A DNA stretch of 64,000 nucleotides from assembly GCA_011033025.1 (NCBI GenBank), contig WFMF01000071.1, forward strand, positions 372,001-436,000, written 5' to 3'. The DNA is from Beroe forskalii (lineage: Eukaryota > Ctenophora > Nuda > Beroida > Beroidae). The notes under the pieces were generated by a model. It was given only the letters and a program-made list of their open reading frames with translations, was not told the origin of the DNA and ran no database searches. This document shows positions 1 to 64,000 of the stretch, piece by piece (position 1 is the stretch's first letter; each line of letters starts with the position of its first letter). Both the position numbers and the translations under genes were made by a program.

Positions 1-847
1 CTGTGTTACAACTGCCACGTTCATTTTCCTTCAATAGATTTTGAGGTTAAGACCTTAAGGTCCCAAATGCCCCAGTTGTCCCAAAACTCAAAAACCGGTC
101 CCAAACTCAAAACAATTTTGATTAGGACAGTGACGCTAACCTCCATAATATCATGTTGAAAAGTTATCTGATTCTTATTTACCCCTGTATTCCAATAGGA
201 TTCATGCAATAAACCGAAGAAGACTGCTGGAGCTAAATACCATCTCCGTGGCTGGAAATGCCCTCAAATAAACATTTTTGTAGCACTACAACAGAGCGAA
301 TATGACAGGAGGTATGACAGCATACTTGTCGCAATTGTCAAATGGATCAAAATCAGCAGGAGTCAAGAAAGGAAAATGTAAAAGAACAAGAACGAAGAAA
401 ACTAAAAGAATCACTTGCTCATTTGTAACTGCTGGGACTCAAAGACTTTACCCAAATACAATTTACCCCTTTTACCCCAAATTTGTAATATTACTAATTT
501 CCCCATACGATCTCTTTTCATACCAGAAGTAAAGGGGAAAGAATCGATGTAATTCTTGTTAAAAGTTGAAAACCCGACATGTTTGTACTGTTGTTATACC
601 TACATTGAAAATGTGCCCTGACTATCGAAACCTTTTAAATCTATTATCAACGACTCACTTGCTTTGCTTTTTGCGTCATTGCGATGAAATAATACACTCG
701 ACCCGCACGACCATTGTTTCCAAATAATGCACGCTTTGCGTTATAACTTATTGATGTAGACCGGTGCCTTCGTTTAATGTTTCAAAACAACCGAATTTGT
801 TTATTTTTGGACGAGTAAATATTTGCATCAAGACTGTATACACTATA
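1..847. other. No recognised gene
   Basis: Several short open frames occur here, the longest 76 codons at 302-532, but none has a recognisable domain, splice context or repeat relationship. The stretch is AT-rich intergenic sequence left of the first transposon boundary. Confidence 0.5.
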
Positions 848-885
848 CAGTATAGGTGGGTCAGGGACGGAAGTTCGACACCCGG

Positions 886-1272
886 AATCCAATGTCTTAT
901 CTATAAAGGTGTATGGGTATACTACAAACATAACAAAATACTGTACATCGATTTTCTAATTCAAGGATTGACATAAGAGGTGGAAGAGACTAAACTGAAT
1001 CATCAGCGGTTACCCTACAGTTGTAGGTCTCACTGCCATCTACGATGTAGGTGTCCCATCAGCAGGTGACAAAGGGAAACGGAGGGGTTTCGGCCCACGT
1101 ACCCCTCACAGCTTACAACTGCAGGGCTGGGCCACCAGGACTCGGATTCCTGAGCAACACAGTTTAGAGGAAGGGGGAGGAAAAGGAAAGAGTTCAGTAG
1201 AGGTAAAAGATCAATGAGTGTTATTAAATTCGGGTGAAACATCTTAATGTTACGCTATTTAAAACCTGAAAG
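886..1272 (-). repeat. Pseudo-LTR-like direct repeat, 3' copy
   Basis: This block is a near-identical direct copy of 8744-9136, differing by a few small indels. The two copies enclose the minus-strand Penelope-like element. Paired direct repeats (pseudo-LTRs) are typical of that retroelement class, so I read this as its downstream copy. A short open frame inside it (70 codons, minus strand) recurs in the other copy and is probably not coding. Confidence 0.6.
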
Positions 1273-1449
1273 TGGAAGTTAAAATGAATGGGAGGTTGCA
1301 GGCATCTGCCTGTCAGCCCCACATTCAGTCCCAGGCTAATCATACAGTAAGTTGCTCAAGGTCAGCAACAAGCTGCACAACTATCCAGTACAGAATGTGA
1401 AGAACCTCGCGTGCCAATACCTAAACAAATTGATCTAAAATTGTACTGT

Positions 1450-3323
1450 TATCTAAAATTGCATATTTCTGAAAGACTAAGTTATTCTTATTAAGGCAAC
1501 GTTTAATAATGTCTACAAGATTGGAGTTACTATATCCTCTTTCAATCAGTTTTGGAAAACTTTTTAAGATTGAAGAGGAAAGTTTCTAATTCAGTACAAA
1601 TGTTAGCATACCTAAGGATTTGACTATAGAATACATTATGGCCTACTTCTGGAGGGATATTACTCTGTGGAAATGTTAAGGAAACTACAGAGAAATTAAA
1701 AGTCATCGGTCTTGTTATATACAGACACAACCTTGCTTGGTTGGATAGAAATATTGAGGTCCAGGTAGTTCACGTTCTTATTGTCATTACCTGACCTCTC
1801 CATTTCAAGAGAAGGATGATAGATTTGTTTGATTAGAGCTTCAAAGTTGAGATAATTAGTGGTGATAAGATCATCGACGTAGCGTCGTGTTTTAGAAAGA
1901 ATCTTAGCTAGGGAAAACTTTTTGGACTTTAAAAGATTTAGCATGAAGTTAAACTCTCGTTTAGCGAGAGTGAGATCCATGATGGGGGAACTGGAATTTC
2001 CACCCATGGGATTCTAAGACTTGGATAAAAACTTTACCTGCGAAAACTATATAGGTGTGATAGATGATAAAATGAACTGCTTCTTTGAGCTGATCTCTAT
2101 CAAAACTATGGTAGCCATCATAGACCTTCTTCGCGAAGAAACACTTATTTTGTATCATATTTACAAATATTTTATGTACTTGTTTCTTTCAGAGAAGATC
2201 AGATTCATAACTTCTCCAATCATATCATCAACTTCTTTAAAGGTCTAAATTGGTATATAAAGTGGTAAAGTCGTAAATTTGGAGATTAAATGCTTCACTG
2301 CTCTGCAGTGACTCAAGAAACTGTGCAGAAGAATCTATGCTCCAGAACACATTGACACCACTGTTGTTGTATATTGTCTGACAATACTTCTTGAAGTATT
2401 CTCGTAGGAGTTTAAGACTACAATTAACAAGGATGTTCAGCTGTTTAGTAGCACAGCTTCTCGCCCCAGCTATGAAGCGTGCTTTGTATGGGTTCTTGTG
2501 GAGTTTAGGATTCCAGAACAGCCGTGGTAGACACTTGTTTTGGTCGTCGATGGTGATGGAGTACTTGTATCGTAGTGTCGAAGCGATTTGTTCGACGTAG
2601 AAGTCAGGGTCGTTTGGGAGAGGAGAGTAGGTTTTGTTACCCGTACATTCTAATGTATCAGTGTCAAAACCAAGTTCTTTGAGAAGAGTTATAACATAGA
2701 ACTTCTTACAGATAAAAGCGAAGTTGTTAGATGCTTTATCAATAGTACAAATGATATAAAGCTTCTGAAGACGTTTCAGTTCTTCCTTGACACCCTCTCT
2801 CTCAAGGACATTGTCTTCAGTTTGTTCAAAGACATGTGGATGGTTGTCTTTATAGAATCCAAGTCTATTATCAACGATATCCGACACTCTGCTATACCAA
2901 GAATCAAAAGCAGCGTTCTTCAAGTGGTACTTTACCCTTGTTTCTTGATAAAGCTTGTCAAATCATCGTCAATACTAGCTTTGATCTCTGACACAGTCTG
3001 ATGACAAGGAATTCTAAATTTACCGAAAGATAAAATATTTCTTAAATCTGGATCATTGGCAATACTCAAGTCACCAGTAATAATATGCCCTAGTGGCTCA
3101 TAATTATAAGATGATAAACTACAGTTACATTGAGAATTTAGAATTGCTCGAACATCAGGAATGGTAAGATTTTTGAGAGATTTGCTGTAATTACAAACGG
3201 ATAAACTAAGAGGTTTACTATAACGATAGTAAACGCGTAGAGGAGACTTCTCTTGTAGAGGAGGAGGAAGAAGCTTGACAACAGATTTATCTGAGAGAAT
3301 GGATTGAAATTTCAAATTATCCA
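1450..3323 (-). pseudogene. Naiad-like Penelope element: CxC linker and reverse transcriptase, degraded
   Basis: Read on the minus strand from about 3320 down. First comes the linker with a CxC motif (NSQCNCSL, near 3110-3130), followed by GHIITGDL. Fingers and palm follow in 2923-2237, with CTIDKASNNFAFICKKFY, LFWNPKLHKNPYKARFIAG and the motif A region YDFTTLYTNL. Motif B (PMGGNSSSP) and motif C (RYVDDL, the catalytic Asp pair) lie in 2007-1696. Thumb sequence (LIERGYSNSN) runs to about 1450. The reading frame is broken: there is a shift after TLYTNLDL near 2240, another near 2170, one just before motif B near 2005 and one near 1720. The copy is therefore dead. The matching N-terminal half is at 7414-8290. 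The CxC linker and nuclease-first order match the Naiad clade of Penelope-like elements rather than canonical ones. Confidence 0.85.
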
Positions 3324-3544
3324 GGGGGGGGGGTAAGGCAAACTTTGGCAAACTTTGGCAAATTAATCCCTAAATTTTTGAGTTTGCCAAAAAAAGTGTT
3401 TGCCAAAGTTTGCCATAGTTTGCCAAAGTTTGCCAAAAAAGACTTAAAATATTGCAAAATTGAAATAAAATCACTCAGTTTGTTCCAAATTGTTCAGATG
3501 AGCTTAAATATAGTATATACAGATCTGGTTAACAGATAGGGAAA

Positions 3545-4049
3545 AATTGAGCGATCCGTCGAGGCCAGTATTGCGCCAGTATCACGCAAGTACCGCGCCA
3601 GTATCAGGCCAGTATCGCGCCAGTATCAGGCCTACCTCACGCCGTTATCACGCCAGTATCGCGCCAGTAGCACGCCAGTATCGCGCCAGTATCACACCAG
3701 TATCACACCAGTATCGCGCCAGTCGGAACTAACTTTAAGCCAGGACGCCAGTAACACGCCAGTATATGATCTTAAACTGGCGTGCTACTGGCGTCCTGGA
3801 TATAAGTTAGTGTCCACTGGCGTGATACTGGCGTACTACTGGCGCGGTACTGGCGTGATACTGGCGCGATACTGGCGTGCTACTGGCGCGCTACTGGCGT
3901 GCTACTGGCGCGATAACGGCGTGAGGTAGGCCTGATACTGGCGCGATACTGGCGTGGTACTGGCCTGATTCTGGCGCGATACTGGCGTGGTACTGGCCTG
4001 ATTCTGGCGCGATACTGGCGTGATACTGGCCTCGACGGATCGCTCAATT
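3545..4049. repeat. Fold-back minisatellite of GCGCCAGTATCACGCCAGTATC units
   Basis: Units of about 10-11 bp (CGCCAGTATC) run in one orientation to about 3740, then in the opposite orientation from 3778. The outer edges are mirror copies: TTGAGCGATCCGTCGAGGCC at the left and its complement GGCCTCGACGGATCGCTCAA at the right. The whole block can fold into one long imperfect hairpin with a centre near 3770. Confidence 0.75.
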
Positions 4050-6610
4050 TACCCAGATAGGCATCAGACCTGATAGGCATACTTAGGAGTGTGATAGGCT
4101 AACTCTGGAGTAAGATAGGCTTTCTTAGAAGTATGTTAGGCCCACTTAGGAGTGTGGTAGGCTTACTCAGGAGTGTGATAGGCCCACTTAGGGGTGTAAA
4201 AGGCTTACTTCGGAGTGTGATAGGGTAACTGAGGAGTGTGATAGGCTTACTTACTACTTAGAAGTGTGATAGGCTCACTTAGGAGTGTGATAGGCTTACT
4301 TATGCCATCAGGTGTGTGATAGGCTTACTTAGGAGAGTGATAGGCTTAATTACGCGTGTGTCAGGCTTGAATTTGAATTTGAATATCATTTTACAGTACA
4401 ATTACAATATACTTACTTAGAAGTAGGATAGGCTGAGTCAGGGGTGTGATAGGCTTACTTATTACTATGGAGTGTGATTGGCTTACCCAGGAGTTTGATA
4501 GGCTTACTCAGGGGTGTGATAGGACAAATAGCGAGTGCAATAAGCTTAATAATGGGTATGATAGGCTTACTTAGGGGTGTGATAAGCCAACCTAGGAGTG
4601 TGATAGTCTCACTAAGGAGTGTGATAGGCTTACTTAGGGGTGTGATAGGCTAACTTAGAAGTGTGATTGGCTCACTTAGGAGTGTGATAGGCTAACTTAG
4701 GAGTGTGATTGGCTCACTTAGGAGTGTGATAGGCTCACTTAAGGGTGTGATAGGCTAACTAAGGCGTGTGATAAGCTTAATAAGTGGTGTGATAGGCTAA
4801 CTCTGGAGTAAGATAGGCTTTCTTAGAAGTATGGTAGGCCCACTAAGGAGTGTGGTAGGCTTACTCAGGAGTGTGATAGGCCCACTTAGGAGTGTGATAG
4901 GGTAACTGAGGAGTGTGATAGGCTTACTTTCTACTTAGAAGTGTGATAGGCTCACTTAGGAGTGTGATAGGCTTACTTATGCCATTAGGTGTGTGATAGG
5001 CTTACTTAGGAGAGTGATAGGCTTAATTACGCGTGTGTCAGGCTTGAATTTGAATTTGAATATCATTTTACTGTACAATTACAATATACTTATTACTTAC
5101 TTAGGAGTAGGATAGGCTGACTCAAGAGTGTGATAGGCTTACTAGTTACTATGGAGTGTGATTGGCTTACTCAGGAGTGTGATAGGCTTATTTAGGGGTG
5201 ATAGCCTGATAGGCATACTTAGGAGTGTGATAGGCTAACTCTGGAGTAAGATAGGCTTTCTTAGAAGTATGGTAGGCCCACTAAGGAGTGTGATAGGCTT
5301 ACTCAGGAGTGTGATAGGCGTACTTAAGGGGTGTAAAAGGCTACTTCGGAGTGTGATAGGGTAACTGAGGAGTGTGATAGGCTTACTCACTACTTAGAAG
5401 TGTGATAGGCTCACTTAGGAGTGTGATAGGCTTACTTAGGTGTGTGATAGGCTTACTTAGGTGTGTGATAGGCTTACTAAGGAGAGTGATAGGCTTGAAT
5501 TTGAATTTGAATATCATTTTACAGTACAATTGCAATATACTAAGTATATTGCAATTGTACTGTAAAATGATATTCAAGCCTATCACACTTCAAGTGCCTA
5601 TCACTCTCTAAGCAAGCCTATCACACACCTGATGGCACAGCAAGCCTATCACACTCCTGAGCCTATCACACTCTAAAGTAAGCTATCACCTCCTCAGTTA
5701 CCCCCACTCCGGAATTAGCTTGTTGCCTTTTGCTATGGGCCTAAGGCCTTATCATTGCTCCTAAGTGGGGCCTTCAAACATACTTACTTAGAAGTAGTAT
5801 AGGCTGACCCAGGGGTGTGATAGGCTTACTAGTTACTATGGAGTATGATTGGCTTACTCAGGAGTGTGATAGGCTTACTTAGGGGTGTGATAGGCTAAAT
5901 AACAAGTGTAATAAGCTTAATAATGGGTATGATAGGCTTACTTAGGGGTGTCATAGGTCAACTTAGGAGTGTGATAGGCTCACTGAGGAGTGTGAGGCTC
6001 ACATACGAGTGCGATAGAATTACTTCGGGGTATGATATGTTTACTTAGGAGAGTGATAGGCTTATTCAGGAGTGTGATAGGCTTACTCAGGAGTGTGATA
6101 GTCTTACTTAGAGAGTTAGAGGTGTGATAGGCCAACTTAGGAGTGTGATGGTCTCACTTAGGAGTGTGATAGGCTTACTTAGGGGTGTGATAGGCTAACT
6201 TAGGAGTGTGATTGGCTCACTTAGGATGGTGAGAGGCTCACTCAGGAGAGTGATAGGCTTACTCAGGAGTATGATATGCTATCTTAGGATTTCAATTAAC
6301 TTGATAAGGGCTTTAGGGGTGTGCTAGGCAATAAACTTTCTTAGGAGTGCGATAGGGTAACAAAGGAGTGTGATAGGCTTACTTAGGAGTGTGAAAGGCT
6401 TACGTTTAGGTGATAGGCTCACCTTAGGAGTGTGATAGGCTTACTTAGGGGTGTGATAGACTAACTAAGGAGTGTGATAAGCTTAATTAGGGTGTGATAG
6501 GCTTACTTAGGAGTGTGATAGGCTTACGACCTTACGTAGGAGTATGATAGGCTCACTTCTAGGAGCTTAGGAGTGTGATAGGCTTACTTAGGAGTATGTT
6601 AGGCTTACTT
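4050..6610. repeat. 21-bp satellite, consensus GTGATAGGCTTACTTAGGAGT
   Basis: Over one hundred imperfect units of about 21 bp are present, with larger duplicated blocks: 4085-4420 is closely repeated at 4790-5095 and again at 5215-5510. Orientation flips at a palindrome centred near 5542 and the inverted units continue to about 5700. The original orientation resumes after 5780. No coding potential is evident; the open frames are by-products of the period, a multiple of three. Confidence 0.85.
5490..5581. repeat. Long palindrome at satellite orientation switch
   Basis: The left arm contains TTTTACAGTACAATTGCAAT and the right arm its exact complement, centred on position 5542 with almost no loop. 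One-armed copies of the same AT-rich segment occur at 4368-4415 and 5040-5090. This suggests the palindrome arose when one array unit was duplicated in inverted orientation. Confidence 0.85.
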
Positions 6611-7110
6611 ATAACCCATACCTTTCCACTGATAATCCACCCCTATACACTTCTAACGCACCCCAATCAACTCATAACCCATCCCAATCAACTCATAACC
6701 CACCCTGACCAACTCAAAACCCACCCCAAGCAACGCATTACCCACCCCGACCAACTTCTTACCCACCTCAATAAACCCATAATCCATCGCTTTCCACTCA
6801 TAACCCACCCCTTTCCACTCATAACCCACTCCTTTCCACTCATAACCCACCCCTTTTCACTCGTAACCTAGCCCAATCAACACATAATATCCCACCCCTT
6901 TCCACTTATATCCCACTCCTTTCCACTCATTACCCACCCCTTCACACTCACAACCCATCGTTTTCCACTCATAACCCACCCCTTTCCACTCATAACCCCT
7001 CCTTTTTCCACTTATGACCCACCCCTTTACACTCATAACCCATCTTTTTCCACTCATAACCCATCCTTTTCGACTCATGACTCACCCCTTTCCACCCATA
7101 ACCCACCCCT
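6610..7110. repeat. About 21-bp satellite, consensus CCACTCATAACCCACCCCTTT
   Basis: About 24 imperfect units follow the preceding satellite directly. They differ from it in sequence, being C-rich on the plus strand. Open frames on both strands reflect periodicity only. Confidence 0.8.
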
Positions 7111-7413
7111 ATCAGCCTATATATTACATTCCTGGTTTAAAATTAATCTTTTATACCAATATAGATCACCTCGATCCTTTACTCAATGACTAACTGATGC
7201 CTTTTCGTTTCTCTGAATGTTGATAAGTCTATAGATAATACATTGATTACCATCTGACACTTATTCAAGTGAAAAAATTCTTACAAATGGTTTGAGAAGT
7301 CATGTAATTTTTGGCAAACTTTGGCAAATTTTGGCAAATTAATCCCTAAATTTAGGAGTTTGCCAAAAAAAGTGTTTGCCAAAGTTTGCCAAAGTTTGCC
7401 TTACCCCCGCCCC

Positions 7414-8290
7414 TATCCATAAATTTACTATTAAATGATAAAACTATATGTTCACGTTCCTTGATTTTCTCAGCCTCATTCACTTTGAATTTAGGTGAGA
7501 ATGTCCTACAAAATGATTCACAGATATTGTACAAAATTCCAGAATTAACACTAGCCAAATTAAATAGGGAGTCTAAATCTGTTAAGGAATATGATCTCAG
7601 AGTTTTAAATAAGGAATGGTCAAAATTAGTATTAGAGTCTTTGAAAAGAACGAGATTATCTGCAATCTCTTCTTTACTCCTATTCTTACAAGAGGCTCTC
7701 TTACTGCCTCTGCCACGTTTATAACGTTTGATAAAACCATTAAAATAGTTGACAGTAATACCTTGCGATATACTGCCAAATCCCTTCTTTTTATCATTAA
7801 GGCCTAAGGGATACGCTGTACCTAACCTGTCAATCCAGTAGTCCTCCAAACTACACAAATCATTCTTCACGTCGGTTGAAATGTCCTTATCGACGTAATC
7901 AATGATCTGGATAGTTGCTTCACAGAAGCAATGACCAGGAAGGTTGAAATGCTCATAGATAAATGTGGAGGCATTATTCTTCACACCCGATCTATGACCA
8001 TTCATACGCTTGTGAAGTGGCTGACTGGTTTCACCAACGTACTGTTTTTGACAAGAGGAACAGGTGATAAGATATATAACATTGGCGTTCTTACAGGAGA
8101 TATTAAGACTATCATGACAAAATATGAATTTATTATTAAATGTACTACTACAAAAGGTTTTACTAGTGACAAAGGACTTGCAGGTTAGACATCCCTTACT
8201 ATTACAGAGGAGGAAGTGGGAAGAAGTTACGCTATTGATGTCTAACCACTTTGCAAGATTTTTGTGATAGAATTTGTTGCTACGTTTAAG
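7414..8290 (-). pseudogene. Naiad-like Penelope element: N-terminal GIY-YIG nuclease half
   Basis: Open in one minus-strand frame from 8290 to the insertion junction. An N-terminal region FYHKNLAKWLDINSVTSSHF leads to Cys pairs (LLCNSKGCLTC, FIFCHD). Next is the GIY-YIG core with NVIYLITCSSCQKQYVGET, RMNGHRS and a conserved FNLPGHCF. The tail motif EDYWIDRLGTAYPLGLNDK follows. After it comes a basic linker (RYKRGRGSKRASCKNRSKEE) running to FNSKFMD, where the 4.09-kb element interrupts. The nuclease nicks target DNA for target-primed reverse transcription. An in-frame TGA lies at 8293-8291, just upstream. No certain start codon is visible; the first ATG at 8005 lies inside the nuclease core and cannot be the true start. 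Confidence 0.85.
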
Positions 8291-8743
8291 TCATGTTATT
8301 ACAACTCCCCTTGTCAGAAGTGACCCTCCTATACACACCGACTCAAGGTATGTAAAGGGAGAGGGACCGGACATCACCCTACTGGTGTGGGGCTGCCACA
8401 CTTAAGGCGGGCGGTAGATGACATGAATCTAAACAGATTCTCCCACCATCACACCACAGCCTGGCGGGGGGCCATACGGCCATAAGCCCACCTTATCACC
8501 GGATCACATAGTGCTGCTGCTTCTCGCGCCAGAGCATGGCGGGCAGCTCACGCCAAGAGAATGTATTTACATGACAAACGGATAAAGTGAATGCATCTGG
8601 AATAATCAATGAACAAGAAAATCAAAGGGAATAGAGACCACGATATAGTAATAATAGAGTATAAATTCATATTCAAGCTATCAATTCTGTGCCCAACGGG
8701 GCGGAGGAACCGGCCACCAGGAGAAACACCATGATATGGATCT
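8291..8743 (-). other. 5' untranslated part of the Penelope-like element
   Basis: Non-coding sequence between the nuclease frame and the upstream pseudo-LTR-like repeat. It is GC-richer than its surroundings around 8340-8560 (for example GGCCATACGGCC, palindromic). No ORF or ribozyme core was recognised. Confidence 0.45.
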
Positions 8744-9136
8744 AATCCAATGTCTTATCTATAAAGGTGTATGGGTATACTACAAACATAACAAAATACT
8801 GTACATCGATTTTCTAATTCAAGGATTGACATAAGAGGTGGAAGAGACTAAACTGTGAATCATCAGCGGTTACCCTACAGTTGTAAGGTCTCCCTGCCAT
8901 CTGCGATGTAGGTGTCCCATCAGCAGGTGACAAAGGGAAACGGAGGGGTTTCGGCCCACGTACCCCTCACAGCTTACAACTGCAGGGCTGGGCCACCCAG
9001 GACTCCGGATTCCTGAGCAACACAGTTTAGAGGGAAGGGGGAGGAAAAGGAAAGAGTTCAGTAGAGGTAAAAGATCAATGAGTGTTATTAAATTCGGGTG
9101 AAACATCTTAATGTTACGCTATTTAAAACCTGAAAG
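8744..9136 (-). repeat. Pseudo-LTR-like direct repeat, 5' copy
   Basis: Near-identical to 886-1272 and in the same orientation. It abuts the outer inverted repeat at 9137. Together the pair brackets the Penelope-like element and its nested insertion, giving an overall unit of about 8.25 kb. Confidence 0.6.
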
Positions 9137-9457
9137 TTAGACACTCTCACTGCTTGTCGAACTTCCGGGCGTCAACAGACTGAAGTCCGACAGTCCTAAA
9201 GCTCGACAGCTGGATCAGGTGTCGAACTTCCGGTCGTCAACAGACTGAAGTTCGACACCCGTAAGTTCGACACCCTTTCTAAGCTTTAATAGAAAGGAAT
9301 TCGCCTTTTGCATTGAGTGCCCCTTTACAGTAAAGGTAATTACAGGCTTTGGTGAGATATTACATTTGCACTTATCATACGTTGCTCGTCTGTTATCTCT
9401 ACCACTGATAAGTGATTGTGCGTTCAACAGCAGCTTGTAGCAATACACTGCTTTGTG

Positions 9458-10363
9458 ATGGATTGTACGGTTAAATCGGAAAAATGGCTTAATTCAAGAC
9501 TGCAGATGCTGGGATGTTCGAGCGTGAAAGAAGTGACTCTCAACAAGTGTAAAGTCCCTGTCAAGGAGGAGCTCGCCTCTTCACTGCATGCAGCGTTATC
9601 AATCATTTACCAGCTGAACAATCAGATCAGAAGGATAACTGAAGAGTCGGAGGAGTTGCAGGAAAAGCTTGATGAGTCTCTGGAGGCTTCAGTAAGTGTC
9701 AATCAGGCAAGCAGTGAGACTCTGGTGTTGCAGAAGAAGCTTCTGGACTCGCAAGAGACTGTGGTTCGGCTTCAGGGGGAGTTACTGGAATGCAAGGACG
9801 AACAGCTGCGAGCAGTCACTTCAAGCGTCAAGTCCTCAGTTCAAGAGACTGTGAAAGAGGAGTTCAGGAGCTACAGTCAGGTCGTGAAGTCAGGACAACA
9901 GGAGCAGACACCTGTTACACCAGCCAACATCGTGTCAGTAGTGAAGAAAGTTGTGGAAGAGGAGGACAGAAGTCGAAATGTCATGGTATTTGGACTTGTG
10001 GAAGAAAAGAACGAGGACCTCAACGCGAAGATCGTCGAAATCATGGAAGTGATCGGAGAGAAGCCAAAGATGGAGGTTTGTCGAGTGGGTAAGGGTAAGG
10101 ACGGCAGATCCCGGCCTGTTAAGATCGCTGTGTCCAGTTCGTTAATTGTGTCGCAGGTCATTTCTAAGTCTCGACGACTCAGCGAGAAGGACAAGTTTAA
10201 GACTGTATTCCTGTCTCCAGACAGATCCTACGATCAGCGGGCTGTGCACAGGACCCTTGTTGCAGAGCTGAAGAAGAAGAAGGCAGATGAGCCTGGAAGG
10301 CGACAGTTCATCAGAAGTGGGATTGTCAACAGTGTTGAGAAGACAGCGCGATCAAACACATGA
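9458..10363 (+). CDS. LINE ORF1-type protein (coiled coil plus RNA-binding fold)
   Basis: This 301-codon ORF begins at the first ATG (MDCTVKSEKWLNSRL). An upstream extension of the frame lacks an ATG. Residues about 35-125 are heptad-rich and Leu/Glu/Gln-rich, a likely trimeric or dimeric coiled coil. Residues about 175-290 match the RNA-binding core of LINE ORF1 proteins: SRNVMVFGLVEEKNED, then a Gly-Lys-rich turn (RVGKGKDGRSRPVKI), then FLSPDRSYDQRAVH. Such proteins coat the LINE RNA as a nucleoprotein chaperone. No ORF2 (endonuclease and reverse transcriptase) follows. Within 320 bp the element ends in a CAAA-repeat tail, so this is an internally deleted ORF1-only copy. The frame is intact, hinting at recent insertion or selection for use in trans. 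The LINE clade is not determined. Confidence 0.75.
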   Translation: MDCTVKSEKWLNSRLQMLGCSSVKEVTLNKCKVPVKEELASSLHAALSIIYQLNNQIRRITEESEELQEKLDESLEASVSVNQASSETLVLQKKLLDSQETVVRLQGELLECKDEQLRAVTSSVKSSVQETVKEEFRSYSQVVKSGQQEQTPVTPANIVSVVKKVVEEEDRSRNVMVFGLVEEKNEDLNAKIVEIMEVIGEKPKMEVCRVGKGKDGRSRPVKIAVSSSLIVSQVISKSRRLSEKDKFKTVFLSPDRSYDQRAVHRTLVAELKKKKADEPGRRQFIRSGIVNSVEKTARSNT

Positions 10364-10680
10364 GCTGAAGGGTGCATGGAGCATATTATGCGTTCAGGAG
10401 TGTGGGGAATTAATGACAATACGCCATTAACATGCTGTTAAGTTTCATATCAGCAGTCTGTCGCGCACACAGGTCTTTTTAGATCTCGCAACACATTCTC
10501 TGATTGTTATGTTTGTGTTTAAGAACTTTGGCGTGTCATACATTTCTTTTCATTCAGTTTGTCGAGTGCCCTATCGAGGGATTTTATATCAATTTTTTAT
10601 TGTTCTAATTTTATTGATTTCAAAGCCCTTAGTGGTGCCCCACCGTGGGTTTTCAAACAAACAAACAAAAACTTATATAG
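10364..10680 (+). mobile_element. 3' end of the ORF1-only LINE with CAAA tail
   Basis: The untranslated stretch ends with GTGGTGCCCCACCGTGGG, itself a small hairpin, followed by TTTTCAAACAAACAAACAAA. Short-period CAAA-type tails are typical LINE 3' ends. No trace of an ORF2 frame lies between the ORF1 stop and this tail. Confidence 0.55.
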
Positions 10681-11759
10681 ATAGATCTAATCAGACAAGA
10701 AGTTATGATAATGGGTACAGGGTACACAGCCGGCACAGAAACGTTTTAAAAGTTATGCGTATACGGTGCGAGGAACTTAAATTAACTGTTATTCATCCTC
10801 GTGATTTATAATTTTCGTATGTTGGGGAGGGAAATTAAGCGCCTGCATACGGGAATAATGGACAACAAGAATTGTGCCGGCAGGCGCAATTCTTGTTTGT
10901 ATTGTATTGTATTGTAGGTTCCCCATACTCGGGAGTATGGGGGATAGTACTCTGATGAGCACTGCCAGCACAGGGGCCACGGGACACCACTTATAGTGCT
11001 GCAGGGATGCCTCTGGTACCCTCGGTGTGCTCTGGATTTAGTGGGAACAGCATTTCAGTGACAGTGGCTTGGTGAACTTCAATGAGCAGTGGGGTCTGGG
11101 TGTTAGGCCAGACAAGCCGCCTTTACTGCTGCACACTACAGTTTGAGTCAACTAAATTTCTGTCCAAAGCACTGAAAAGAAGATTTACTCTCCCTGTCCA
11201 CGTTATCATGTGTCAGTCAAGAAACTAAGAAAGTCAGAGTCTTAAAAAGGGTTGAGCTGGGTTGCCTTCAGTAAGAGGTAAAAGTCAAATTTAGAAGTGG
11301 TAAGAATTTCTTGTTGATTGGTAGTCAGGAGTTCAGGACCCTCCTGCTCCCCTGCCATTTTGTGTTACGGTTTAGGTGATTTAGACAAGTGTACTAATTA
11401 TATTTAGTTAGTGAATCGTTGTCTTTTATTGTTGTTACCTTGTAATGGTGAGCTTCTTCGTTTATTGGTTTTATGAGATAAGATTCTGTTGGGAGAAAGC
11501 TTCTTTTTGTCACTGGAATCATGATAGCATGATGAGGTTGGTGTCTGGTGATAACAACCCTATCACATCGAGCGTTAACCGCTCATCAAGTCCTATCGTC
11601 CCCCTTATCGAGGGTCACATCACGACTCGTACTGCAAAGTTTCCTTCGGCGGACCTAAGGCGGACTCGCTTTATCAGGCCTATGAAGAACCTAATCGGGG
11701 AAGGATAATGATTGAGATCATTATTATAAGGGTTAGGGTAAGTGGTTGGGTTCTAGTTG
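10681..11759. other. No recognised gene
   Basis: Apart from a short dispersed repeat at 10824-10897, no domain-bearing ORF, RNA gene or array was recognised. The sequence lies inside the outer inverted-repeat element. Confidence 0.45.
10824..10897. repeat. Short dispersed repeat with 14-bp hairpin
   Basis: The block starts GGGGAGGGAAATTAAGCGCC and ends with a stem of ACAAGAATTGTGCC pairing with GGCGCAATTCTTGT (one mismatch). A related copy lies at 38785-38867 and a partial one near 38670-38730. It looks like a small non-autonomous element. Confidence 0.65.
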
Positions 11760-11922
11760 GGGCAGACTGAAGTCCGACAGCCAGAAGTTCGACAGCGGGA
11801 TCAGGTGTCGAACTTCCGGTCGTCAACAGACTAAAGTCCGACAGTCCTAAAGCTCGACAGTGTCTAACTTCTGGGTTGTCGAACTTCTGGGTTTTCGAAC
11901 TTCCGTCCCCCAACCCAGTATA

Positions 11923-12329
11923 GGTTGTAAGTACATACTTGAATGCTGATATTTTGATTACCTAATAAGCTAATAGCATTCTTGAACATAATTGGCAAAT
12001 TTGTTGTAATGAATATCGTTATGAAATATCCAACTTCATACTTAGTCGATTGATTGATTCGTCTCAAAATGACATCTTAATGAACAGCAGTTTAATTTTC
12101 ACCTTCACTTACATACAGCCGTCACACGACTGTTTTATTGAATGGAACAGCTTACCAATATATATTGGAGCTCCACAAATTCATACCTTTTTTTAAAAAT
12201 TACTTATACCATTTAAAGTAAAGTTTCATTTAATATAATGTGTGTGTCCCATTTCTCGCCTAACGTAGTATATAATATTTATATATCTGTTACACAACAT
12301 TCGAATATATAGTGATTAGTGGACATTGA
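11923..12329. other. No recognised gene
   Basis: AT-rich sequence right of the outer element. No coding or repeat structure was recognised. Confidence 0.45.
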
Positions 12330-12533
12330 AAAGGAGAAGGTTCTGTGAAAAGTTATTTAATATTACTCATGCTTCTCTCAGGGAGAAGGTTCTGTGAAAA
12401 GTTATTTAATATTACTCATGCTTCTCTCAGTTCTCAACTCTCTGAAATTTAATATTACTCATGCTTCTCTCAGTTCTCAACTCTCTGAAATTTAATATTA
12501 CTCATGCTTCTCTCAGTTCTCAACTCTCTGAAA
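12330..12533. repeat. Local tandem duplications of 43-50 bp
   Basis: A unit beginning GGGAGAAGGTTCTGTGAAAA is present twice in tandem. A derived 43-bp unit containing TTAATATTACTCATGCTTCT is then repeated three times. Copies are identical or nearly so, so the expansion is recent. Confidence 0.85.
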
Positions 12534-12619
12534 TCCGTATATTAGAATATTGTAACTAGAGTATACTGTGCTACTGTACACTATCGCCTATTTAAAGTCT
12601 AGTTTCTATAGCTCCATCT

Positions 12620-13329
12620 CCCAAATCCATTAGGTGATATCCCCTTTAGTAGTAGTAGTAAAGTAACTAAATACCCATCGTCCAGGTGATATCCCTTTAA
12701 GAAGTAGTAAAGTAACTTAAAAGTAACTTAACTAAACTAACAACCTGTAAATCCAGGTTATATCAGTGGTGTGTGGCGGAGGTAAAGTAAAGTAACTGTA
12801 GTATAGTAACTAAACTAACAACCTATAAATCCAGGTGATATCCTATACTATTATACTAAGTAACTTAGTAAGTAAACTAACAACCTATAAACCCAGGTGA
12901 TATCAATGATGTGTGGCGGAGGTAAAGTAAAGTAACTATATTATAGACTTATCTTACTACTTATAATTCTTCCTCATATATAAATAAATATATATCTGTC
13001 TGTCCGGTTTATGATTTCTGTCTGTCCGGTGGCTTATATATAGCCACAGATTTTTCTGACACCAATCAGTACCCAATCAAGCATGCCAATTGCCGATGAT
13101 CGGAATGGTCATACCAGAGTACCAGTGACGTTTGACACCACCTGACATATAGACATCACATAGAGGAGTAGGCACACCCGATTAAAATATTACCTCATCA
13201 CTGATAAGAACCTAAGAACCACAGTACTGCATTATACTGTACGAATTGCTGAAGCGAAAAAATTGTGAACGATGGCCGGAGGCCATGGGTTCTGCTAGTA
13301 GTAAGTAAACTAACAACCTATAAATCCAG
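12620..13329 (+). repeat. Tandem copies of the kinase exon start and its splice acceptor
   Basis: At least five imperfect copies of a block reading ACCTATAAATCCAGGTGATA, followed by TGATGTGTGGCGGAGGTAAA, occur near 12630, 12680, 12750-12795, 12825-12850 and 12885-12935. The last, complete one leads into the true kinase exon at 13330. Copies at 12767 and 12896 would encode V-I-S-x-x-C-G-G-G-K-V-K and then run into TAA, so they are exon fragments, not full exons. Short AGTAGTA and AAGTAACT runs separate them. Confidence 0.7.
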
Positions 13330-13874
13330 GTGATATCTGTGATGTGTGGTGGAGGTAAAGTAAAGTTCAACACGGCGTGTGACGTGTGGAGTTACGGGGT
13401 GTTGCTATGGGAACTGTACAGCGGAGAGTTAGCCTTTAATAACGTTGTTATGGATGTCCATGGAGACCAGGACATGCACCTCCTCGACCAGCACTTCAGG
13501 TTAGTTTCAGGTCATGCTGCTATGCTGCACAGGTATCTGTTGCTAGAAAGCACTTTCATTTCAGCCAAACAGCGGTGTAATTACAAGTTGTATCGTATAT
13601 ATTTGCTAAAATTTAAATAATCCATCAATCTATGTTTACTTGCTCTACTTGGCTGGGCCTCGCAGGCCCATCCCTCTTCTAGTAGTAGTAATATTTACTT
13701 GGAATATCAAGTAATTCATACTAACTTCCATCATTTGATTGCAGGGCTGGCAACACCCTTGACTGTGATCCATCGTGGCCGACCAACATTCGGACTATCA
13801 TCGAAAAGTGTCAAAATGAGGAGGATAGCAGGATCAACTTCTACGATATTCACGACATTCTCAGTCACACGTGA
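13330..13874 (+). CDS. C-terminal two exons of a protein kinase
   Basis: Exon A (13330-13499) is preceded by AAATCCAG and followed by GTTAGT. Exon B (13745-13874) is preceded by TTGATTGCAG. The phases agree (2 then 2) and the spliced frame ends at TGA 13872-13874. Exon A carries kinase subdomain IX, FNTACDVWSYGVLLWELYSG; the Asp of DVWSYG is the invariant one. Exon B gives WPTNIRTIIEKCQNEEDSRI, then NFYDIHDIL, matching the end of the C-lobe (subdomain XI, with Arg in the usual RP(S/N)F position). No N-lobe, HRD or DFG exon was found upstream within the window. This is either the tail of a gene whose 5' exons lie left of the repeats or a partial duplicate. The Tyr-kinase-like WSYGVLLWEL motif suggests a tyrosine or TKL kinase. 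Confidence 0.7.
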
Positions 13875-14095
13875 CATTCTCAGTAACACGTGATATCCTC
13901 ATCAACACATGACACAATCCTCAATAACACGTGATAAACTTGATATCCTTGGTAACGCGTGATATCCTCAATATCATGTGACAAACATCCCCAGTAACAC
14001 GTGATATCCTTAGTAACACGTGATATCCTGAGTAACACGTGATATCCTTAGTAACACGTGATAAACTTGACATCCTCAATGACACGTTATTTTAA
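13855..14095 (+). repeat. 19-bp tandem repeat with CACGTG core after the kinase stop
   Basis: Roughly a dozen imperfect units of AGTAACACGTGATATCCT begin within the last kinase codons (GACATTCTCAGTCACACGTGA) and fill what would be the 3' UTR. Most units hold the palindrome CACGTG (E-box type) and some are decayed to CACATG or CGCGTG. Confidence 0.8.
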
Positions 14096-15039
14096 CGTTT
14101 CATCAGAAATATGATGCATATTCAGAAAATAGCGTGATTGAACTTGCGCTATAAGATTTGAACTCAAGGCACCCCCCCAGAGGCCCCCAGTGATTCAGTT
14201 ATTTCACTGGTATACCACCAGTGAGGCAAGAATTTCACGGGTCTACCCTGGTGCACAGAGAAATTAAGGTGTCATGCGGATGTCACGTGACTGACCAGGG
14301 ATTCCATGTTTTCACGGGTCTACCACCAGTGAGGCAAGAATTTCACGGGCCTAGCCTGGTGCGGCCAGAGATCATAGTGTCATGTGGATGTCATGCGGAT
14401 GTCACGTGACTGACCAGGGATTCAATGTTTTCACTGGTCTACCACCAGTGAGGCAAGAATTTCACGGGCCTAGCCTGATGTACGTTTCATTCTGTTTCAT
14501 ATTACCTACACTATGATATATCATTGTTTAGACACCCACAATCAAATTACTTCCGGTAATGTGGTACACACAGCCTTTCCCTGTGCACTTTACAGCAACA
14601 TATTACAGCGTATGAGCGTACCTACACACTACACAGTGGTCTGCGTGTAGCAGTGTGTGAATCATGGATTACATAGTATCAGTGCAACAGTGATCGACGG
14701 GCTCTTGGGACTGGGAACAAACACTGAAAGAGTGAACTGTTCTTGATTTCAAAAGCATGAAATTTGAAAATCGAAATACATCTTTCAAAGCTAGTGTTAG
14801 TAATAATTATGTGGATTACGTCTTAGAAACCATTTTATAATAGCCAAATGTCCTACTAGATCTATGATATTTTCCGGCCTTTGATTAACGTGGTCATGTG
14901 ATGGGTTTGTTAAACAATACATTTGTGGTATGAATTAAGAGGAGGTTTTATTATTACGAATGAAATTAAAATCGGAACTAATTATGATTGAAAAAATTCC
15001 AGAGATTTTCTCTATTTTTGTGCAAAGATCACACTTCTG

Positions 15040-15305
15040 GTACACATGACACACTCACGCTTACATGCTTACACAATACACTCCACGCTTACACACTGAG
15101 CACACTTACTAACATACTCGCACTTACACACTTACACACTCACGCTTACACACTCGCACTTACACACTTACACACTCACGCTTACACACTCGCAAGTTTA
15201 CACACTTACACACTCACGCTTACACATTTGCACTTACACACTTACACACTCACGCTTACACACTTACGCTTACAGGCTTACCTACACACTCGCACTTACA
15301 CTAAT
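15040..15305. repeat. Minisatellite TTACACACTCACGC, first tract
   Basis: Units of 12-14 bp (CTTACACACTCGCA and variants) in tandem. A related tract is at 16120-17010 and in the second element copy at 26700-27010. Open frames rich in Thr, Leu and His are artefacts of the period. Confidence 0.85.
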
Positions 15306-15311
15306 ACTAAA

Positions 15312-15780
15312 CGGAGGATAATCTACAAGAGATCCAAACAGAGTCCCAGCAAGGACCTCCCGCTGGGAGGTTCCTGTTGCCAGGGCTACTGTAGAGTGTA
15401 GATGGGAACGAATCCTGTACCTCCCCAGGAGGACCAATATGACGGGAGCACATTGGTGTTGACAACATGGTCTCGGGAAGAAACTTCCTGCCCAGTGATG
15501 GTATTTGGGGGTACCGTCGAGTCCCAACCAGGTTTGGGACTCGTGGTACCGGTCTCTTCTTCTCTCAGGCAGACTCAGAGTGGACAAGTTGTACTCACAG
15601 CGGGATTCAGTTTCTTGTGGTGGCAGTTTAGGGCTGCGTGGCCAGTCTGAAGTTGAGTGGCTATTCTCAAGTCCCATCTACCCATGCTAGCAAATCTGTT
15701 CCTCCTCATCATGCCGAACATTCTGGGAGGGTCACTGGTCAGCCTTGAACTCTTGTTGGAGCCGGTCCAGACCTCAAATG
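15312..15780. repeat. Hairpin-rich module between minisatellites
   Basis: The module includes a near-perfect palindrome at 15512-15552: GGTACCGTCGAGTCCCAA, then a short loop and the mirror TTTGGGACTCGTGGTACC. It also has an inverted pair around ACCTCCCGCTGGGAGGTTCC at 15356 and ACCTCCCCAGGAGG at 15420. The module recurs at 27011-27490 and, shortened, at 27880-28200. The long minus-strand frame (15677-15282) shows no known domain. Confidence 0.6.
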
Positions 15781-15799
15781 TCTTCCTCCTAATAGAGTA

Positions 15800-16125
15800 A
15801 TAGCCGTGTAGCAGACGTTACGCGGAATAGGAAGTAAGACACTGGTTGCGCTGTTGTTTTCATTGGCCGAACCAGCTTTCGCTCTGAGGTCGGCCAACTC
15901 GTTTCCCTCAAAACCGCTATGGGCCGGAATGAGTGTTACGTCATTGGACCAGCCCATTGTGTTGAGGGAGTTTTTTGCCCTGAGGGGCATTTTGATGTTG
16001 ATAATCGTTCTGTTAATCGCATGGATAGCAGATTTACTGTCACAGTTTATCAAGATTATTTTGTGCTTCAGTGCGTGTTCCTGTAGAATTTCGGCTGTTT
16101 TTGCGACTACAAAGACTTCTGCATG
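15800..16125 (-). pseudogene. RNase H domain fragment of a non-LTR retrotransposon
   Basis: The minus-strand frame retains the catalytic Glu region (HAEVFVVAKTAEIL), the third acidic site (INCDSKSAIHAINR) and the last one (IPAHSGFEGNELAD). These motifs match the RNase H domain of Jockey/I-type LINE polyproteins. The N-terminal beta strand with the first catalytic Asp is missing: the sequence passes straight into the CTTACACACT minisatellite at about 16127. It is a captured fragment, not a working enzyme. A second copy with frameshifts lies at 27500-27840. Confidence 0.7.
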
Positions 16126-17010
16126 GCACTTACACACTTCCACACTCGCGCTTACACACTCACGCTTACACACTCAGTACTCACGCTTACACACTTAATA
16201 ACACACTCGCGCTTACACACTTACACACTCACGCTTACACACTCGCGCTTACACACTTACATACTTTCGCTTACACACTTAACACACTCACGCTTACACA
16301 CTTACACACTCGCGCTTACACACTTACACACTCACACTTACACACTCGCGCTTACACACTTACACACTCACACTTACACACTCACGCTTACACGCTTGAA
16401 CACTCACGCTTACACACTTACACACTCGCGCTTAAACACTTTACACACTCACGCTTACACACTCACACTTACACATTTAACACAATCGCGCTTACACACT
16501 TTACACACTCAGGCTTACACACTCGCGCTTAAACACTTACATACTTTCGCTTACACACTTACACAAGCCACACTTACACACTCAGTACTCACGCTTACAC
16601 ACTTAACACCCTCGCGCTTACACTCTTACACACTCAGTACTCTTGCTTACAGTTTACACACTTAACACACCCGCGCTTATACACTCTTACACACTCAGTA
16701 CTCTTGCTTGCAGTTTACACACTTAACACACCCGCGCTTACACACTTACATACTTTCGCTTACACACTTACACAAGCCACACTCAGTGCTCATGCTTACA
16801 CACTTAACACCCTTGCGCTTACACACTTACACACTCAGTATTCTTGCTTACGCCTTACACACTTAACACACTCGTGCTAACACACTTACACACTCAGTAC
16901 TCTTGCTTATATACTTAACACACTCACGCTTACGTCATACTTTACACACTCAAGCTTACACTCGCGCTTACATACTTACATACTTAACACACTCACGCTT
17001 ACACACTTGT
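16120..17010. repeat. Minisatellite TTACACACTCGCGC, second tract
   Basis: About 65 variable units of 12-14 bp with the core CTTACACACT. Higher-order blocks of about 90 bp (CACTCAGTACTCTTGCTTAC and flanks) recur several times between 16620 and 16910. Confidence 0.85.
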
Positions 17011-18768
17011 GCCGGTTATCAGCGATCTCAACATTTATTATTTTTCATCCTTATTGGATTTAGGAAAGATCTCCTTTTTAGTTTGGAGCTTTATATGAAA
17101 TTCAGAACTTGACTGGAACGATTGAACTGATAGAGTGTGAAATTTGCGTACTTCTTATGTCAAATACCTTATTGGCCTTTATTTAGCCGGCCTTTTTTTA
17201 ACAGGCCTTTTTTAACCGGCCCTATGGACAAAAAATGGACCTGTTTTGAACCATTTTAACCGGCCCCTTGGACAAAAAATTTTCAAGCAGCTGCCAAACC
17301 AAGAAATTTAAGCTCAAAAAGAGCCATGAAAACCAATTTATACTCAAATTGCATCAAAACCTAAATTCTGGTCTGGTATCATCATTTAGGTCATTATCTA
17401 TGTTATATAATGACGGTTAAATGAATTTAATGATGCATAAGCCAAGCAATGAAAGTTTCATTCGGCCTAAATAATCTGGCCTTTAATTTAATCGGCCCCA
17501 TTTTAACCGGCCATTTATTTAACCGGTCCTTTGGACAAAAATCTCAACGTCGTTTTTGTCCTTAAGTGCCGGTTAAATTATAAGGGCCAATAAGGTACGC
17601 CATACCGTATAACTATTATTGGCTTATTGGCAACCGAATTAGCAAATTCATATTCAATTTAGGATTATACATGAACCGCCTTCAATTTAACCAAGTTATC
17701 TCAATATATCTCATCATGATGATGCACGATGATATACCTACCTAAGACACCATTATATTATGTACGTGTTGTTATGCCAGTTCTAGGTCATGAATTTTGG
17801 CCTAAAACTCACGTAATTTAGAATTCATCTCATCATCTATCTTCTCTGCATATACTGACCAGTGACCAGGCTATAGGTCTAACTGTCTAAGGACATTTTA
17901 ATATGGTATGTAACATGAAATTCACATAATTATGACTTAAGCTTGAAAAATAGTGGGTAGAAAAGGGATTTTTTCGTCAATTTAATCATAAATACATAAA
18001 TAGGACGAGTAGAGTGATTAAGTACGAACATCTTAAGGTGTTCAATTGTCACAATCAAAAACGTAGTGGGTTCAAGAACGTGACATTTTGATAGCTACAA
18101 TTGAAGATCTCCGTAACCATTCCGCTAGTTCAAAATTCTTTGAAATATTGTTCGATTTTCAAATTTCGTGATTTTGAAATCAAGATCGGTTCGCTCTTCC
18201 AGTGTTTGTTCCCACTTCCCAGTCCCAAGAGCTCGTTACTCGATCACTGTTGCACTGATGCAATGTACTCCATGATTCACACACGCAAATCAGTGTGTAT
18301 TGTGTACGCTGTAGGTAATATGTATCTGTAAAGTGCACAGAGAAAGGCTGTGTGTACCACATTACCGGAAGTAATTTGATCGTTGGTGTGTAAACAATGA
18401 TATGTCATAGTGTAGGTAATATGAAACAGAATGAAACGTACATCAGGCTAGGCCCGTGAAATTCTTGCCTCACTGGTGGTAGACCAGTGAAAACATTGAA
18501 TCCCGGGTCAGTCACGTGACATCCGCATGACATCCACATGACACTATGATCTCTGGCCGCACCAGGCTAGGCCCGTGAAATTCTTGCCTCACTGGTGGTA
18601 GACCCGTGAAAACATTGAATCCCTGGTCAGTCACGTGACATCCGCATGACACCTTAATTTCTCTGTGCACCAGGGTAGACCCGTGAAATTCTTGCCTCAC
18701 TGGTGGTAGACCAGTGCAACTGTGGCATTTTTAAATCACTGGGGGCCTCTGGGGGGGTGCCTAACTCA

Positions 18769-19389
18769 CATAGGAGAGAACACTGTGATGCCATATTGGA
18801 CCCTATGGGAAAGTGGACACCTAGCTGGTTGCCTTCCAGTATAGTTGGTATTAAATTTTGGTACTTTTCATTTCAAGTTTAGATGTTATTAGATTATTAA
18901 GATTAAATATGAGTCAGGTACATCATTATTTTTTAAAAGTTCCCCAAGCGGAACAAAACTTTAATAAATACTGCTCAATTGAGGAAAATGTTTCATGCCA
19001 ATCTTCATGATGTCGAAATTAGATATCTATGAAATTATCAAGATTATCATAATTATTTAGTTGCATATCGCGTTCTGGCATGTAGGTTTTAGATTAGATT
19101 CTCAGAAATTTGAAAGGTTAAGATCATGATAATATCATCATGGAGTTGCTATTTGTATGAAGTTGAAACTTACTTTTCTTAGCTGTTCTGACGTAAACAC
19201 AGTTACCCCCGATGTATTGGATTCCGATCTCGAATGTTTCGGGTATTATTCTTCCAGATTTATCGTACTAGTCTAGGCTAATATTGCCAATGACCCGAGA
19301 CTACCACCTAGCAAGCTGAAAATTGGGAGTTATGTCCCTTATGGTGTCCTTGTTCCCCAAGAAAAAGTCTACCAACCGATCTTTGTCGG
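18769..19389. other. No recognised gene
   Basis: AT-rich unique-looking sequence between the first long-TIR element and the 160-bp satellite. No coding signal was seen. Confidence 0.45.
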
Positions 19390-21050
19390 AAGTGGTCAAA
19401 ACGGGCCACGCCCTTTTTTGACCGTGGGAATTTCTGGGAAAAATTGAAATTTCAAGATTTTGAGGTCTACAAACAAGATTATACACTAAACTCACTTATT
19501 TTGGCACGAGAAAAACGATTTGAGTGTCCGTTTTTGGATATGGCCATCATGGAAGCCGATAATGGGCCACGCCCTTATTGACCGTGGGAATTTCTGGGAA
19601 AAATTGAAATTTCAAGATTTTGAGCTCTACAAACAAGATTATACACTAAACCAGGGGCGTAGCCAGAATTTTCAGAAGGGGGAGGCGGCTGCTGGCGTGG
19701 AGCGCCAGCAGAGAATTCTTGACAGTGCCGGCGCGAAGCGCCGGCTTTAGCGGGTTTAGGGGGCGCAGCCCCCAGCGGGGTCCAGGGGCAGAACCCCTGG
19801 CGGGGGGTTTAGGGGGGCGGAGCCCCCCGAGAAAATTTTTGAAAAAAGAAGGTGTTTTAAAGCATTTTCCAGCAAAATTGGCAGCAAAATAGGCAGCAAA
19901 ATAAATGATTTGATTGCTAAGTTATATACACAGAATTGGTAGTCAAAATTATGTTTTGGTAGATAATAGCTTGTGAATGTTTAAAAATTTTTCCAATTCA
20001 TAATATTAAACCAACTGATAACCGAATAAATAGCTGAAAAAAGCATCTTAAACTGATTAGACTGCGAATGAGATATTATATGGGTGATGGGCATTTCACC
20101 GGATTAAGTCGCAAATTTACCATCTATGTTTACTAATAATCCCAGCTAATAAAATGTGATGTTTCAACCTCTAAATGGAATCAAATCACATTGATAGATC
20201 GTCATATGATTTTGCTTATCAACAGAACAAGTTGCACCTCAACCTCTTTTAAGTTGGAACCGAAATATTTTACCTACCGAGCAGTGATATAATTTTACAA
20301 TACTAGTTTCGCCCCAGATAAATGTAAGAAACAGAACTGTTCTGCACTGATGCTCACACGTATTTAAACAAACTTCACTCATCATTGGACGAACTTAATT
20401 GAAAACCTAGTAGTTAATTAAATTTAAATATTTTCTGCGTTGAAAAGCAGATTTATAATTATAAAATTGGGCAAAATTAGTTATTTTTTCTACTCATCTG
20501 AAAAGGGGGAGGCGACCGCCTCTGTCGCCTCCCCCCTGGCTACGCCCCTGCACTAAACCCACTTATTTTGGCACGAGAAAAACGATTTGAGTGTCCATTT
20601 TTGGATATGGGCATCATGGAAGCCGATAATGGGCCACGCCGTTATTGACCGTGGGAACTTCTGGGAAAAATTGAAATTTCAAGATTTTGAGCTCTACAAA
20701 CAAGATTATACACTAAACCCACTTATTTTGGCACGAGAAAAACGATGCAGGTGTCCATTTTTCGATATGGGCATCATGGAAGCCGATTATGGGCCACGCC
20801 TTTTTTGACCGTGGGAATTTTGGCGAAAAATTTAATCGTAAGACAATGATCTTTACAAGCAAGATTATACACTGAACCAATTTATTTTGGCACGAGAAAA
20901 ACGAAGCAAGTGTCCATTTTTGTATATGACCATCATGGAAGACGATAATGGGCCACGCCCTTTTTGACCGTGGGAATTTCCGCAAAAATTTTTGAGCTTT
21001 TAATTCAAGATTATATACTAAAACCACTTATTGTTGGACGAGATGAACGA
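19390..21050. repeat. 160-bp satellite, about five units, split by a hAT element
   Basis: Units contain TTATTTTGGCACGAGAAAAA, then GGGCCACGCC and ACCGTGGGAATTTCTGGG. GGGCCACGCC recurs at about 160-bp spacing near 19403, 19564, 20631, 20791 and 20949. A hAT element interrupts the array at 19652-20550. Divergence rises towards both edges. Confidence 0.85.
19652..20550. mobile_element. Non-autonomous hAT element, 899 bp
   Basis: Both ends carry CAGGGGCGTAGCCAG (inverted), a typical hAT terminus. They are flanked by a perfect 8-bp duplication CACTAAAC (19644-19651 and 20551-20558). A subterminal region holds a run of small GC hairpins: GGGGGCGCAGCCCCC, CAGGGGCAGAACCCCTG and GGGGGGCGGAGCCCCCC. 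The interior is AT-rich with no transposase frame. The insertion lies inside a satellite unit and postdates the array. Confidence 0.92.
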
Positions 21051-22599
21051 TTCAAGTATTTATTATTTGAGCCATGACCATAGTGAAAGCTGATATAATA
21101 GGTTGCGCACTTTTGACTGTTTGTTAGACACCGATTTGTCATTGGAAGTGTTGATATACCATGTAGTCTTATTTTATGTATCCTTGCAAACTCTACTACA
21201 GGCTGACAGCTGAAAATTCTTCAAACTCAAAACACCAGTTCGTCACTCTTGTACTATCAACTTGTCACTCGAATATGTGGTGGACAACATACGATATAAT
21301 AGGTTAGTTTACCTAAACTATGTCCACTCTTCTGCTGAGTAACAGTCATGGAAAGTGGAAGAGAAATTTATGGTCGGGCAAAAGAGATTTCGTTCATATT
21401 GCCAAAACAACCAGTACAACACTTGCGAAATCAACAGCCCGAAACTAGCAAGACGGCCATCCGCCATTGGGACAATATATCAGTCCATTGCCTGACCTAT
21501 TGATAGAGTGATCTTCATATTCATCACAACTGAAAGTTGGGGGTCAAGATACATGTTGGGTAATAAAATGTTGGAGTGCCTATTGCCTATACTATTGGTG
21601 CAAGAAAGAAGAACAGTAAAGGAGAGTGTATCCATCTATCAAAGAATCAATGCCGACTCAACCTCATGAACCTGGTATTGATGTATTGGGCATAAGGCGT
21701 TGTGAGGTCCAGTGAGGTCATCTTATCTGCTTTAGGCTCAGTAAATTGGCCAAGGTCCCATCAACTGGCCGGTTTGATTAATGTGACCTTGGCAAATGAC
21801 GACCATACCACTTTAGTAGACTTAAGGTTCGCCGACTTCCCTTTGAAAGTTTCAAGAAGATCACGCTAGAAGACACGAGAGATAACACTAGAGGATCAAC
21901 ATTAGAGGAACAATGTCGAAGGACCTGTTTCGTGGCGTCAACAAGATCAACAGCTTCCATTCAGGACCTTCCTGCGACTTGTCTTCTACTTCGGTGCACA
22001 ATCCATGACGAACCTGGAAGTTGTTGCCCTCACTGGACTCAGTGACAAGTGTGTGAGAGAGTGGAATCTCCGCCCTATCTCCTTCTTCACTTATCCATCT
22101 ATGATGGCAAAGTTCAGATCCAGACCTGCCCCTCCCATCTGCTTCACCTCCACCCACCACTCCTTCTCATCTCATTCCATCAGTCTTACATCCGCTAACA
22201 CTGCTCCTAACATAGACCCTGCTTTACAGACCCTGCTATCCCTGCTCCAACTGATCCTAAACTTGCTGCTGTACAACTCTCTCTCATACAGTATACACGG
22301 ATCCAGATGATTAAGGCTTGCAGACTATGTATAATGTCTCAAGTAGCAATAAACCGCGATTGCTAGCGATGACCCACAAGGCTGGCAGAGAGGTGAAAAT
22401 CGGAAGGCAGTATAGTAACAGACTTCACGGGCACAGAGATCCAGAACTCAGTACTTCGCTCCAATTCGAAAAGCGTCAAACATTATGACGTAGAAGTATG
22501 TAATAACATGCTTGCATATTAGTCAGATATGATTCGAGAACCACAGATGGATTACCATCAATTTCCTTCGGTGCAGGTCTGACCCTTTGGCTTCCCCTG
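21051..22599. other. No recognised gene
   Basis: Open frames of up to about 100 codons on both strands show no domain or splice pattern. Part of 21900-22310 is open on both strands but compositionally simple. Confidence 0.45.
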
Positions 22600-25085
22600 T
22601 AGAGCTGTGATGTCAAAGTTGCCATTGATTAAAATTTTCAAAAAAGGAAAATTTTCACTGTTTTTTATTGTGGCGCTTTTTAATTTTATGAAAAAAATCT
22701 TAAAAAATTGGCGGGAAGGCTTGTGTCCAAAACCCAAAATTAATTTTGGGAATCTTGGGTTTTGTAAACAAATATGTTATAGTGGGGTAAAGAAACAGAA
22801 TGAAAAAACATCAGGTTGGGCCGTGAAATTTTCCTCCTGGTGGTAGACCAGTAAAAACATTGAACCCCGGGTCGTCATTTAAATAAAATGACATCCACAT
22901 TATGATCCTGGCCGATCAGGTTGGAAATTTTTTTGCCTCACTGGTAATTAAAAACCCTTAATTCCCGGGTGGTTAACTGTTTTGATAATTTTTTTTGCCC
23001 CTAGCCCCGTAATTTTTCCTCTTTTAACCGGGCAATTTTTTAAATCGGGGGGGTTCGGGGGGTGCCTTTTGAAAATTTCTAAAGTTGGGTTTTTGGGGTA
23101 TTTAAAAGATTTTTTCCCCAGAGCACAAAATTACCCAAAAATTTTTGAGCATCATTCTTTTCAAAGAGAACATAAAAGTTTTCCCTTTTAAATTTTAAAG
23201 GAACCCAAAAAAAACCCGGAAAAAAACCACCTTTTTTTTTTCCAAATTTTCTGGCCCTTGGTTCGGGCTTCCATCTTTTCTTTGATTAAAAGGGGGGAAC
23301 TTTTTGGGGTTTGCCCGGTTAACGGTCTTTTTCCTTTGGTAGCTTGTTAGGAGAGGGAATAGAACTTTTTCCCCAAAATTTTTTTTTGGTTTAAAAATTT
23401 TGCCAGTGAAAATTTTTTTCCAAAGGCCCTTATCGGGGACATTTTTTAGAGGCTATTTTAAAATAAAGGAATATTTGGTTTGCCCTTTTCGGCCAATTTC
23501 ATCACCCGGGGTTAAAATTTTAATTTAGGGTTTTGGGGGGCTGATATATTTTTTTGCGGGGAAAAATTTGGGTGGTGAAATTTTTTTTTTCCCCTGTAAG
23601 ATTAGTTTCCGGGTTTCCCAATTTTCCCTCTAAAGTTTTCTGAAAAGGCTTTAGATGCAGTTTCTTTATCCTTTACTTTGAAAAACTTTCACAAAAAAAA
23701 CAGAATGATCCTAAAAATGTTTGTCTTTGGTTTTCCCAAAACCTTTTTTTAAACCCCCTTGATTTGCAAACAGCAGGGAAAACCCTTTTTAATTAAAGAA
23801 AACTTTTACCAAATGCATCTTTATCTAATGGGAAAAAAAAAGAACCCATTATAAAACAACACTCAGGGGGAGGGATTCATTTTTTGGTCTTCATTTTTTA
23901 TATGGGGGGAAATGGTTTTTTTGGCGGGTGGGCCAAAAATTCAGTTCAACTCCCAATGTGGGCCCTTCTAAAATTAAAACAGTAATTTTGGGGAGGGGGC
24001 GGGATAAAACCCATAAAAGCCTGTAAAAGATTTCGGGACGGGGGATGGACGGTGCTTAATCAGAAAAATAATACACAATGTTTTTTATCAAAAAAAATTT
24101 TTTCAGTTTTGGGGTTTTCCTCGTTGGTTAATTTAATATGTTTGTTTTTTAAGTTTAAAAGCCCTTATATACTTATATAATTGCATCAAAAAAAGCCCCG
24201 GAAAAAATTCTTAAGGTTATGTTTGAATCTGTTTCTGAGATAAACCAAATTTATAATGTGATTAAAACAGCCACCCGAATTGGGGAAAAATTGGGGGTTT
24301 TACATCTAAATTGTGTCTAGGTTCGATTTAGTCATTTTGGGGGACCCAAAACACCCCGCTGCAGGCAAAATTTTTTATTTTTTGTCCCAAATTTCCGCCT
24401 TTGAGATCAATTTGGGATTAAAAAAAAATACGGTTAAAAAAAATACTGTAAAAAATTTTGGAAAGTTTTACATCTGGGGAAGGTCTAGGATCAACCCTAG
24501 TCATAAATTGGTTTAAAAAAAGTTAAAGGTTTGTTTTAAAGGTTTGTCCGGGGAATCTGCCTCTGAGACCCAATTTGGTCAATGTATAATGTGATTAAAA
24601 CATCCAGCCCACTGTAGGAAAAAATTGGGAACCCTTTTTACATCTGAAATTGTTTTCAGGATAAATTTAGGACATTATTGGTTCATAACAGCCCGCCCCC
24701 GGCGAAAAAATTTTTTAAGGGTTTTGCACCTGGGAAACTGCCTCTGAAATCAAAACTTGTAAAAGTACATTTTCACCCACTTCCCCCCCCTTTAACAACC
24801 TCCAAAACCAAATGACTTCCCTCACCCTTTTCCCCCCTTTTTTATTTAATTGCCCCCACACTTTCCCCATCATAATTAAACCCCCCCCACTTTACGAAAC
24901 CCCCCCAAAACTTACTTTCCCCCCCATTCCCCCCCTTATAAATCTCCCCCCCTTGATTCCCTCCCCCTTAGTCATCACACCATCCCCTCAGCCCTTTCCC
25001 CGCCCCCCACTTCCCCCCACCTTTTTTGATCACTTTTACTTCCCTTTTTGGTTTTCCCCCCAAATTTTAAAGACTTTTTGGGTTT
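22600..25085. other. Corrupted duplicate of 30.0-32.9 kb, probable assembly or consensus artefact
   Basis: The order of landmarks matches the region right of the second long-TIR element: the element end with GGTAGACCAGT (22845), the GGGGTGCC terminus (about 23060), ACAGAATGATCCT from the PHD-finger ORF (23701), TTTAATATG and the CATCAAAA repeats (24130-24700), then the polypyrimidine tract (24780-25070). Bases are replaced by extensions of neighbouring homopolymers (long runs of A, T, C and G), and about 350 bp are lost. At 22770 it shares the variant GTTATAGTG with copy 2, not copy 1, so its source is the 30-kb locus including the unique flank. This looks like a poorly called second haplotype or duplicated contig rather than biological decay. 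Confidence 0.75.
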
Positions 25086-25280
25086 AAAATTTTACGGCCC
25101 TGGTGAACCCCACTGACCTACTGACCCCAGGTGAACCCCTACTTACCCCCTACTGACCCCCTGGTGAACCCCTACTGACCCCTGCTGACCCCCTGGTGAA
25201 CCCCTACTTACCCCCTGATGAACCCCTACTGACCCCCTATTGACCCGACCCCCTGGTGAACCCCTACTGACCACTTCCTG
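25086..25280. repeat. Tandem repeat CCCCTACTGACCCCCTGGTGAA
   Basis: Variable units of 18-22 bp alternate CTACTGACCCC and CTGGTGAACCC. No open frame of interest. Confidence 0.8.
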
Positions 25281-25828
25281 ATCATAAATCTAGCATGTAT
25301 CATGGCTGTTTTAAAAGCATCTAGAATAACACTTCGCATTATTTGGTCAATTTCCACTCGATCGAAGCACCCTAAACGCACGCTCAAACCATAAACAAGT
25401 CAGTTATATTTGTTATGTTCGTTAATATGTTGTTCAAGACAGTCAAAAAAGAAATAAATCAGGACAGTCAGACTCATTATATATAGTAAGAAATAAGATA
25501 AGATAAAATAAAATACTGTATATTTTTGGGATGTAAGACGAACTCACGGACAGTATCCATGTCTGTGAGACCAGAATCCATGTCTGTGAGACCACACATC
25601 GCTATAACATAACACATGTTGCTCTTAATGACTTGAAACTTTGATGAAAATTGCTCAATAAACGGTGGATTTATGTGATTTCACAAAAGTGTCAACAAGC
25701 GCCGTGCTTGTTGCGTACATGATGGCGTGTAGACCTTTTGAATACTATATAGAACTTTATGCCCTTAAACTCACTATTAAGATGATAATGCTTTCAGAGT
25801 TTCATTAGAACTCACTCTCTCTCTATTC
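25281..25828. other. No recognised gene
   Basis: AT-rich sequence. A short duplicated CATGTCTGTGAGACCA occurs at 25558 and 25579. Nothing else was recognised. Confidence 0.45.
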
Positions 25829-26699
25829 TATTTGAGGCACCCCCCCAGAGGCTCCCAGTGATTCAGTTATTTCACTGGTATACCACCAGTGAGGCAAGAA
25901 TTTCACGGGCTACCCTGGTGCACAGAGAAATTAAGGTGTCATGCGGATGTCACGTGACTGACCAGGGATTCCATGTTTTCACGGGTCTACCACCAGTGAG
26001 GCAAGAATTTCACGGGCCTAGCCTGGTGCGGCCAGAGATCATAGTGTCATGTGGATGTCATGTGGATGTCACGTGACTGACCAGGGATTCAATGTTTTCA
26101 CTGGTCTACCACCAGTGAGGCAAGAATTTCACGGGCCTAGCCTGATGTACGTTTCATTCTGTTTCATATTACCTACACTATGATATATCATTGTTTACAC
26201 ACCCACAATCAAATTACTTCCGGTAATGTGGTACACACACAGCCTTTCCCTGTGCACTTTACAGCTACATATTACAGCGTATGAGCGTACCTACACTACA
26301 CAGTGGTCTGCTTGTAGCAGAGTGTGAATCATGGATTACATAGTATCAGTGCAACAGTGATCGACGAGCTCTTGGGACTGGGAACAAACACTGAAAGAGT
26401 GAACTGTTCTTGATTTCAAAGCATGAAATTTGAAAAATGAAATACATCTTTCAAAGCTAGTGTTAGTAATAATTATGTGGATTACGTCTTAGAAACCATT
26501 TTATAATAGCCAAATGTCCTACTAGATCTATGATATTTTCCGGCCTTTGATTAACGTGGTCATGTGATGGGTTTGTTAAACAATACATTAGTGGTATGAA
26601 TTAAGAGGAGGTTTTATTATGACGAATGAAATTAAAATCGGAACTAATTATGATTGAAAAAATTCCAGAGTTTTTCTCTATTTTTGTGCAAAGATCACA

Positions 26700-27010
26700 C
26701 TTCTGGTACACACTTACACATGACACACTCACGCTTACATGCTTACACAATACACTCCACGCTTACACACTGAGCACACTTACTCACTAACACAATCGCA
26801 CTTACACACTTACACACCACGCTTACACACTCGCACTTACACACTTACACACTCACGCTTACACATTTGCACTTACACACTTACACACTCACGCTTACAC
26901 ACTCGCACTTACACACTTACACACTCACGCTTACACATTTGCACTTACACACTTACACACTCACGCTTACACACTTAAACACAGGCTTACCTACACACTC
27001 GCACTAACAC
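26700..27010. repeat. Minisatellite TTACACACTCACGC in copy 2
   Basis: Tandem 12-14-bp units homologous to 15040-15305 of copy 1, but with different unit order. The array has turned over since the copies separated. Confidence 0.85.
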
Positions 27011-27499
27011 TAATACTAAACGGAGGATAATCTACAAGAGATCCAAACAGAGTCCCCAGCACGGGACCTCCTGCTGGGAGGTCCCTGTTGCCAGGGCTAC
27101 AGCTGTGGATGGGAACGAATCCCGTACCTCCCCAGGAGGACCAATATGACGGGAGCTCATTGGTGTTGACATTTGACAACATGGTCTCGGGAAGAAACTT
27201 CCTGCCCAGTGATGGCATTTGGGGGTACCGTCGAGTCCCAACCAGGTTTGGGACTCGTGGCACCGGTCTCTTCTTCTCTCAGGCAGACTCAGAGTGGACA
27301 AGTTGTACTCACAGCGGGATTCAGTTTCTTGTGGTGGCAGTTTAGGGCTGCGTGGCCAGTCTGAAGTTGAGTGGCTATTCTCAAGTCCCATTTACCCATG
27401 CTAGCAAATCTGTTCCTCCACATCATGCCGAACATTCTGGGAGGGTCACTGGTCAGCCTTGAACTCTTGTTGGAGCCGGTCCAGACCTCAAATGTCTTC

Positions 27500-27840
27500 C
27501 TCCTAATAGAGTAATAGCCGCGTAGCAGACGTTACGTGGAATAGGAAGTAAGATACTGGTTGCGCTGTTGTTTTTATTGGCCGAACCAGCTTTCGCTCTG
27601 AGATCGGCCAACTTGTTTCCCTCAAAACCGCTATGGGCCGGAATGAGTGTATTACGTCATTGGACCAGCCCATTGTGTTGAGGGAGTTTTGGCCCTGAGG
27701 GCATTTTGATGTTGATAATCGTTCTGTTAATCGCATGGATAGCAGATTTACTGTCACAGTTTATCAAGATTATTTTGTGCTTCAGTGCGTGTTCCTGTAG
27801 AATTTCGGCTGTTTTTGCGACTACAAAGACTTCTGCATGG
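27500..27840 (-). pseudogene. RNase H fragment, copy 2, frameshifted
   Basis: Homologous to 15800-16125. The motifs HAEVFVVAKTAEIL and INCDSKSAIHAINR are kept, but small indels (for example near 27655 and 27695) break the frame before the NELAD region. It is non-functional. Confidence 0.7.
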
Positions 27841-30719
27841 CACTTACACACTTCCACACTCACGCTTACATACTACTACTAAACGGGGGATGGATCTACA
27901 AGAGATCCAATCAGAGTCCCCGGCACGGGACCTCCTGCTCGGAGGTCCCGGTTGCCAGGGCTACTGTGGATGGGAACAAGTCCCGTACCTCCCCAGGAGG
28001 ACCAATATGCCCGGAGCACATTGGTGTTGACAACATGGTTACGGGAAGAGACTTCCTGCCCAGTGTTGGTGTTGCGGGGTACCGTCGAGTCCCAACCAGG
28101 ATTGGGACTCATGGTACCCTTTGGTGTGGATCTTCCCGTCGCAAGTCCAGGAGGATGCCATGGTTAGTTAGTTTCAGGATCGTTATCGGCTTTTCTAGGT
28201 TCCAGTCGCCCAGTCCTATGAGCATAGCTAACGATCCTGTTCATCTTGAACTTGTCGAAGATGTCGGTACCTGAGCAGTAGTAGGTACTGAGATACTCCG
28301 CCCTAATACTGCCCACACTTACACACTCAGTACTCTTGCTTATATACTTAACACACTCACGCTTACGTCATACTTTACACACTCAAGCTTACACTCGCGC
28401 TTACATACTCGCGCTTACAGGATCCTGAGATGCATGCGGCTGTAACACTGTTCCCTCAACTTGTGCGCACAAGTGAAGCAGTGTGGGTCAGGGACGTTGT
28501 GGGCTCCGAGCACCCCGACCCTGCGGCTGCCTTGGTTTATTGTTATGGAGATGAAGCGAAGTGGCGGAAAGGCAACAGAGCTGATAACAGACTGAAGTGG
28601 CCTTGATAGGGCTGGTGGCATCACAGGCTTTCACACGGTGGGTGACATTTCTTGCAGTGCCCTGACTCCTAACCATTGATGGTTCTTAATATGCGCCGCC
28701 AGAAATGGCGAGGAAGTATTGGGAGTAGGGTGCGGTGTGTAGGTCATAACAACACTTAACACACTTTTGATATTTATTATTATTACTTAACACACTCACG
28801 CTTACACACTTGTGCCGGTTATCAGCGATCTCAACATTTATTATTTTTCATCCTTATTGGATTTAGGAAAGATCTCCTTTTTAGTTTGGAGCTTTATATG
28901 AAATTCAGAACTTGACTGGAACGATTGAACTGATAGAGTGTGAAATTTGCGTACTTCTTATGTCAAATACCTTATTGGCCTTTTATTTAGCCGGCCTTTT
29001 TTTAACAGGCCCTTTTTTTTAACCGGCCCTATGGACAAAAAACGGACCCTTTTTGAACCATTTCAACCAGCCCCTTGGACAAAAATTTTCAAGCAATTGC
29101 CAAACCAAGAAATTTTTGCCCAAAAAGAGCCATGAAAACCAATTTATACTCGGCAAATTGCATCAAAAACCTAAATTCCGGTCTGTTATCATCATTTAGG
29201 TCACTATCTGTGTCATATAATGACGGTTAAATGAATTTAATAATGCATAAGCCAAGCAATGAAAGTTTCATTCGGCCTAAATAATCTGGCCTTTAATTCA
29301 ATCGGCCCCATTTTAACCGGCCATTTATTTAACCGGTCCTTTGGACAAAAATCTCAACGTCGTTTTTGTCCTTAAGGGCCGGTTAAATTATAAGGGCCAA
29401 TAAGGTACGCCATACCGTATAACTATTATTGGCTTATTGGCAACCGAATTGGCAAATTCATAGTCAATTTAGGATTATACATGAACCGTCTTCAATTTAA
29501 CCAAGTTATCTCAATATCTCATCATGATGATGCACGATGATATACCTACCTAAGACACCATTATATTATGTAGGTGTTGTTATGCCAGTTCTAGGTTAAA
29601 ATTTTGGCCTAAAACTCACATGTAATTTAGAATTCATCTCATCATCTATCTTCTCTGCATATACTGACCAGTGACCAGGCTATAGCTCTAACTGTCTAAG
29701 GACATTTTAATATGGTATGTAACATGAAATTCACATAATTATGACTTGAGCTTGAAAAATAGTGGGTAGAAAGGGATTTTTCGTCAATTTAATCATAAAT
29801 AGGACGAGTAGAGTGATTAGGTACGAACATCTTAAGGTGTTCAATTGTCACAATCAAAAACGTAGTGGGTTCAAGAACATGACGTTTTGATAGCTACAAT
29901 TGAAGATCTCCGTAACCATTCCGCTAGTTCAAAATTCTTTGAAATATTGTTCGATTTTCAAATTTCGTGATTTGAAATCAAGATCGGTTCGCTCTTCCAG
30001 TGTTTGTTCCCACTTCCCAGTCCCAAGAGCTCGTCGATCACTGTTGCACTGATGCAATGTACTCCATGATTCACACACGCAAATCACTGTGTATTGTGTA
30101 CGCTGTAATATGTATCTGTAAAGTGCACGGGGAAAGGCTGTGTGTACCACATTACCGGAAGTAATTTGATCGTTGGTGTGTAAACAATGATATGTTATAG
30201 TGTGGTAATATGAAACAGAATGAAACGTACATCAGGCTAGGCCCGTGAAATTCTTGCCTCACTGGTGGTAGACCAGTGAAAACATTGAATCCCGGGTCAG
30301 TCACGTGACATCCGCATGACATCCACATGACACTATGATCTCTGGCCGCATCAGGCTAGGCCCGTGAAATTCTTGCCTCACTGGTGGTAGACCCGTGAAA
30401 ACATTGAATCCCTGGTCAGTCACGTGACATCCGCATGACACCTTAATTTCTCTGTGCACCAGGGTAGACCCGTGAAATTCTTGCCTCACTGGTGGTAGAC
30501 CAGTGCAACTGTGGCATTTTTAAATCACTGGGGGCCTCTGGGGGGGTGCCTTATTTGTAAATTTTCCTAAAGCACCTAATAGGTATTTGGGTGATATCGG
30601 ATAAATAGATAATTCACCATGTCATGTCTAGCACGTAATGTGATCCAAAATTTCGAGCATCAGTCATTTCATGACAGCGAAACATACACAGATTTCAATC
30701 ATTAATTTCCATTTTCAAG

Positions 30720-30905
30720 GCAACCGAAAAAAAAAACCGGAAAAAACAACTAATTTTTCCGGTTTCGGTTTCGGTTTCCAAATTTGAAAATACTCGGTTC
30801 CGGTTCGGTTCGGTTTTTTTGGATTCTGTCCAGCTCGGTTTCGGTTTCGGTTGGCCAAAAAGGGCCGGTTAACCGGTTTTTCGGTTTCGGTTCGGTTAAC
30901 CGGTC
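30720..30905. repeat. CGGTTT-rich simple repeat with inverted halves
   Basis: Runs of CGGTTTCGGTTTCGG, with CCGAAAAAAAAAACCGG at the left and GGTTAACCGG palindromes. The repeat abuts the end of the adjacent LINE ORF1 frame at 30911. Confidence 0.65.
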
Positions 30906-30910
30906 TTTTC

Positions 30911-31708
30911 CTACTTTGTTGTGAGTTTTTCTCTGCCTTCAGGAGATGTGATCACTAGAACATTTTCACCAGATTTGTTTTTATAGTTTTGCTCTACAAG
31001 AATTTTGTTTTCAGTGATAATTTTTTCCAAGGCTTCATCAGGGACATTTGCACCAGAGGCTCCATTTTTAACAATAACAGGAATACTTGACTTGACTCTT
31101 TTCAAGCCAACTGCATCATCCCAGGGATTACATTTCTCAGGAGTATTGGACTGGCTGTTGGAGGGGCTGATATGAGTATTTTTTGCTGGTGACTGTTGGG
31201 TGGTGAGGAGATTTTTGATTTCTGTAAGATTAGATTCCATGGATTCAACTTTCCTCTCAAGTGTCTGAACATGTGCTTTGACCGATGCAGCTTGCTTATG
31301 CTCATGACTTGTGAGACATGGGTCACAAACAAAACAGAATGATCCTGAAAATGTGTTGTCTTTGTCAACCCGTTTTGTGAAGTGCTCCAGAAAGGTTTTA
31401 TTGCACAAAATGTTTTGGGAAACACCACTATCAGATTTGCAAACAGCATGGAAACTATTGTCACACATTAGACATGAAACACTTTTATCAAATGCATCTT
31501 TATCTCCACATGAAGAACATACACCAAAATCACTAATAAGAGTAGTTCCATTATCAATACAAGTCTTACTCAGTGGAGGGGACTTCAAGGGGTTTGTCTT
31601 CTTGGATGAGGTGGGTGTGCTTGAGTGAGGTGGAGTGTTGACAAATGAGATTTCATTATCGTTGCTGGTAGGGCTGTTGCAGCCAACATCTAGTTCAACT
31701 CCTGACAT
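30911..31708 (-). CDS. LINE ORF1 with PHD-type zinc finger, probably truncated
   Basis: The frame starts at the ATG at 31708 (MSGVELDVGCN); codons further upstream lack an ATG. After a Ser/Pro/Thr-rich stretch comes a Cys/His cluster: VCSSCGDKD, CLMCDNSFHAVC and CFVCDPC. Its spacing fits a PHD-like finger. A coiled coil follows (VQTLERKVESMESNLTEIKN), then a basic region (LKRVKSSIPVIVKNG). PHD-finger plus coiled-coil proteins are the ORF1 of some CR1-like LINEs, where they act in RNA binding and multimerisation. The C-terminus ends abruptly (GREKLTTK, stop) at the CGGTTT repeat, so the normal end is probably lost. No ORF2 is adjacent. A corrupted second version lies at about 23640-24060. Confidence 0.6.
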   Translation of the reverse strand: MSGVELDVGCNSPTSNDNEISFVNTPPHSSTPTSSKKTNPLKSPPLSKTCIDNGTTLISDFGVCSSCGDKDAFDKSVSCLMCDNSFHAVCKSDSGVSQNILCNKTFLEHFTKRVDKDNTFSGSFCFVCDPCLTSHEHKQAASVKAHVQTLERKVESMESNLTEIKNLLTTQQSPAKNTHISPSNSQSNTPEKCNPWDDAVGLKRVKSSIPVIVKNGASGANVPDEALEKIITENKILVEQNYKNKSGENVLVITSPEGREKLTTK

Positions 31709-31929
31709 GTGGTGACACTCTCTAAGCAGTGCCTGAAACAGTAACTTGAGGACGAGAGGGCAGGGATGAAACCACTGCACTTACACCAGCGCCTGATGCA
31801 CTCCCACCAAGACTTCAAGCAAGTAATGCAGATGGACGGTGTACTAATCAGAATAAATCCAATAGCACACAGATGATCTGTTATCAAAACAAACTCTCGG
31901 CTTTGGGTTCCTCAGTTAGTTAATTTAAT

Positions 31930-32590
31930 ATGTGTTGTGTTGTAAGTTTAAAAGTCATATATACTTATATAATTGCATCAAAACAGCCCGCCGCAGGCAA
32001 AAATTCTTAAGGTTATGTGCCCGAATCTGCTTCTGAGATCAATTTGGTCAATGTATAATGTGATTAAAACAGCCAGCCGTACTGTAGGCAAAAATTGTGA
32101 AAGTTTTACATCTGAGATTGTGTCTAGGGTCGATTTAGTCATATAATTGGATCAAAACAGCCCGCTGCAGGCGAAAATTTTTTAGGTTTTGTACCTGAAT
32201 CTGCCTTTGAGATCAATTTGGTGATTAAAACAGCCAGCCATACTGATTAAAACAGCCAGCCATACTGTAGGCAAAAATTGTGAAAGTTTTACATCTGAGA
32301 TAGGTCTAGGATCAATCTAGTCATATAATTGGATCAAAACAGCCCGCCGCAGGCGAAATTTTTAAGGTTTGTACCTGAATCTGCCTCTGAGATCAATTTG
32401 GTCAATGTATAATGTGATTAAAACATCCAGCGACCAGCTGTAGGTAAAAATTGTGAACGTTTTACATCTGAAATTGTGTCTAGGATCAATTTAGTGACAT
32501 TATTGGTTCATAACAGCCCGCCGCAGGCGAAAATTTTTTAAGGGTTTTGCACCTGAATCTGCCTCTGAAATCAATCTTGTAATGTACATT
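31930..32590. repeat. Tandem repeat of about 175 bp
   Basis: Units pair CATCAAAACAGCCCGCCGCAGG with ATTAAAACAGCCAGCCATACTG half-units, each followed by GAATCTGCCTCTGAGATCAA or ACATCTGAGATTGTGTCTAG. About three and a half units are visible. Confidence 0.8.
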
Positions 32591-32930
32591 CCTCACCTCA
32601 CTTCCCCTCACCTTACAACTCATCACGAATACCAAGTGACTTCCCCTCACCTCGCTTCCCTTCACCTTAATTATTTAATTGCTCTCATCACACTTTCCCC
32701 ATCATAATTAGTTAATTCCTCTCACTTTACGTTAATTCCACTCAGCTTACTTCCCCTCACCTTAATTGCCCCACCTTATAAATCTCCTCACCTTGATTCC
32801 CCTCACCCCATCTAGTCATCACACCATCATCCCCTCAGCTTCACTTCCCCTTGCCTCACTACCCACTTCCCCTCACCTTATGATCACTTCCTCTCACTTC
32901 CCTTTGTATTCCCCCACATATTTAATGCAT
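32590..32930. repeat. Polypyrimidine tract of CACTTCCCCTCACCTTA units
   Basis: Irregular CT-rich tandem sequence on the plus strand, without clear period or coding frame. Confidence 0.7.
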
Positions 32931-33319
32931 CTTTACAGTTAAATTTGATCTACATTGTTATTAGATAACTTTAGTTGTGAATAAACTTGATTTTTTTTAT
33001 CAAAGTTTTATTCGAGATTTCGGAGCGGCACTCACGCAGGCACGCTGCGCGTGCCTGCAGCTTGACATGAAAATCCCCTCGGTTTTGTCAAATTTTCCCC
33101 TCGGTAGCCTGGCTACTCCTGCTACCCACTTTTGGAAGGTAAGCAGAATTCGCCCGAAATCAACAGGGGAATCATGGTCAGAAGATTCTGCATGGAATTA
33201 ACAGCGGAATCATGGTCAGAAGATTCTGCGCAGAATCTTGGAACTTTACAAGTCAATGTTAAAATCATTGAATAGCAAATAGTTATTAGCGGGTCATACA
33301 AGCAAATTTCTGTGGGAGA

Positions 33320-33485
33320 CTCCCGGGAGCCCTCTTGGAGTACCCCGGGAGTCCTAGGGGAGTACCTGGGAGTCCTACGGATGTACCACAGGAGTCATAC
33401 AGGAGTACCAAAGGAGTCATAGGGGAGTACCCGGGGAGTCCTACAGGAGTACCACAGGAGTCATACAGGAGTACCATGGGACTCT
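33320..33485. repeat. 15-bp tandem repeat GGAGTCATACAGGAGTACCA
   Basis: About eleven units of 15 bp alternate GGAGTCCTAC and GGAGTACC. Frames are open because the period is a multiple of three. No known peptide is encoded. Confidence 0.8.
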
Positions 33486-33489
33486 CCGT

Positions 33490-34222
33490 TTCGGGATGGG
33501 GGCAAGGGGCTAGCAATAGGAACTTTGTTCCTGGCCAGCTCCGTCATGACATATCTGTCATGCTAAATCACTCCTGGTCCTCCACTGGACATAAACTTGA
33601 TGCTGAAGTAGAAGATCAGCAACAGAAGGTTCTGGAGAGAAAGCATTTCTCCAGAGTGAATGCTGTCTGAGTTGCTAAAGTATGCTAAACATGTGTATCC
33701 CCGTGTGGCCCTCGCACAGCACGCTCCTCCATGCAGAGAAGCACGCAGTCGGTACACACATTTATGCAGGCTAAGGAACTGTCCCAGTGAATGTTCCTGT
33801 ACTTTCTGCAGGAGGTGCACCGCCAGATGAGGAGGTCAGGAGATTAACAAGGGTAGCAGGCTTTCAGGATCATGGATGCGGAACAGGTGGAGCAAGACAG
33901 GGAGGACTTCAGGATGCTCCTCTGGAACAGGAAGTCTCTGGCATACTCATGCTTGTCTGTAACAACAGATTGCATAGCAGCAAAGAAATGATGTCCACAG
34001 ATGAAATGGGTGTTGTCCCCTGCTGGATGCTGGTCACATGACCCATATGCCTAGCAAGCAAGGGTGGACAGAATCTTGAGACTGTCTGGTAGGGCTGATT
34101 GGGTGTCTGGTTCGCTCTATGCATGCCAGTCCTATAGGTCATGTGAACAGGACCCAGGTCAACACCCATTCTATCTGTTTGTTTGGTCTGACTCTCTTTG
34201 CCTTGATCCCTGACACATGGTT
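33490..34222. other. No recognised gene
   Basis: Short frames only. The right end (from about 34190) holds GCCTTGAC-rich sequence that is repeated at 36890-37040. Confidence 0.45.
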
Positions 34223-34230
34223 GCCTTGAC

Positions 34231-35828
34231 CATAGCTGCCAAACTGCCCTGTTTTTGACAGGGCGCCCTGTCATGCCCTGTTTTTGCCCTGTTTTTTGGC
34301 CCTTGCCCTGCGAAGCCCTTCTTTTGCTCTGTTTTTGGACCAATTTGCCCTGTTTTCTGGGGCAAAAATATACTCAGATTACCATTTTTGGGTCGCCTCC
34401 AAAAAAAAAAAAAAAAGTCGCCAATTTCCAGAAATATAAGTACCTATTAATTTATTAGGAACTGCCTCAGATGGAATTCGGAAATATACCTATTTGTCTA
34501 TTTATCTATTTATTAATCACTGTCTCAGATGGAAAAAGGAAATATACCTATTCAAGTATTATTCACTACATCGGATGGAATTGGGAAATATACCTATTAA
34601 GCACTGTCTCGGATGGAATTTGTAAATATACTTTTTTAGTATCAAGCGATAAGCACTGTCTCGGATGGAATTTAAAAATATATCTTTTTAAGCATTAAGC
34701 ACTGTCTTGGATGGAATTTGAAAATATATCTTTTTAAGCACCGTCTCGGATGGAATTTGAAAATATTCCTTTAAAGTATTAAGCACTGTCTCAGATGAAA
34801 TCTGAAATATACCTATTAAGCACTGACTCGGATGGAATTTGGAAATATACCTTTTAGGTATTAAGCACTGTCTCGGATGGAATTTGAAAATATACCTATT
34901 AAATTATTAAGCACTGACTCGGATGGAATTTGGAAATATACCTTTTTAAATATTAAGCACTGTCTCGGATAGAATTTGAAAATATACCTTTTAAGATTTT
35001 AAGTATTAAGCACTGTCTCGGATGGAACTTGGAAATATACCTATTAAATTATTATGCACTGACTCGGATGGAATTTGGAAATATACCTTTTTAAGTATAA
35101 AGCACTGTCTCGGATGAAATTTGGAAATATACTTATTAAGTATTAAGCACTGTCTCGGATGGAATTTGGAAATGTACCTATTAAATTATTAAGCACTGAC
35201 TCGGATGGAATTTGGAAATATACCTTTTTAAGTATTAAGCACTGTCTCGGATGGAATTTGAAAATATTACTTTTTTAGTATTAAGCGCTGTCTCGGATAG
35301 AATTTGAAAATATACCTTCTAAGTATTATTAAGCACAGTCTCGGATGAAATTTGGAAATATACCTATTAAGCACTGTTTCGGATGGAACTTGGAAATATA
35401 CCTATTAAGCACTGACTCAGATGGAATTTGAAATATTCCTATTAAATTCTTAAATTATCAAGCACTGTTTCGGGTAGAATTTGGAAATATACCTATTCAG
35501 CACTGTCTCGGATGGATTTTGGAAATATACCTATTAAGCACTGTCTCGGATGAAATATACCTAATAAAGTAAAAACATACCTTTTTGAGCACTGTGTTCA
35601 TGAAATATACCTGAAATTTACCTGAAACATACCTGAAAATCGAAAAATATAGCCATTAAGCACTATCTCGGATGGCCTTTTCAGGGTGGCGTCAAAAAAA
35701 AAAAAAAAAAGGTCGACACTTTTCAAAAAGATACATAGGCATGTATGCCCTGTTTTTCACTGCATTTGCCCTGCTTTTTGGGCCATTTCTATGCCCTGTC
35801 AAGGAATTTTTAAAGTTTGGCAGCTATG
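34231..35828. mobile_element. hAT-like element with internal 50-bp satellite
   Basis: The ends are CATAGCTGCCAAACT and its inverse complement, flanked by a perfect 8-bp duplication GCCTTGAC (34223-34230 and 35829-35836). Inside the ends lie matching subterminal arms rich in GCCCTGTTTTT and a poly-A/T stretch (34398-34415, 35694-35711). Between them is a satellite whose unit reads AAGCACTGTCTCGGATGGAA, then TTTGGAAATATACCTATTA. There is no transposase. The duplication length fits hAT, but the terminal motif is not diagnostic. Confidence 0.85.
34450..35670. repeat. 45-60-bp satellite, core CACTGTCTCGGATGGAATTT
   Basis: About 25 units of variable length differ mainly in the AT-rich spacer. The array occupies most of the surrounding transposon and stops near its arms on both sides. 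Confidence 0.85.
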
Positions 35829-35944
35829 GCCTTGACATGTGGTTGTCTTGATGTTGGCTCAATGACTCTTTTTGCCTTGACCCTTGTTGCCTTGTTGATT
35901 CTGGGTTGTTAATTCCATGCAGAATCTTCTGATCATGGTCTCAC

Positions 35945-36890
35945 CCCAGTGGAATAATTTTTATAAGTGGCTGGGAATGGGGATTTCGCGGGAAAAACGG
36001 CTTTTTTTCTGTCTAGCGGCGTGTCTAAGACTACTTCAGTCATGATTTCATTCTCGATAGCGTTGAATTACATGTCTTCACTAGGCAACATGAGACGATG
36101 ACGTTACGAAATAACAGATAAAAATGGAATAATGTGAAATCACTTTCTTTTCACTACATGCGCCGCGCATTAGTATGTATCAGGCAAAGATGGAAGTTCT
36201 GCGGAGTTGCTTCGTATGCAAAACAAGTAATGTTATTAGTGAGTGTGTTTGCGCGCGTCAGCTACATAACACTACTCTCAATCCATTAAATTATGCTTGG
36301 AACTCGGGCGATATAACGCAAAGAACTGCACGTTCATTATAATTTATACTATCATGGAGTCATAAAGTAGGAAAAATGCCTTTTTGCGTCATAAGGGATT
36401 TCACTATCCAAACAGGGACCTCGAAGTCAACATTGCTAAGTACATTATTTCGAAACATATTGAGCCATATGGCTGATAAGGTTCCCACATTCCAATGAAT
36501 CACAAAAACACTGCTTCACGACAAAAGTTGATATAATGAGTTCCTGGATGTATAAACAAGCAGTGGAATCCTTGCAGCGGGATTTTAGGAGTCCCTGGCT
36601 ACTTTTGGAGTCTGGCAGCTAGTTTGGGAATATTTTGGCTTGATTAGGATCCTGGTAGCTTTTTAGGAATGAATGACGCGCGTTTTGTGCGCGTTAATTG
36701 GATTCTGACGCAGTTTGAAATTGCCCTTTATCAAAACTAGCGAGTTGAGACCATGATAATAATTGCGCGGCGTAAAATAGCCAAATATTAATATCAAGTT
36801 TCTGTCAACCTAAATGGGCTTTTTTGCTTCGATTTGGACAAATTTTGGCTGGGATTGTCGCTCCAACATTCCTCATATTATTCCACTGGG
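35945..36890. mobile_element. 946-bp non-autonomous transposon, 8-bp target duplication
   Basis: The ends carry CCCAGTGGAATAAT in inverted orientation. They are flanked by a perfect duplication GGTCTCAC (35937-35944 and 36891-36898). The interior shows no coding frame. It landed in the same GCCTTGAC-rich host repeat as the preceding element. The 8-bp duplication fits hAT or P-like elements; the superfamily is unresolved. Confidence 0.85.
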
Positions 36891-36898
36891 GGTCTCAC

Positions 36899-38045
36899 TC
36901 TCTTTTCCTTGAACCTTGACACATGGTTGCCTTGACACATGGTTGCCTTGATGTTGACTCAATGACTCTTGTTGCCTTGATTCCATGCAGAATCTTCGGA
37001 TCATGATTCCGCTGTTGATTCCGGGCAGAATTCCGCGATGGTGGTCAGGCTTCTTGGACACTGCCCAAAATTTTGCTCTAATTTTAAAAAATATCGTAAT
37101 ATTTGTGTAAATACGACATTTTTCTGTACAGTATAAAAGAATGTGAGAATATAAACTTGATATATTTTGACCCCAAAATACAGTCTGGAACACCCAACTT
37201 TTCAAAAAAATTTCTGGGAGCTGGGCCCAAACCCCTGCCATAGCTTGCTCTCTGTGAAGGGCCCCACCCAGAAAAAAAAGTCCTAGCTATGGGCCTGATA
37301 TTAACTTGGTAAACATTCAAGAAAATACATTGTGTGAATTAACAGTCACACAATCTGATGCAAAATGTAAACATGTAAACCAATTCAACAAAATGGCGCA
37401 AAATCTACAATGAACTATGTACTTGAAGAACAGATGAATTTTAGAAGAAATGGCATGTGCTAATGCATGTTCTTGGTGGTTGTGTGCAGCAAGCCCATTG
37501 GAACAATTTTTTCCCTCTCCAAATCGCCTTTTTGTTTTACAAAAAGGCATTGAGGAGGGTTAGCAGAGATCGTGTTTTGTGGGGGTTGTGTGTATACTAC
37601 CTTTACGCATACTGTTAAATCTGAAATAGGTGGTGGTGCTGCGCGCGACCAAATTTGGTCGTATGCGTGTGGTATGTACGTATGTATGTAGGTCACTTTT
37701 TCGATCATTTTCAAGCATCCAACTGCTCCTTTATAATATCACTCGCACCAATATAGCTTGGTGTAGTGACATCCTATACAATGTGCATTTCAATCACTAG
37801 CTTACAGCTATTCCGGTTCAATGCTCTGTCCATCCTAATGTTGAAACTTGGAAATTGATTTTTAGAAATAAATTTCGTCATTCTTCAATTTAATCAAACT
37901 TTTCAATGATAAGTAGTAAATGAATATCAAATTCGATTTTCTCGGACTTCTCCACTAAATTTTGATATGGTCTCAATCAAATTATATTAAAACTTTTCTT
38001 TATGCATGAAGCAATTGAAAATGAGAAATTTGAGTTCAATCAATG
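36899..38045. other. No recognised gene
   Basis: 36899-37040 repeats parts of 34180-34230 and 35829-35935 (GACACATGGTTGCCTTGA). The remainder has short frames without domains. Confidence 0.45.
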
Positions 38046-38051
38046 ATGATT

Positions 38052-38146
38052 GGGGGGGATGAAGCCCAAAAAAAACCAAGCCCCACCCTACTTTTCCGAT
38101 TCTTGGGCTAGGTTTTTTTTGGTTTTTTTTGGGCTTCATCCCCCCC
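38052..38146. mobile_element. 95-bp fold-back element with 6-bp target duplication
   Basis: The two ends are perfect inverted repeats of 26 bp beginning GGGGGGGATGAAGCCC, followed by a run of eight A or T. They are flanked by ATGATT on both sides (38046-38051 and 38147-38152). There is only a short loop and no coding capacity. Confidence 0.8.
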
Positions 38147-38784
38147 ATGATTTCCTGGTTAACAATTGTGCTGAGGAAAGATGAAAATCTGAATCTTCAA
38201 TCTTGATTAGTAATCCTTCTCATCGTCAATTTGACAAAATATCGATGGTTGCCATGAGCAATGCTCAATCATGATTTATTTTAAAGTGAACTTTGACTGT
38301 GATGTCTCAGGAACAGAAACTCAAACTGCAGAAACGCAACTTGTAAGGATAGAAAATATTAAATTATGTGATTTCATATAATTATTATCATCAATGAAAC
38401 ACTTGATAATGATAATGCGCTGCAACGTTTGATGTTGTCATGAGCAACGAGACGACGTACAAAACTCAAAAGAAAGAAACCAAGAATGAATTGGCGTACG
38501 TACACTCGCAAACAAGAGAACATGACTGGCGTTCAATTATTATGACAGGCGTTCAATGAATTTGCGCGCGCGCGATAAAATGCACATGCGACTCAAGATC
38601 ACGTGACATGCACGACTTTAATTGTTTCATGAATCCAGAATCAATAGTCGATAGTCGATAACTGTTTAATGGGAGAGGGAAATTTAAGCGCTCGCAGAAT
38701 TAAGAGAAAACGAGTGCAATTATTGTTATACTCTTACAACAACTTCATGATTGATCATGATGCTAAGGTTACATCAAGCACCAC

Positions 38785-38867
38785 GGGAGAGGGAAATTAA
38801 GTGCCTGCATACAGCCTACAAGAACAACAGAGAAACAACAATTGTGTCGGCAGGCGCAATTCTTGTT
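38785..38867. repeat. Second copy of the GGGAGAGGGAAATTAAG dispersed repeat
   Basis: Shares the start (GAGGGAAATTAAGTGCCTGC) and end (GGCAGGCGCAATTCTTGTT) with 10824-10897, with diverged middle sequence. A partial third copy lies near 38670-38730. Confidence 0.65.
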
Positions 38868-39009
38868 AAGTGACATTAATGTAGGTATTTGCCTTGGAGA
38901 AACAAACAAAATTGCTGCTAATAAGTCAGTGCTAAGTGCAGATGGAATTGTAAATTTTGACCTATCTAATGGCTGCTTCACCACCCCCCATTTCTAGGGG
39001 GACGGCGAC

Positions 39010-39430
39010 ATTTTCAGTTTGTCATTTTTCTTGCATGTTTTGACACATTCTAGGCGCTTTTTGTCACTTTTTGTCGCGTTTCGACACTTTTTGTATTTGA
39101 CACCATTCTGACATAGTCTGGCACAATTTGTCGCATTTTTGGACAGTTTTTGACGCGCTTTGTCGCGTTTTAACGCAATTTTGGGTACTATTTTGACGTG
39201 TTTTGTCGCGTTTTGACCCCTTTTTGTCGCATTTTGAGGTTTTTTAGGCGCATTTTGACGCTTTTTTGGCGCAATTTGACGCTTTTTTGGGGCATTTTGC
39301 CACTTTTTGGCACATTTTATCGCATATTTCGACACTTTTGGGCGCCATTTGTCGCGTTTTTACGCATTTTTGAACTCATTTCTGGCGCTTTTGACACTTT
39401 TTGACGCTTTTTGACCCTTTTAAATGGCTT
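39010..39430. repeat. Degenerate 11-13-bp repeat TTTTTGTCGCGTTTTGACGC
   Basis: Highly diverged short units keep a GTCGC or GACGC core every 11-13 bp. The minus frame reads as Lys/Asn/Ala-rich heptad-like sequence, which I take to be an artefact. Similar degenerate structure occurs at 47240-47480. Confidence 0.6.
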
Positions 39431-39794
39431 TTGTCTGCGAGGTTGATTCAATTCTAAATCCTTCATTATCCAATAGAGCTTATAAAAAGCCTAATTAGCT
39501 AATTGATGTTTGCATGAGCCAGGCCATCACTTTTTTTTACTTCTATTTTACTTCTATTCCAACAGCTGTACAGCCAATGACAGGAATCAAAGGAAACAAG
39601 CCAGTGACGGTCAAGGAAGTGTAATCCATGCTTTATTTGCCCAAGACTTTGCTGCAATGGGCAGCTCCTTATTTACCCCTCCCACACAGTTTCCTGTACT
39701 CCTGTACGCTCGGCTGAGTGAACCGTAGGGCTGCATAGGCTCAAAATAAATCTCTCACACACTTTGTGCATTTTTACGAAAATGGGCAAATGAT

Positions 39795-40240
39795 TGATTG
39801 ATTGATTGATTGATTGATCTTGGGGTACTCTCCTGAATCCTGCAACACTCTCCTTGATCGTGCAACAAACCCCTTGGCCCTTGGACAAAATCCTTGATCC
39901 TGGAGCATACCCCTTGATCTTGGACACTCTCATGACTCCTGCGACACTCTCCTTCATCCTGGGACAAACTCCTGATCTGCTGAATCCTACGACACTTTCC
40001 TTGGTCAAGGTACACCTTTCTTGATGCTGGGACAAATTCCTGGACCCTGGGGCCTTCTCCTTGATCCTAGGACAAACCCCTTCATCTTGGGACACTCTCC
40101 TTGATCATTGGATAAATTCCTTGATCCTGGGACATTTTTCTCGATCCTGAGACACTCCCTGATTCTGGGACAAACTCCATAGTTTTGGGACAAACTCCTT
40201 GATCCAGACCTATCTAGGGACACTTCCATGATCCCGGGAC
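39795..40240. repeat. About 20-bp repeat CCTTGATCCTGGGACAAACT
   Basis: The block starts with a GATT tetranucleotide run (39792-39820). About 20 diverged units follow, leading into the better conserved 19-bp satellite. Confidence 0.75.
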
Positions 40241-40296
40241 TACATGAAACCTAAGTGCCTTTGCAACAAGAGTGTAGGCCACAGTAAGCAGGTTGA

Positions 40297-42880
40297 GTGA
40301 CGTTGCCTTATTGACACCACTCTATAATTCTTGACACCACTCTTTATCCTTGACAGCAAACCTTATCCCTGACACCACTCCAAAATCCTTGACACCACTC
40401 CAACCTCCTTGACATCACTCATTATCCTTGACATCAATCCTTATCATTGACATCACTCTTTATCCTTGACACCACTCCACAATCCTTGACATCACTCTAC
40501 AATCCTTGATACCACTCCAAATCCTTGACATCACTCTACATCTACAATCCTTGACACCACTCCAAATCCTTGACACCACTCTTTTTCCTTGACATCACTC
40601 CTTATCCTTGACTCTTTATCCTTGACACCATTCCACGATACTTGACACCACTTCTTATCCTTGACATCACTCCTTATCCTTGACGGTACTCTTCATCGTT
40701 GACACCACTCCACAATCCTTGACATCACTCTACAATCCTTGACACCACTCCAAATCCTTGACATCACTCTACAATCCTTGACACCACTCAAACTCCTTGA
40801 CATCACTCGTTATCCTTGACATCACTCTATTGTCCTTGACTCTTATCCTTGACACCATTCCACGATCCTTGACACCACTTCTTATCCTTGACATCAATCC
40901 TTATCCTTGACATCACTCCTTATCCTTGACATCACTCCCTATCCTTGACATTACTCTTCATGCTTGACACCAATCCACAATCCCTGACGTCACTCTGCAA
41001 TCCTTGACACCACTCCATACTCCTTGACATCACTATTTATCCTTGACATTACTCCTTATCCTTGACTCTTTATCCTTGACACCACTCCACAATCCTTGAC
41101 ATCACTCTACAATCCTTGATACCACTCCAAATCCTTGACATCACTCTACATCTACAATCCTTGAAACCACTCCAAATCCTTGACGCCACTCTTTTTCCTT
41201 GACATCACTCCTTATCCTTGACTCTTTATCCTTGACACCATTCCACGATACTTTACACCACTTCTTATCCTTGACATCACTCCTTATCCTTGACGGTACT
41301 CTTCATCCTTGACACCACTCCACAATCCTTGACATCACTCTACAATCCTTGACACCACTCCAAATCCTTGACATCACTCTACAATCCTTGACACCACTCC
41401 AAATCCTTGACATCACTCGTTATCCTTGACATCACTCCTTATCCTTGACTCTTTATCCTTGACACCATTCCACGATACTTGACACCACTTCTTATCCTTG
41501 ACATCACTCCTTATCCTTGACGGTACTCTTCATCCTTGACACCACTCCACAATCCTTGACATCACTCTTTATCCTTGACACCAATCCACAATCCTTGACA
41601 TCACTCTACAATCCTTGACACCACTCCATACTCCTTGACATCACTCTTTATCCTTGACATCACTCCTTATCCTTGACTCTTTATCCTTGACACCATTCCA
41701 CGATCCTTGACACCACTTCTTATCCTTGACATCAATCTTTATCCTTGACATCACTCCTTATCCTTGACATCACTCCCTATCCTTGACATCACTCTACAAT
41801 CCTTGACACCACTCCAAATCCTTGACATCACTCTACAATCCTTGACACCACTCCAAATCCTTGACATCACTCGTTATCCTTGACATCACTCCTTATCCTT
41901 GACTCTTTATCCTTGACACCACTCCACAATCCTTGACATCACTCTACAATCCTTGACACCACTCCAAATCCTTGACATCACTCTTTATCCTTGACATCAC
42001 TCCTTAACCTTTACTCTTTATCCTTGACACCATTCCACGATCCTTGACACCACTTCTTATCCTTAACATCACTCCTTATCCTTGACATCACTCCTTATCC
42101 TTGACATCACTCCTTATCCTTGACTCTCTATCCTTGACACTATTCCACGATCCTTGACATCACTCTACAATCCTTGACACCACTCCAAATCCTTGACATC
42201 ACTCTACAATCCTTGACACCACTTCTTATCCTTGACATCAATCTTTATCCTTGACATCACTCCTTATCCTTGACATCACTCCCTATCCTTGACATTACTC
42301 TTCATGCTTGACACCAATCCACAATCCCTGACGTCACTCTGCAATCCTTGACACCACTCCATAATCCTTGACATCACTCTACAATCCTTGACACCAATCC
42401 AAATCCTTGACATCTTTCTTTATCCTTGACATCACTCCTTAACCTTTACTCTTTATCCTTGACACCATTCCTGATCCTTGAGATCACTTCTTATCCTTGA
42501 CATCACTCCTTATCCTTGACATCACTCCTTATCCTTGACATCACTCCTTATCCTTGCCTCTCTATCCTTGACAATATTCCACGATCCTTGACATCACTCC
42601 TTATCTTTGACATCACTCCTTATCCTTGACATCACTCCTTATCCTTGACATCACTCCTTATCCTTGACATCACTTCTCATCCTTGACACCAATCCACAAT
42701 CCTTGACGTCACTCTACAATCCTTAACACCACTCCTTATCCTTGACTCTTTATCCTTGACATCACTCCTTATCCTTGACATCACTCTTTATCCTTGACAC
42801 CACTCCACAATCCTTGACATTACTCCAAAGACCTTGAAATCTCTCGTTATCCGTGACATCACTCTTTATACTTGACACCA
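40297..42880. repeat. 19-bp satellite, consensus ATCCTTGACATCACTCCTT
   Basis: About 130 units. A higher-order block of about 610 bp is evident: 40471-40700 recurs at 41081-41305 with the same unit variants, including the aberrant ACATCTACAATCC junction. Several units read TGACGTCA (near 40986, 42331 and 42708), a perfect CRE palindrome; most others read TGACATCA. Confidence 0.9.
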
Positions 42881-42902
42881 CTGGGGCTATGGCTGCCTTT
42901 GA

Positions 42903-43550
42903 GCCTAATATCCCAATAGCCCAGGGGAGCCCAACAACCCAATAGCTCCAGGGGAGCCCAACAACCCAATAGCCCAGGGGAGCCCAACAACCCAATAGCC
43001 CAGGGGAGCCCCAACAACCCAATAGCTCCAGGGGAGCCCAATAACCCAATAGCTCCAGGGGAGCCCAACAACCCAATAGCTCCAGGGGAGCCCAACAACC
43101 CAATAGCCCAGGAGCCCAACAACCCAATAGCTCCAGGGAGCCCAATAACCCAATAGCTCCAGGGAGCCCAACAACCCAATAGCTCCAGGGAGCCCAACAA
43201 CCCAATAGCTCCAGGGGAGCCCAATAACCCAATAGCTCCAGGGGAGCCCAACAACCCAATAGCTCAGGGGAGCCCAACAACCCAATAGCTCCAGGGAGCC
43301 CAACAACCCAATAGCTCCAGGGGAGCCCAATAACCCAATAGCTCCAGGGGAGCCCAACAACCCAATAACTCCAGGGGAGCCCAACAACCCAATAGCTCCA
43401 GGGGAGCCCAACAACCCAATAGCTCCAGGAGAGCCCAACAACCCAATAGCTCCAGGGGAGCCCAACAACCCAATAGCTTCATGTGAGCCCATCAACCCAA
43501 TAGCTCCAGGGGAGCCCAGCAACCCAATAGCTCCATGTGAGCCATCAACC
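42903..43550. repeat. 27-bp satellite of AGCTCCAGGGGAGCCCAACA-type units, block 1
   Basis: About 24 units of 26-27 bp (the unit continues with ACCCAAT). On the minus strand all three frames stay open over hundreds of bases and read repeats such as ELLGCWAPL, GAIGLLGSP and SYWVVGLPW. Frequent 26/27-bp indels move between frames, which argues against a selected protein. Confidence 0.85.
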
Positions 43551-44250
43551 CAAGCAAATCACCATGGTCATTATTGGCAACACCCCACTTTTGTAAGTGG
43601 GGTGGGTGGAGAATAACAGTGTTATCCTCCTCCCAAGAACCATGGCATGGGAGCCCAACAACCCAATAGCTCCAGGGGAGCCCAACAACCCAATAGCTCC
43701 AGGAGCCCAACAACCCAATAGCTCCAGGGGAGCCCAACAATCCAATAGCTCCAAGGGAGCCCAACAACCCAATAGCCCAAGGGAGCCCAACAACCCAATA
43801 GCTCCAAGGAGCCCAACAACCCAATAGCCCCAAGGGAGCCCAACAACCCAATAGCTCCAGGGTAGCCCAACAACCCAATAGCTACAGGGAATTCCAACAA
43901 ACCAATAGCTCCAGGAGAGCCCAACAACCCAAAAGCTCCATGTGAGCCCATCAACCAAATAGCTCCAGGGGAGCCCAGCAACCCAATAGCCCGTGAGCCC
44001 ATCAACCCAAGCAAATCACCATGGTCATTGGCTATTGCAACACCCCACTCTTTGTAAGTGGGTGGTGGAGAATAACAGTGTTATCCTCCCCCTCCCCAAG
44101 AACCATGGGCATGGGAGCCCAACAACCCAATAGCTCCATGTGAGCCCAAAAACATTATAGCCCATCAAACCAAATAGCCCATATCCATTTAGCCTAACAA
44201 CTCAACAGCGCCCTATGTGAGCCAAATAGTTCCATATGAGCTCAACAACC
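43551..44250. repeat. 27-bp satellite block 2 with two copies of a spacer
   Basis: A spacer of about 105 bp (CAAATCACCATGGTCATT, then GAGAATAACAGTGTTATCCT, a hairpin) lies at 43553-43650 and again at 44010-44115. About 13 satellite units sit between the copies, with decayed units after 44116. A weaker third spacer trace is at 44330-44390. Confidence 0.8.
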
Positions 44251-44399
44251 AAAGCAACTCCTGCCAAATCTACTAACCTCTCACTATTACAAAACTGTTG
44301 CCAGTTATAATTCACCTAGTCACAGTTTTTGCAACACTCTACTCTTCCTTTCAAAGTGGGAGAATAACAGTTGTTCTTCGCCCCCAAGAAGCAAGCCAA

Positions 44400-44830
44400 A
44401 GGGTACTGAATGCAACACTTTTTTAACCCCTAATAAAAATTTATTTTAATTTGCATTTAATTTAAAAACCCGCCCCAAAAATTTGTTTCCCAAATAGTAG
44501 AAAAAATTTAAAAAAAATTTTAAAAACAAAAAAACCCAATTTTTTCCCTTTAATCAACAGGGAATACTAAAACCCACTTTTCAAGGGGAAAAGACCAAAA
44601 ATTTTATTGATTAAAAAAAATTTTAATTGCACACCAATTGAAATGGGAAAAAGTTTAAAAACCAATTATTAAAACCTTGTTCCATATAAAGAAAAAACCC
44701 ATTTTTTAGGAAATTTTGAATAAACCCCCCTTTCCCCCACCCTTTTTTAAGAAAAAACCAACCTTTTTAAGGGGCCTGTCCCAAAGGAAATTTTAAAAAG
44801 TCAACCAAAAAAGCCAAAAATTTGTTTTAA
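44400..44830. other. Homopolymer-inflated sequence, possible low-quality consensus
   Basis: Runs of A, T and C dominate and words look like stretched copies of ordinary sequence, the same signature as 22600-25085. I could not identify its source copy in the window. Confidence 0.45.
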
Positions 44831-47800
44831 AAAATCAGACATAATTTAAAGGGCCTTTTAAACCTTTTCTTGAAGCATACCTTTTCGGGTCCTTTACTCT
44901 TGAGCCATGGCCATGGCGAGATCGACCGAAAAAACGGTATCTGGGTGACAGACTGACAGAAAACTTTGTTTTCAATGTCATAATATCTATCTTTGAACGA
45001 AGGCACATTGAACATTTGAACAATGATCAGATTATGATTGCTTAGTCAGTTTTTCTTGAATGATCTACTATGAAAACAATACTGGGGATTTATTGATGAA
45101 GTTTTGTTGTAAATAGCGTGAGTTCAGGTTATTTTATTCAGAATACCTAGTTTAAATTGTCTGCATTGTTAAAATTTCTTTGAGATAAATACTTAAAACT
45201 ATACTGATTCATGAAGAAGCTGAAGTTGAAGGGTAACTTTTTACGAGGTTTGGGTTTTGTCTTCAAAATGGTGCTCTGAACCTCAGGTAGATTTAAGTCT
45301 CCCATCTACGGCATTGTTATTTGTGCTTAGCAATATTATTTCAGGAACAGCTGCAGATTCCAAGTTATTGTCCAATGAATGGAATATATGGTGGATCCGA
45401 TGGTTAAGCCTGTGTCAATGAAGGTATGTTGACTATTTGTCTTCCTGCTTTTTGTGGGATAAAAATGTCGATTAAAAACTTCTTAATCGATTTCATATCA
45501 TGCTAACCCAGCAACCATACCATATTACTTCCAATTAGACGAAATACCATATTCCAGAATTACTGAATTAGCTCAATTTGACTGATAGAATCATCTGACT
45601 GAATGCTCTCACACGCATGACTGATCCGTTGGGTGTAGTCCTCTACCAATCGATCTCAATTCATCACGCGAGGGAGTTTTTCCCAATTAACCTGACATTT
45701 CGTGCTTGCCAAAGGAAACCTCCTACGATCATTGGTATAGTATCAGAAGTTGTAATCAAGTAAATAGGCGATTGGGACTGACAAAATCATCACTGTTTAG
45801 ACTGATGAATTGATGATTCTGAGCTGCCTGATTTTGTTCGTGGCTATTAAAGTTTATTTTTTATAATTTCCTAATATGATTATAATCTCTATCTCGCGCC
45901 ATGTGCGCTGACTATGGGGGACCAGATGAACTTGGTTACTCATTACTCATCTGCAGATGAAAATGACGCCATGTTCATAACCCAAATAAATGAATTACTG
46001 ATACCGGACCGCCTACCTTCGTTTGCAGTCTGAGAAACGTGTGTGTGAGCTGCTTGTGAAAGTGAGAAGTCTGATGTCGGTTGATATAGTAAAGGGAAAT
46101 GCCTGGTAATTTGTAGGACTGCGGTCGCCCCGGGAGGGATCCCAGCTTCCTTGATTGTGTTTCGGAGTGTGTGTATGTGTGCATTTTTCAGTTCATCCAC
46201 AAAACTCCTCAAGTTTTATATCATCCGTTGAGCAATAAGCAGGTACTTGGAACATCCAATGCGTTTAGTTCGGCTTTCACGACACTCCGATTTGGGTGTC
46301 AAATACTTATGTATTGCTATTTCATGTTGATTCCAGCCTGATTTCAACACTTCCGGTCTTCGTTTTTATTAAGTCACTAGATACTGAGGTATACCTTGGC
46401 TACATATCCACCTTCACTTTGTTGTTATTCTGTGACATTTCGCGGCTTTCAGACTCCCCTCATGGCTATATCATGCATAATTTATTAAGTACTTAGCTCA
46501 ATAAATGGCCGGTATTTGAGATGAAATATAAAATTTGGATACTGTCGTACTTATTCACTTTGAAAATTGACTGTGGACAGTTGCCTTTGAGGAAATATGT
46601 CCGAAATGATTGAATACCGCGTCGATTGAGTTCCTATTTTATCTCTAAAATCTATTTTAATCTACAAAACAAACCTCACCACAAATGACTGGAGAATATT
46701 CATCTAACCTACTTATAGTGCGTGTTACCCGCTGTTGTCGGGATGCTACGAATAAACTCATGCAATTTGGAACTTGAGTCAATGAATTATGTTCATTAAT
46801 TCTGCATATTAATATTAATCATGAACGAATGCATTTATTGAACGTCATTGACCTGTTATAGTTAAGCAAATCAATTAAAATGCCTAGATCGAGGAATTTG
46901 TTGACACAGGGGTTTGTGGGTACTGGGCCTATATTATTATAACAAATATTAAATAATCACGTCATCAGCCATAAATCTCTGTTTATAAATCTCGTTACAC
47001 AGCAATTTCAGATATTGCATTTATATTCGTTTGCCGAGCTAACATTTTTCTCATACCTTTACATACACAATGCTCATTACAAGGCGTGCATTTGCCGTTT
47101 TGCATTTTTTGGTTACTTCGTCTTGACATCCATTAATTCTACGCACGTCTGTTATCGGTTATTTTGGGACCTATTTGTGCTCTTGCACTGTCTGCGAGTC
47201 TGTGATTTGCGAACTTGAACAGGCCTCCTGACCAGCGGTACCTCGCCAAATCATTTCAAAAAAGTATAAAATCTGTCAAAAAGCTTTCGAAAACGTGTCC
47301 CAAACCTGTCGCAAAGTTAGTTTTCAAATATGGCAAGCCCGTCCCAAAACTGTCACAGAGTTGGAAAAAAAGATGCAAATCCTGTTCGAAATCTTCTGTA
47401 AACCCATCCAAAACCTGTCTTTGAATTGTCAAAAACCCCGTAGCAACCTGTTCAGAGCCTTTCAACAAAAATTGGACAGGATGCCTCCTGTAAGAAGGCC
47501 TCTGAACTCCCATCTAGATTATAGGTTACATATATAGGTTACATATATAGGTATTCTAGTTCAGTAAAATCTAAAAATGTTTCGAATATTCCGGTACGCA
47601 ATTGTTTCCGGTACGCATGATTGCTTCGACCTTGGAGACACGGTTGTCAATTCAATTCATAACCAAGACATGTAAATGGAATTCGTTCCTTTTCTTGGAA
47701 TTAGAATACAGTATTTTGATTTATTGAACATCTTGTGATGCATAATTATTGCATTTACATTAATTGATACAGTGGACAGGCGTATGAATTGACATGCAAC

Positions 47801-48611
47801 TATATCATGGTCAAGTGTCAACTACATTTTTACAGAAAACAGATCAACCTCATTTGCTGCATATTTGATATAAGCGAGTTAACAACAATAACAAAATTTC
47901 AGAGAATGATGAAAACTTCATTCCGTCTTATTTCCGAAATCACGAAACACGCTGTAACAAACTACGATATCTTGCCGGGTTTAGATTTGATAGTTTTGAG
48001 TAGAAGCAACTGCTATTTGTGAAGTGATGTGTTCCCAAGAAACACCGTACTGCATTTACTGCAATCTGCAGGAACTGTTCAGTGTTAAGTTGTACACTAT
48101 TTTTAGTCATCTTCAGTCGTATCGCGAAGCAACTTTTTGACGATTTTGAACGAATGATATTAACTAATTTATATCAAAGATTTATCATTTAATTTTCTTA
48201 AATAATTTTTCCATACTATCTTTTGTATAATAACGTCTTATTTACTAATTATTCTTCTTGGTGATCAGTGATCACCCTCAACTTTTAGCTTTGGTCTGCG
48301 CTTACCTTTGGCTTTTTGTGCAATGCACTTCCAACATTTCATTTTCGATGTTCTGTTTGAGCAAAAGTTATGATAAACTGTGAGCGCGAAGGATACTTGA
48401 CAGATGACAGTAACGTTATGCAATGACATTTTCCCGCTAGCTCGCTGACGTTGAGACGTTTATCTTCGCCTTCGGCGTTAAATTTATAAAGTTTACAAAC
48501 AAATTAAAACACAAGGTTAATTGTCCTTATTGTTTACTTATTAAAACTTATTTGAAAACCTCTGATTGACCTCTGCTTACGTTTTAGGACAGAAATAATC
48601 GGTAGCAAAGA
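44831..48611. other. No recognised gene; upstream region of glutaminase
   Basis: Largely unique AT-rich sequence. A minus-strand frame (46212-45943, no ATG at its start) reads SFVDELKNAHIHTLRNTIKE and resembles coding sequence, but I cannot name it. A 15-bp repeat AGGTTACATATATAG occurs at 47523-47552. Promoter or 5' UTR exons of the glutaminase may lie here but are not identifiable. Confidence 0.4.
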
Positions 48612-51600
48612 ATGGTGGAAACGGAACGGAAAGGAACGCCCCCTCCTAAGAAAGAGAAACAAGGCAAAAAGCTGATTGCTGGTACTGATAAGGAGAATGT
48701 TAACGGAAATATCCAGCTCATCGACAATGGGAAAGCAGGTGAATATTGAAGGAGTTGAATGAAATTCCATCATTTCGGATTTTCAATTTGGTGCTGCCAA
48801 TTCTTTAAATCAGATGATATCATTGAAATTTAAATATTTGGACTGTATCAAGCGCTCAATAAGTTTCGTTTTCATTTCAGACAGTGCATCTCCTACCAGT
48901 GTTGACCAAACCCCCAAGATAGTAGTAGAAGCCCCTGCCAAGGTCCCAGCTGAAGCCAAACACGCGCCTCTGAAGAACCCAGCGGATGCCAGGGCGGATC
49001 AGAACCACGTTACTGGGAAGACCAGCCCGGAAATGTCCCCCCAGGAGACCCATGATAAGGTCATGAAGTGGAACACTGACAAGATGGCTCCAAGTAAGTT
49101 TTAAAGTTTGTTGGTGGCTTCGGATTCAATTCCACAAGCTGTGAAGCAATATTGTGTAGCACATTGAAACATTCCATTCAGCGGGTATTTCATGAAAAGT
49201 CCCGATCATGATATCGCATCCGGCCGGTCTTTTTTAAAATTGCCCCACACGTTTCTGCTGGCTATCGAATTAAGGATAAGAAACTGAGTCCTGGTGCATG
49301 GGAACCACAGGAACTCGGACCATTCAAGATTCAATGTAGTATTTACTAGTACAAGTTTCAATGTAGTATTTACTAGTACAAGTTTCAATGTTGTATTCAT
49401 GTATATTTATGCTGTTGCATATCCAAAATTTGATTATCATAAATTTCCCGCTTGATCATTTTTCAAAATCCACGTTTCTGTTGCTTGAACGCTGCGCATG
49501 TATCATTGATTTTCGTTCCTATTATATCATGATCATGGACCTTCCTTGTCCTACGTCGATAACATCTGCTAAACCAGCTCCTACAATAAAGATCGAGACA
49601 GTTGAACACCAAACGCCCAATACTTCTTCGACCGAAAATGAGTCGAAAAGTTCGAAGAAAAAACCGGGGAAGCAAAACTCGGACAAACGTAGGGATAACG
49701 TTAACTGTGCATGACATGCTTACCCTAAAAACAAAATATTTGTCATTCGTAACCCTGCAAGATCGGGGGATATCAGTGAGTAAGTGCACAGACATATATG
49801 GTGAGAAAGTGCATTTAGCCAAATTTCAGAGATACCACCCACCCCATATTGCAGTTACTCACAATAATCCAATTAATACTAAGTGATTTTTGAAAAATTT
49901 TTCAGGCACCACCCCAAAATATCGGCTAATTTGACTATTTAGACAGTTATGACAGAATTTTATTTCAACAAAATGCAACATTCTGATGAATGGTAGATTT
50001 TACACGCTAGATCAGATCACTAGATACAAATTTCTGCCTTGATATAATAATAAAAGTATAACTTTCTATTGGTTCACTAATACACCCGCTTAAACTATAA
50101 AATAGTGATAGGATAGGGATACTTAATATATATTACATGTATTGATAGCAATATGATCCCTACCATGTTAGGAATGTTTAATTTATTTTCTAATAGAAAA
50201 TTTCTTCTATGAACTATAGAAAATTTCTATAGTTCATAGAAGAAATTATGAAAAAAATTATTATTCACGAGTCACGACAAGCTTTTATCATAAACTAGAG
50301 CGTATTACATACGTTGAATCTCAACCATAATTCATGATTTTATAAAGCTAATTCATGATTTTATAAAGCTATTCCTTCAATTTTCAGGACATTATATCAA
50401 TGGTTTAATTGGCGGTTTCCTAGGGGCATGAAGTGCTCAAAACGTTTCCGGGCTTCACCATTGATGTTCTGTCTACTTAAGTAAAAGCTCTGCGTTTCTC
50501 TGTTTTAATAACAATGATTGTATGGATCTGCACACAAGAAGACAATAATAATTGCAAATTATGAATATTTAATAACCTAACCGTTTGATTTTATTATGGG
50601 AAAAACTGTTGATTGTTGAACATTCAACGAAAAAGTACACGCACAACTTCGCACGGTGACGAATAGAAAGTCTGACTCAGTTATAGGTATGGACGTGTAG
50701 ACGACAGAAAGCCGTATCAAAGTATCAATTCTGGGATTGGCTGGGATTAGAAAAACATTCAAATATCATTAAAGTTACTGTTACCGTTCAGTATTTTGTC
50801 TCAGACCGGCTCAGTACACGATCATTATCCGCGCCAAGTAGACTGTATAGAGAGTATAGAGATAGTAATGCTGGTAATGTAGGTAATATGTATGTATGAT
50901 ACGGTGTAATCGTGTAATCAATATCTAAATGAACTGGCTAGATATAGTTCTAGATATAGTTCTATAATTAGTTGTGACTTCAATTTTGAGATACAATCAT
51001 ATACCACATTGAAATGCTTTTGAAATACCTATATTTACATCCCGACAAAGCTACATATATTGCGGTTTTTTGCTGCACTTACTCACAAATGAGTAAGTGA
51101 TATTTGGCATGACCTTGGGACACCACCCTTTTTCAAAGGATTCCCTATGAGTAACTGCAATGTGAGTAACTGCATTTCTGAATTTTGGAGCACGACCACC
51201 ACGTGAGTAAGTGGGCATAAGGTCTGTGCACTTACTCACTGATATCCCCCGGCAAGATTAAATGTTGCGTCAAATTGGTTTTTTTCAGAAATATAATTCT
51301 ATTCTTTATTTTGTTTAAAGGCAACCTTAAATGTTGGGTAAATCTCCTGAAATTTTCCTTCTTCTCAACCTCTGCATTTTATTGACACAGAAATGGGCGT
51401 GTTCAATAAGTACAATATATTGTGGTGCATCAAGACTAATCCGAGTGAATTGTGATTACATTAACTTCTAATCCGAGTGAATTGTGATTAAATTAACTTC
51501 GCCAAAACATCGCAGAGAATGATTCTACGGAGGAGATCATCTCTGGGTTGAAGAAGGCCGGCATTGACGTGGTCAAGGAGAACGATTCAAAATCAGGTAG

Positions 51601-54600
51601 TGTATGGCATGATAATAAATGTATCTCCAACAATTCTTGTTAATTCAACTTTCTTTATTTCCTTGGAAAATTTCTCATAAAGAGTATGATGCATGTCTAT
51701 TGAATTTATTTGCCAATGAATTATTTCTGTCTGTTTTCTATTTTCATGGTTTTACTTTTTAGATGTTTACCACCGAATGCCCGCGATGTTCAATGATTAT
51801 CGAGTTAATATCCAGGGTATCTTGCCCAGGCCCAAATTAGATTTAGGGCCCTGCCAAATTAGATTTTAGATCACCCAGATACCGATTCCTTTGCGGGATG
51901 ACGCCAAGGGCTTGCATTCTGTAATTGCATTCTGCATAAAGTGATTTACTTCAACTTTGCTACTGAGGAGTAAGTCGCGCTTATTCAGGCACCACCACAT
52001 ACCAAAATTTGCATATGCATTTTTGCAAGTTCCTCCCACAATTTCTCATCGCATATATCCTTTCCCAGTCATGAGCACCGACTCAGAAGGCTCCCGTCTG
52101 GACCGGCTGCTGGCCCAGTGCACGGACGACAGGAAACACCTCTCCCCCAGCCTCCTCAGACTCTACATCGACGAGATGGACGAGGATGGAAAGGTTCGTT
52201 TTCCCTTCCTTATTTTCCTTTTATTTATTCCCTTCTTTATTTTCCTTTCATTTCTTTTTCCAAAAGTTTGATGACATTACACTGATGGACTTTTGGTTGA
52301 TGCAATATTTCATAGGTGGTTTAATTCCTTAGCTATTCATTTGCCCCTGTAATCTTTTTCCTATGATTTTATTTCGCCTTTTCTTGCTTAAATTTTATAG
52401 TCACAATTTTATTTATTGTTGTTAGGCCAATGACTTAATAAAAAGCCTAGTTCTTTTCGTGGGAAAAGAATCTTGCGATTTCTCAGATTTGGAAGCAGGC
52501 GATAGCTTGGAAGAAGCAAACAGGGGAAAGTCAGACATTAGACCAAAATTCAGTGCAGATTGTATGTTTTATATGACGCATTTGTATACACCGATTGATT
52601 GAGATTTAGAGATCGATAAAGACTCGCGACTGTAAACTGATACTGCGCGCGCACATAATTTTGACATTGCCTGCCGCTTCTCCATCTCTATCAAGCGTGT
52701 CTTTATGGATTTCCAAAATTAATCGATCTGTGTTTGCAGACATCGGTGAATTCCCACCATCCTTGTGTTGTACCCCAGCTGTAGCATGTTCCATGCTTTT
52801 GAGTTGTCACTGGTCAGTTGAAAAATACTTAATCAAATTTTAGAACATTTTGTACGGATGAAAAGCAAAGTTTTACTTTATTAATTGAGTATAAAATATT
52901 TTGAGGAGGTGTCTTCAGAAGGCTTCATTTAGTTTGTCATTGTATTCTTTCCATTCAGTGAGCCAGTAGAGCATGTGACGCTGTCACGCATGACCGCCCA
53001 GTTACTGAGAGAGGTTAAATGAAGTAACTTAGTGAGGTTGAGTGAAGTTGAATTAGCCGAGTTGAAACATTAGTCCAACTCTTGGTCGTGTCTATAATTG
53101 TCTTTTATAGTATGATTTAAAGCGGCATCAACCTCATCAAAATTATTGCCATTTTCACATCACGTCTGTAACATAAGTTCTTAGATGATAAGTTAAAAAA
53201 CGTATGTATTAAACTGTATCGGAAGAAGACTTATAATGCAACTACTAAATTTATTAAATTATTAGATCGGTCAGTATATCATCTTGCCCTAGAAGGAAAT
53301 GTTTCCTCTAGGGCGATCGTTAAGATAGTTATAGGGTCGGTATTCTTTCTTTCGTTATAGAAATTTCTTTTAATGACTTATCTCTAATTCACCGAATAAC
53401 AGAATTGCTTCTCTTATAAATTGAAAATATAATCTACATCTGCTGATTCTCTGCCCCTATCTCCCAGTTTCACATGCCCAAGGTGACGAAAAACGACGGA
53501 TAAGTACATAATATTTAATCTCTATTTCATAACCTGCTGATAATCCATGCTCTGAACGCTTTTTTTCTATAATAAAAATCCTGGATTTCCCTTTTCATTG
53601 CATGTTAAAAACAAGGCTTCTCTTTTTCTTCCCTCTGTATAATTTTCAATTCACAAATTTCTTCAGAAAGTGCCTTTGAAGTTTGAGAATTCACTGCAGT
53701 TGCCATATCCTTTTTTAATAAAAAAACGCTTCAATTCAAACTGTCGATTCATGTAAAAAGCATGGGGTTAAAAGGAATTCAACTTTTGAGTTTGGAAATT
53801 GGTTAACAATGATGCATGTGTTTATGAAGGGATTGCGGCGGTCAAACATCATCATTTGACATTTACGTTTACCATGTTACTGGACAAAGCTTCACATGTT
53901 TTTCATTGGAAGCCCTCAGCACGCCAAAATAATATGTATATGTAATTAAGCCAGTTATTAGTAAAATAGTAAATCTATTCTTATTTCTGTCTTCTAAGCT
54001 CTGAAAGAGCATAATATCATGCATTTATAAATAGTAATCAAACCTGTTTCAGACGATCAATGGCTAATAACTTTACTTCCATGTTTTTCCTTCTTGCCTG
54101 GATTTATTATAAAGGTCCGTGATAGCAGCTGTTCCTAGCCTAAAGTATGCCTAATAAATATTTCAACACTACGTTGTTTTAACCATCTTTCCACATTTGA
54201 AGGTAAGCATCAGAGAGTTTCTCAAGCATTTGAAGAGAACAGGTCTGCAGCCGTTCAGGGACCCTCGTCTGGCCAGCCTGATGAACAGTCTGTCCAACGA
54301 CCCGTCTGGGGTCCTAACGATCCAGAGTGAAATAGGTTAGTGTGACTTTTGTATAAGAAGTATTCTCTTTCTGGTATATCAGATTCAGTCTTATTTCTAT
54401 AAGCCTGAAAATAAATTGAGAACGCTGACTTCATCTGTTAGCAGTAAAATCTCAGAAGACGGTATTTTAAACCGTGAAATTCAACCGTCTCTCAAACTAC
54501 CTTGATTCTACCAAAGCGGTTTCATTTTCCCTTATCCTCTTTCTCAGGGTGTAAGAAGTTCATGGAAGTTGAGGATTTTATCGAGGTTACCTCCCCTGTC

Positions 54601-57600
54601 GCCTACCTCCTGAACAAAGCCCTCAGTTCCAACCTTATCATCCCGGAGTTCCCAGAGTTTTGTGAGTTTAAATTAGGACTCAATTTCACAAATTCTAATT
54701 CTCATTTATTATTTTTACTTTTTATGCAAAAAGGCAATGAAAAAATAAACGATTATCAGATCTGTCAGGTAGCTTAGAATTTAGATCCAACTGATTTTGT
54801 TATCGGATCTAAATCATAGATTCACCTTTTCTACGTTACTTGATGTGATTCCCCTGTTATTATGCAGGTAAAGAGATAACTGCCATATACAACACTCTCC
54901 TGCCCATGAAAGGTGGTGAGAATGCTCAGTACATTCCACAGTTGGCCAGAGTCGACCCTGATCAACTAGGTGAGACATGAGCGAGGTTTTGATAAATCTT
55001 TGATAATTTCCCTTTTCTCTGTTTCTCGATTAAAACATGGTCAGTGGTTAATTAAGTAATAACTTTCATTATGTAAAAATTCTAAAAACAACCTAAAAAA
55101 TCAAATAAATTGAAAAAATCCAATGGTACTATTGAAACTTCTATCCAGGAATATCAATCTGTACAATCGACGGACAAAGATTTAACATCGGTAACACCAA
55201 CGTGCCATTCTGCATACAATCATGCAGCAAAGCCCTCAACTACGCTATCAACGTGGCCGAGTTAGGGCCTGAGAAGGTCCACCAGCACCTGGGCAAAGAA
55301 CCCAGTGGTGTCGGCTTCAACCAAATATCTGTGAGTTAATAAAGGATTCTAATTTTATCAAGTTTTGTCATTTGTCATTTCTATTGACATAAAAACGTGT
55401 TTATATATTGATTATTGTGTTTTATTTCTTGAACTTATACAAAACCTGTCAATGAACTTGATCTTTGATTAATGATTATCCCATATTATCTTTTATCTAC
55501 TATTACTATCCCACCCCAGCTTGATAAGAACGGTCTACCCCACAACCCCATGATCAACCCTGGAGCCATTGCCTGCTGTAGTGTCCTTAAGAACAACTGG
55601 AGTCTCGACGATAGATTTGACTTCACCATAGGTATAGGCTCTTTGGGTGGGGAACTTGGACTATGGCCAACGCTCGACAAATCTATTCTATATTATGATC
55701 ATTTGCCGTTTACCAACATCATTCATCCATCTACTTGACCAATTACCAATTTTATGCAACTGTGTGTACAGTTATAGATGTCCTAGTGAAATCAACGTAC
55801 TATTGAACTTCCACTTAACTTACCAGGAAGTTTAAATCATTGTATAACTAAAATCTGACCACTTTCTGACCTTCCTGCACAAACAAATAAAATAATTGAT
55901 GCCATGATTATCACAGTTAAGAATGGTAAAATGAAGACGCTGAAACGTCTACTTTCCGTGACCGACTCGTAAATCTGTTGTTTTCCTGTGCAGGGGAGTA
56001 CAAGAAAATGGCAGGACAAGAGTTTGTGGGGTTCAGTAATGCTACCTTCCTCTCTGAAAAATCGTGTGCTGATCAGAACTTCGCTATCGGATACTTCTTA
56101 CGGGAACACGGCGTCTTCCCAAAGGGTGGGTGTTTATATGTAAGCGAACTCCAATTTGTAGTTAGAAATGAACTATTAGTTTCGCCGTGTTTTTATTTAT
56201 TACTTTTCAATATCAAAAGATCCAATCATTAAATTCACCAAGTTGAGGATGAACCCATTACTGGTAACATTTCTTTTTCTAGAAACTAATCTGAAGCAGA
56301 CCCTGGATCTTTACTTCCAACTTTGTTCTGTGGAGGCTACCTGTGAATCTGCTGCAGTCATCGCGGCTACACTCGCCAACGGTAAGATACAATAATTATG
56401 TATTTTTGTCCTTGAATTCAAGGAGTATTCATAGTGGACATTTACAGACTTGTAAGACCCAAGTGCGACGCGTTTGACAAAAATTTGAAATTGCTTCTTT
56501 ATCTACGTTTAGGGCAGAGCAAATTTACTACTTTTGGCCTAGGAAGTGTATTTTTGACCATTAATGGCCTAACATTTCTCATGAACAAAAGCAGCTCACA
56601 CACCTCCACCCTTCAGGCGGGGTGTGCCCCACGACCCAGGAGTCGTGTCTGACGCCGGACTCAGTCAGGAACACCCTCTCTCTCATGTACTCCTGCGGAC
56701 TCTACGACTACTCCGGAGAGTTCGCCTTCGAGGTCGGACTCCCCGGCAAATCTGGTAAACAAGCTTTTTATCTGTGCTTCGAATGATTTTGGGTATATAT
56801 CTTCACTTGAAATGGCTTAAAAACTTCATTGTGTTTCATTGAATGATTTCATTGATGATTTACGCAATTTTGATTGCTCATCACATACCGACTCTTGTTT
56901 AGGTGTTGCTGGATCTATCTTCATCGTAGTACCCAACCTAATGGGCATCTGTGTCTGGTCTCCCCCTCTTGATAGCCTGGGGAACAGCTTCAGAGGCATC
57001 GAGTTCGCTAAGATGCTCTGCAAACGATTCAGCTTCCACCAGGTTTGTTCTTTTATCCGCATTATAATTACAGGGTTGGTAATAAGTCCGCACCCCCTAC
57101 TCTCCTTCCCCCTCTTCTCCCTTGATCATTCCTCCGTAACCCTATATCCCTCTTAACCACATTTCCCTTGCATCTTAACTCTTCATCCCCCTAAACTCGT
57201 CATTCTCCTAAACCATTCATCCCCCTAAACTCTTCATCTCCCTAAACCATTCATCCCGCTAAACCCTTCATCCCCACTCAACACCCCTCCACTCCTTACC
57301 TCTCTCCTCAGTACGACTGCATCAGTGGAGGGGGTGGTAACAAGATAGATCCGAGGAGATACCAGACGAGTGAGAGCAAGGAGTCTCAGATAGTTAACAT
57401 GCTCTTCGCTGCCTCGGCGGCAGACACCGTACTGCTCAGGAAATACCTCCAAGTTAGTGTAGCTAGAAACAGGAAATGTTTATCACAGGTTTTTCGATAA
57501 TCACAAGAATTTCGAAAGCTTCTGATAACAATTCTCTCGTATCAGAACTTATATCGTTTTAACTTTAATCTCTTGAGGGAATTGTGAGTTCACCCATAGC

Positions 57601-58321
57601 ATGTTATGGCTCCAACAATCAGTGCGCTGGATTTCTTTGATGCGCACAGTGGTTGTGCACCACGAAGTACTGTGGGTAATCTACAGCCCGCTCAGGATTT
57701 GTCGCCGTACTGCTAAAAACGTTGGGTGTGTTGGTTTTGATATCAGATATGTTTGTGATGTTCACAAATCACACACGCTAGTCTAAGAGTTTATCTAAAT
57801 CCTCATGTTTCCCATTTCACAGCCCATTATTCCCCTGATTATCCATCCTGAAACCCTCCTAATAACCCTACCCCCGCAGTCAGGAGTTGATTTCAACATG
57901 CCCGACTACGACGGTCGTACAGCTCTACACTTGTCGGTGTGCGGGGGTAACTTAACCGTCGTAAAATTCCTGGTGGAGAAGGCTCGTTGCAACATCAACC
58001 CTCTTGATAGGTGGAACTCCACCCCCATGGATGACGGGTAGGTCTACCACGGATTATTATACCCGCATTTCATCACACAATATTGCGGTGTGGTACAACT
58101 TTTTGCGATCACACAGATCAGTCTTTCCTCTTCTCAATTTCCCCTCCTTCCCCCTCTTCTTCTTCCCAACTTGTTCGCTAGCGGTTCTTACGACTGTGAT
58201 AGATTTCAAATCATTCCTTCCCAGGTGTACCTACGAACAGACTGCTATAGTTGATTACCTGAAGAAAAGAGGAGGTGTCAAGGGAGAGGTGCTACTCATG
58301 CAGGCTTCGCAGCAGTACTAA
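48612..58321 (+). CDS. Glutaminase, kidney (GLS) type, 16 coding exons
   Basis: Hydrolyses glutamine to glutamate and ammonia. Exons: 48612-48738, 48881-49093, 51516-51596, 52069-52193, 54203-54335, 54548-54661, 54868-54969, 55149-55330, 55520-55631, 55994-56125, 56283-56381, 56617-56754, 56903-57042, 57312-57452, 57880-58037, 58225-58321. All have GT-AG borders and compatible phases, giving 697 aa. The ATG follows an in-frame TAG at 48603. Residues 1-140 are a polar Lys/Pro-rich tail. About 145-285 is the helical EF-hand-like domain. The serine-dependent core follows: Tyr286 (QYIPQLA), Ser323 and Lys326 (QSCSK), then NPMINPGAI, the Glu and Asn of [24 protein letters not shown] and KSGVAG. 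Ankyrin repeats ([23 protein letters not shown]) end it. All residues known to be catalytic in human GLS are kept. No mitochondrial presequence is visible, although the family is usually mitochondrial. Confidence 0.95.
49578..49688 (+). other. Candidate cassette exon of glutaminase in intron 2
   Basis: Flanked by CTAAACCAG and GTAGGG, 111 bp long (37 codons) and phase 1 at both ends, as needed between exons 2 and 3. In frame it would add [20 protein letters not shown] and a Lys/Ser-rich tail. Its composition is like the neighbouring linker exons (compare PKIVVEAP in exon 2). The donor is weak. It may be an alternative exon or chance. Confidence 0.4.
49764..51251. mobile_element. 1.49-kb inverted-repeat element in glutaminase intron 2
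   Basis: The ends read CGGGGGATATCAGTGAGTAA and the inverse complement, matching over about 30 bp. They are flanked by GCAAGAT on both sides (49757-49763 and 51252-51258). Subterminal copies of GAGTAACTGCA and CACTTACTCAC occur in both arms. There is no transposase. The middle holds a 24-25-bp stem hairpin at 50197-50247. Superfamily unresolved. Confidence 0.8.
50197..50247. repeat. Perfect hairpin, 24-25-bp stem
   Basis: AATTTCTTCTATGAACTATA pairs with its complement TATAGTTCATAGAAGAAATT around a minimal AT loop. It lies near the middle of the intronic element. Confidence 0.9.
51431..51499. repeat. 34-bp direct duplication before glutaminase exon 3
   Basis: CTAATCCGAGTGAATTGTGA, with its TTA-rich continuation, is present twice in tandem, ending 17 bases before exon 3. 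It lies where the branch point and pyrimidine tract would be. Confidence 0.8.
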
Positions 58322-59201
58322 GCGAGGATTGCTACAAACTTGTGGCAATTATTCACATTTCACATCCACCTCCGGCTTACAACTGAAAAACGAAATTCTG
58401 GTTCGATCGACTTCGACAGAATTGTTTGCACGTTCTCAGCAAACTCGAACGAGAGAAACTTATAGAAATGTTGTGATATTATTTTACTTTCAGATTTAAA
58501 AGGTGATATTTCAATTATAAACGGAAACAGACAATAGATTTTGATAAAGTTTCACATTTAATTTTATGATTTTATTGCATGTATCAAATACAGTTTAATT
58601 GGGAGATTTGGACACCATATTGGTGCATGATCCAAGACTTCCTCCTTCCTTGGTTGTTGGTATACAATAATTATTCTCTAACTCTAAGAAGCCTGAAACT
58701 TTGAACTTTAACATTTTTTCCAACCGATCAATCTTTTACAATTGCTTCAACAGGCTTATCAAGGTTTATTATCCGAGAATAAATAAAGTATGGGAAGTGT
58801 TAATCTGACATCATACATCGGGTTATTATCGGACAGTATTTGGCCGGACATTACCAGCGATGTTCCTGTTCAATGATTTCTGGGCAGAGGAATGAGGAAG
58901 CAGACAGATTCGGAACGAGTTTGAATTTGATTTTAGTAAAAGATCGGTCTTGGGCGGTTTTATTTTGAGGCTCTTTAGCTTGGGGCCCTTACTTGTCATA
59001 GTGAACTGATTTATCTGAATGACTGCTTCATATCATGCTAGAGCCAAAGATTAACTTTAAGACAAGGCAGTATGAAAATTTGATAGCAATTTGATGGTAC
59101 ATTTCCGCCCATGTTCTCATTTTATTTCATTGTTATTGGTGATATGTATTGTGCGACCATATAATGTCCGTGTATTGATATTTTGGGTCGCTAACTCGGT
59201 C
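58322..59201. other. Glutaminase 3' UTR and intergenic spacer, no gene recognised
   Basis: AT-rich, with short frames only. The first part is probably 3' UTR. Confidence 0.45.
58778..58787 (+). promoter_or_regulatory. Candidate polyadenylation signals of glutaminase
   Basis: Two overlapping AATAAA hexamers lie about 460 bp after the stop codon. Position and sequence suit the mRNA 3' end. No other strong signal was noted between the stop and here. Confidence 0.4.
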
Positions 59202-59426
59202 ATCTGCCAATGCACACCTGAGTCACAACCTGGGCACACCTCAGCGATGGAGACTGGAGAGTTATCTGAGTCTGACCACGGTAGACGCGCGCACCCGCCG
59301 AAGGCGAGGGGGTCAGCGAACGTCTGACAAACTTTGTCAGACTCGGAGCCCTCTCCCTTTGTCACAAAGGGAGAGGGCTCCGAGTCCGAGTGTACCCAAG
59401 TGTGGCCCAGGTGTGCATCGGCAGAT
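59202..59426. mobile_element. 225-bp MITE-like element with internal perfect hairpin
   Basis: The ends are ATCTGCCAATGCACACCTG and, inverted, ATCTGCCGATGCACACCTG, with similarity continuing about 40 bp inward. In the right half, CTCGGAGCCCTCTCCCTTTG pairs perfectly with CAAAGGGAGAGGGCTCCGAG around a 2-base loop (59345-59386). A GCCGAAGGCGAGGGGGTCAG segment (59297) recurs at 59739-59760. No clear target duplication is visible. Confidence 0.65.
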
Positions 59427-61469
59427 TAATGCTTTAATGAGTTTCAGTTACCTTCGGGTCAAAATAATGCTGAAAGTGAAGCAGCAGCCTTCTTTTCCAT
59501 CATAAAAATAAATCCAATCAAAACAGTACCGTATAACCACCGGTATCCAGTGACCTCGAATTATTAATTTCGCTGGACTCCACTGTACATCGGTGCAGTG
59601 GTAGTTGGTACAGTACTTTTTTGGGAGAATTTTCATGTATTGGTATTTTGATGTATTGGTCTCTGAAATATACAATTTCATTTAAACCAGTATAAACAAT
59701 TGTAATCTTTTGTTCATTGTTGACTTGCCGAAGGCGAAGAGGTCAGACAACGTCTGACAATTGTTGACCTAAGTGAAACTCAAACTGTAACCTTAAAATT
59801 AAATGCCGCTTAAAGTTAAACTTAAAGATATTTTTCGTCGTCCGTTCTGACACAACTCGATCCGACGGGCCGGGCGAAGTCCGTCCCTTTCTTCTGACTT
59901 GTTGTTAATGTTTGAAAAGGCGCCAAGGCCAAGGTGACTTCCAAATGTGGAACATTGCGCGCGTAAGGGTAGGGTAACATCTTATGAGACACGATTGTCT
60001 GACGTTGACAGGAGCCTTCTCGAGAAATGACGTGTCAGTCATCAGTGCAGCTAGGTCATGACTAGGGTTAGTACGACAAGAGACATGACACGTCCATGAC
60101 TGCAAATTGTATGAATTTTGTATCCGTGGTGCCTCAACTTGGCTAGATCTGTGACGTCACTCAGAGCCGTTTATATGGAACCATTGTCTGACGTTGACAG
60201 ACCCTCTCGAGAACACGCAACATTGCAAAAATGTTTTGTGACTTTCTGAGATGAAGCAACGGCGCACGCGCGCAAACAAACCGGGACACATAGCATGTGG
60301 CAACATGAACATCCGGCAGTTAACAAAAAATTGATCGATTTTGTTAGCCCTCTGCCTTCCCCTAACCAGGGGTGTCGATACGACACCCCTGGTTTAGCGC
60401 TATACGCACGCCGCGCAAACACCCTGTGCGCGTAACCAATCTAGGCCCTGGTTATGAAGCAACCTTTTCTAAATGCCCGTTTTCAGCCGTTGACAAACGC
60501 CAAACGGCCCTGGCCCTGTATGGCTTACTCGCGGCGCTTCTTAAGCTCGCCTGCTCGCAATAATTGGTGACGCGCGCGCAAAAACGAAAACAGAACAATA
60601 TGTTAAGTCAATCTTGAATTTATTGGTGAAATTGAACTCTGAGGTGATGAAGTACTAATATTTTCAAAAATAAATGAAACTTTGTTGACTTTTGTCATTT
60701 TCAACAAAATTTTGGTGAAATTTGGTTAAAGAAATGCGGTAATAATTTAAAATGGTTTTGTCAAAATGCAATCGTTGGTGATTTTGCGCCGCGCACTATA
60801 TATTCGTATCCGTTGTTTTAGAGTCAGTTTGATAAAGGAGCATTCGCAGTATGTGATTGGTTCGTTTAAATGAGCGGTTACTGTGTCGCATTGCGGATGG
60901 CTTTGTGTAACGGCATCGATCTCTCGAATAGTGAGTGATTCCCACGTTGTCTTACCTTACATACAGCTATTATGTTGATCATAAATGATATTGTTTCATG
61001 ATTGATCGCAATTTTGTCTGTTTGTTTGGGTATTCTAGTGGTCGAATTCTACGCTGCTTATATAGGACCTGTCTGCGGCTAACTAATTTATGCGAGGAAG
61101 CATTTGATTTCGTCTGTCTCATATTGGTCACTCGCGGTTGTATTCGTAATAAGTGATTTGCATGCCATATCAACTAAAAATTCTTATGGCATATTCAGAC
61201 TTGAGTACTGCATAAGAAAACTGAACAGTGTGTTCCCTCACATTCAATTCCTTTTTTAACCTTCAACGAGCTCTGCATTATTCAATTGAAACGTTAACTT
61301 TGGGCTGTTTCTTGAAAGACGTAGGAAGACTTCTAAGTACTTAAACAGCATTAAATCTGCCTAAATATTGTTGATATGTCCAGAATACTAGTAGACCAAT
61401 TTTTGCAGTTATTGCGATGAAAATAAGATCTTGCTGACTGATTAACTTTTCTCTGAGCTTCTCCTCAAA
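59427..61469. other. Calmodulin upstream region
   Basis: CpG-containing sequence with small inverted motifs built on GTCTGAC/GTCAGAC (59750-59770, 59996, 60187). A perfect hairpin lies at 60363-60393 (AACCAGGGGTGTCG and its complement around ATA). A possible TATA box (CTATATAT near 60796) and inverted CCAAT (GATTGG near 60856) precede the calmodulin ATG by 0.6-0.7 kb. A 5' UTR intron is possible. The promoter is not firmly placed. Confidence 0.4.

Positions 61470-64000
<2,531 letters not shown>

Follow-up and report, generated by a model that had tools for sequence, protein, structure and literature searches.

Two long-TIR insertions in Beroe forskalii belong to a dispersed family with 6-bp target duplications and two types of ends

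RESULTS

Two insertions and their parts

The window analysed here, a stretch of 64,000 nucleotides, carries two elements, copies A and B, each bounded by long terminal inverted repeats (TIRs) and by its own 6-bp target duplication (Table 1). The original prediction of two independent long-TIR copies with such duplications was confirmed, and we observed that the family extends genome-wide; copies A and B are independent insertions and members of this dispersed family. Identity between the two TIRs of an element is 89.1% in copy A (624/625 bp) and 88.4% in copy B (622/615 bp), and the TIRs contain internal tandem units (119 bp × 2.6 in copy A; 108 bp × 2.5–2.6 in the C421 and C625 copies).

Table 1. 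Coordinates of copies A and B and of their parts in the window
Feature	Coordinates	Strand
Target duplication AACTCA, left flank of copy A	14161..14166	.
Copy A (4596 bp), with its alpha end on the left and its beta end on the right	14167..18762	+
Target duplication AACTCA, right flank of copy A	18763..18768	.
Alpha TIR of copy A, 624 bp; ~2.6 tandem units of ~108–119 bp	14167..14790	+
Beta TIR of copy A, 625 bp	18138..18762	-
Alpha-specific block of copy A, 9 bp	14196..14204	+
Beta-specific block of copy A, 17 bp	18717..18733	-
Palindrome-like motif CACTGGTATACCACCAGTG, copy A alpha TIR	14205..14223; more units 14313-14331, 14432-14450	+
Palindrome-like motif CACTGGTATACCACCAGTG units, copy A beta TIR	18471-18489, 18590-18608, 18698-18716	
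Minisatellite array, copy A; periods 14/22/36 bp, CTTACACACTCACG type	15049..15301	+
Hairpin module, copy A (z -4.25)	15510..15550	+
Hairpin module, copy B	27224-27264 and 28077-28119	
RNase H-like remnant, copy A, below Pfam cut-off; coordinates derived from ORF/Pfam results	15868..16074	-
Second minisatellite array, copy A	16127..16933	+
Target duplication TATTTG, left flank of copy B	25829..25834	.
Copy B (4717 bp), with its alpha end on the left and its beta end on the right	25835..30551	+
Target duplication TATTTG, right flank of copy B	30552..30557	.
Alpha TIR of copy B, 622 bp	25835..26456	+
Beta TIR of copy B, 615 bp	29937..30551	-
Minisatellite array, copy B	26707..26982	+

A search of the window with CACTGGTNTACCACCAGTG gave 13 matches at ≤3 mismatches against 0.05 expected, and 12 of the 13 lie inside the four TIRs of A and B, three in each. 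Covariation across ends gave no support for a conserved palindrome hairpin (a two-sided change in one pair; four pairs disrupted in a subset of ends), and maintenance as a structure was rejected; a slide of +3 scored higher on covariation (0.190 versus 0.052), but not on cells paired. Two palindromes were folded, one with a clear result (z −5.3) and the other with a weak one (z −2.0; 11/200 shuffles equally good).

The cargo was as predicted, namely minisatellites, hairpin modules and an RNase H scrap, the last matching Pfam RNase_H below the cut-off (E 2.6e-4; 21.6 bits versus 25.8 bits). This remnant of copy A perhaps comes from a captured non-LTR retrotransposon. The hairpin module had z-scores of −2.9 to −4.7 in three copies, and Rfam gave no matches within the window.

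Copies across the genome

We searched the genome for the family terminus in two ways. Allowing ≤3 mismatches and no indels, 48 matches were obtained, with none in the reversed control. The exact terminus with a variable C-run gave 63 matches against 5 in the reversed control; 54 were accepted and 9 dropped. The accepted matches were concordant with the ≤3-mismatch search or with TIR matches, save C35 and C43, which were taken on the terminus alone. Viral contigs had no matches to the family terminus.

Copies with both termini intact and read form a set of 19 pairs. Excluded from it were C1013:156980 (right terminus lost), C358:427530 and C469 (fragments), C358:1496960 and C247:638577 (one end read), C200 (a TIR match without terminus) and the single-end cases C493, C439, C581, C580, C603, C381, C890, C249 (two), C35, C43, C44:186794, C457:158705, C457:163765 and C814:632577.

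The paired copies span 1.25–8.9 kb, and all 38 of their ends begin AGRCAY. Tabulation of the target duplications, which had been proposed as a check, gave a perfect 6-bp duplication at 19/19 pairs; by our own arithmetic a 6-bp match is expected by chance at ~3e-4 per copy. The targets show a preference for T1/A6 (24/38; p 2.4e-5 with an assumed background of 0.30) and for W2/W5 (34/38; p 6.5e-5 with an assumed background of 0.60). Related empty sites, in which the 6-mer occurs once, exist for copy B and for C625; that of C1013b is a weaker case. The nearest kin lay on the same contig in 6/18 cases, which is not significant (1337 of 20000 permutations gave as many).

In 12 elements, one of which (H1013a) is without its right terminus, the TIRs align over 301–700 bp. 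The family falls into two subfamilies, AGGCAC/T.. and AGACAC.., with a TIR divergence of ~23%.

Two types of ends

TIRs are homogenised within elements save for one block at about bp 30–46. This block exists as either an alpha or a beta version, and all pairs combine one end of each type (19/19). This polarity within homogenised TIRs is a new finding over the original prediction. When alpha and beta ends of 11 elements were compared, the difference was 52% at bp 26–50 and 0.7–4% in the other bins to bp 300. Between subfamilies, the outer 50 bp of the beta end diverge by 11–14%, versus 16–31% in 12 inner bins. At the alpha end the corresponding values are 17% and 28%, versus 14–46% in the inner bins; the outermost 50 bp here show no clear excess of conservation over the remainder, and the constraint is therefore visible only at the beta end. 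This constant pairing of an alpha with a beta end suggests that the recombinase requires two unlike ends. The polarity could in part be a result of common descent.

Search for a coding copy

No transposase ORF was seen in A or B, as predicted. Of the 19 pairs, 11 were read through their whole interior, and none of these 11 has an ORF resembling a transposase; the interior of C457b, outside this set, was read in small part. The interiors read hold minisatellite arrays, nested unrelated repeats and scraps, the RNase H remnant among them; in the C421 and C44 copies the interior consists in part of other high-copy repeats. The 8.9-, 7.8- and 6.1-kb copies showed no transposase-like ORF. None of ten selected ORFs reached the Pfam cut-off; the 6.1-kb copy contributed none of the ten and was assessed by eye.

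In both terminus searches, which more diverged ends would escape, no two family termini bound an element >8.9 kb. C814:632577 was considered as a long copy and rejected, 1.7 kb of its interior matching the interior of A and B. The expected non-autonomous lineage is borne out among the copies read, while the integrase-bearing partner, a long autonomous element sharing the TIR, was not found by the genome terminus searches. Such a partner may be missing from the assembly, or may lie at a family end beyond the stretches read.

Polintons of the same genome

The genome has 7 PolB matches and contains rve frames of some 350–390 aa. One Polinton, 16.6 kb long and located at C913, matches both PolB and integrase. 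No family terminus was present on any of the six contigs with PolB matches, and neither PolB nor integrase is encoded in the family copies read. The only Polinton lineage compared (C913, C257) has symmetric ends starting AGTAGATATATAATG, versus AGRCAYCCCCC in the family, and the outermost ~70 bp are the same in four local Polinton ends. CACGTG motifs were dropped as a link to Polintons after a control at 90–118 bp spacing; shared TCACGTGA motifs are common genome-wide (825 pairs at this spacing versus 298 in the control). Within the Polinton TIR the CACGTG motifs are spaced 34–62 bp apart.

DISCUSSION

Copies A and B are very probably dispersed non-autonomous TIR DNA transposons, moved with a 6-bp stagger by a trans-acting recombinase that most likely belongs to the DDE class. 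The family has the inverted repeats, the fixed duplication and the dispersal of such elements, and no transposase in the 11 pairs read. Since no autonomous partner was found, mobilisation in trans is our inference, and so are the DDE mechanism and the requirement for two types of end. The putative recombinase would bind the tandemly repeated TIRs and join the AG..CT termini to targets, preferably TWNNWA, and would apparently require an end of each type.

Which enzyme this might be can be argued in two ways. That a different cut-and-paste transposase, perhaps undescribed or lost, moves the family with a 6-bp stagger and AG..CT ends has in our estimate an even chance. Two types of end persist in TIRs that are homogenised elsewhere, each TIR contains several tandem units as in foldback-like elements (PMC4079207), and no Polinton with family ends was seen; on the other hand, no such enzyme was found among the ORFs of the copies read.

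Somewhat less probable is a non-autonomous Polinton/Maverick derivative, a Polinton satellite whose TIRs would be served in trans by a Polinton-type integrase and perhaps copied by a protein-primed polymerase. The AG..CT ends, 6-bp duplications and TIR lengths of the family are consistent with it, as is the presence of PolB-bearing Polintons and rve frames in the genome. Vertebrate Mavericks likewise have 6-bp duplications and long TIRs (46–1447 bp; PMC8097293), and IS3EU/GingerRoot, which also has 6-bp duplications, differs in its ends (TA..TA or TG..CA; PMC10045372). Against it, the terminal motif differs from that of the one Polinton lineage compared, no family terminus pair encloses a 10–25 kb element, symmetric Polinton ends face asymmetric family ends, and the shared TCACGTGA motifs are widespread. 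The vertebrate end motifs (AG)3 and (AGT)2 (PMC8097293) are absent from all 38 ends. The Repbase rule for non-autonomous elements asks for equal duplication length and a first 11 bp alignable with ≤1 mismatch (PMC4455052); AGRCAYCCCCC does not align in this way with the local Polinton AGTAGATATAT, from one lineage. The Polinton link originally proposed stands for the AG..CT ends, long TIRs and 6-bp duplications, but not for the terminal motif or the first 11 bp. The asymmetry of the family ends, set beside the identical outermost stretches of the local Polinton ends, would speak against self-synthesis of the Polinton kind.

A Polinton-type integrase is a leading candidate enzyme, though a tentative one. 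We regard as possible, and rather doubtful, that the family represents an undescribed DDE superfamily (AG..CT, 6-bp TWNNWA) whose transposase pairs two functionally different ends, the alpha/beta block being maintained by selection in the face of homogenisation, or else a satellite hijacking a Polinton integrase.

Segmental duplication, gene conversion or assembly artefact, to which four copies in a 250-kb stretch of contig C814, their beta TIRs differing by 0–0.6%, might point, is a highly improbable origin for A, B and their kin, given the related empty sites for B and C625 and the distinct duplications and flanks of each copy (only TAAAAA repeats, on two different C1013 stretches); neither this origin nor copies lacking 6-bp duplications, the two outcomes looked for as counter-evidence to the original prediction, were found.

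The family provides a clean probe for a 6-bp-stagger recombinase and an example of transposition spreading minisatellite arrays. If the polarity is required, it would be a natural eukaryotic test case of left/right discrimination by a transposase inside long inverted repeats.

In titles and abstract openings, among the matches listed, no description of the family appeared, and nothing was found under phrases for non-autonomous or defective Polintons/Mavericks. Dada, and hAT with 6-bp duplications, are further known groups for comparison. IS3EU/GingerRoot shares the 6-bp target duplications, whereas its TA..TA or TG..CA termini (PMC10045372) differ from AG..CT. Polintons/Mavericks resemble the family in AG..CT termini, TIRs of hundreds of bp and 6-bp duplications. 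However, the family copies read lack PolB and integrase and are 1.25–8.9 kb long, versus 12.7–24.6 kb for intact vertebrate Mavericks (PMC8097293), and their terminal motif and TIR are unlike those of the local lineage compared, with asymmetric ends. The family also resembles the foldback elements Tetris and Galileo in its long TIRs with internal tandem repeats, its non-autonomous copies and its link to tandem-repeat arrays. The target duplication of Galileo is 7 bp. That of Tetris is 8–10 bp (PMC4079207); the family thus shares the TIR tandem repeats of foldback elements and differs from their 7–10 bp duplications in having 6 bp.

Copies A and B belong to a family of independent insertions

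The window covers positions 372001–436000 of contig C814. Copies A and B, its two long-TIR elements, carry TIRs of 615–625 bp (88–89% identity) and are flanked by different perfect 6-bp target duplications, AACTCA and TATTTG, respectively. The motif CACTGGTNTACCACCAGTG was matched 13 times in the window at ≤3 mismatches (0.05 expected), and 12 of these matches fall within the four TIRs. Both copies were as the original prediction had described them. A lone weak motif copy (3 mismatches) lies outside the TIRs (see table).

Searches of the 216-Mb genome returned at least 47 matches with a 436-bp TIR query and at least 50 with the TIR of a diverged copy, both being lower bounds because scoring was limited to 40 candidates. 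With the 22-bp terminus, there were 48 matches at ≤3 mismatches (reversed control, 0), and a pattern with variable C-run length gave 63 (control, 5), 54 of which were accepted as family termini. Wherever both termini were read, the 6-bp duplication was perfect (19/19 elements, 1250–8905 bp). Ten of these pairs belong to the AGACAC type and nine to the AGGCAC type; the latter include C601, whose ends read AGACAT/AGGCAT. Target sites begin with T or end with A at 24/38 positions, and position 2 or 5 is A/T in 34/38.

We joined the flanks of 11 elements and compared them against all fetched loci. A related empty site with a single TATTTG was found for copy B (81% identity across 391 bp of flank). 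That of C625 contains a single GAGGAA and belongs to a neighbouring repeat unit (89% identity). C1013b is a weaker case, as the other units of its host tandem repeat cross the site with indels; no such site was seen among the fetched loci for the remaining eight. The related empty sites of B and C625 rule out segmental duplication as the origin of the copies, and the predicted independent insertion holds. The family is real and has recent copies, since the beta-type TIRs (see below) of four copies on the window's contig, C814, differ by 0–0.6%.

Family copies are clustered on few contigs (C814, C1013, C457 and C358), four of them inside 250 kb of C814. Kinship by contig was not significant across all 18 copies tested.

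The two ends of each element are distinct

The ends share a start of ∼29 bp and then split into two types, alpha (CAATATTTT, CTTTATTTT) and beta (TCAAAATGCCACAGTTG, TCAAATTGCCACAGTTG), the beta block being 8 bases longer. One alpha and one beta end were present in all 19 pairs. Across 11 elements, the types differed by 52% at bp 26–50, against 0.7–4% in the remaining bins as far as bp 300. The final two bins (301 and 326; 12% and 62%) sit where the comparison ends. Mean alpha–beta divergence in the AGGCAC type was 3.1% within and 7.8% between elements, compared to ∼23% between the two subfamilies over the outer 330 bp (9 and 2 elements measured). Therefore, the arms, but not the alpha/beta block, have been homogenised since the subfamily split.

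Between subfamilies, the outer 50 bp of beta diverge by 11–14% and the inner beta bins by 16–31%. The outer 50 bp of alpha diverge by 17% and 28%, no better than the inner alpha bins. Constraint on the ends is visible on the beta side only. From these alignments, we read the alpha/beta block as probable selection for two distinct ends; its inheritance without selection is a possible alternative.

Element interiors and neighbouring features

Copies A, B and C, a further family member, have a common interior (95–98% identity among the aligned blocks listed), and minisatellite arrays are common to AGGCAC-type elements at lower identity. Other high-copy repeats make up two blocks of C421 and a 1.26-kb insert of C44. 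Stop-to-stop ORFs listed for 12 elements, 7 partial loci and the three largest copies, with interiors covered for 11/19 pairs plus 0.9 kb of C457b, included none resembling a transposase. Ten of these ORFs gave no Pfam match above its cut-off; below it were RNase_H in copy A (E 2.6e-4) and weak matches to coiled-coil, low-complexity or models of no evident meaning. The interior described in the original prediction, with an RNase H scrap and no transposase, agrees with this result. As far as its copies were read, this is a non-autonomous family of TIR type.

One ∼100-bp stretch of copy A also has 78–83% matches beyond the family, on 11 other contigs, and so may represent a further short dispersed repeat. 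Elsewhere in the window, ∼3.5 kb of 11/21-bp minisatellites separate a GIY-YIG ORF from a reverse-transcriptase-like ORF, which presumably resembles Penelope-like elements; GTTTGCCAAA-type 10-bp repeats occur at both edges of this region.

Features of the window and Polinton-type elements of the genome
Feature	Location	Strand	Details
Reverse-transcriptase-like ORF	window 2237–2962	−	no Pfam match at E 0.01
GIY-YIG ORF	window 7355–8290	−	Pfam 29.1 bits
Stretch inside copy A	window ∼14907–15026		∼100 bp
Lone motif copy	window 22835–22853	−	
Tandem repeat	window 31967–32586		174 bp; related to repeat hosting C1013b
Long minisatellite array	window 40311–42882		19/39/227-bp periods, strong GC skew
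Long minisatellite array	window 42901–44010		27-bp period, strong GC skew
Polinton copy	C913:1199582–1216162		inverted ends ∼220 bp starting AGTAGATATATAATG
Related Polinton-type end pair	C257:231207–242666		flanks CAGGGT/CAGGTT, imperfect 6-bp match

The mobilising enzyme

The original prediction noted Polinton-like features and proposed an integrase-bearing partner acting in trans. Polintons are indeed present: the genome has 7 PolB matches (on C669, C913, C346, C364, C422 and C818) and 150 integrase (rve) matches, among them frames of ∼350–390 aa, some close to PolB. However, the four Polinton ends compared (C913 and C257), which agree fully across roughly their first 70 bp, do not resemble the family ends, and neither genome-wide terminus search placed a family terminus on the six PolB contigs. 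No matching target duplication was seen in the flanks of the C913 Polinton, whose TIRs hold several CACGTGA motifs. TCACGTGA motifs occur in the TIRs of both family and Polinton; we dropped them as a link because pairs 90–118 bp apart are common genome-wide (825 versus 298 in the reversed control). We give even chances to another transposase moving the family, and regard a Polinton-type integrase in that role as possible; the former is somewhat likelier as the family's enzyme.

Comparison with known systems

The comparison draws on excerpts of PMC10045372, PMC2836005, PMC2871265, PMC8504770, PMC6431247, PMC8097293, PMC4455052 and PMC4079207. No description of non-autonomous or defective Polintons/Mavericks was found in the literature searched, Repbase being outside the search. 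As far as the excerpts go, vertebrate Mavericks share the 6-bp duplications of the family and have (AG)3 or (AGT)2 ends (PMC8097293). IS3EU/GingerRoot elements share them as well, but the TA..TA ends are their own (PMC10045372). Tetris, excerpted as a foldback element with tandem-repeat TIRs, makes duplications of 8–10 bp (PMC4079207), in contrast to the 6 bp of the family.
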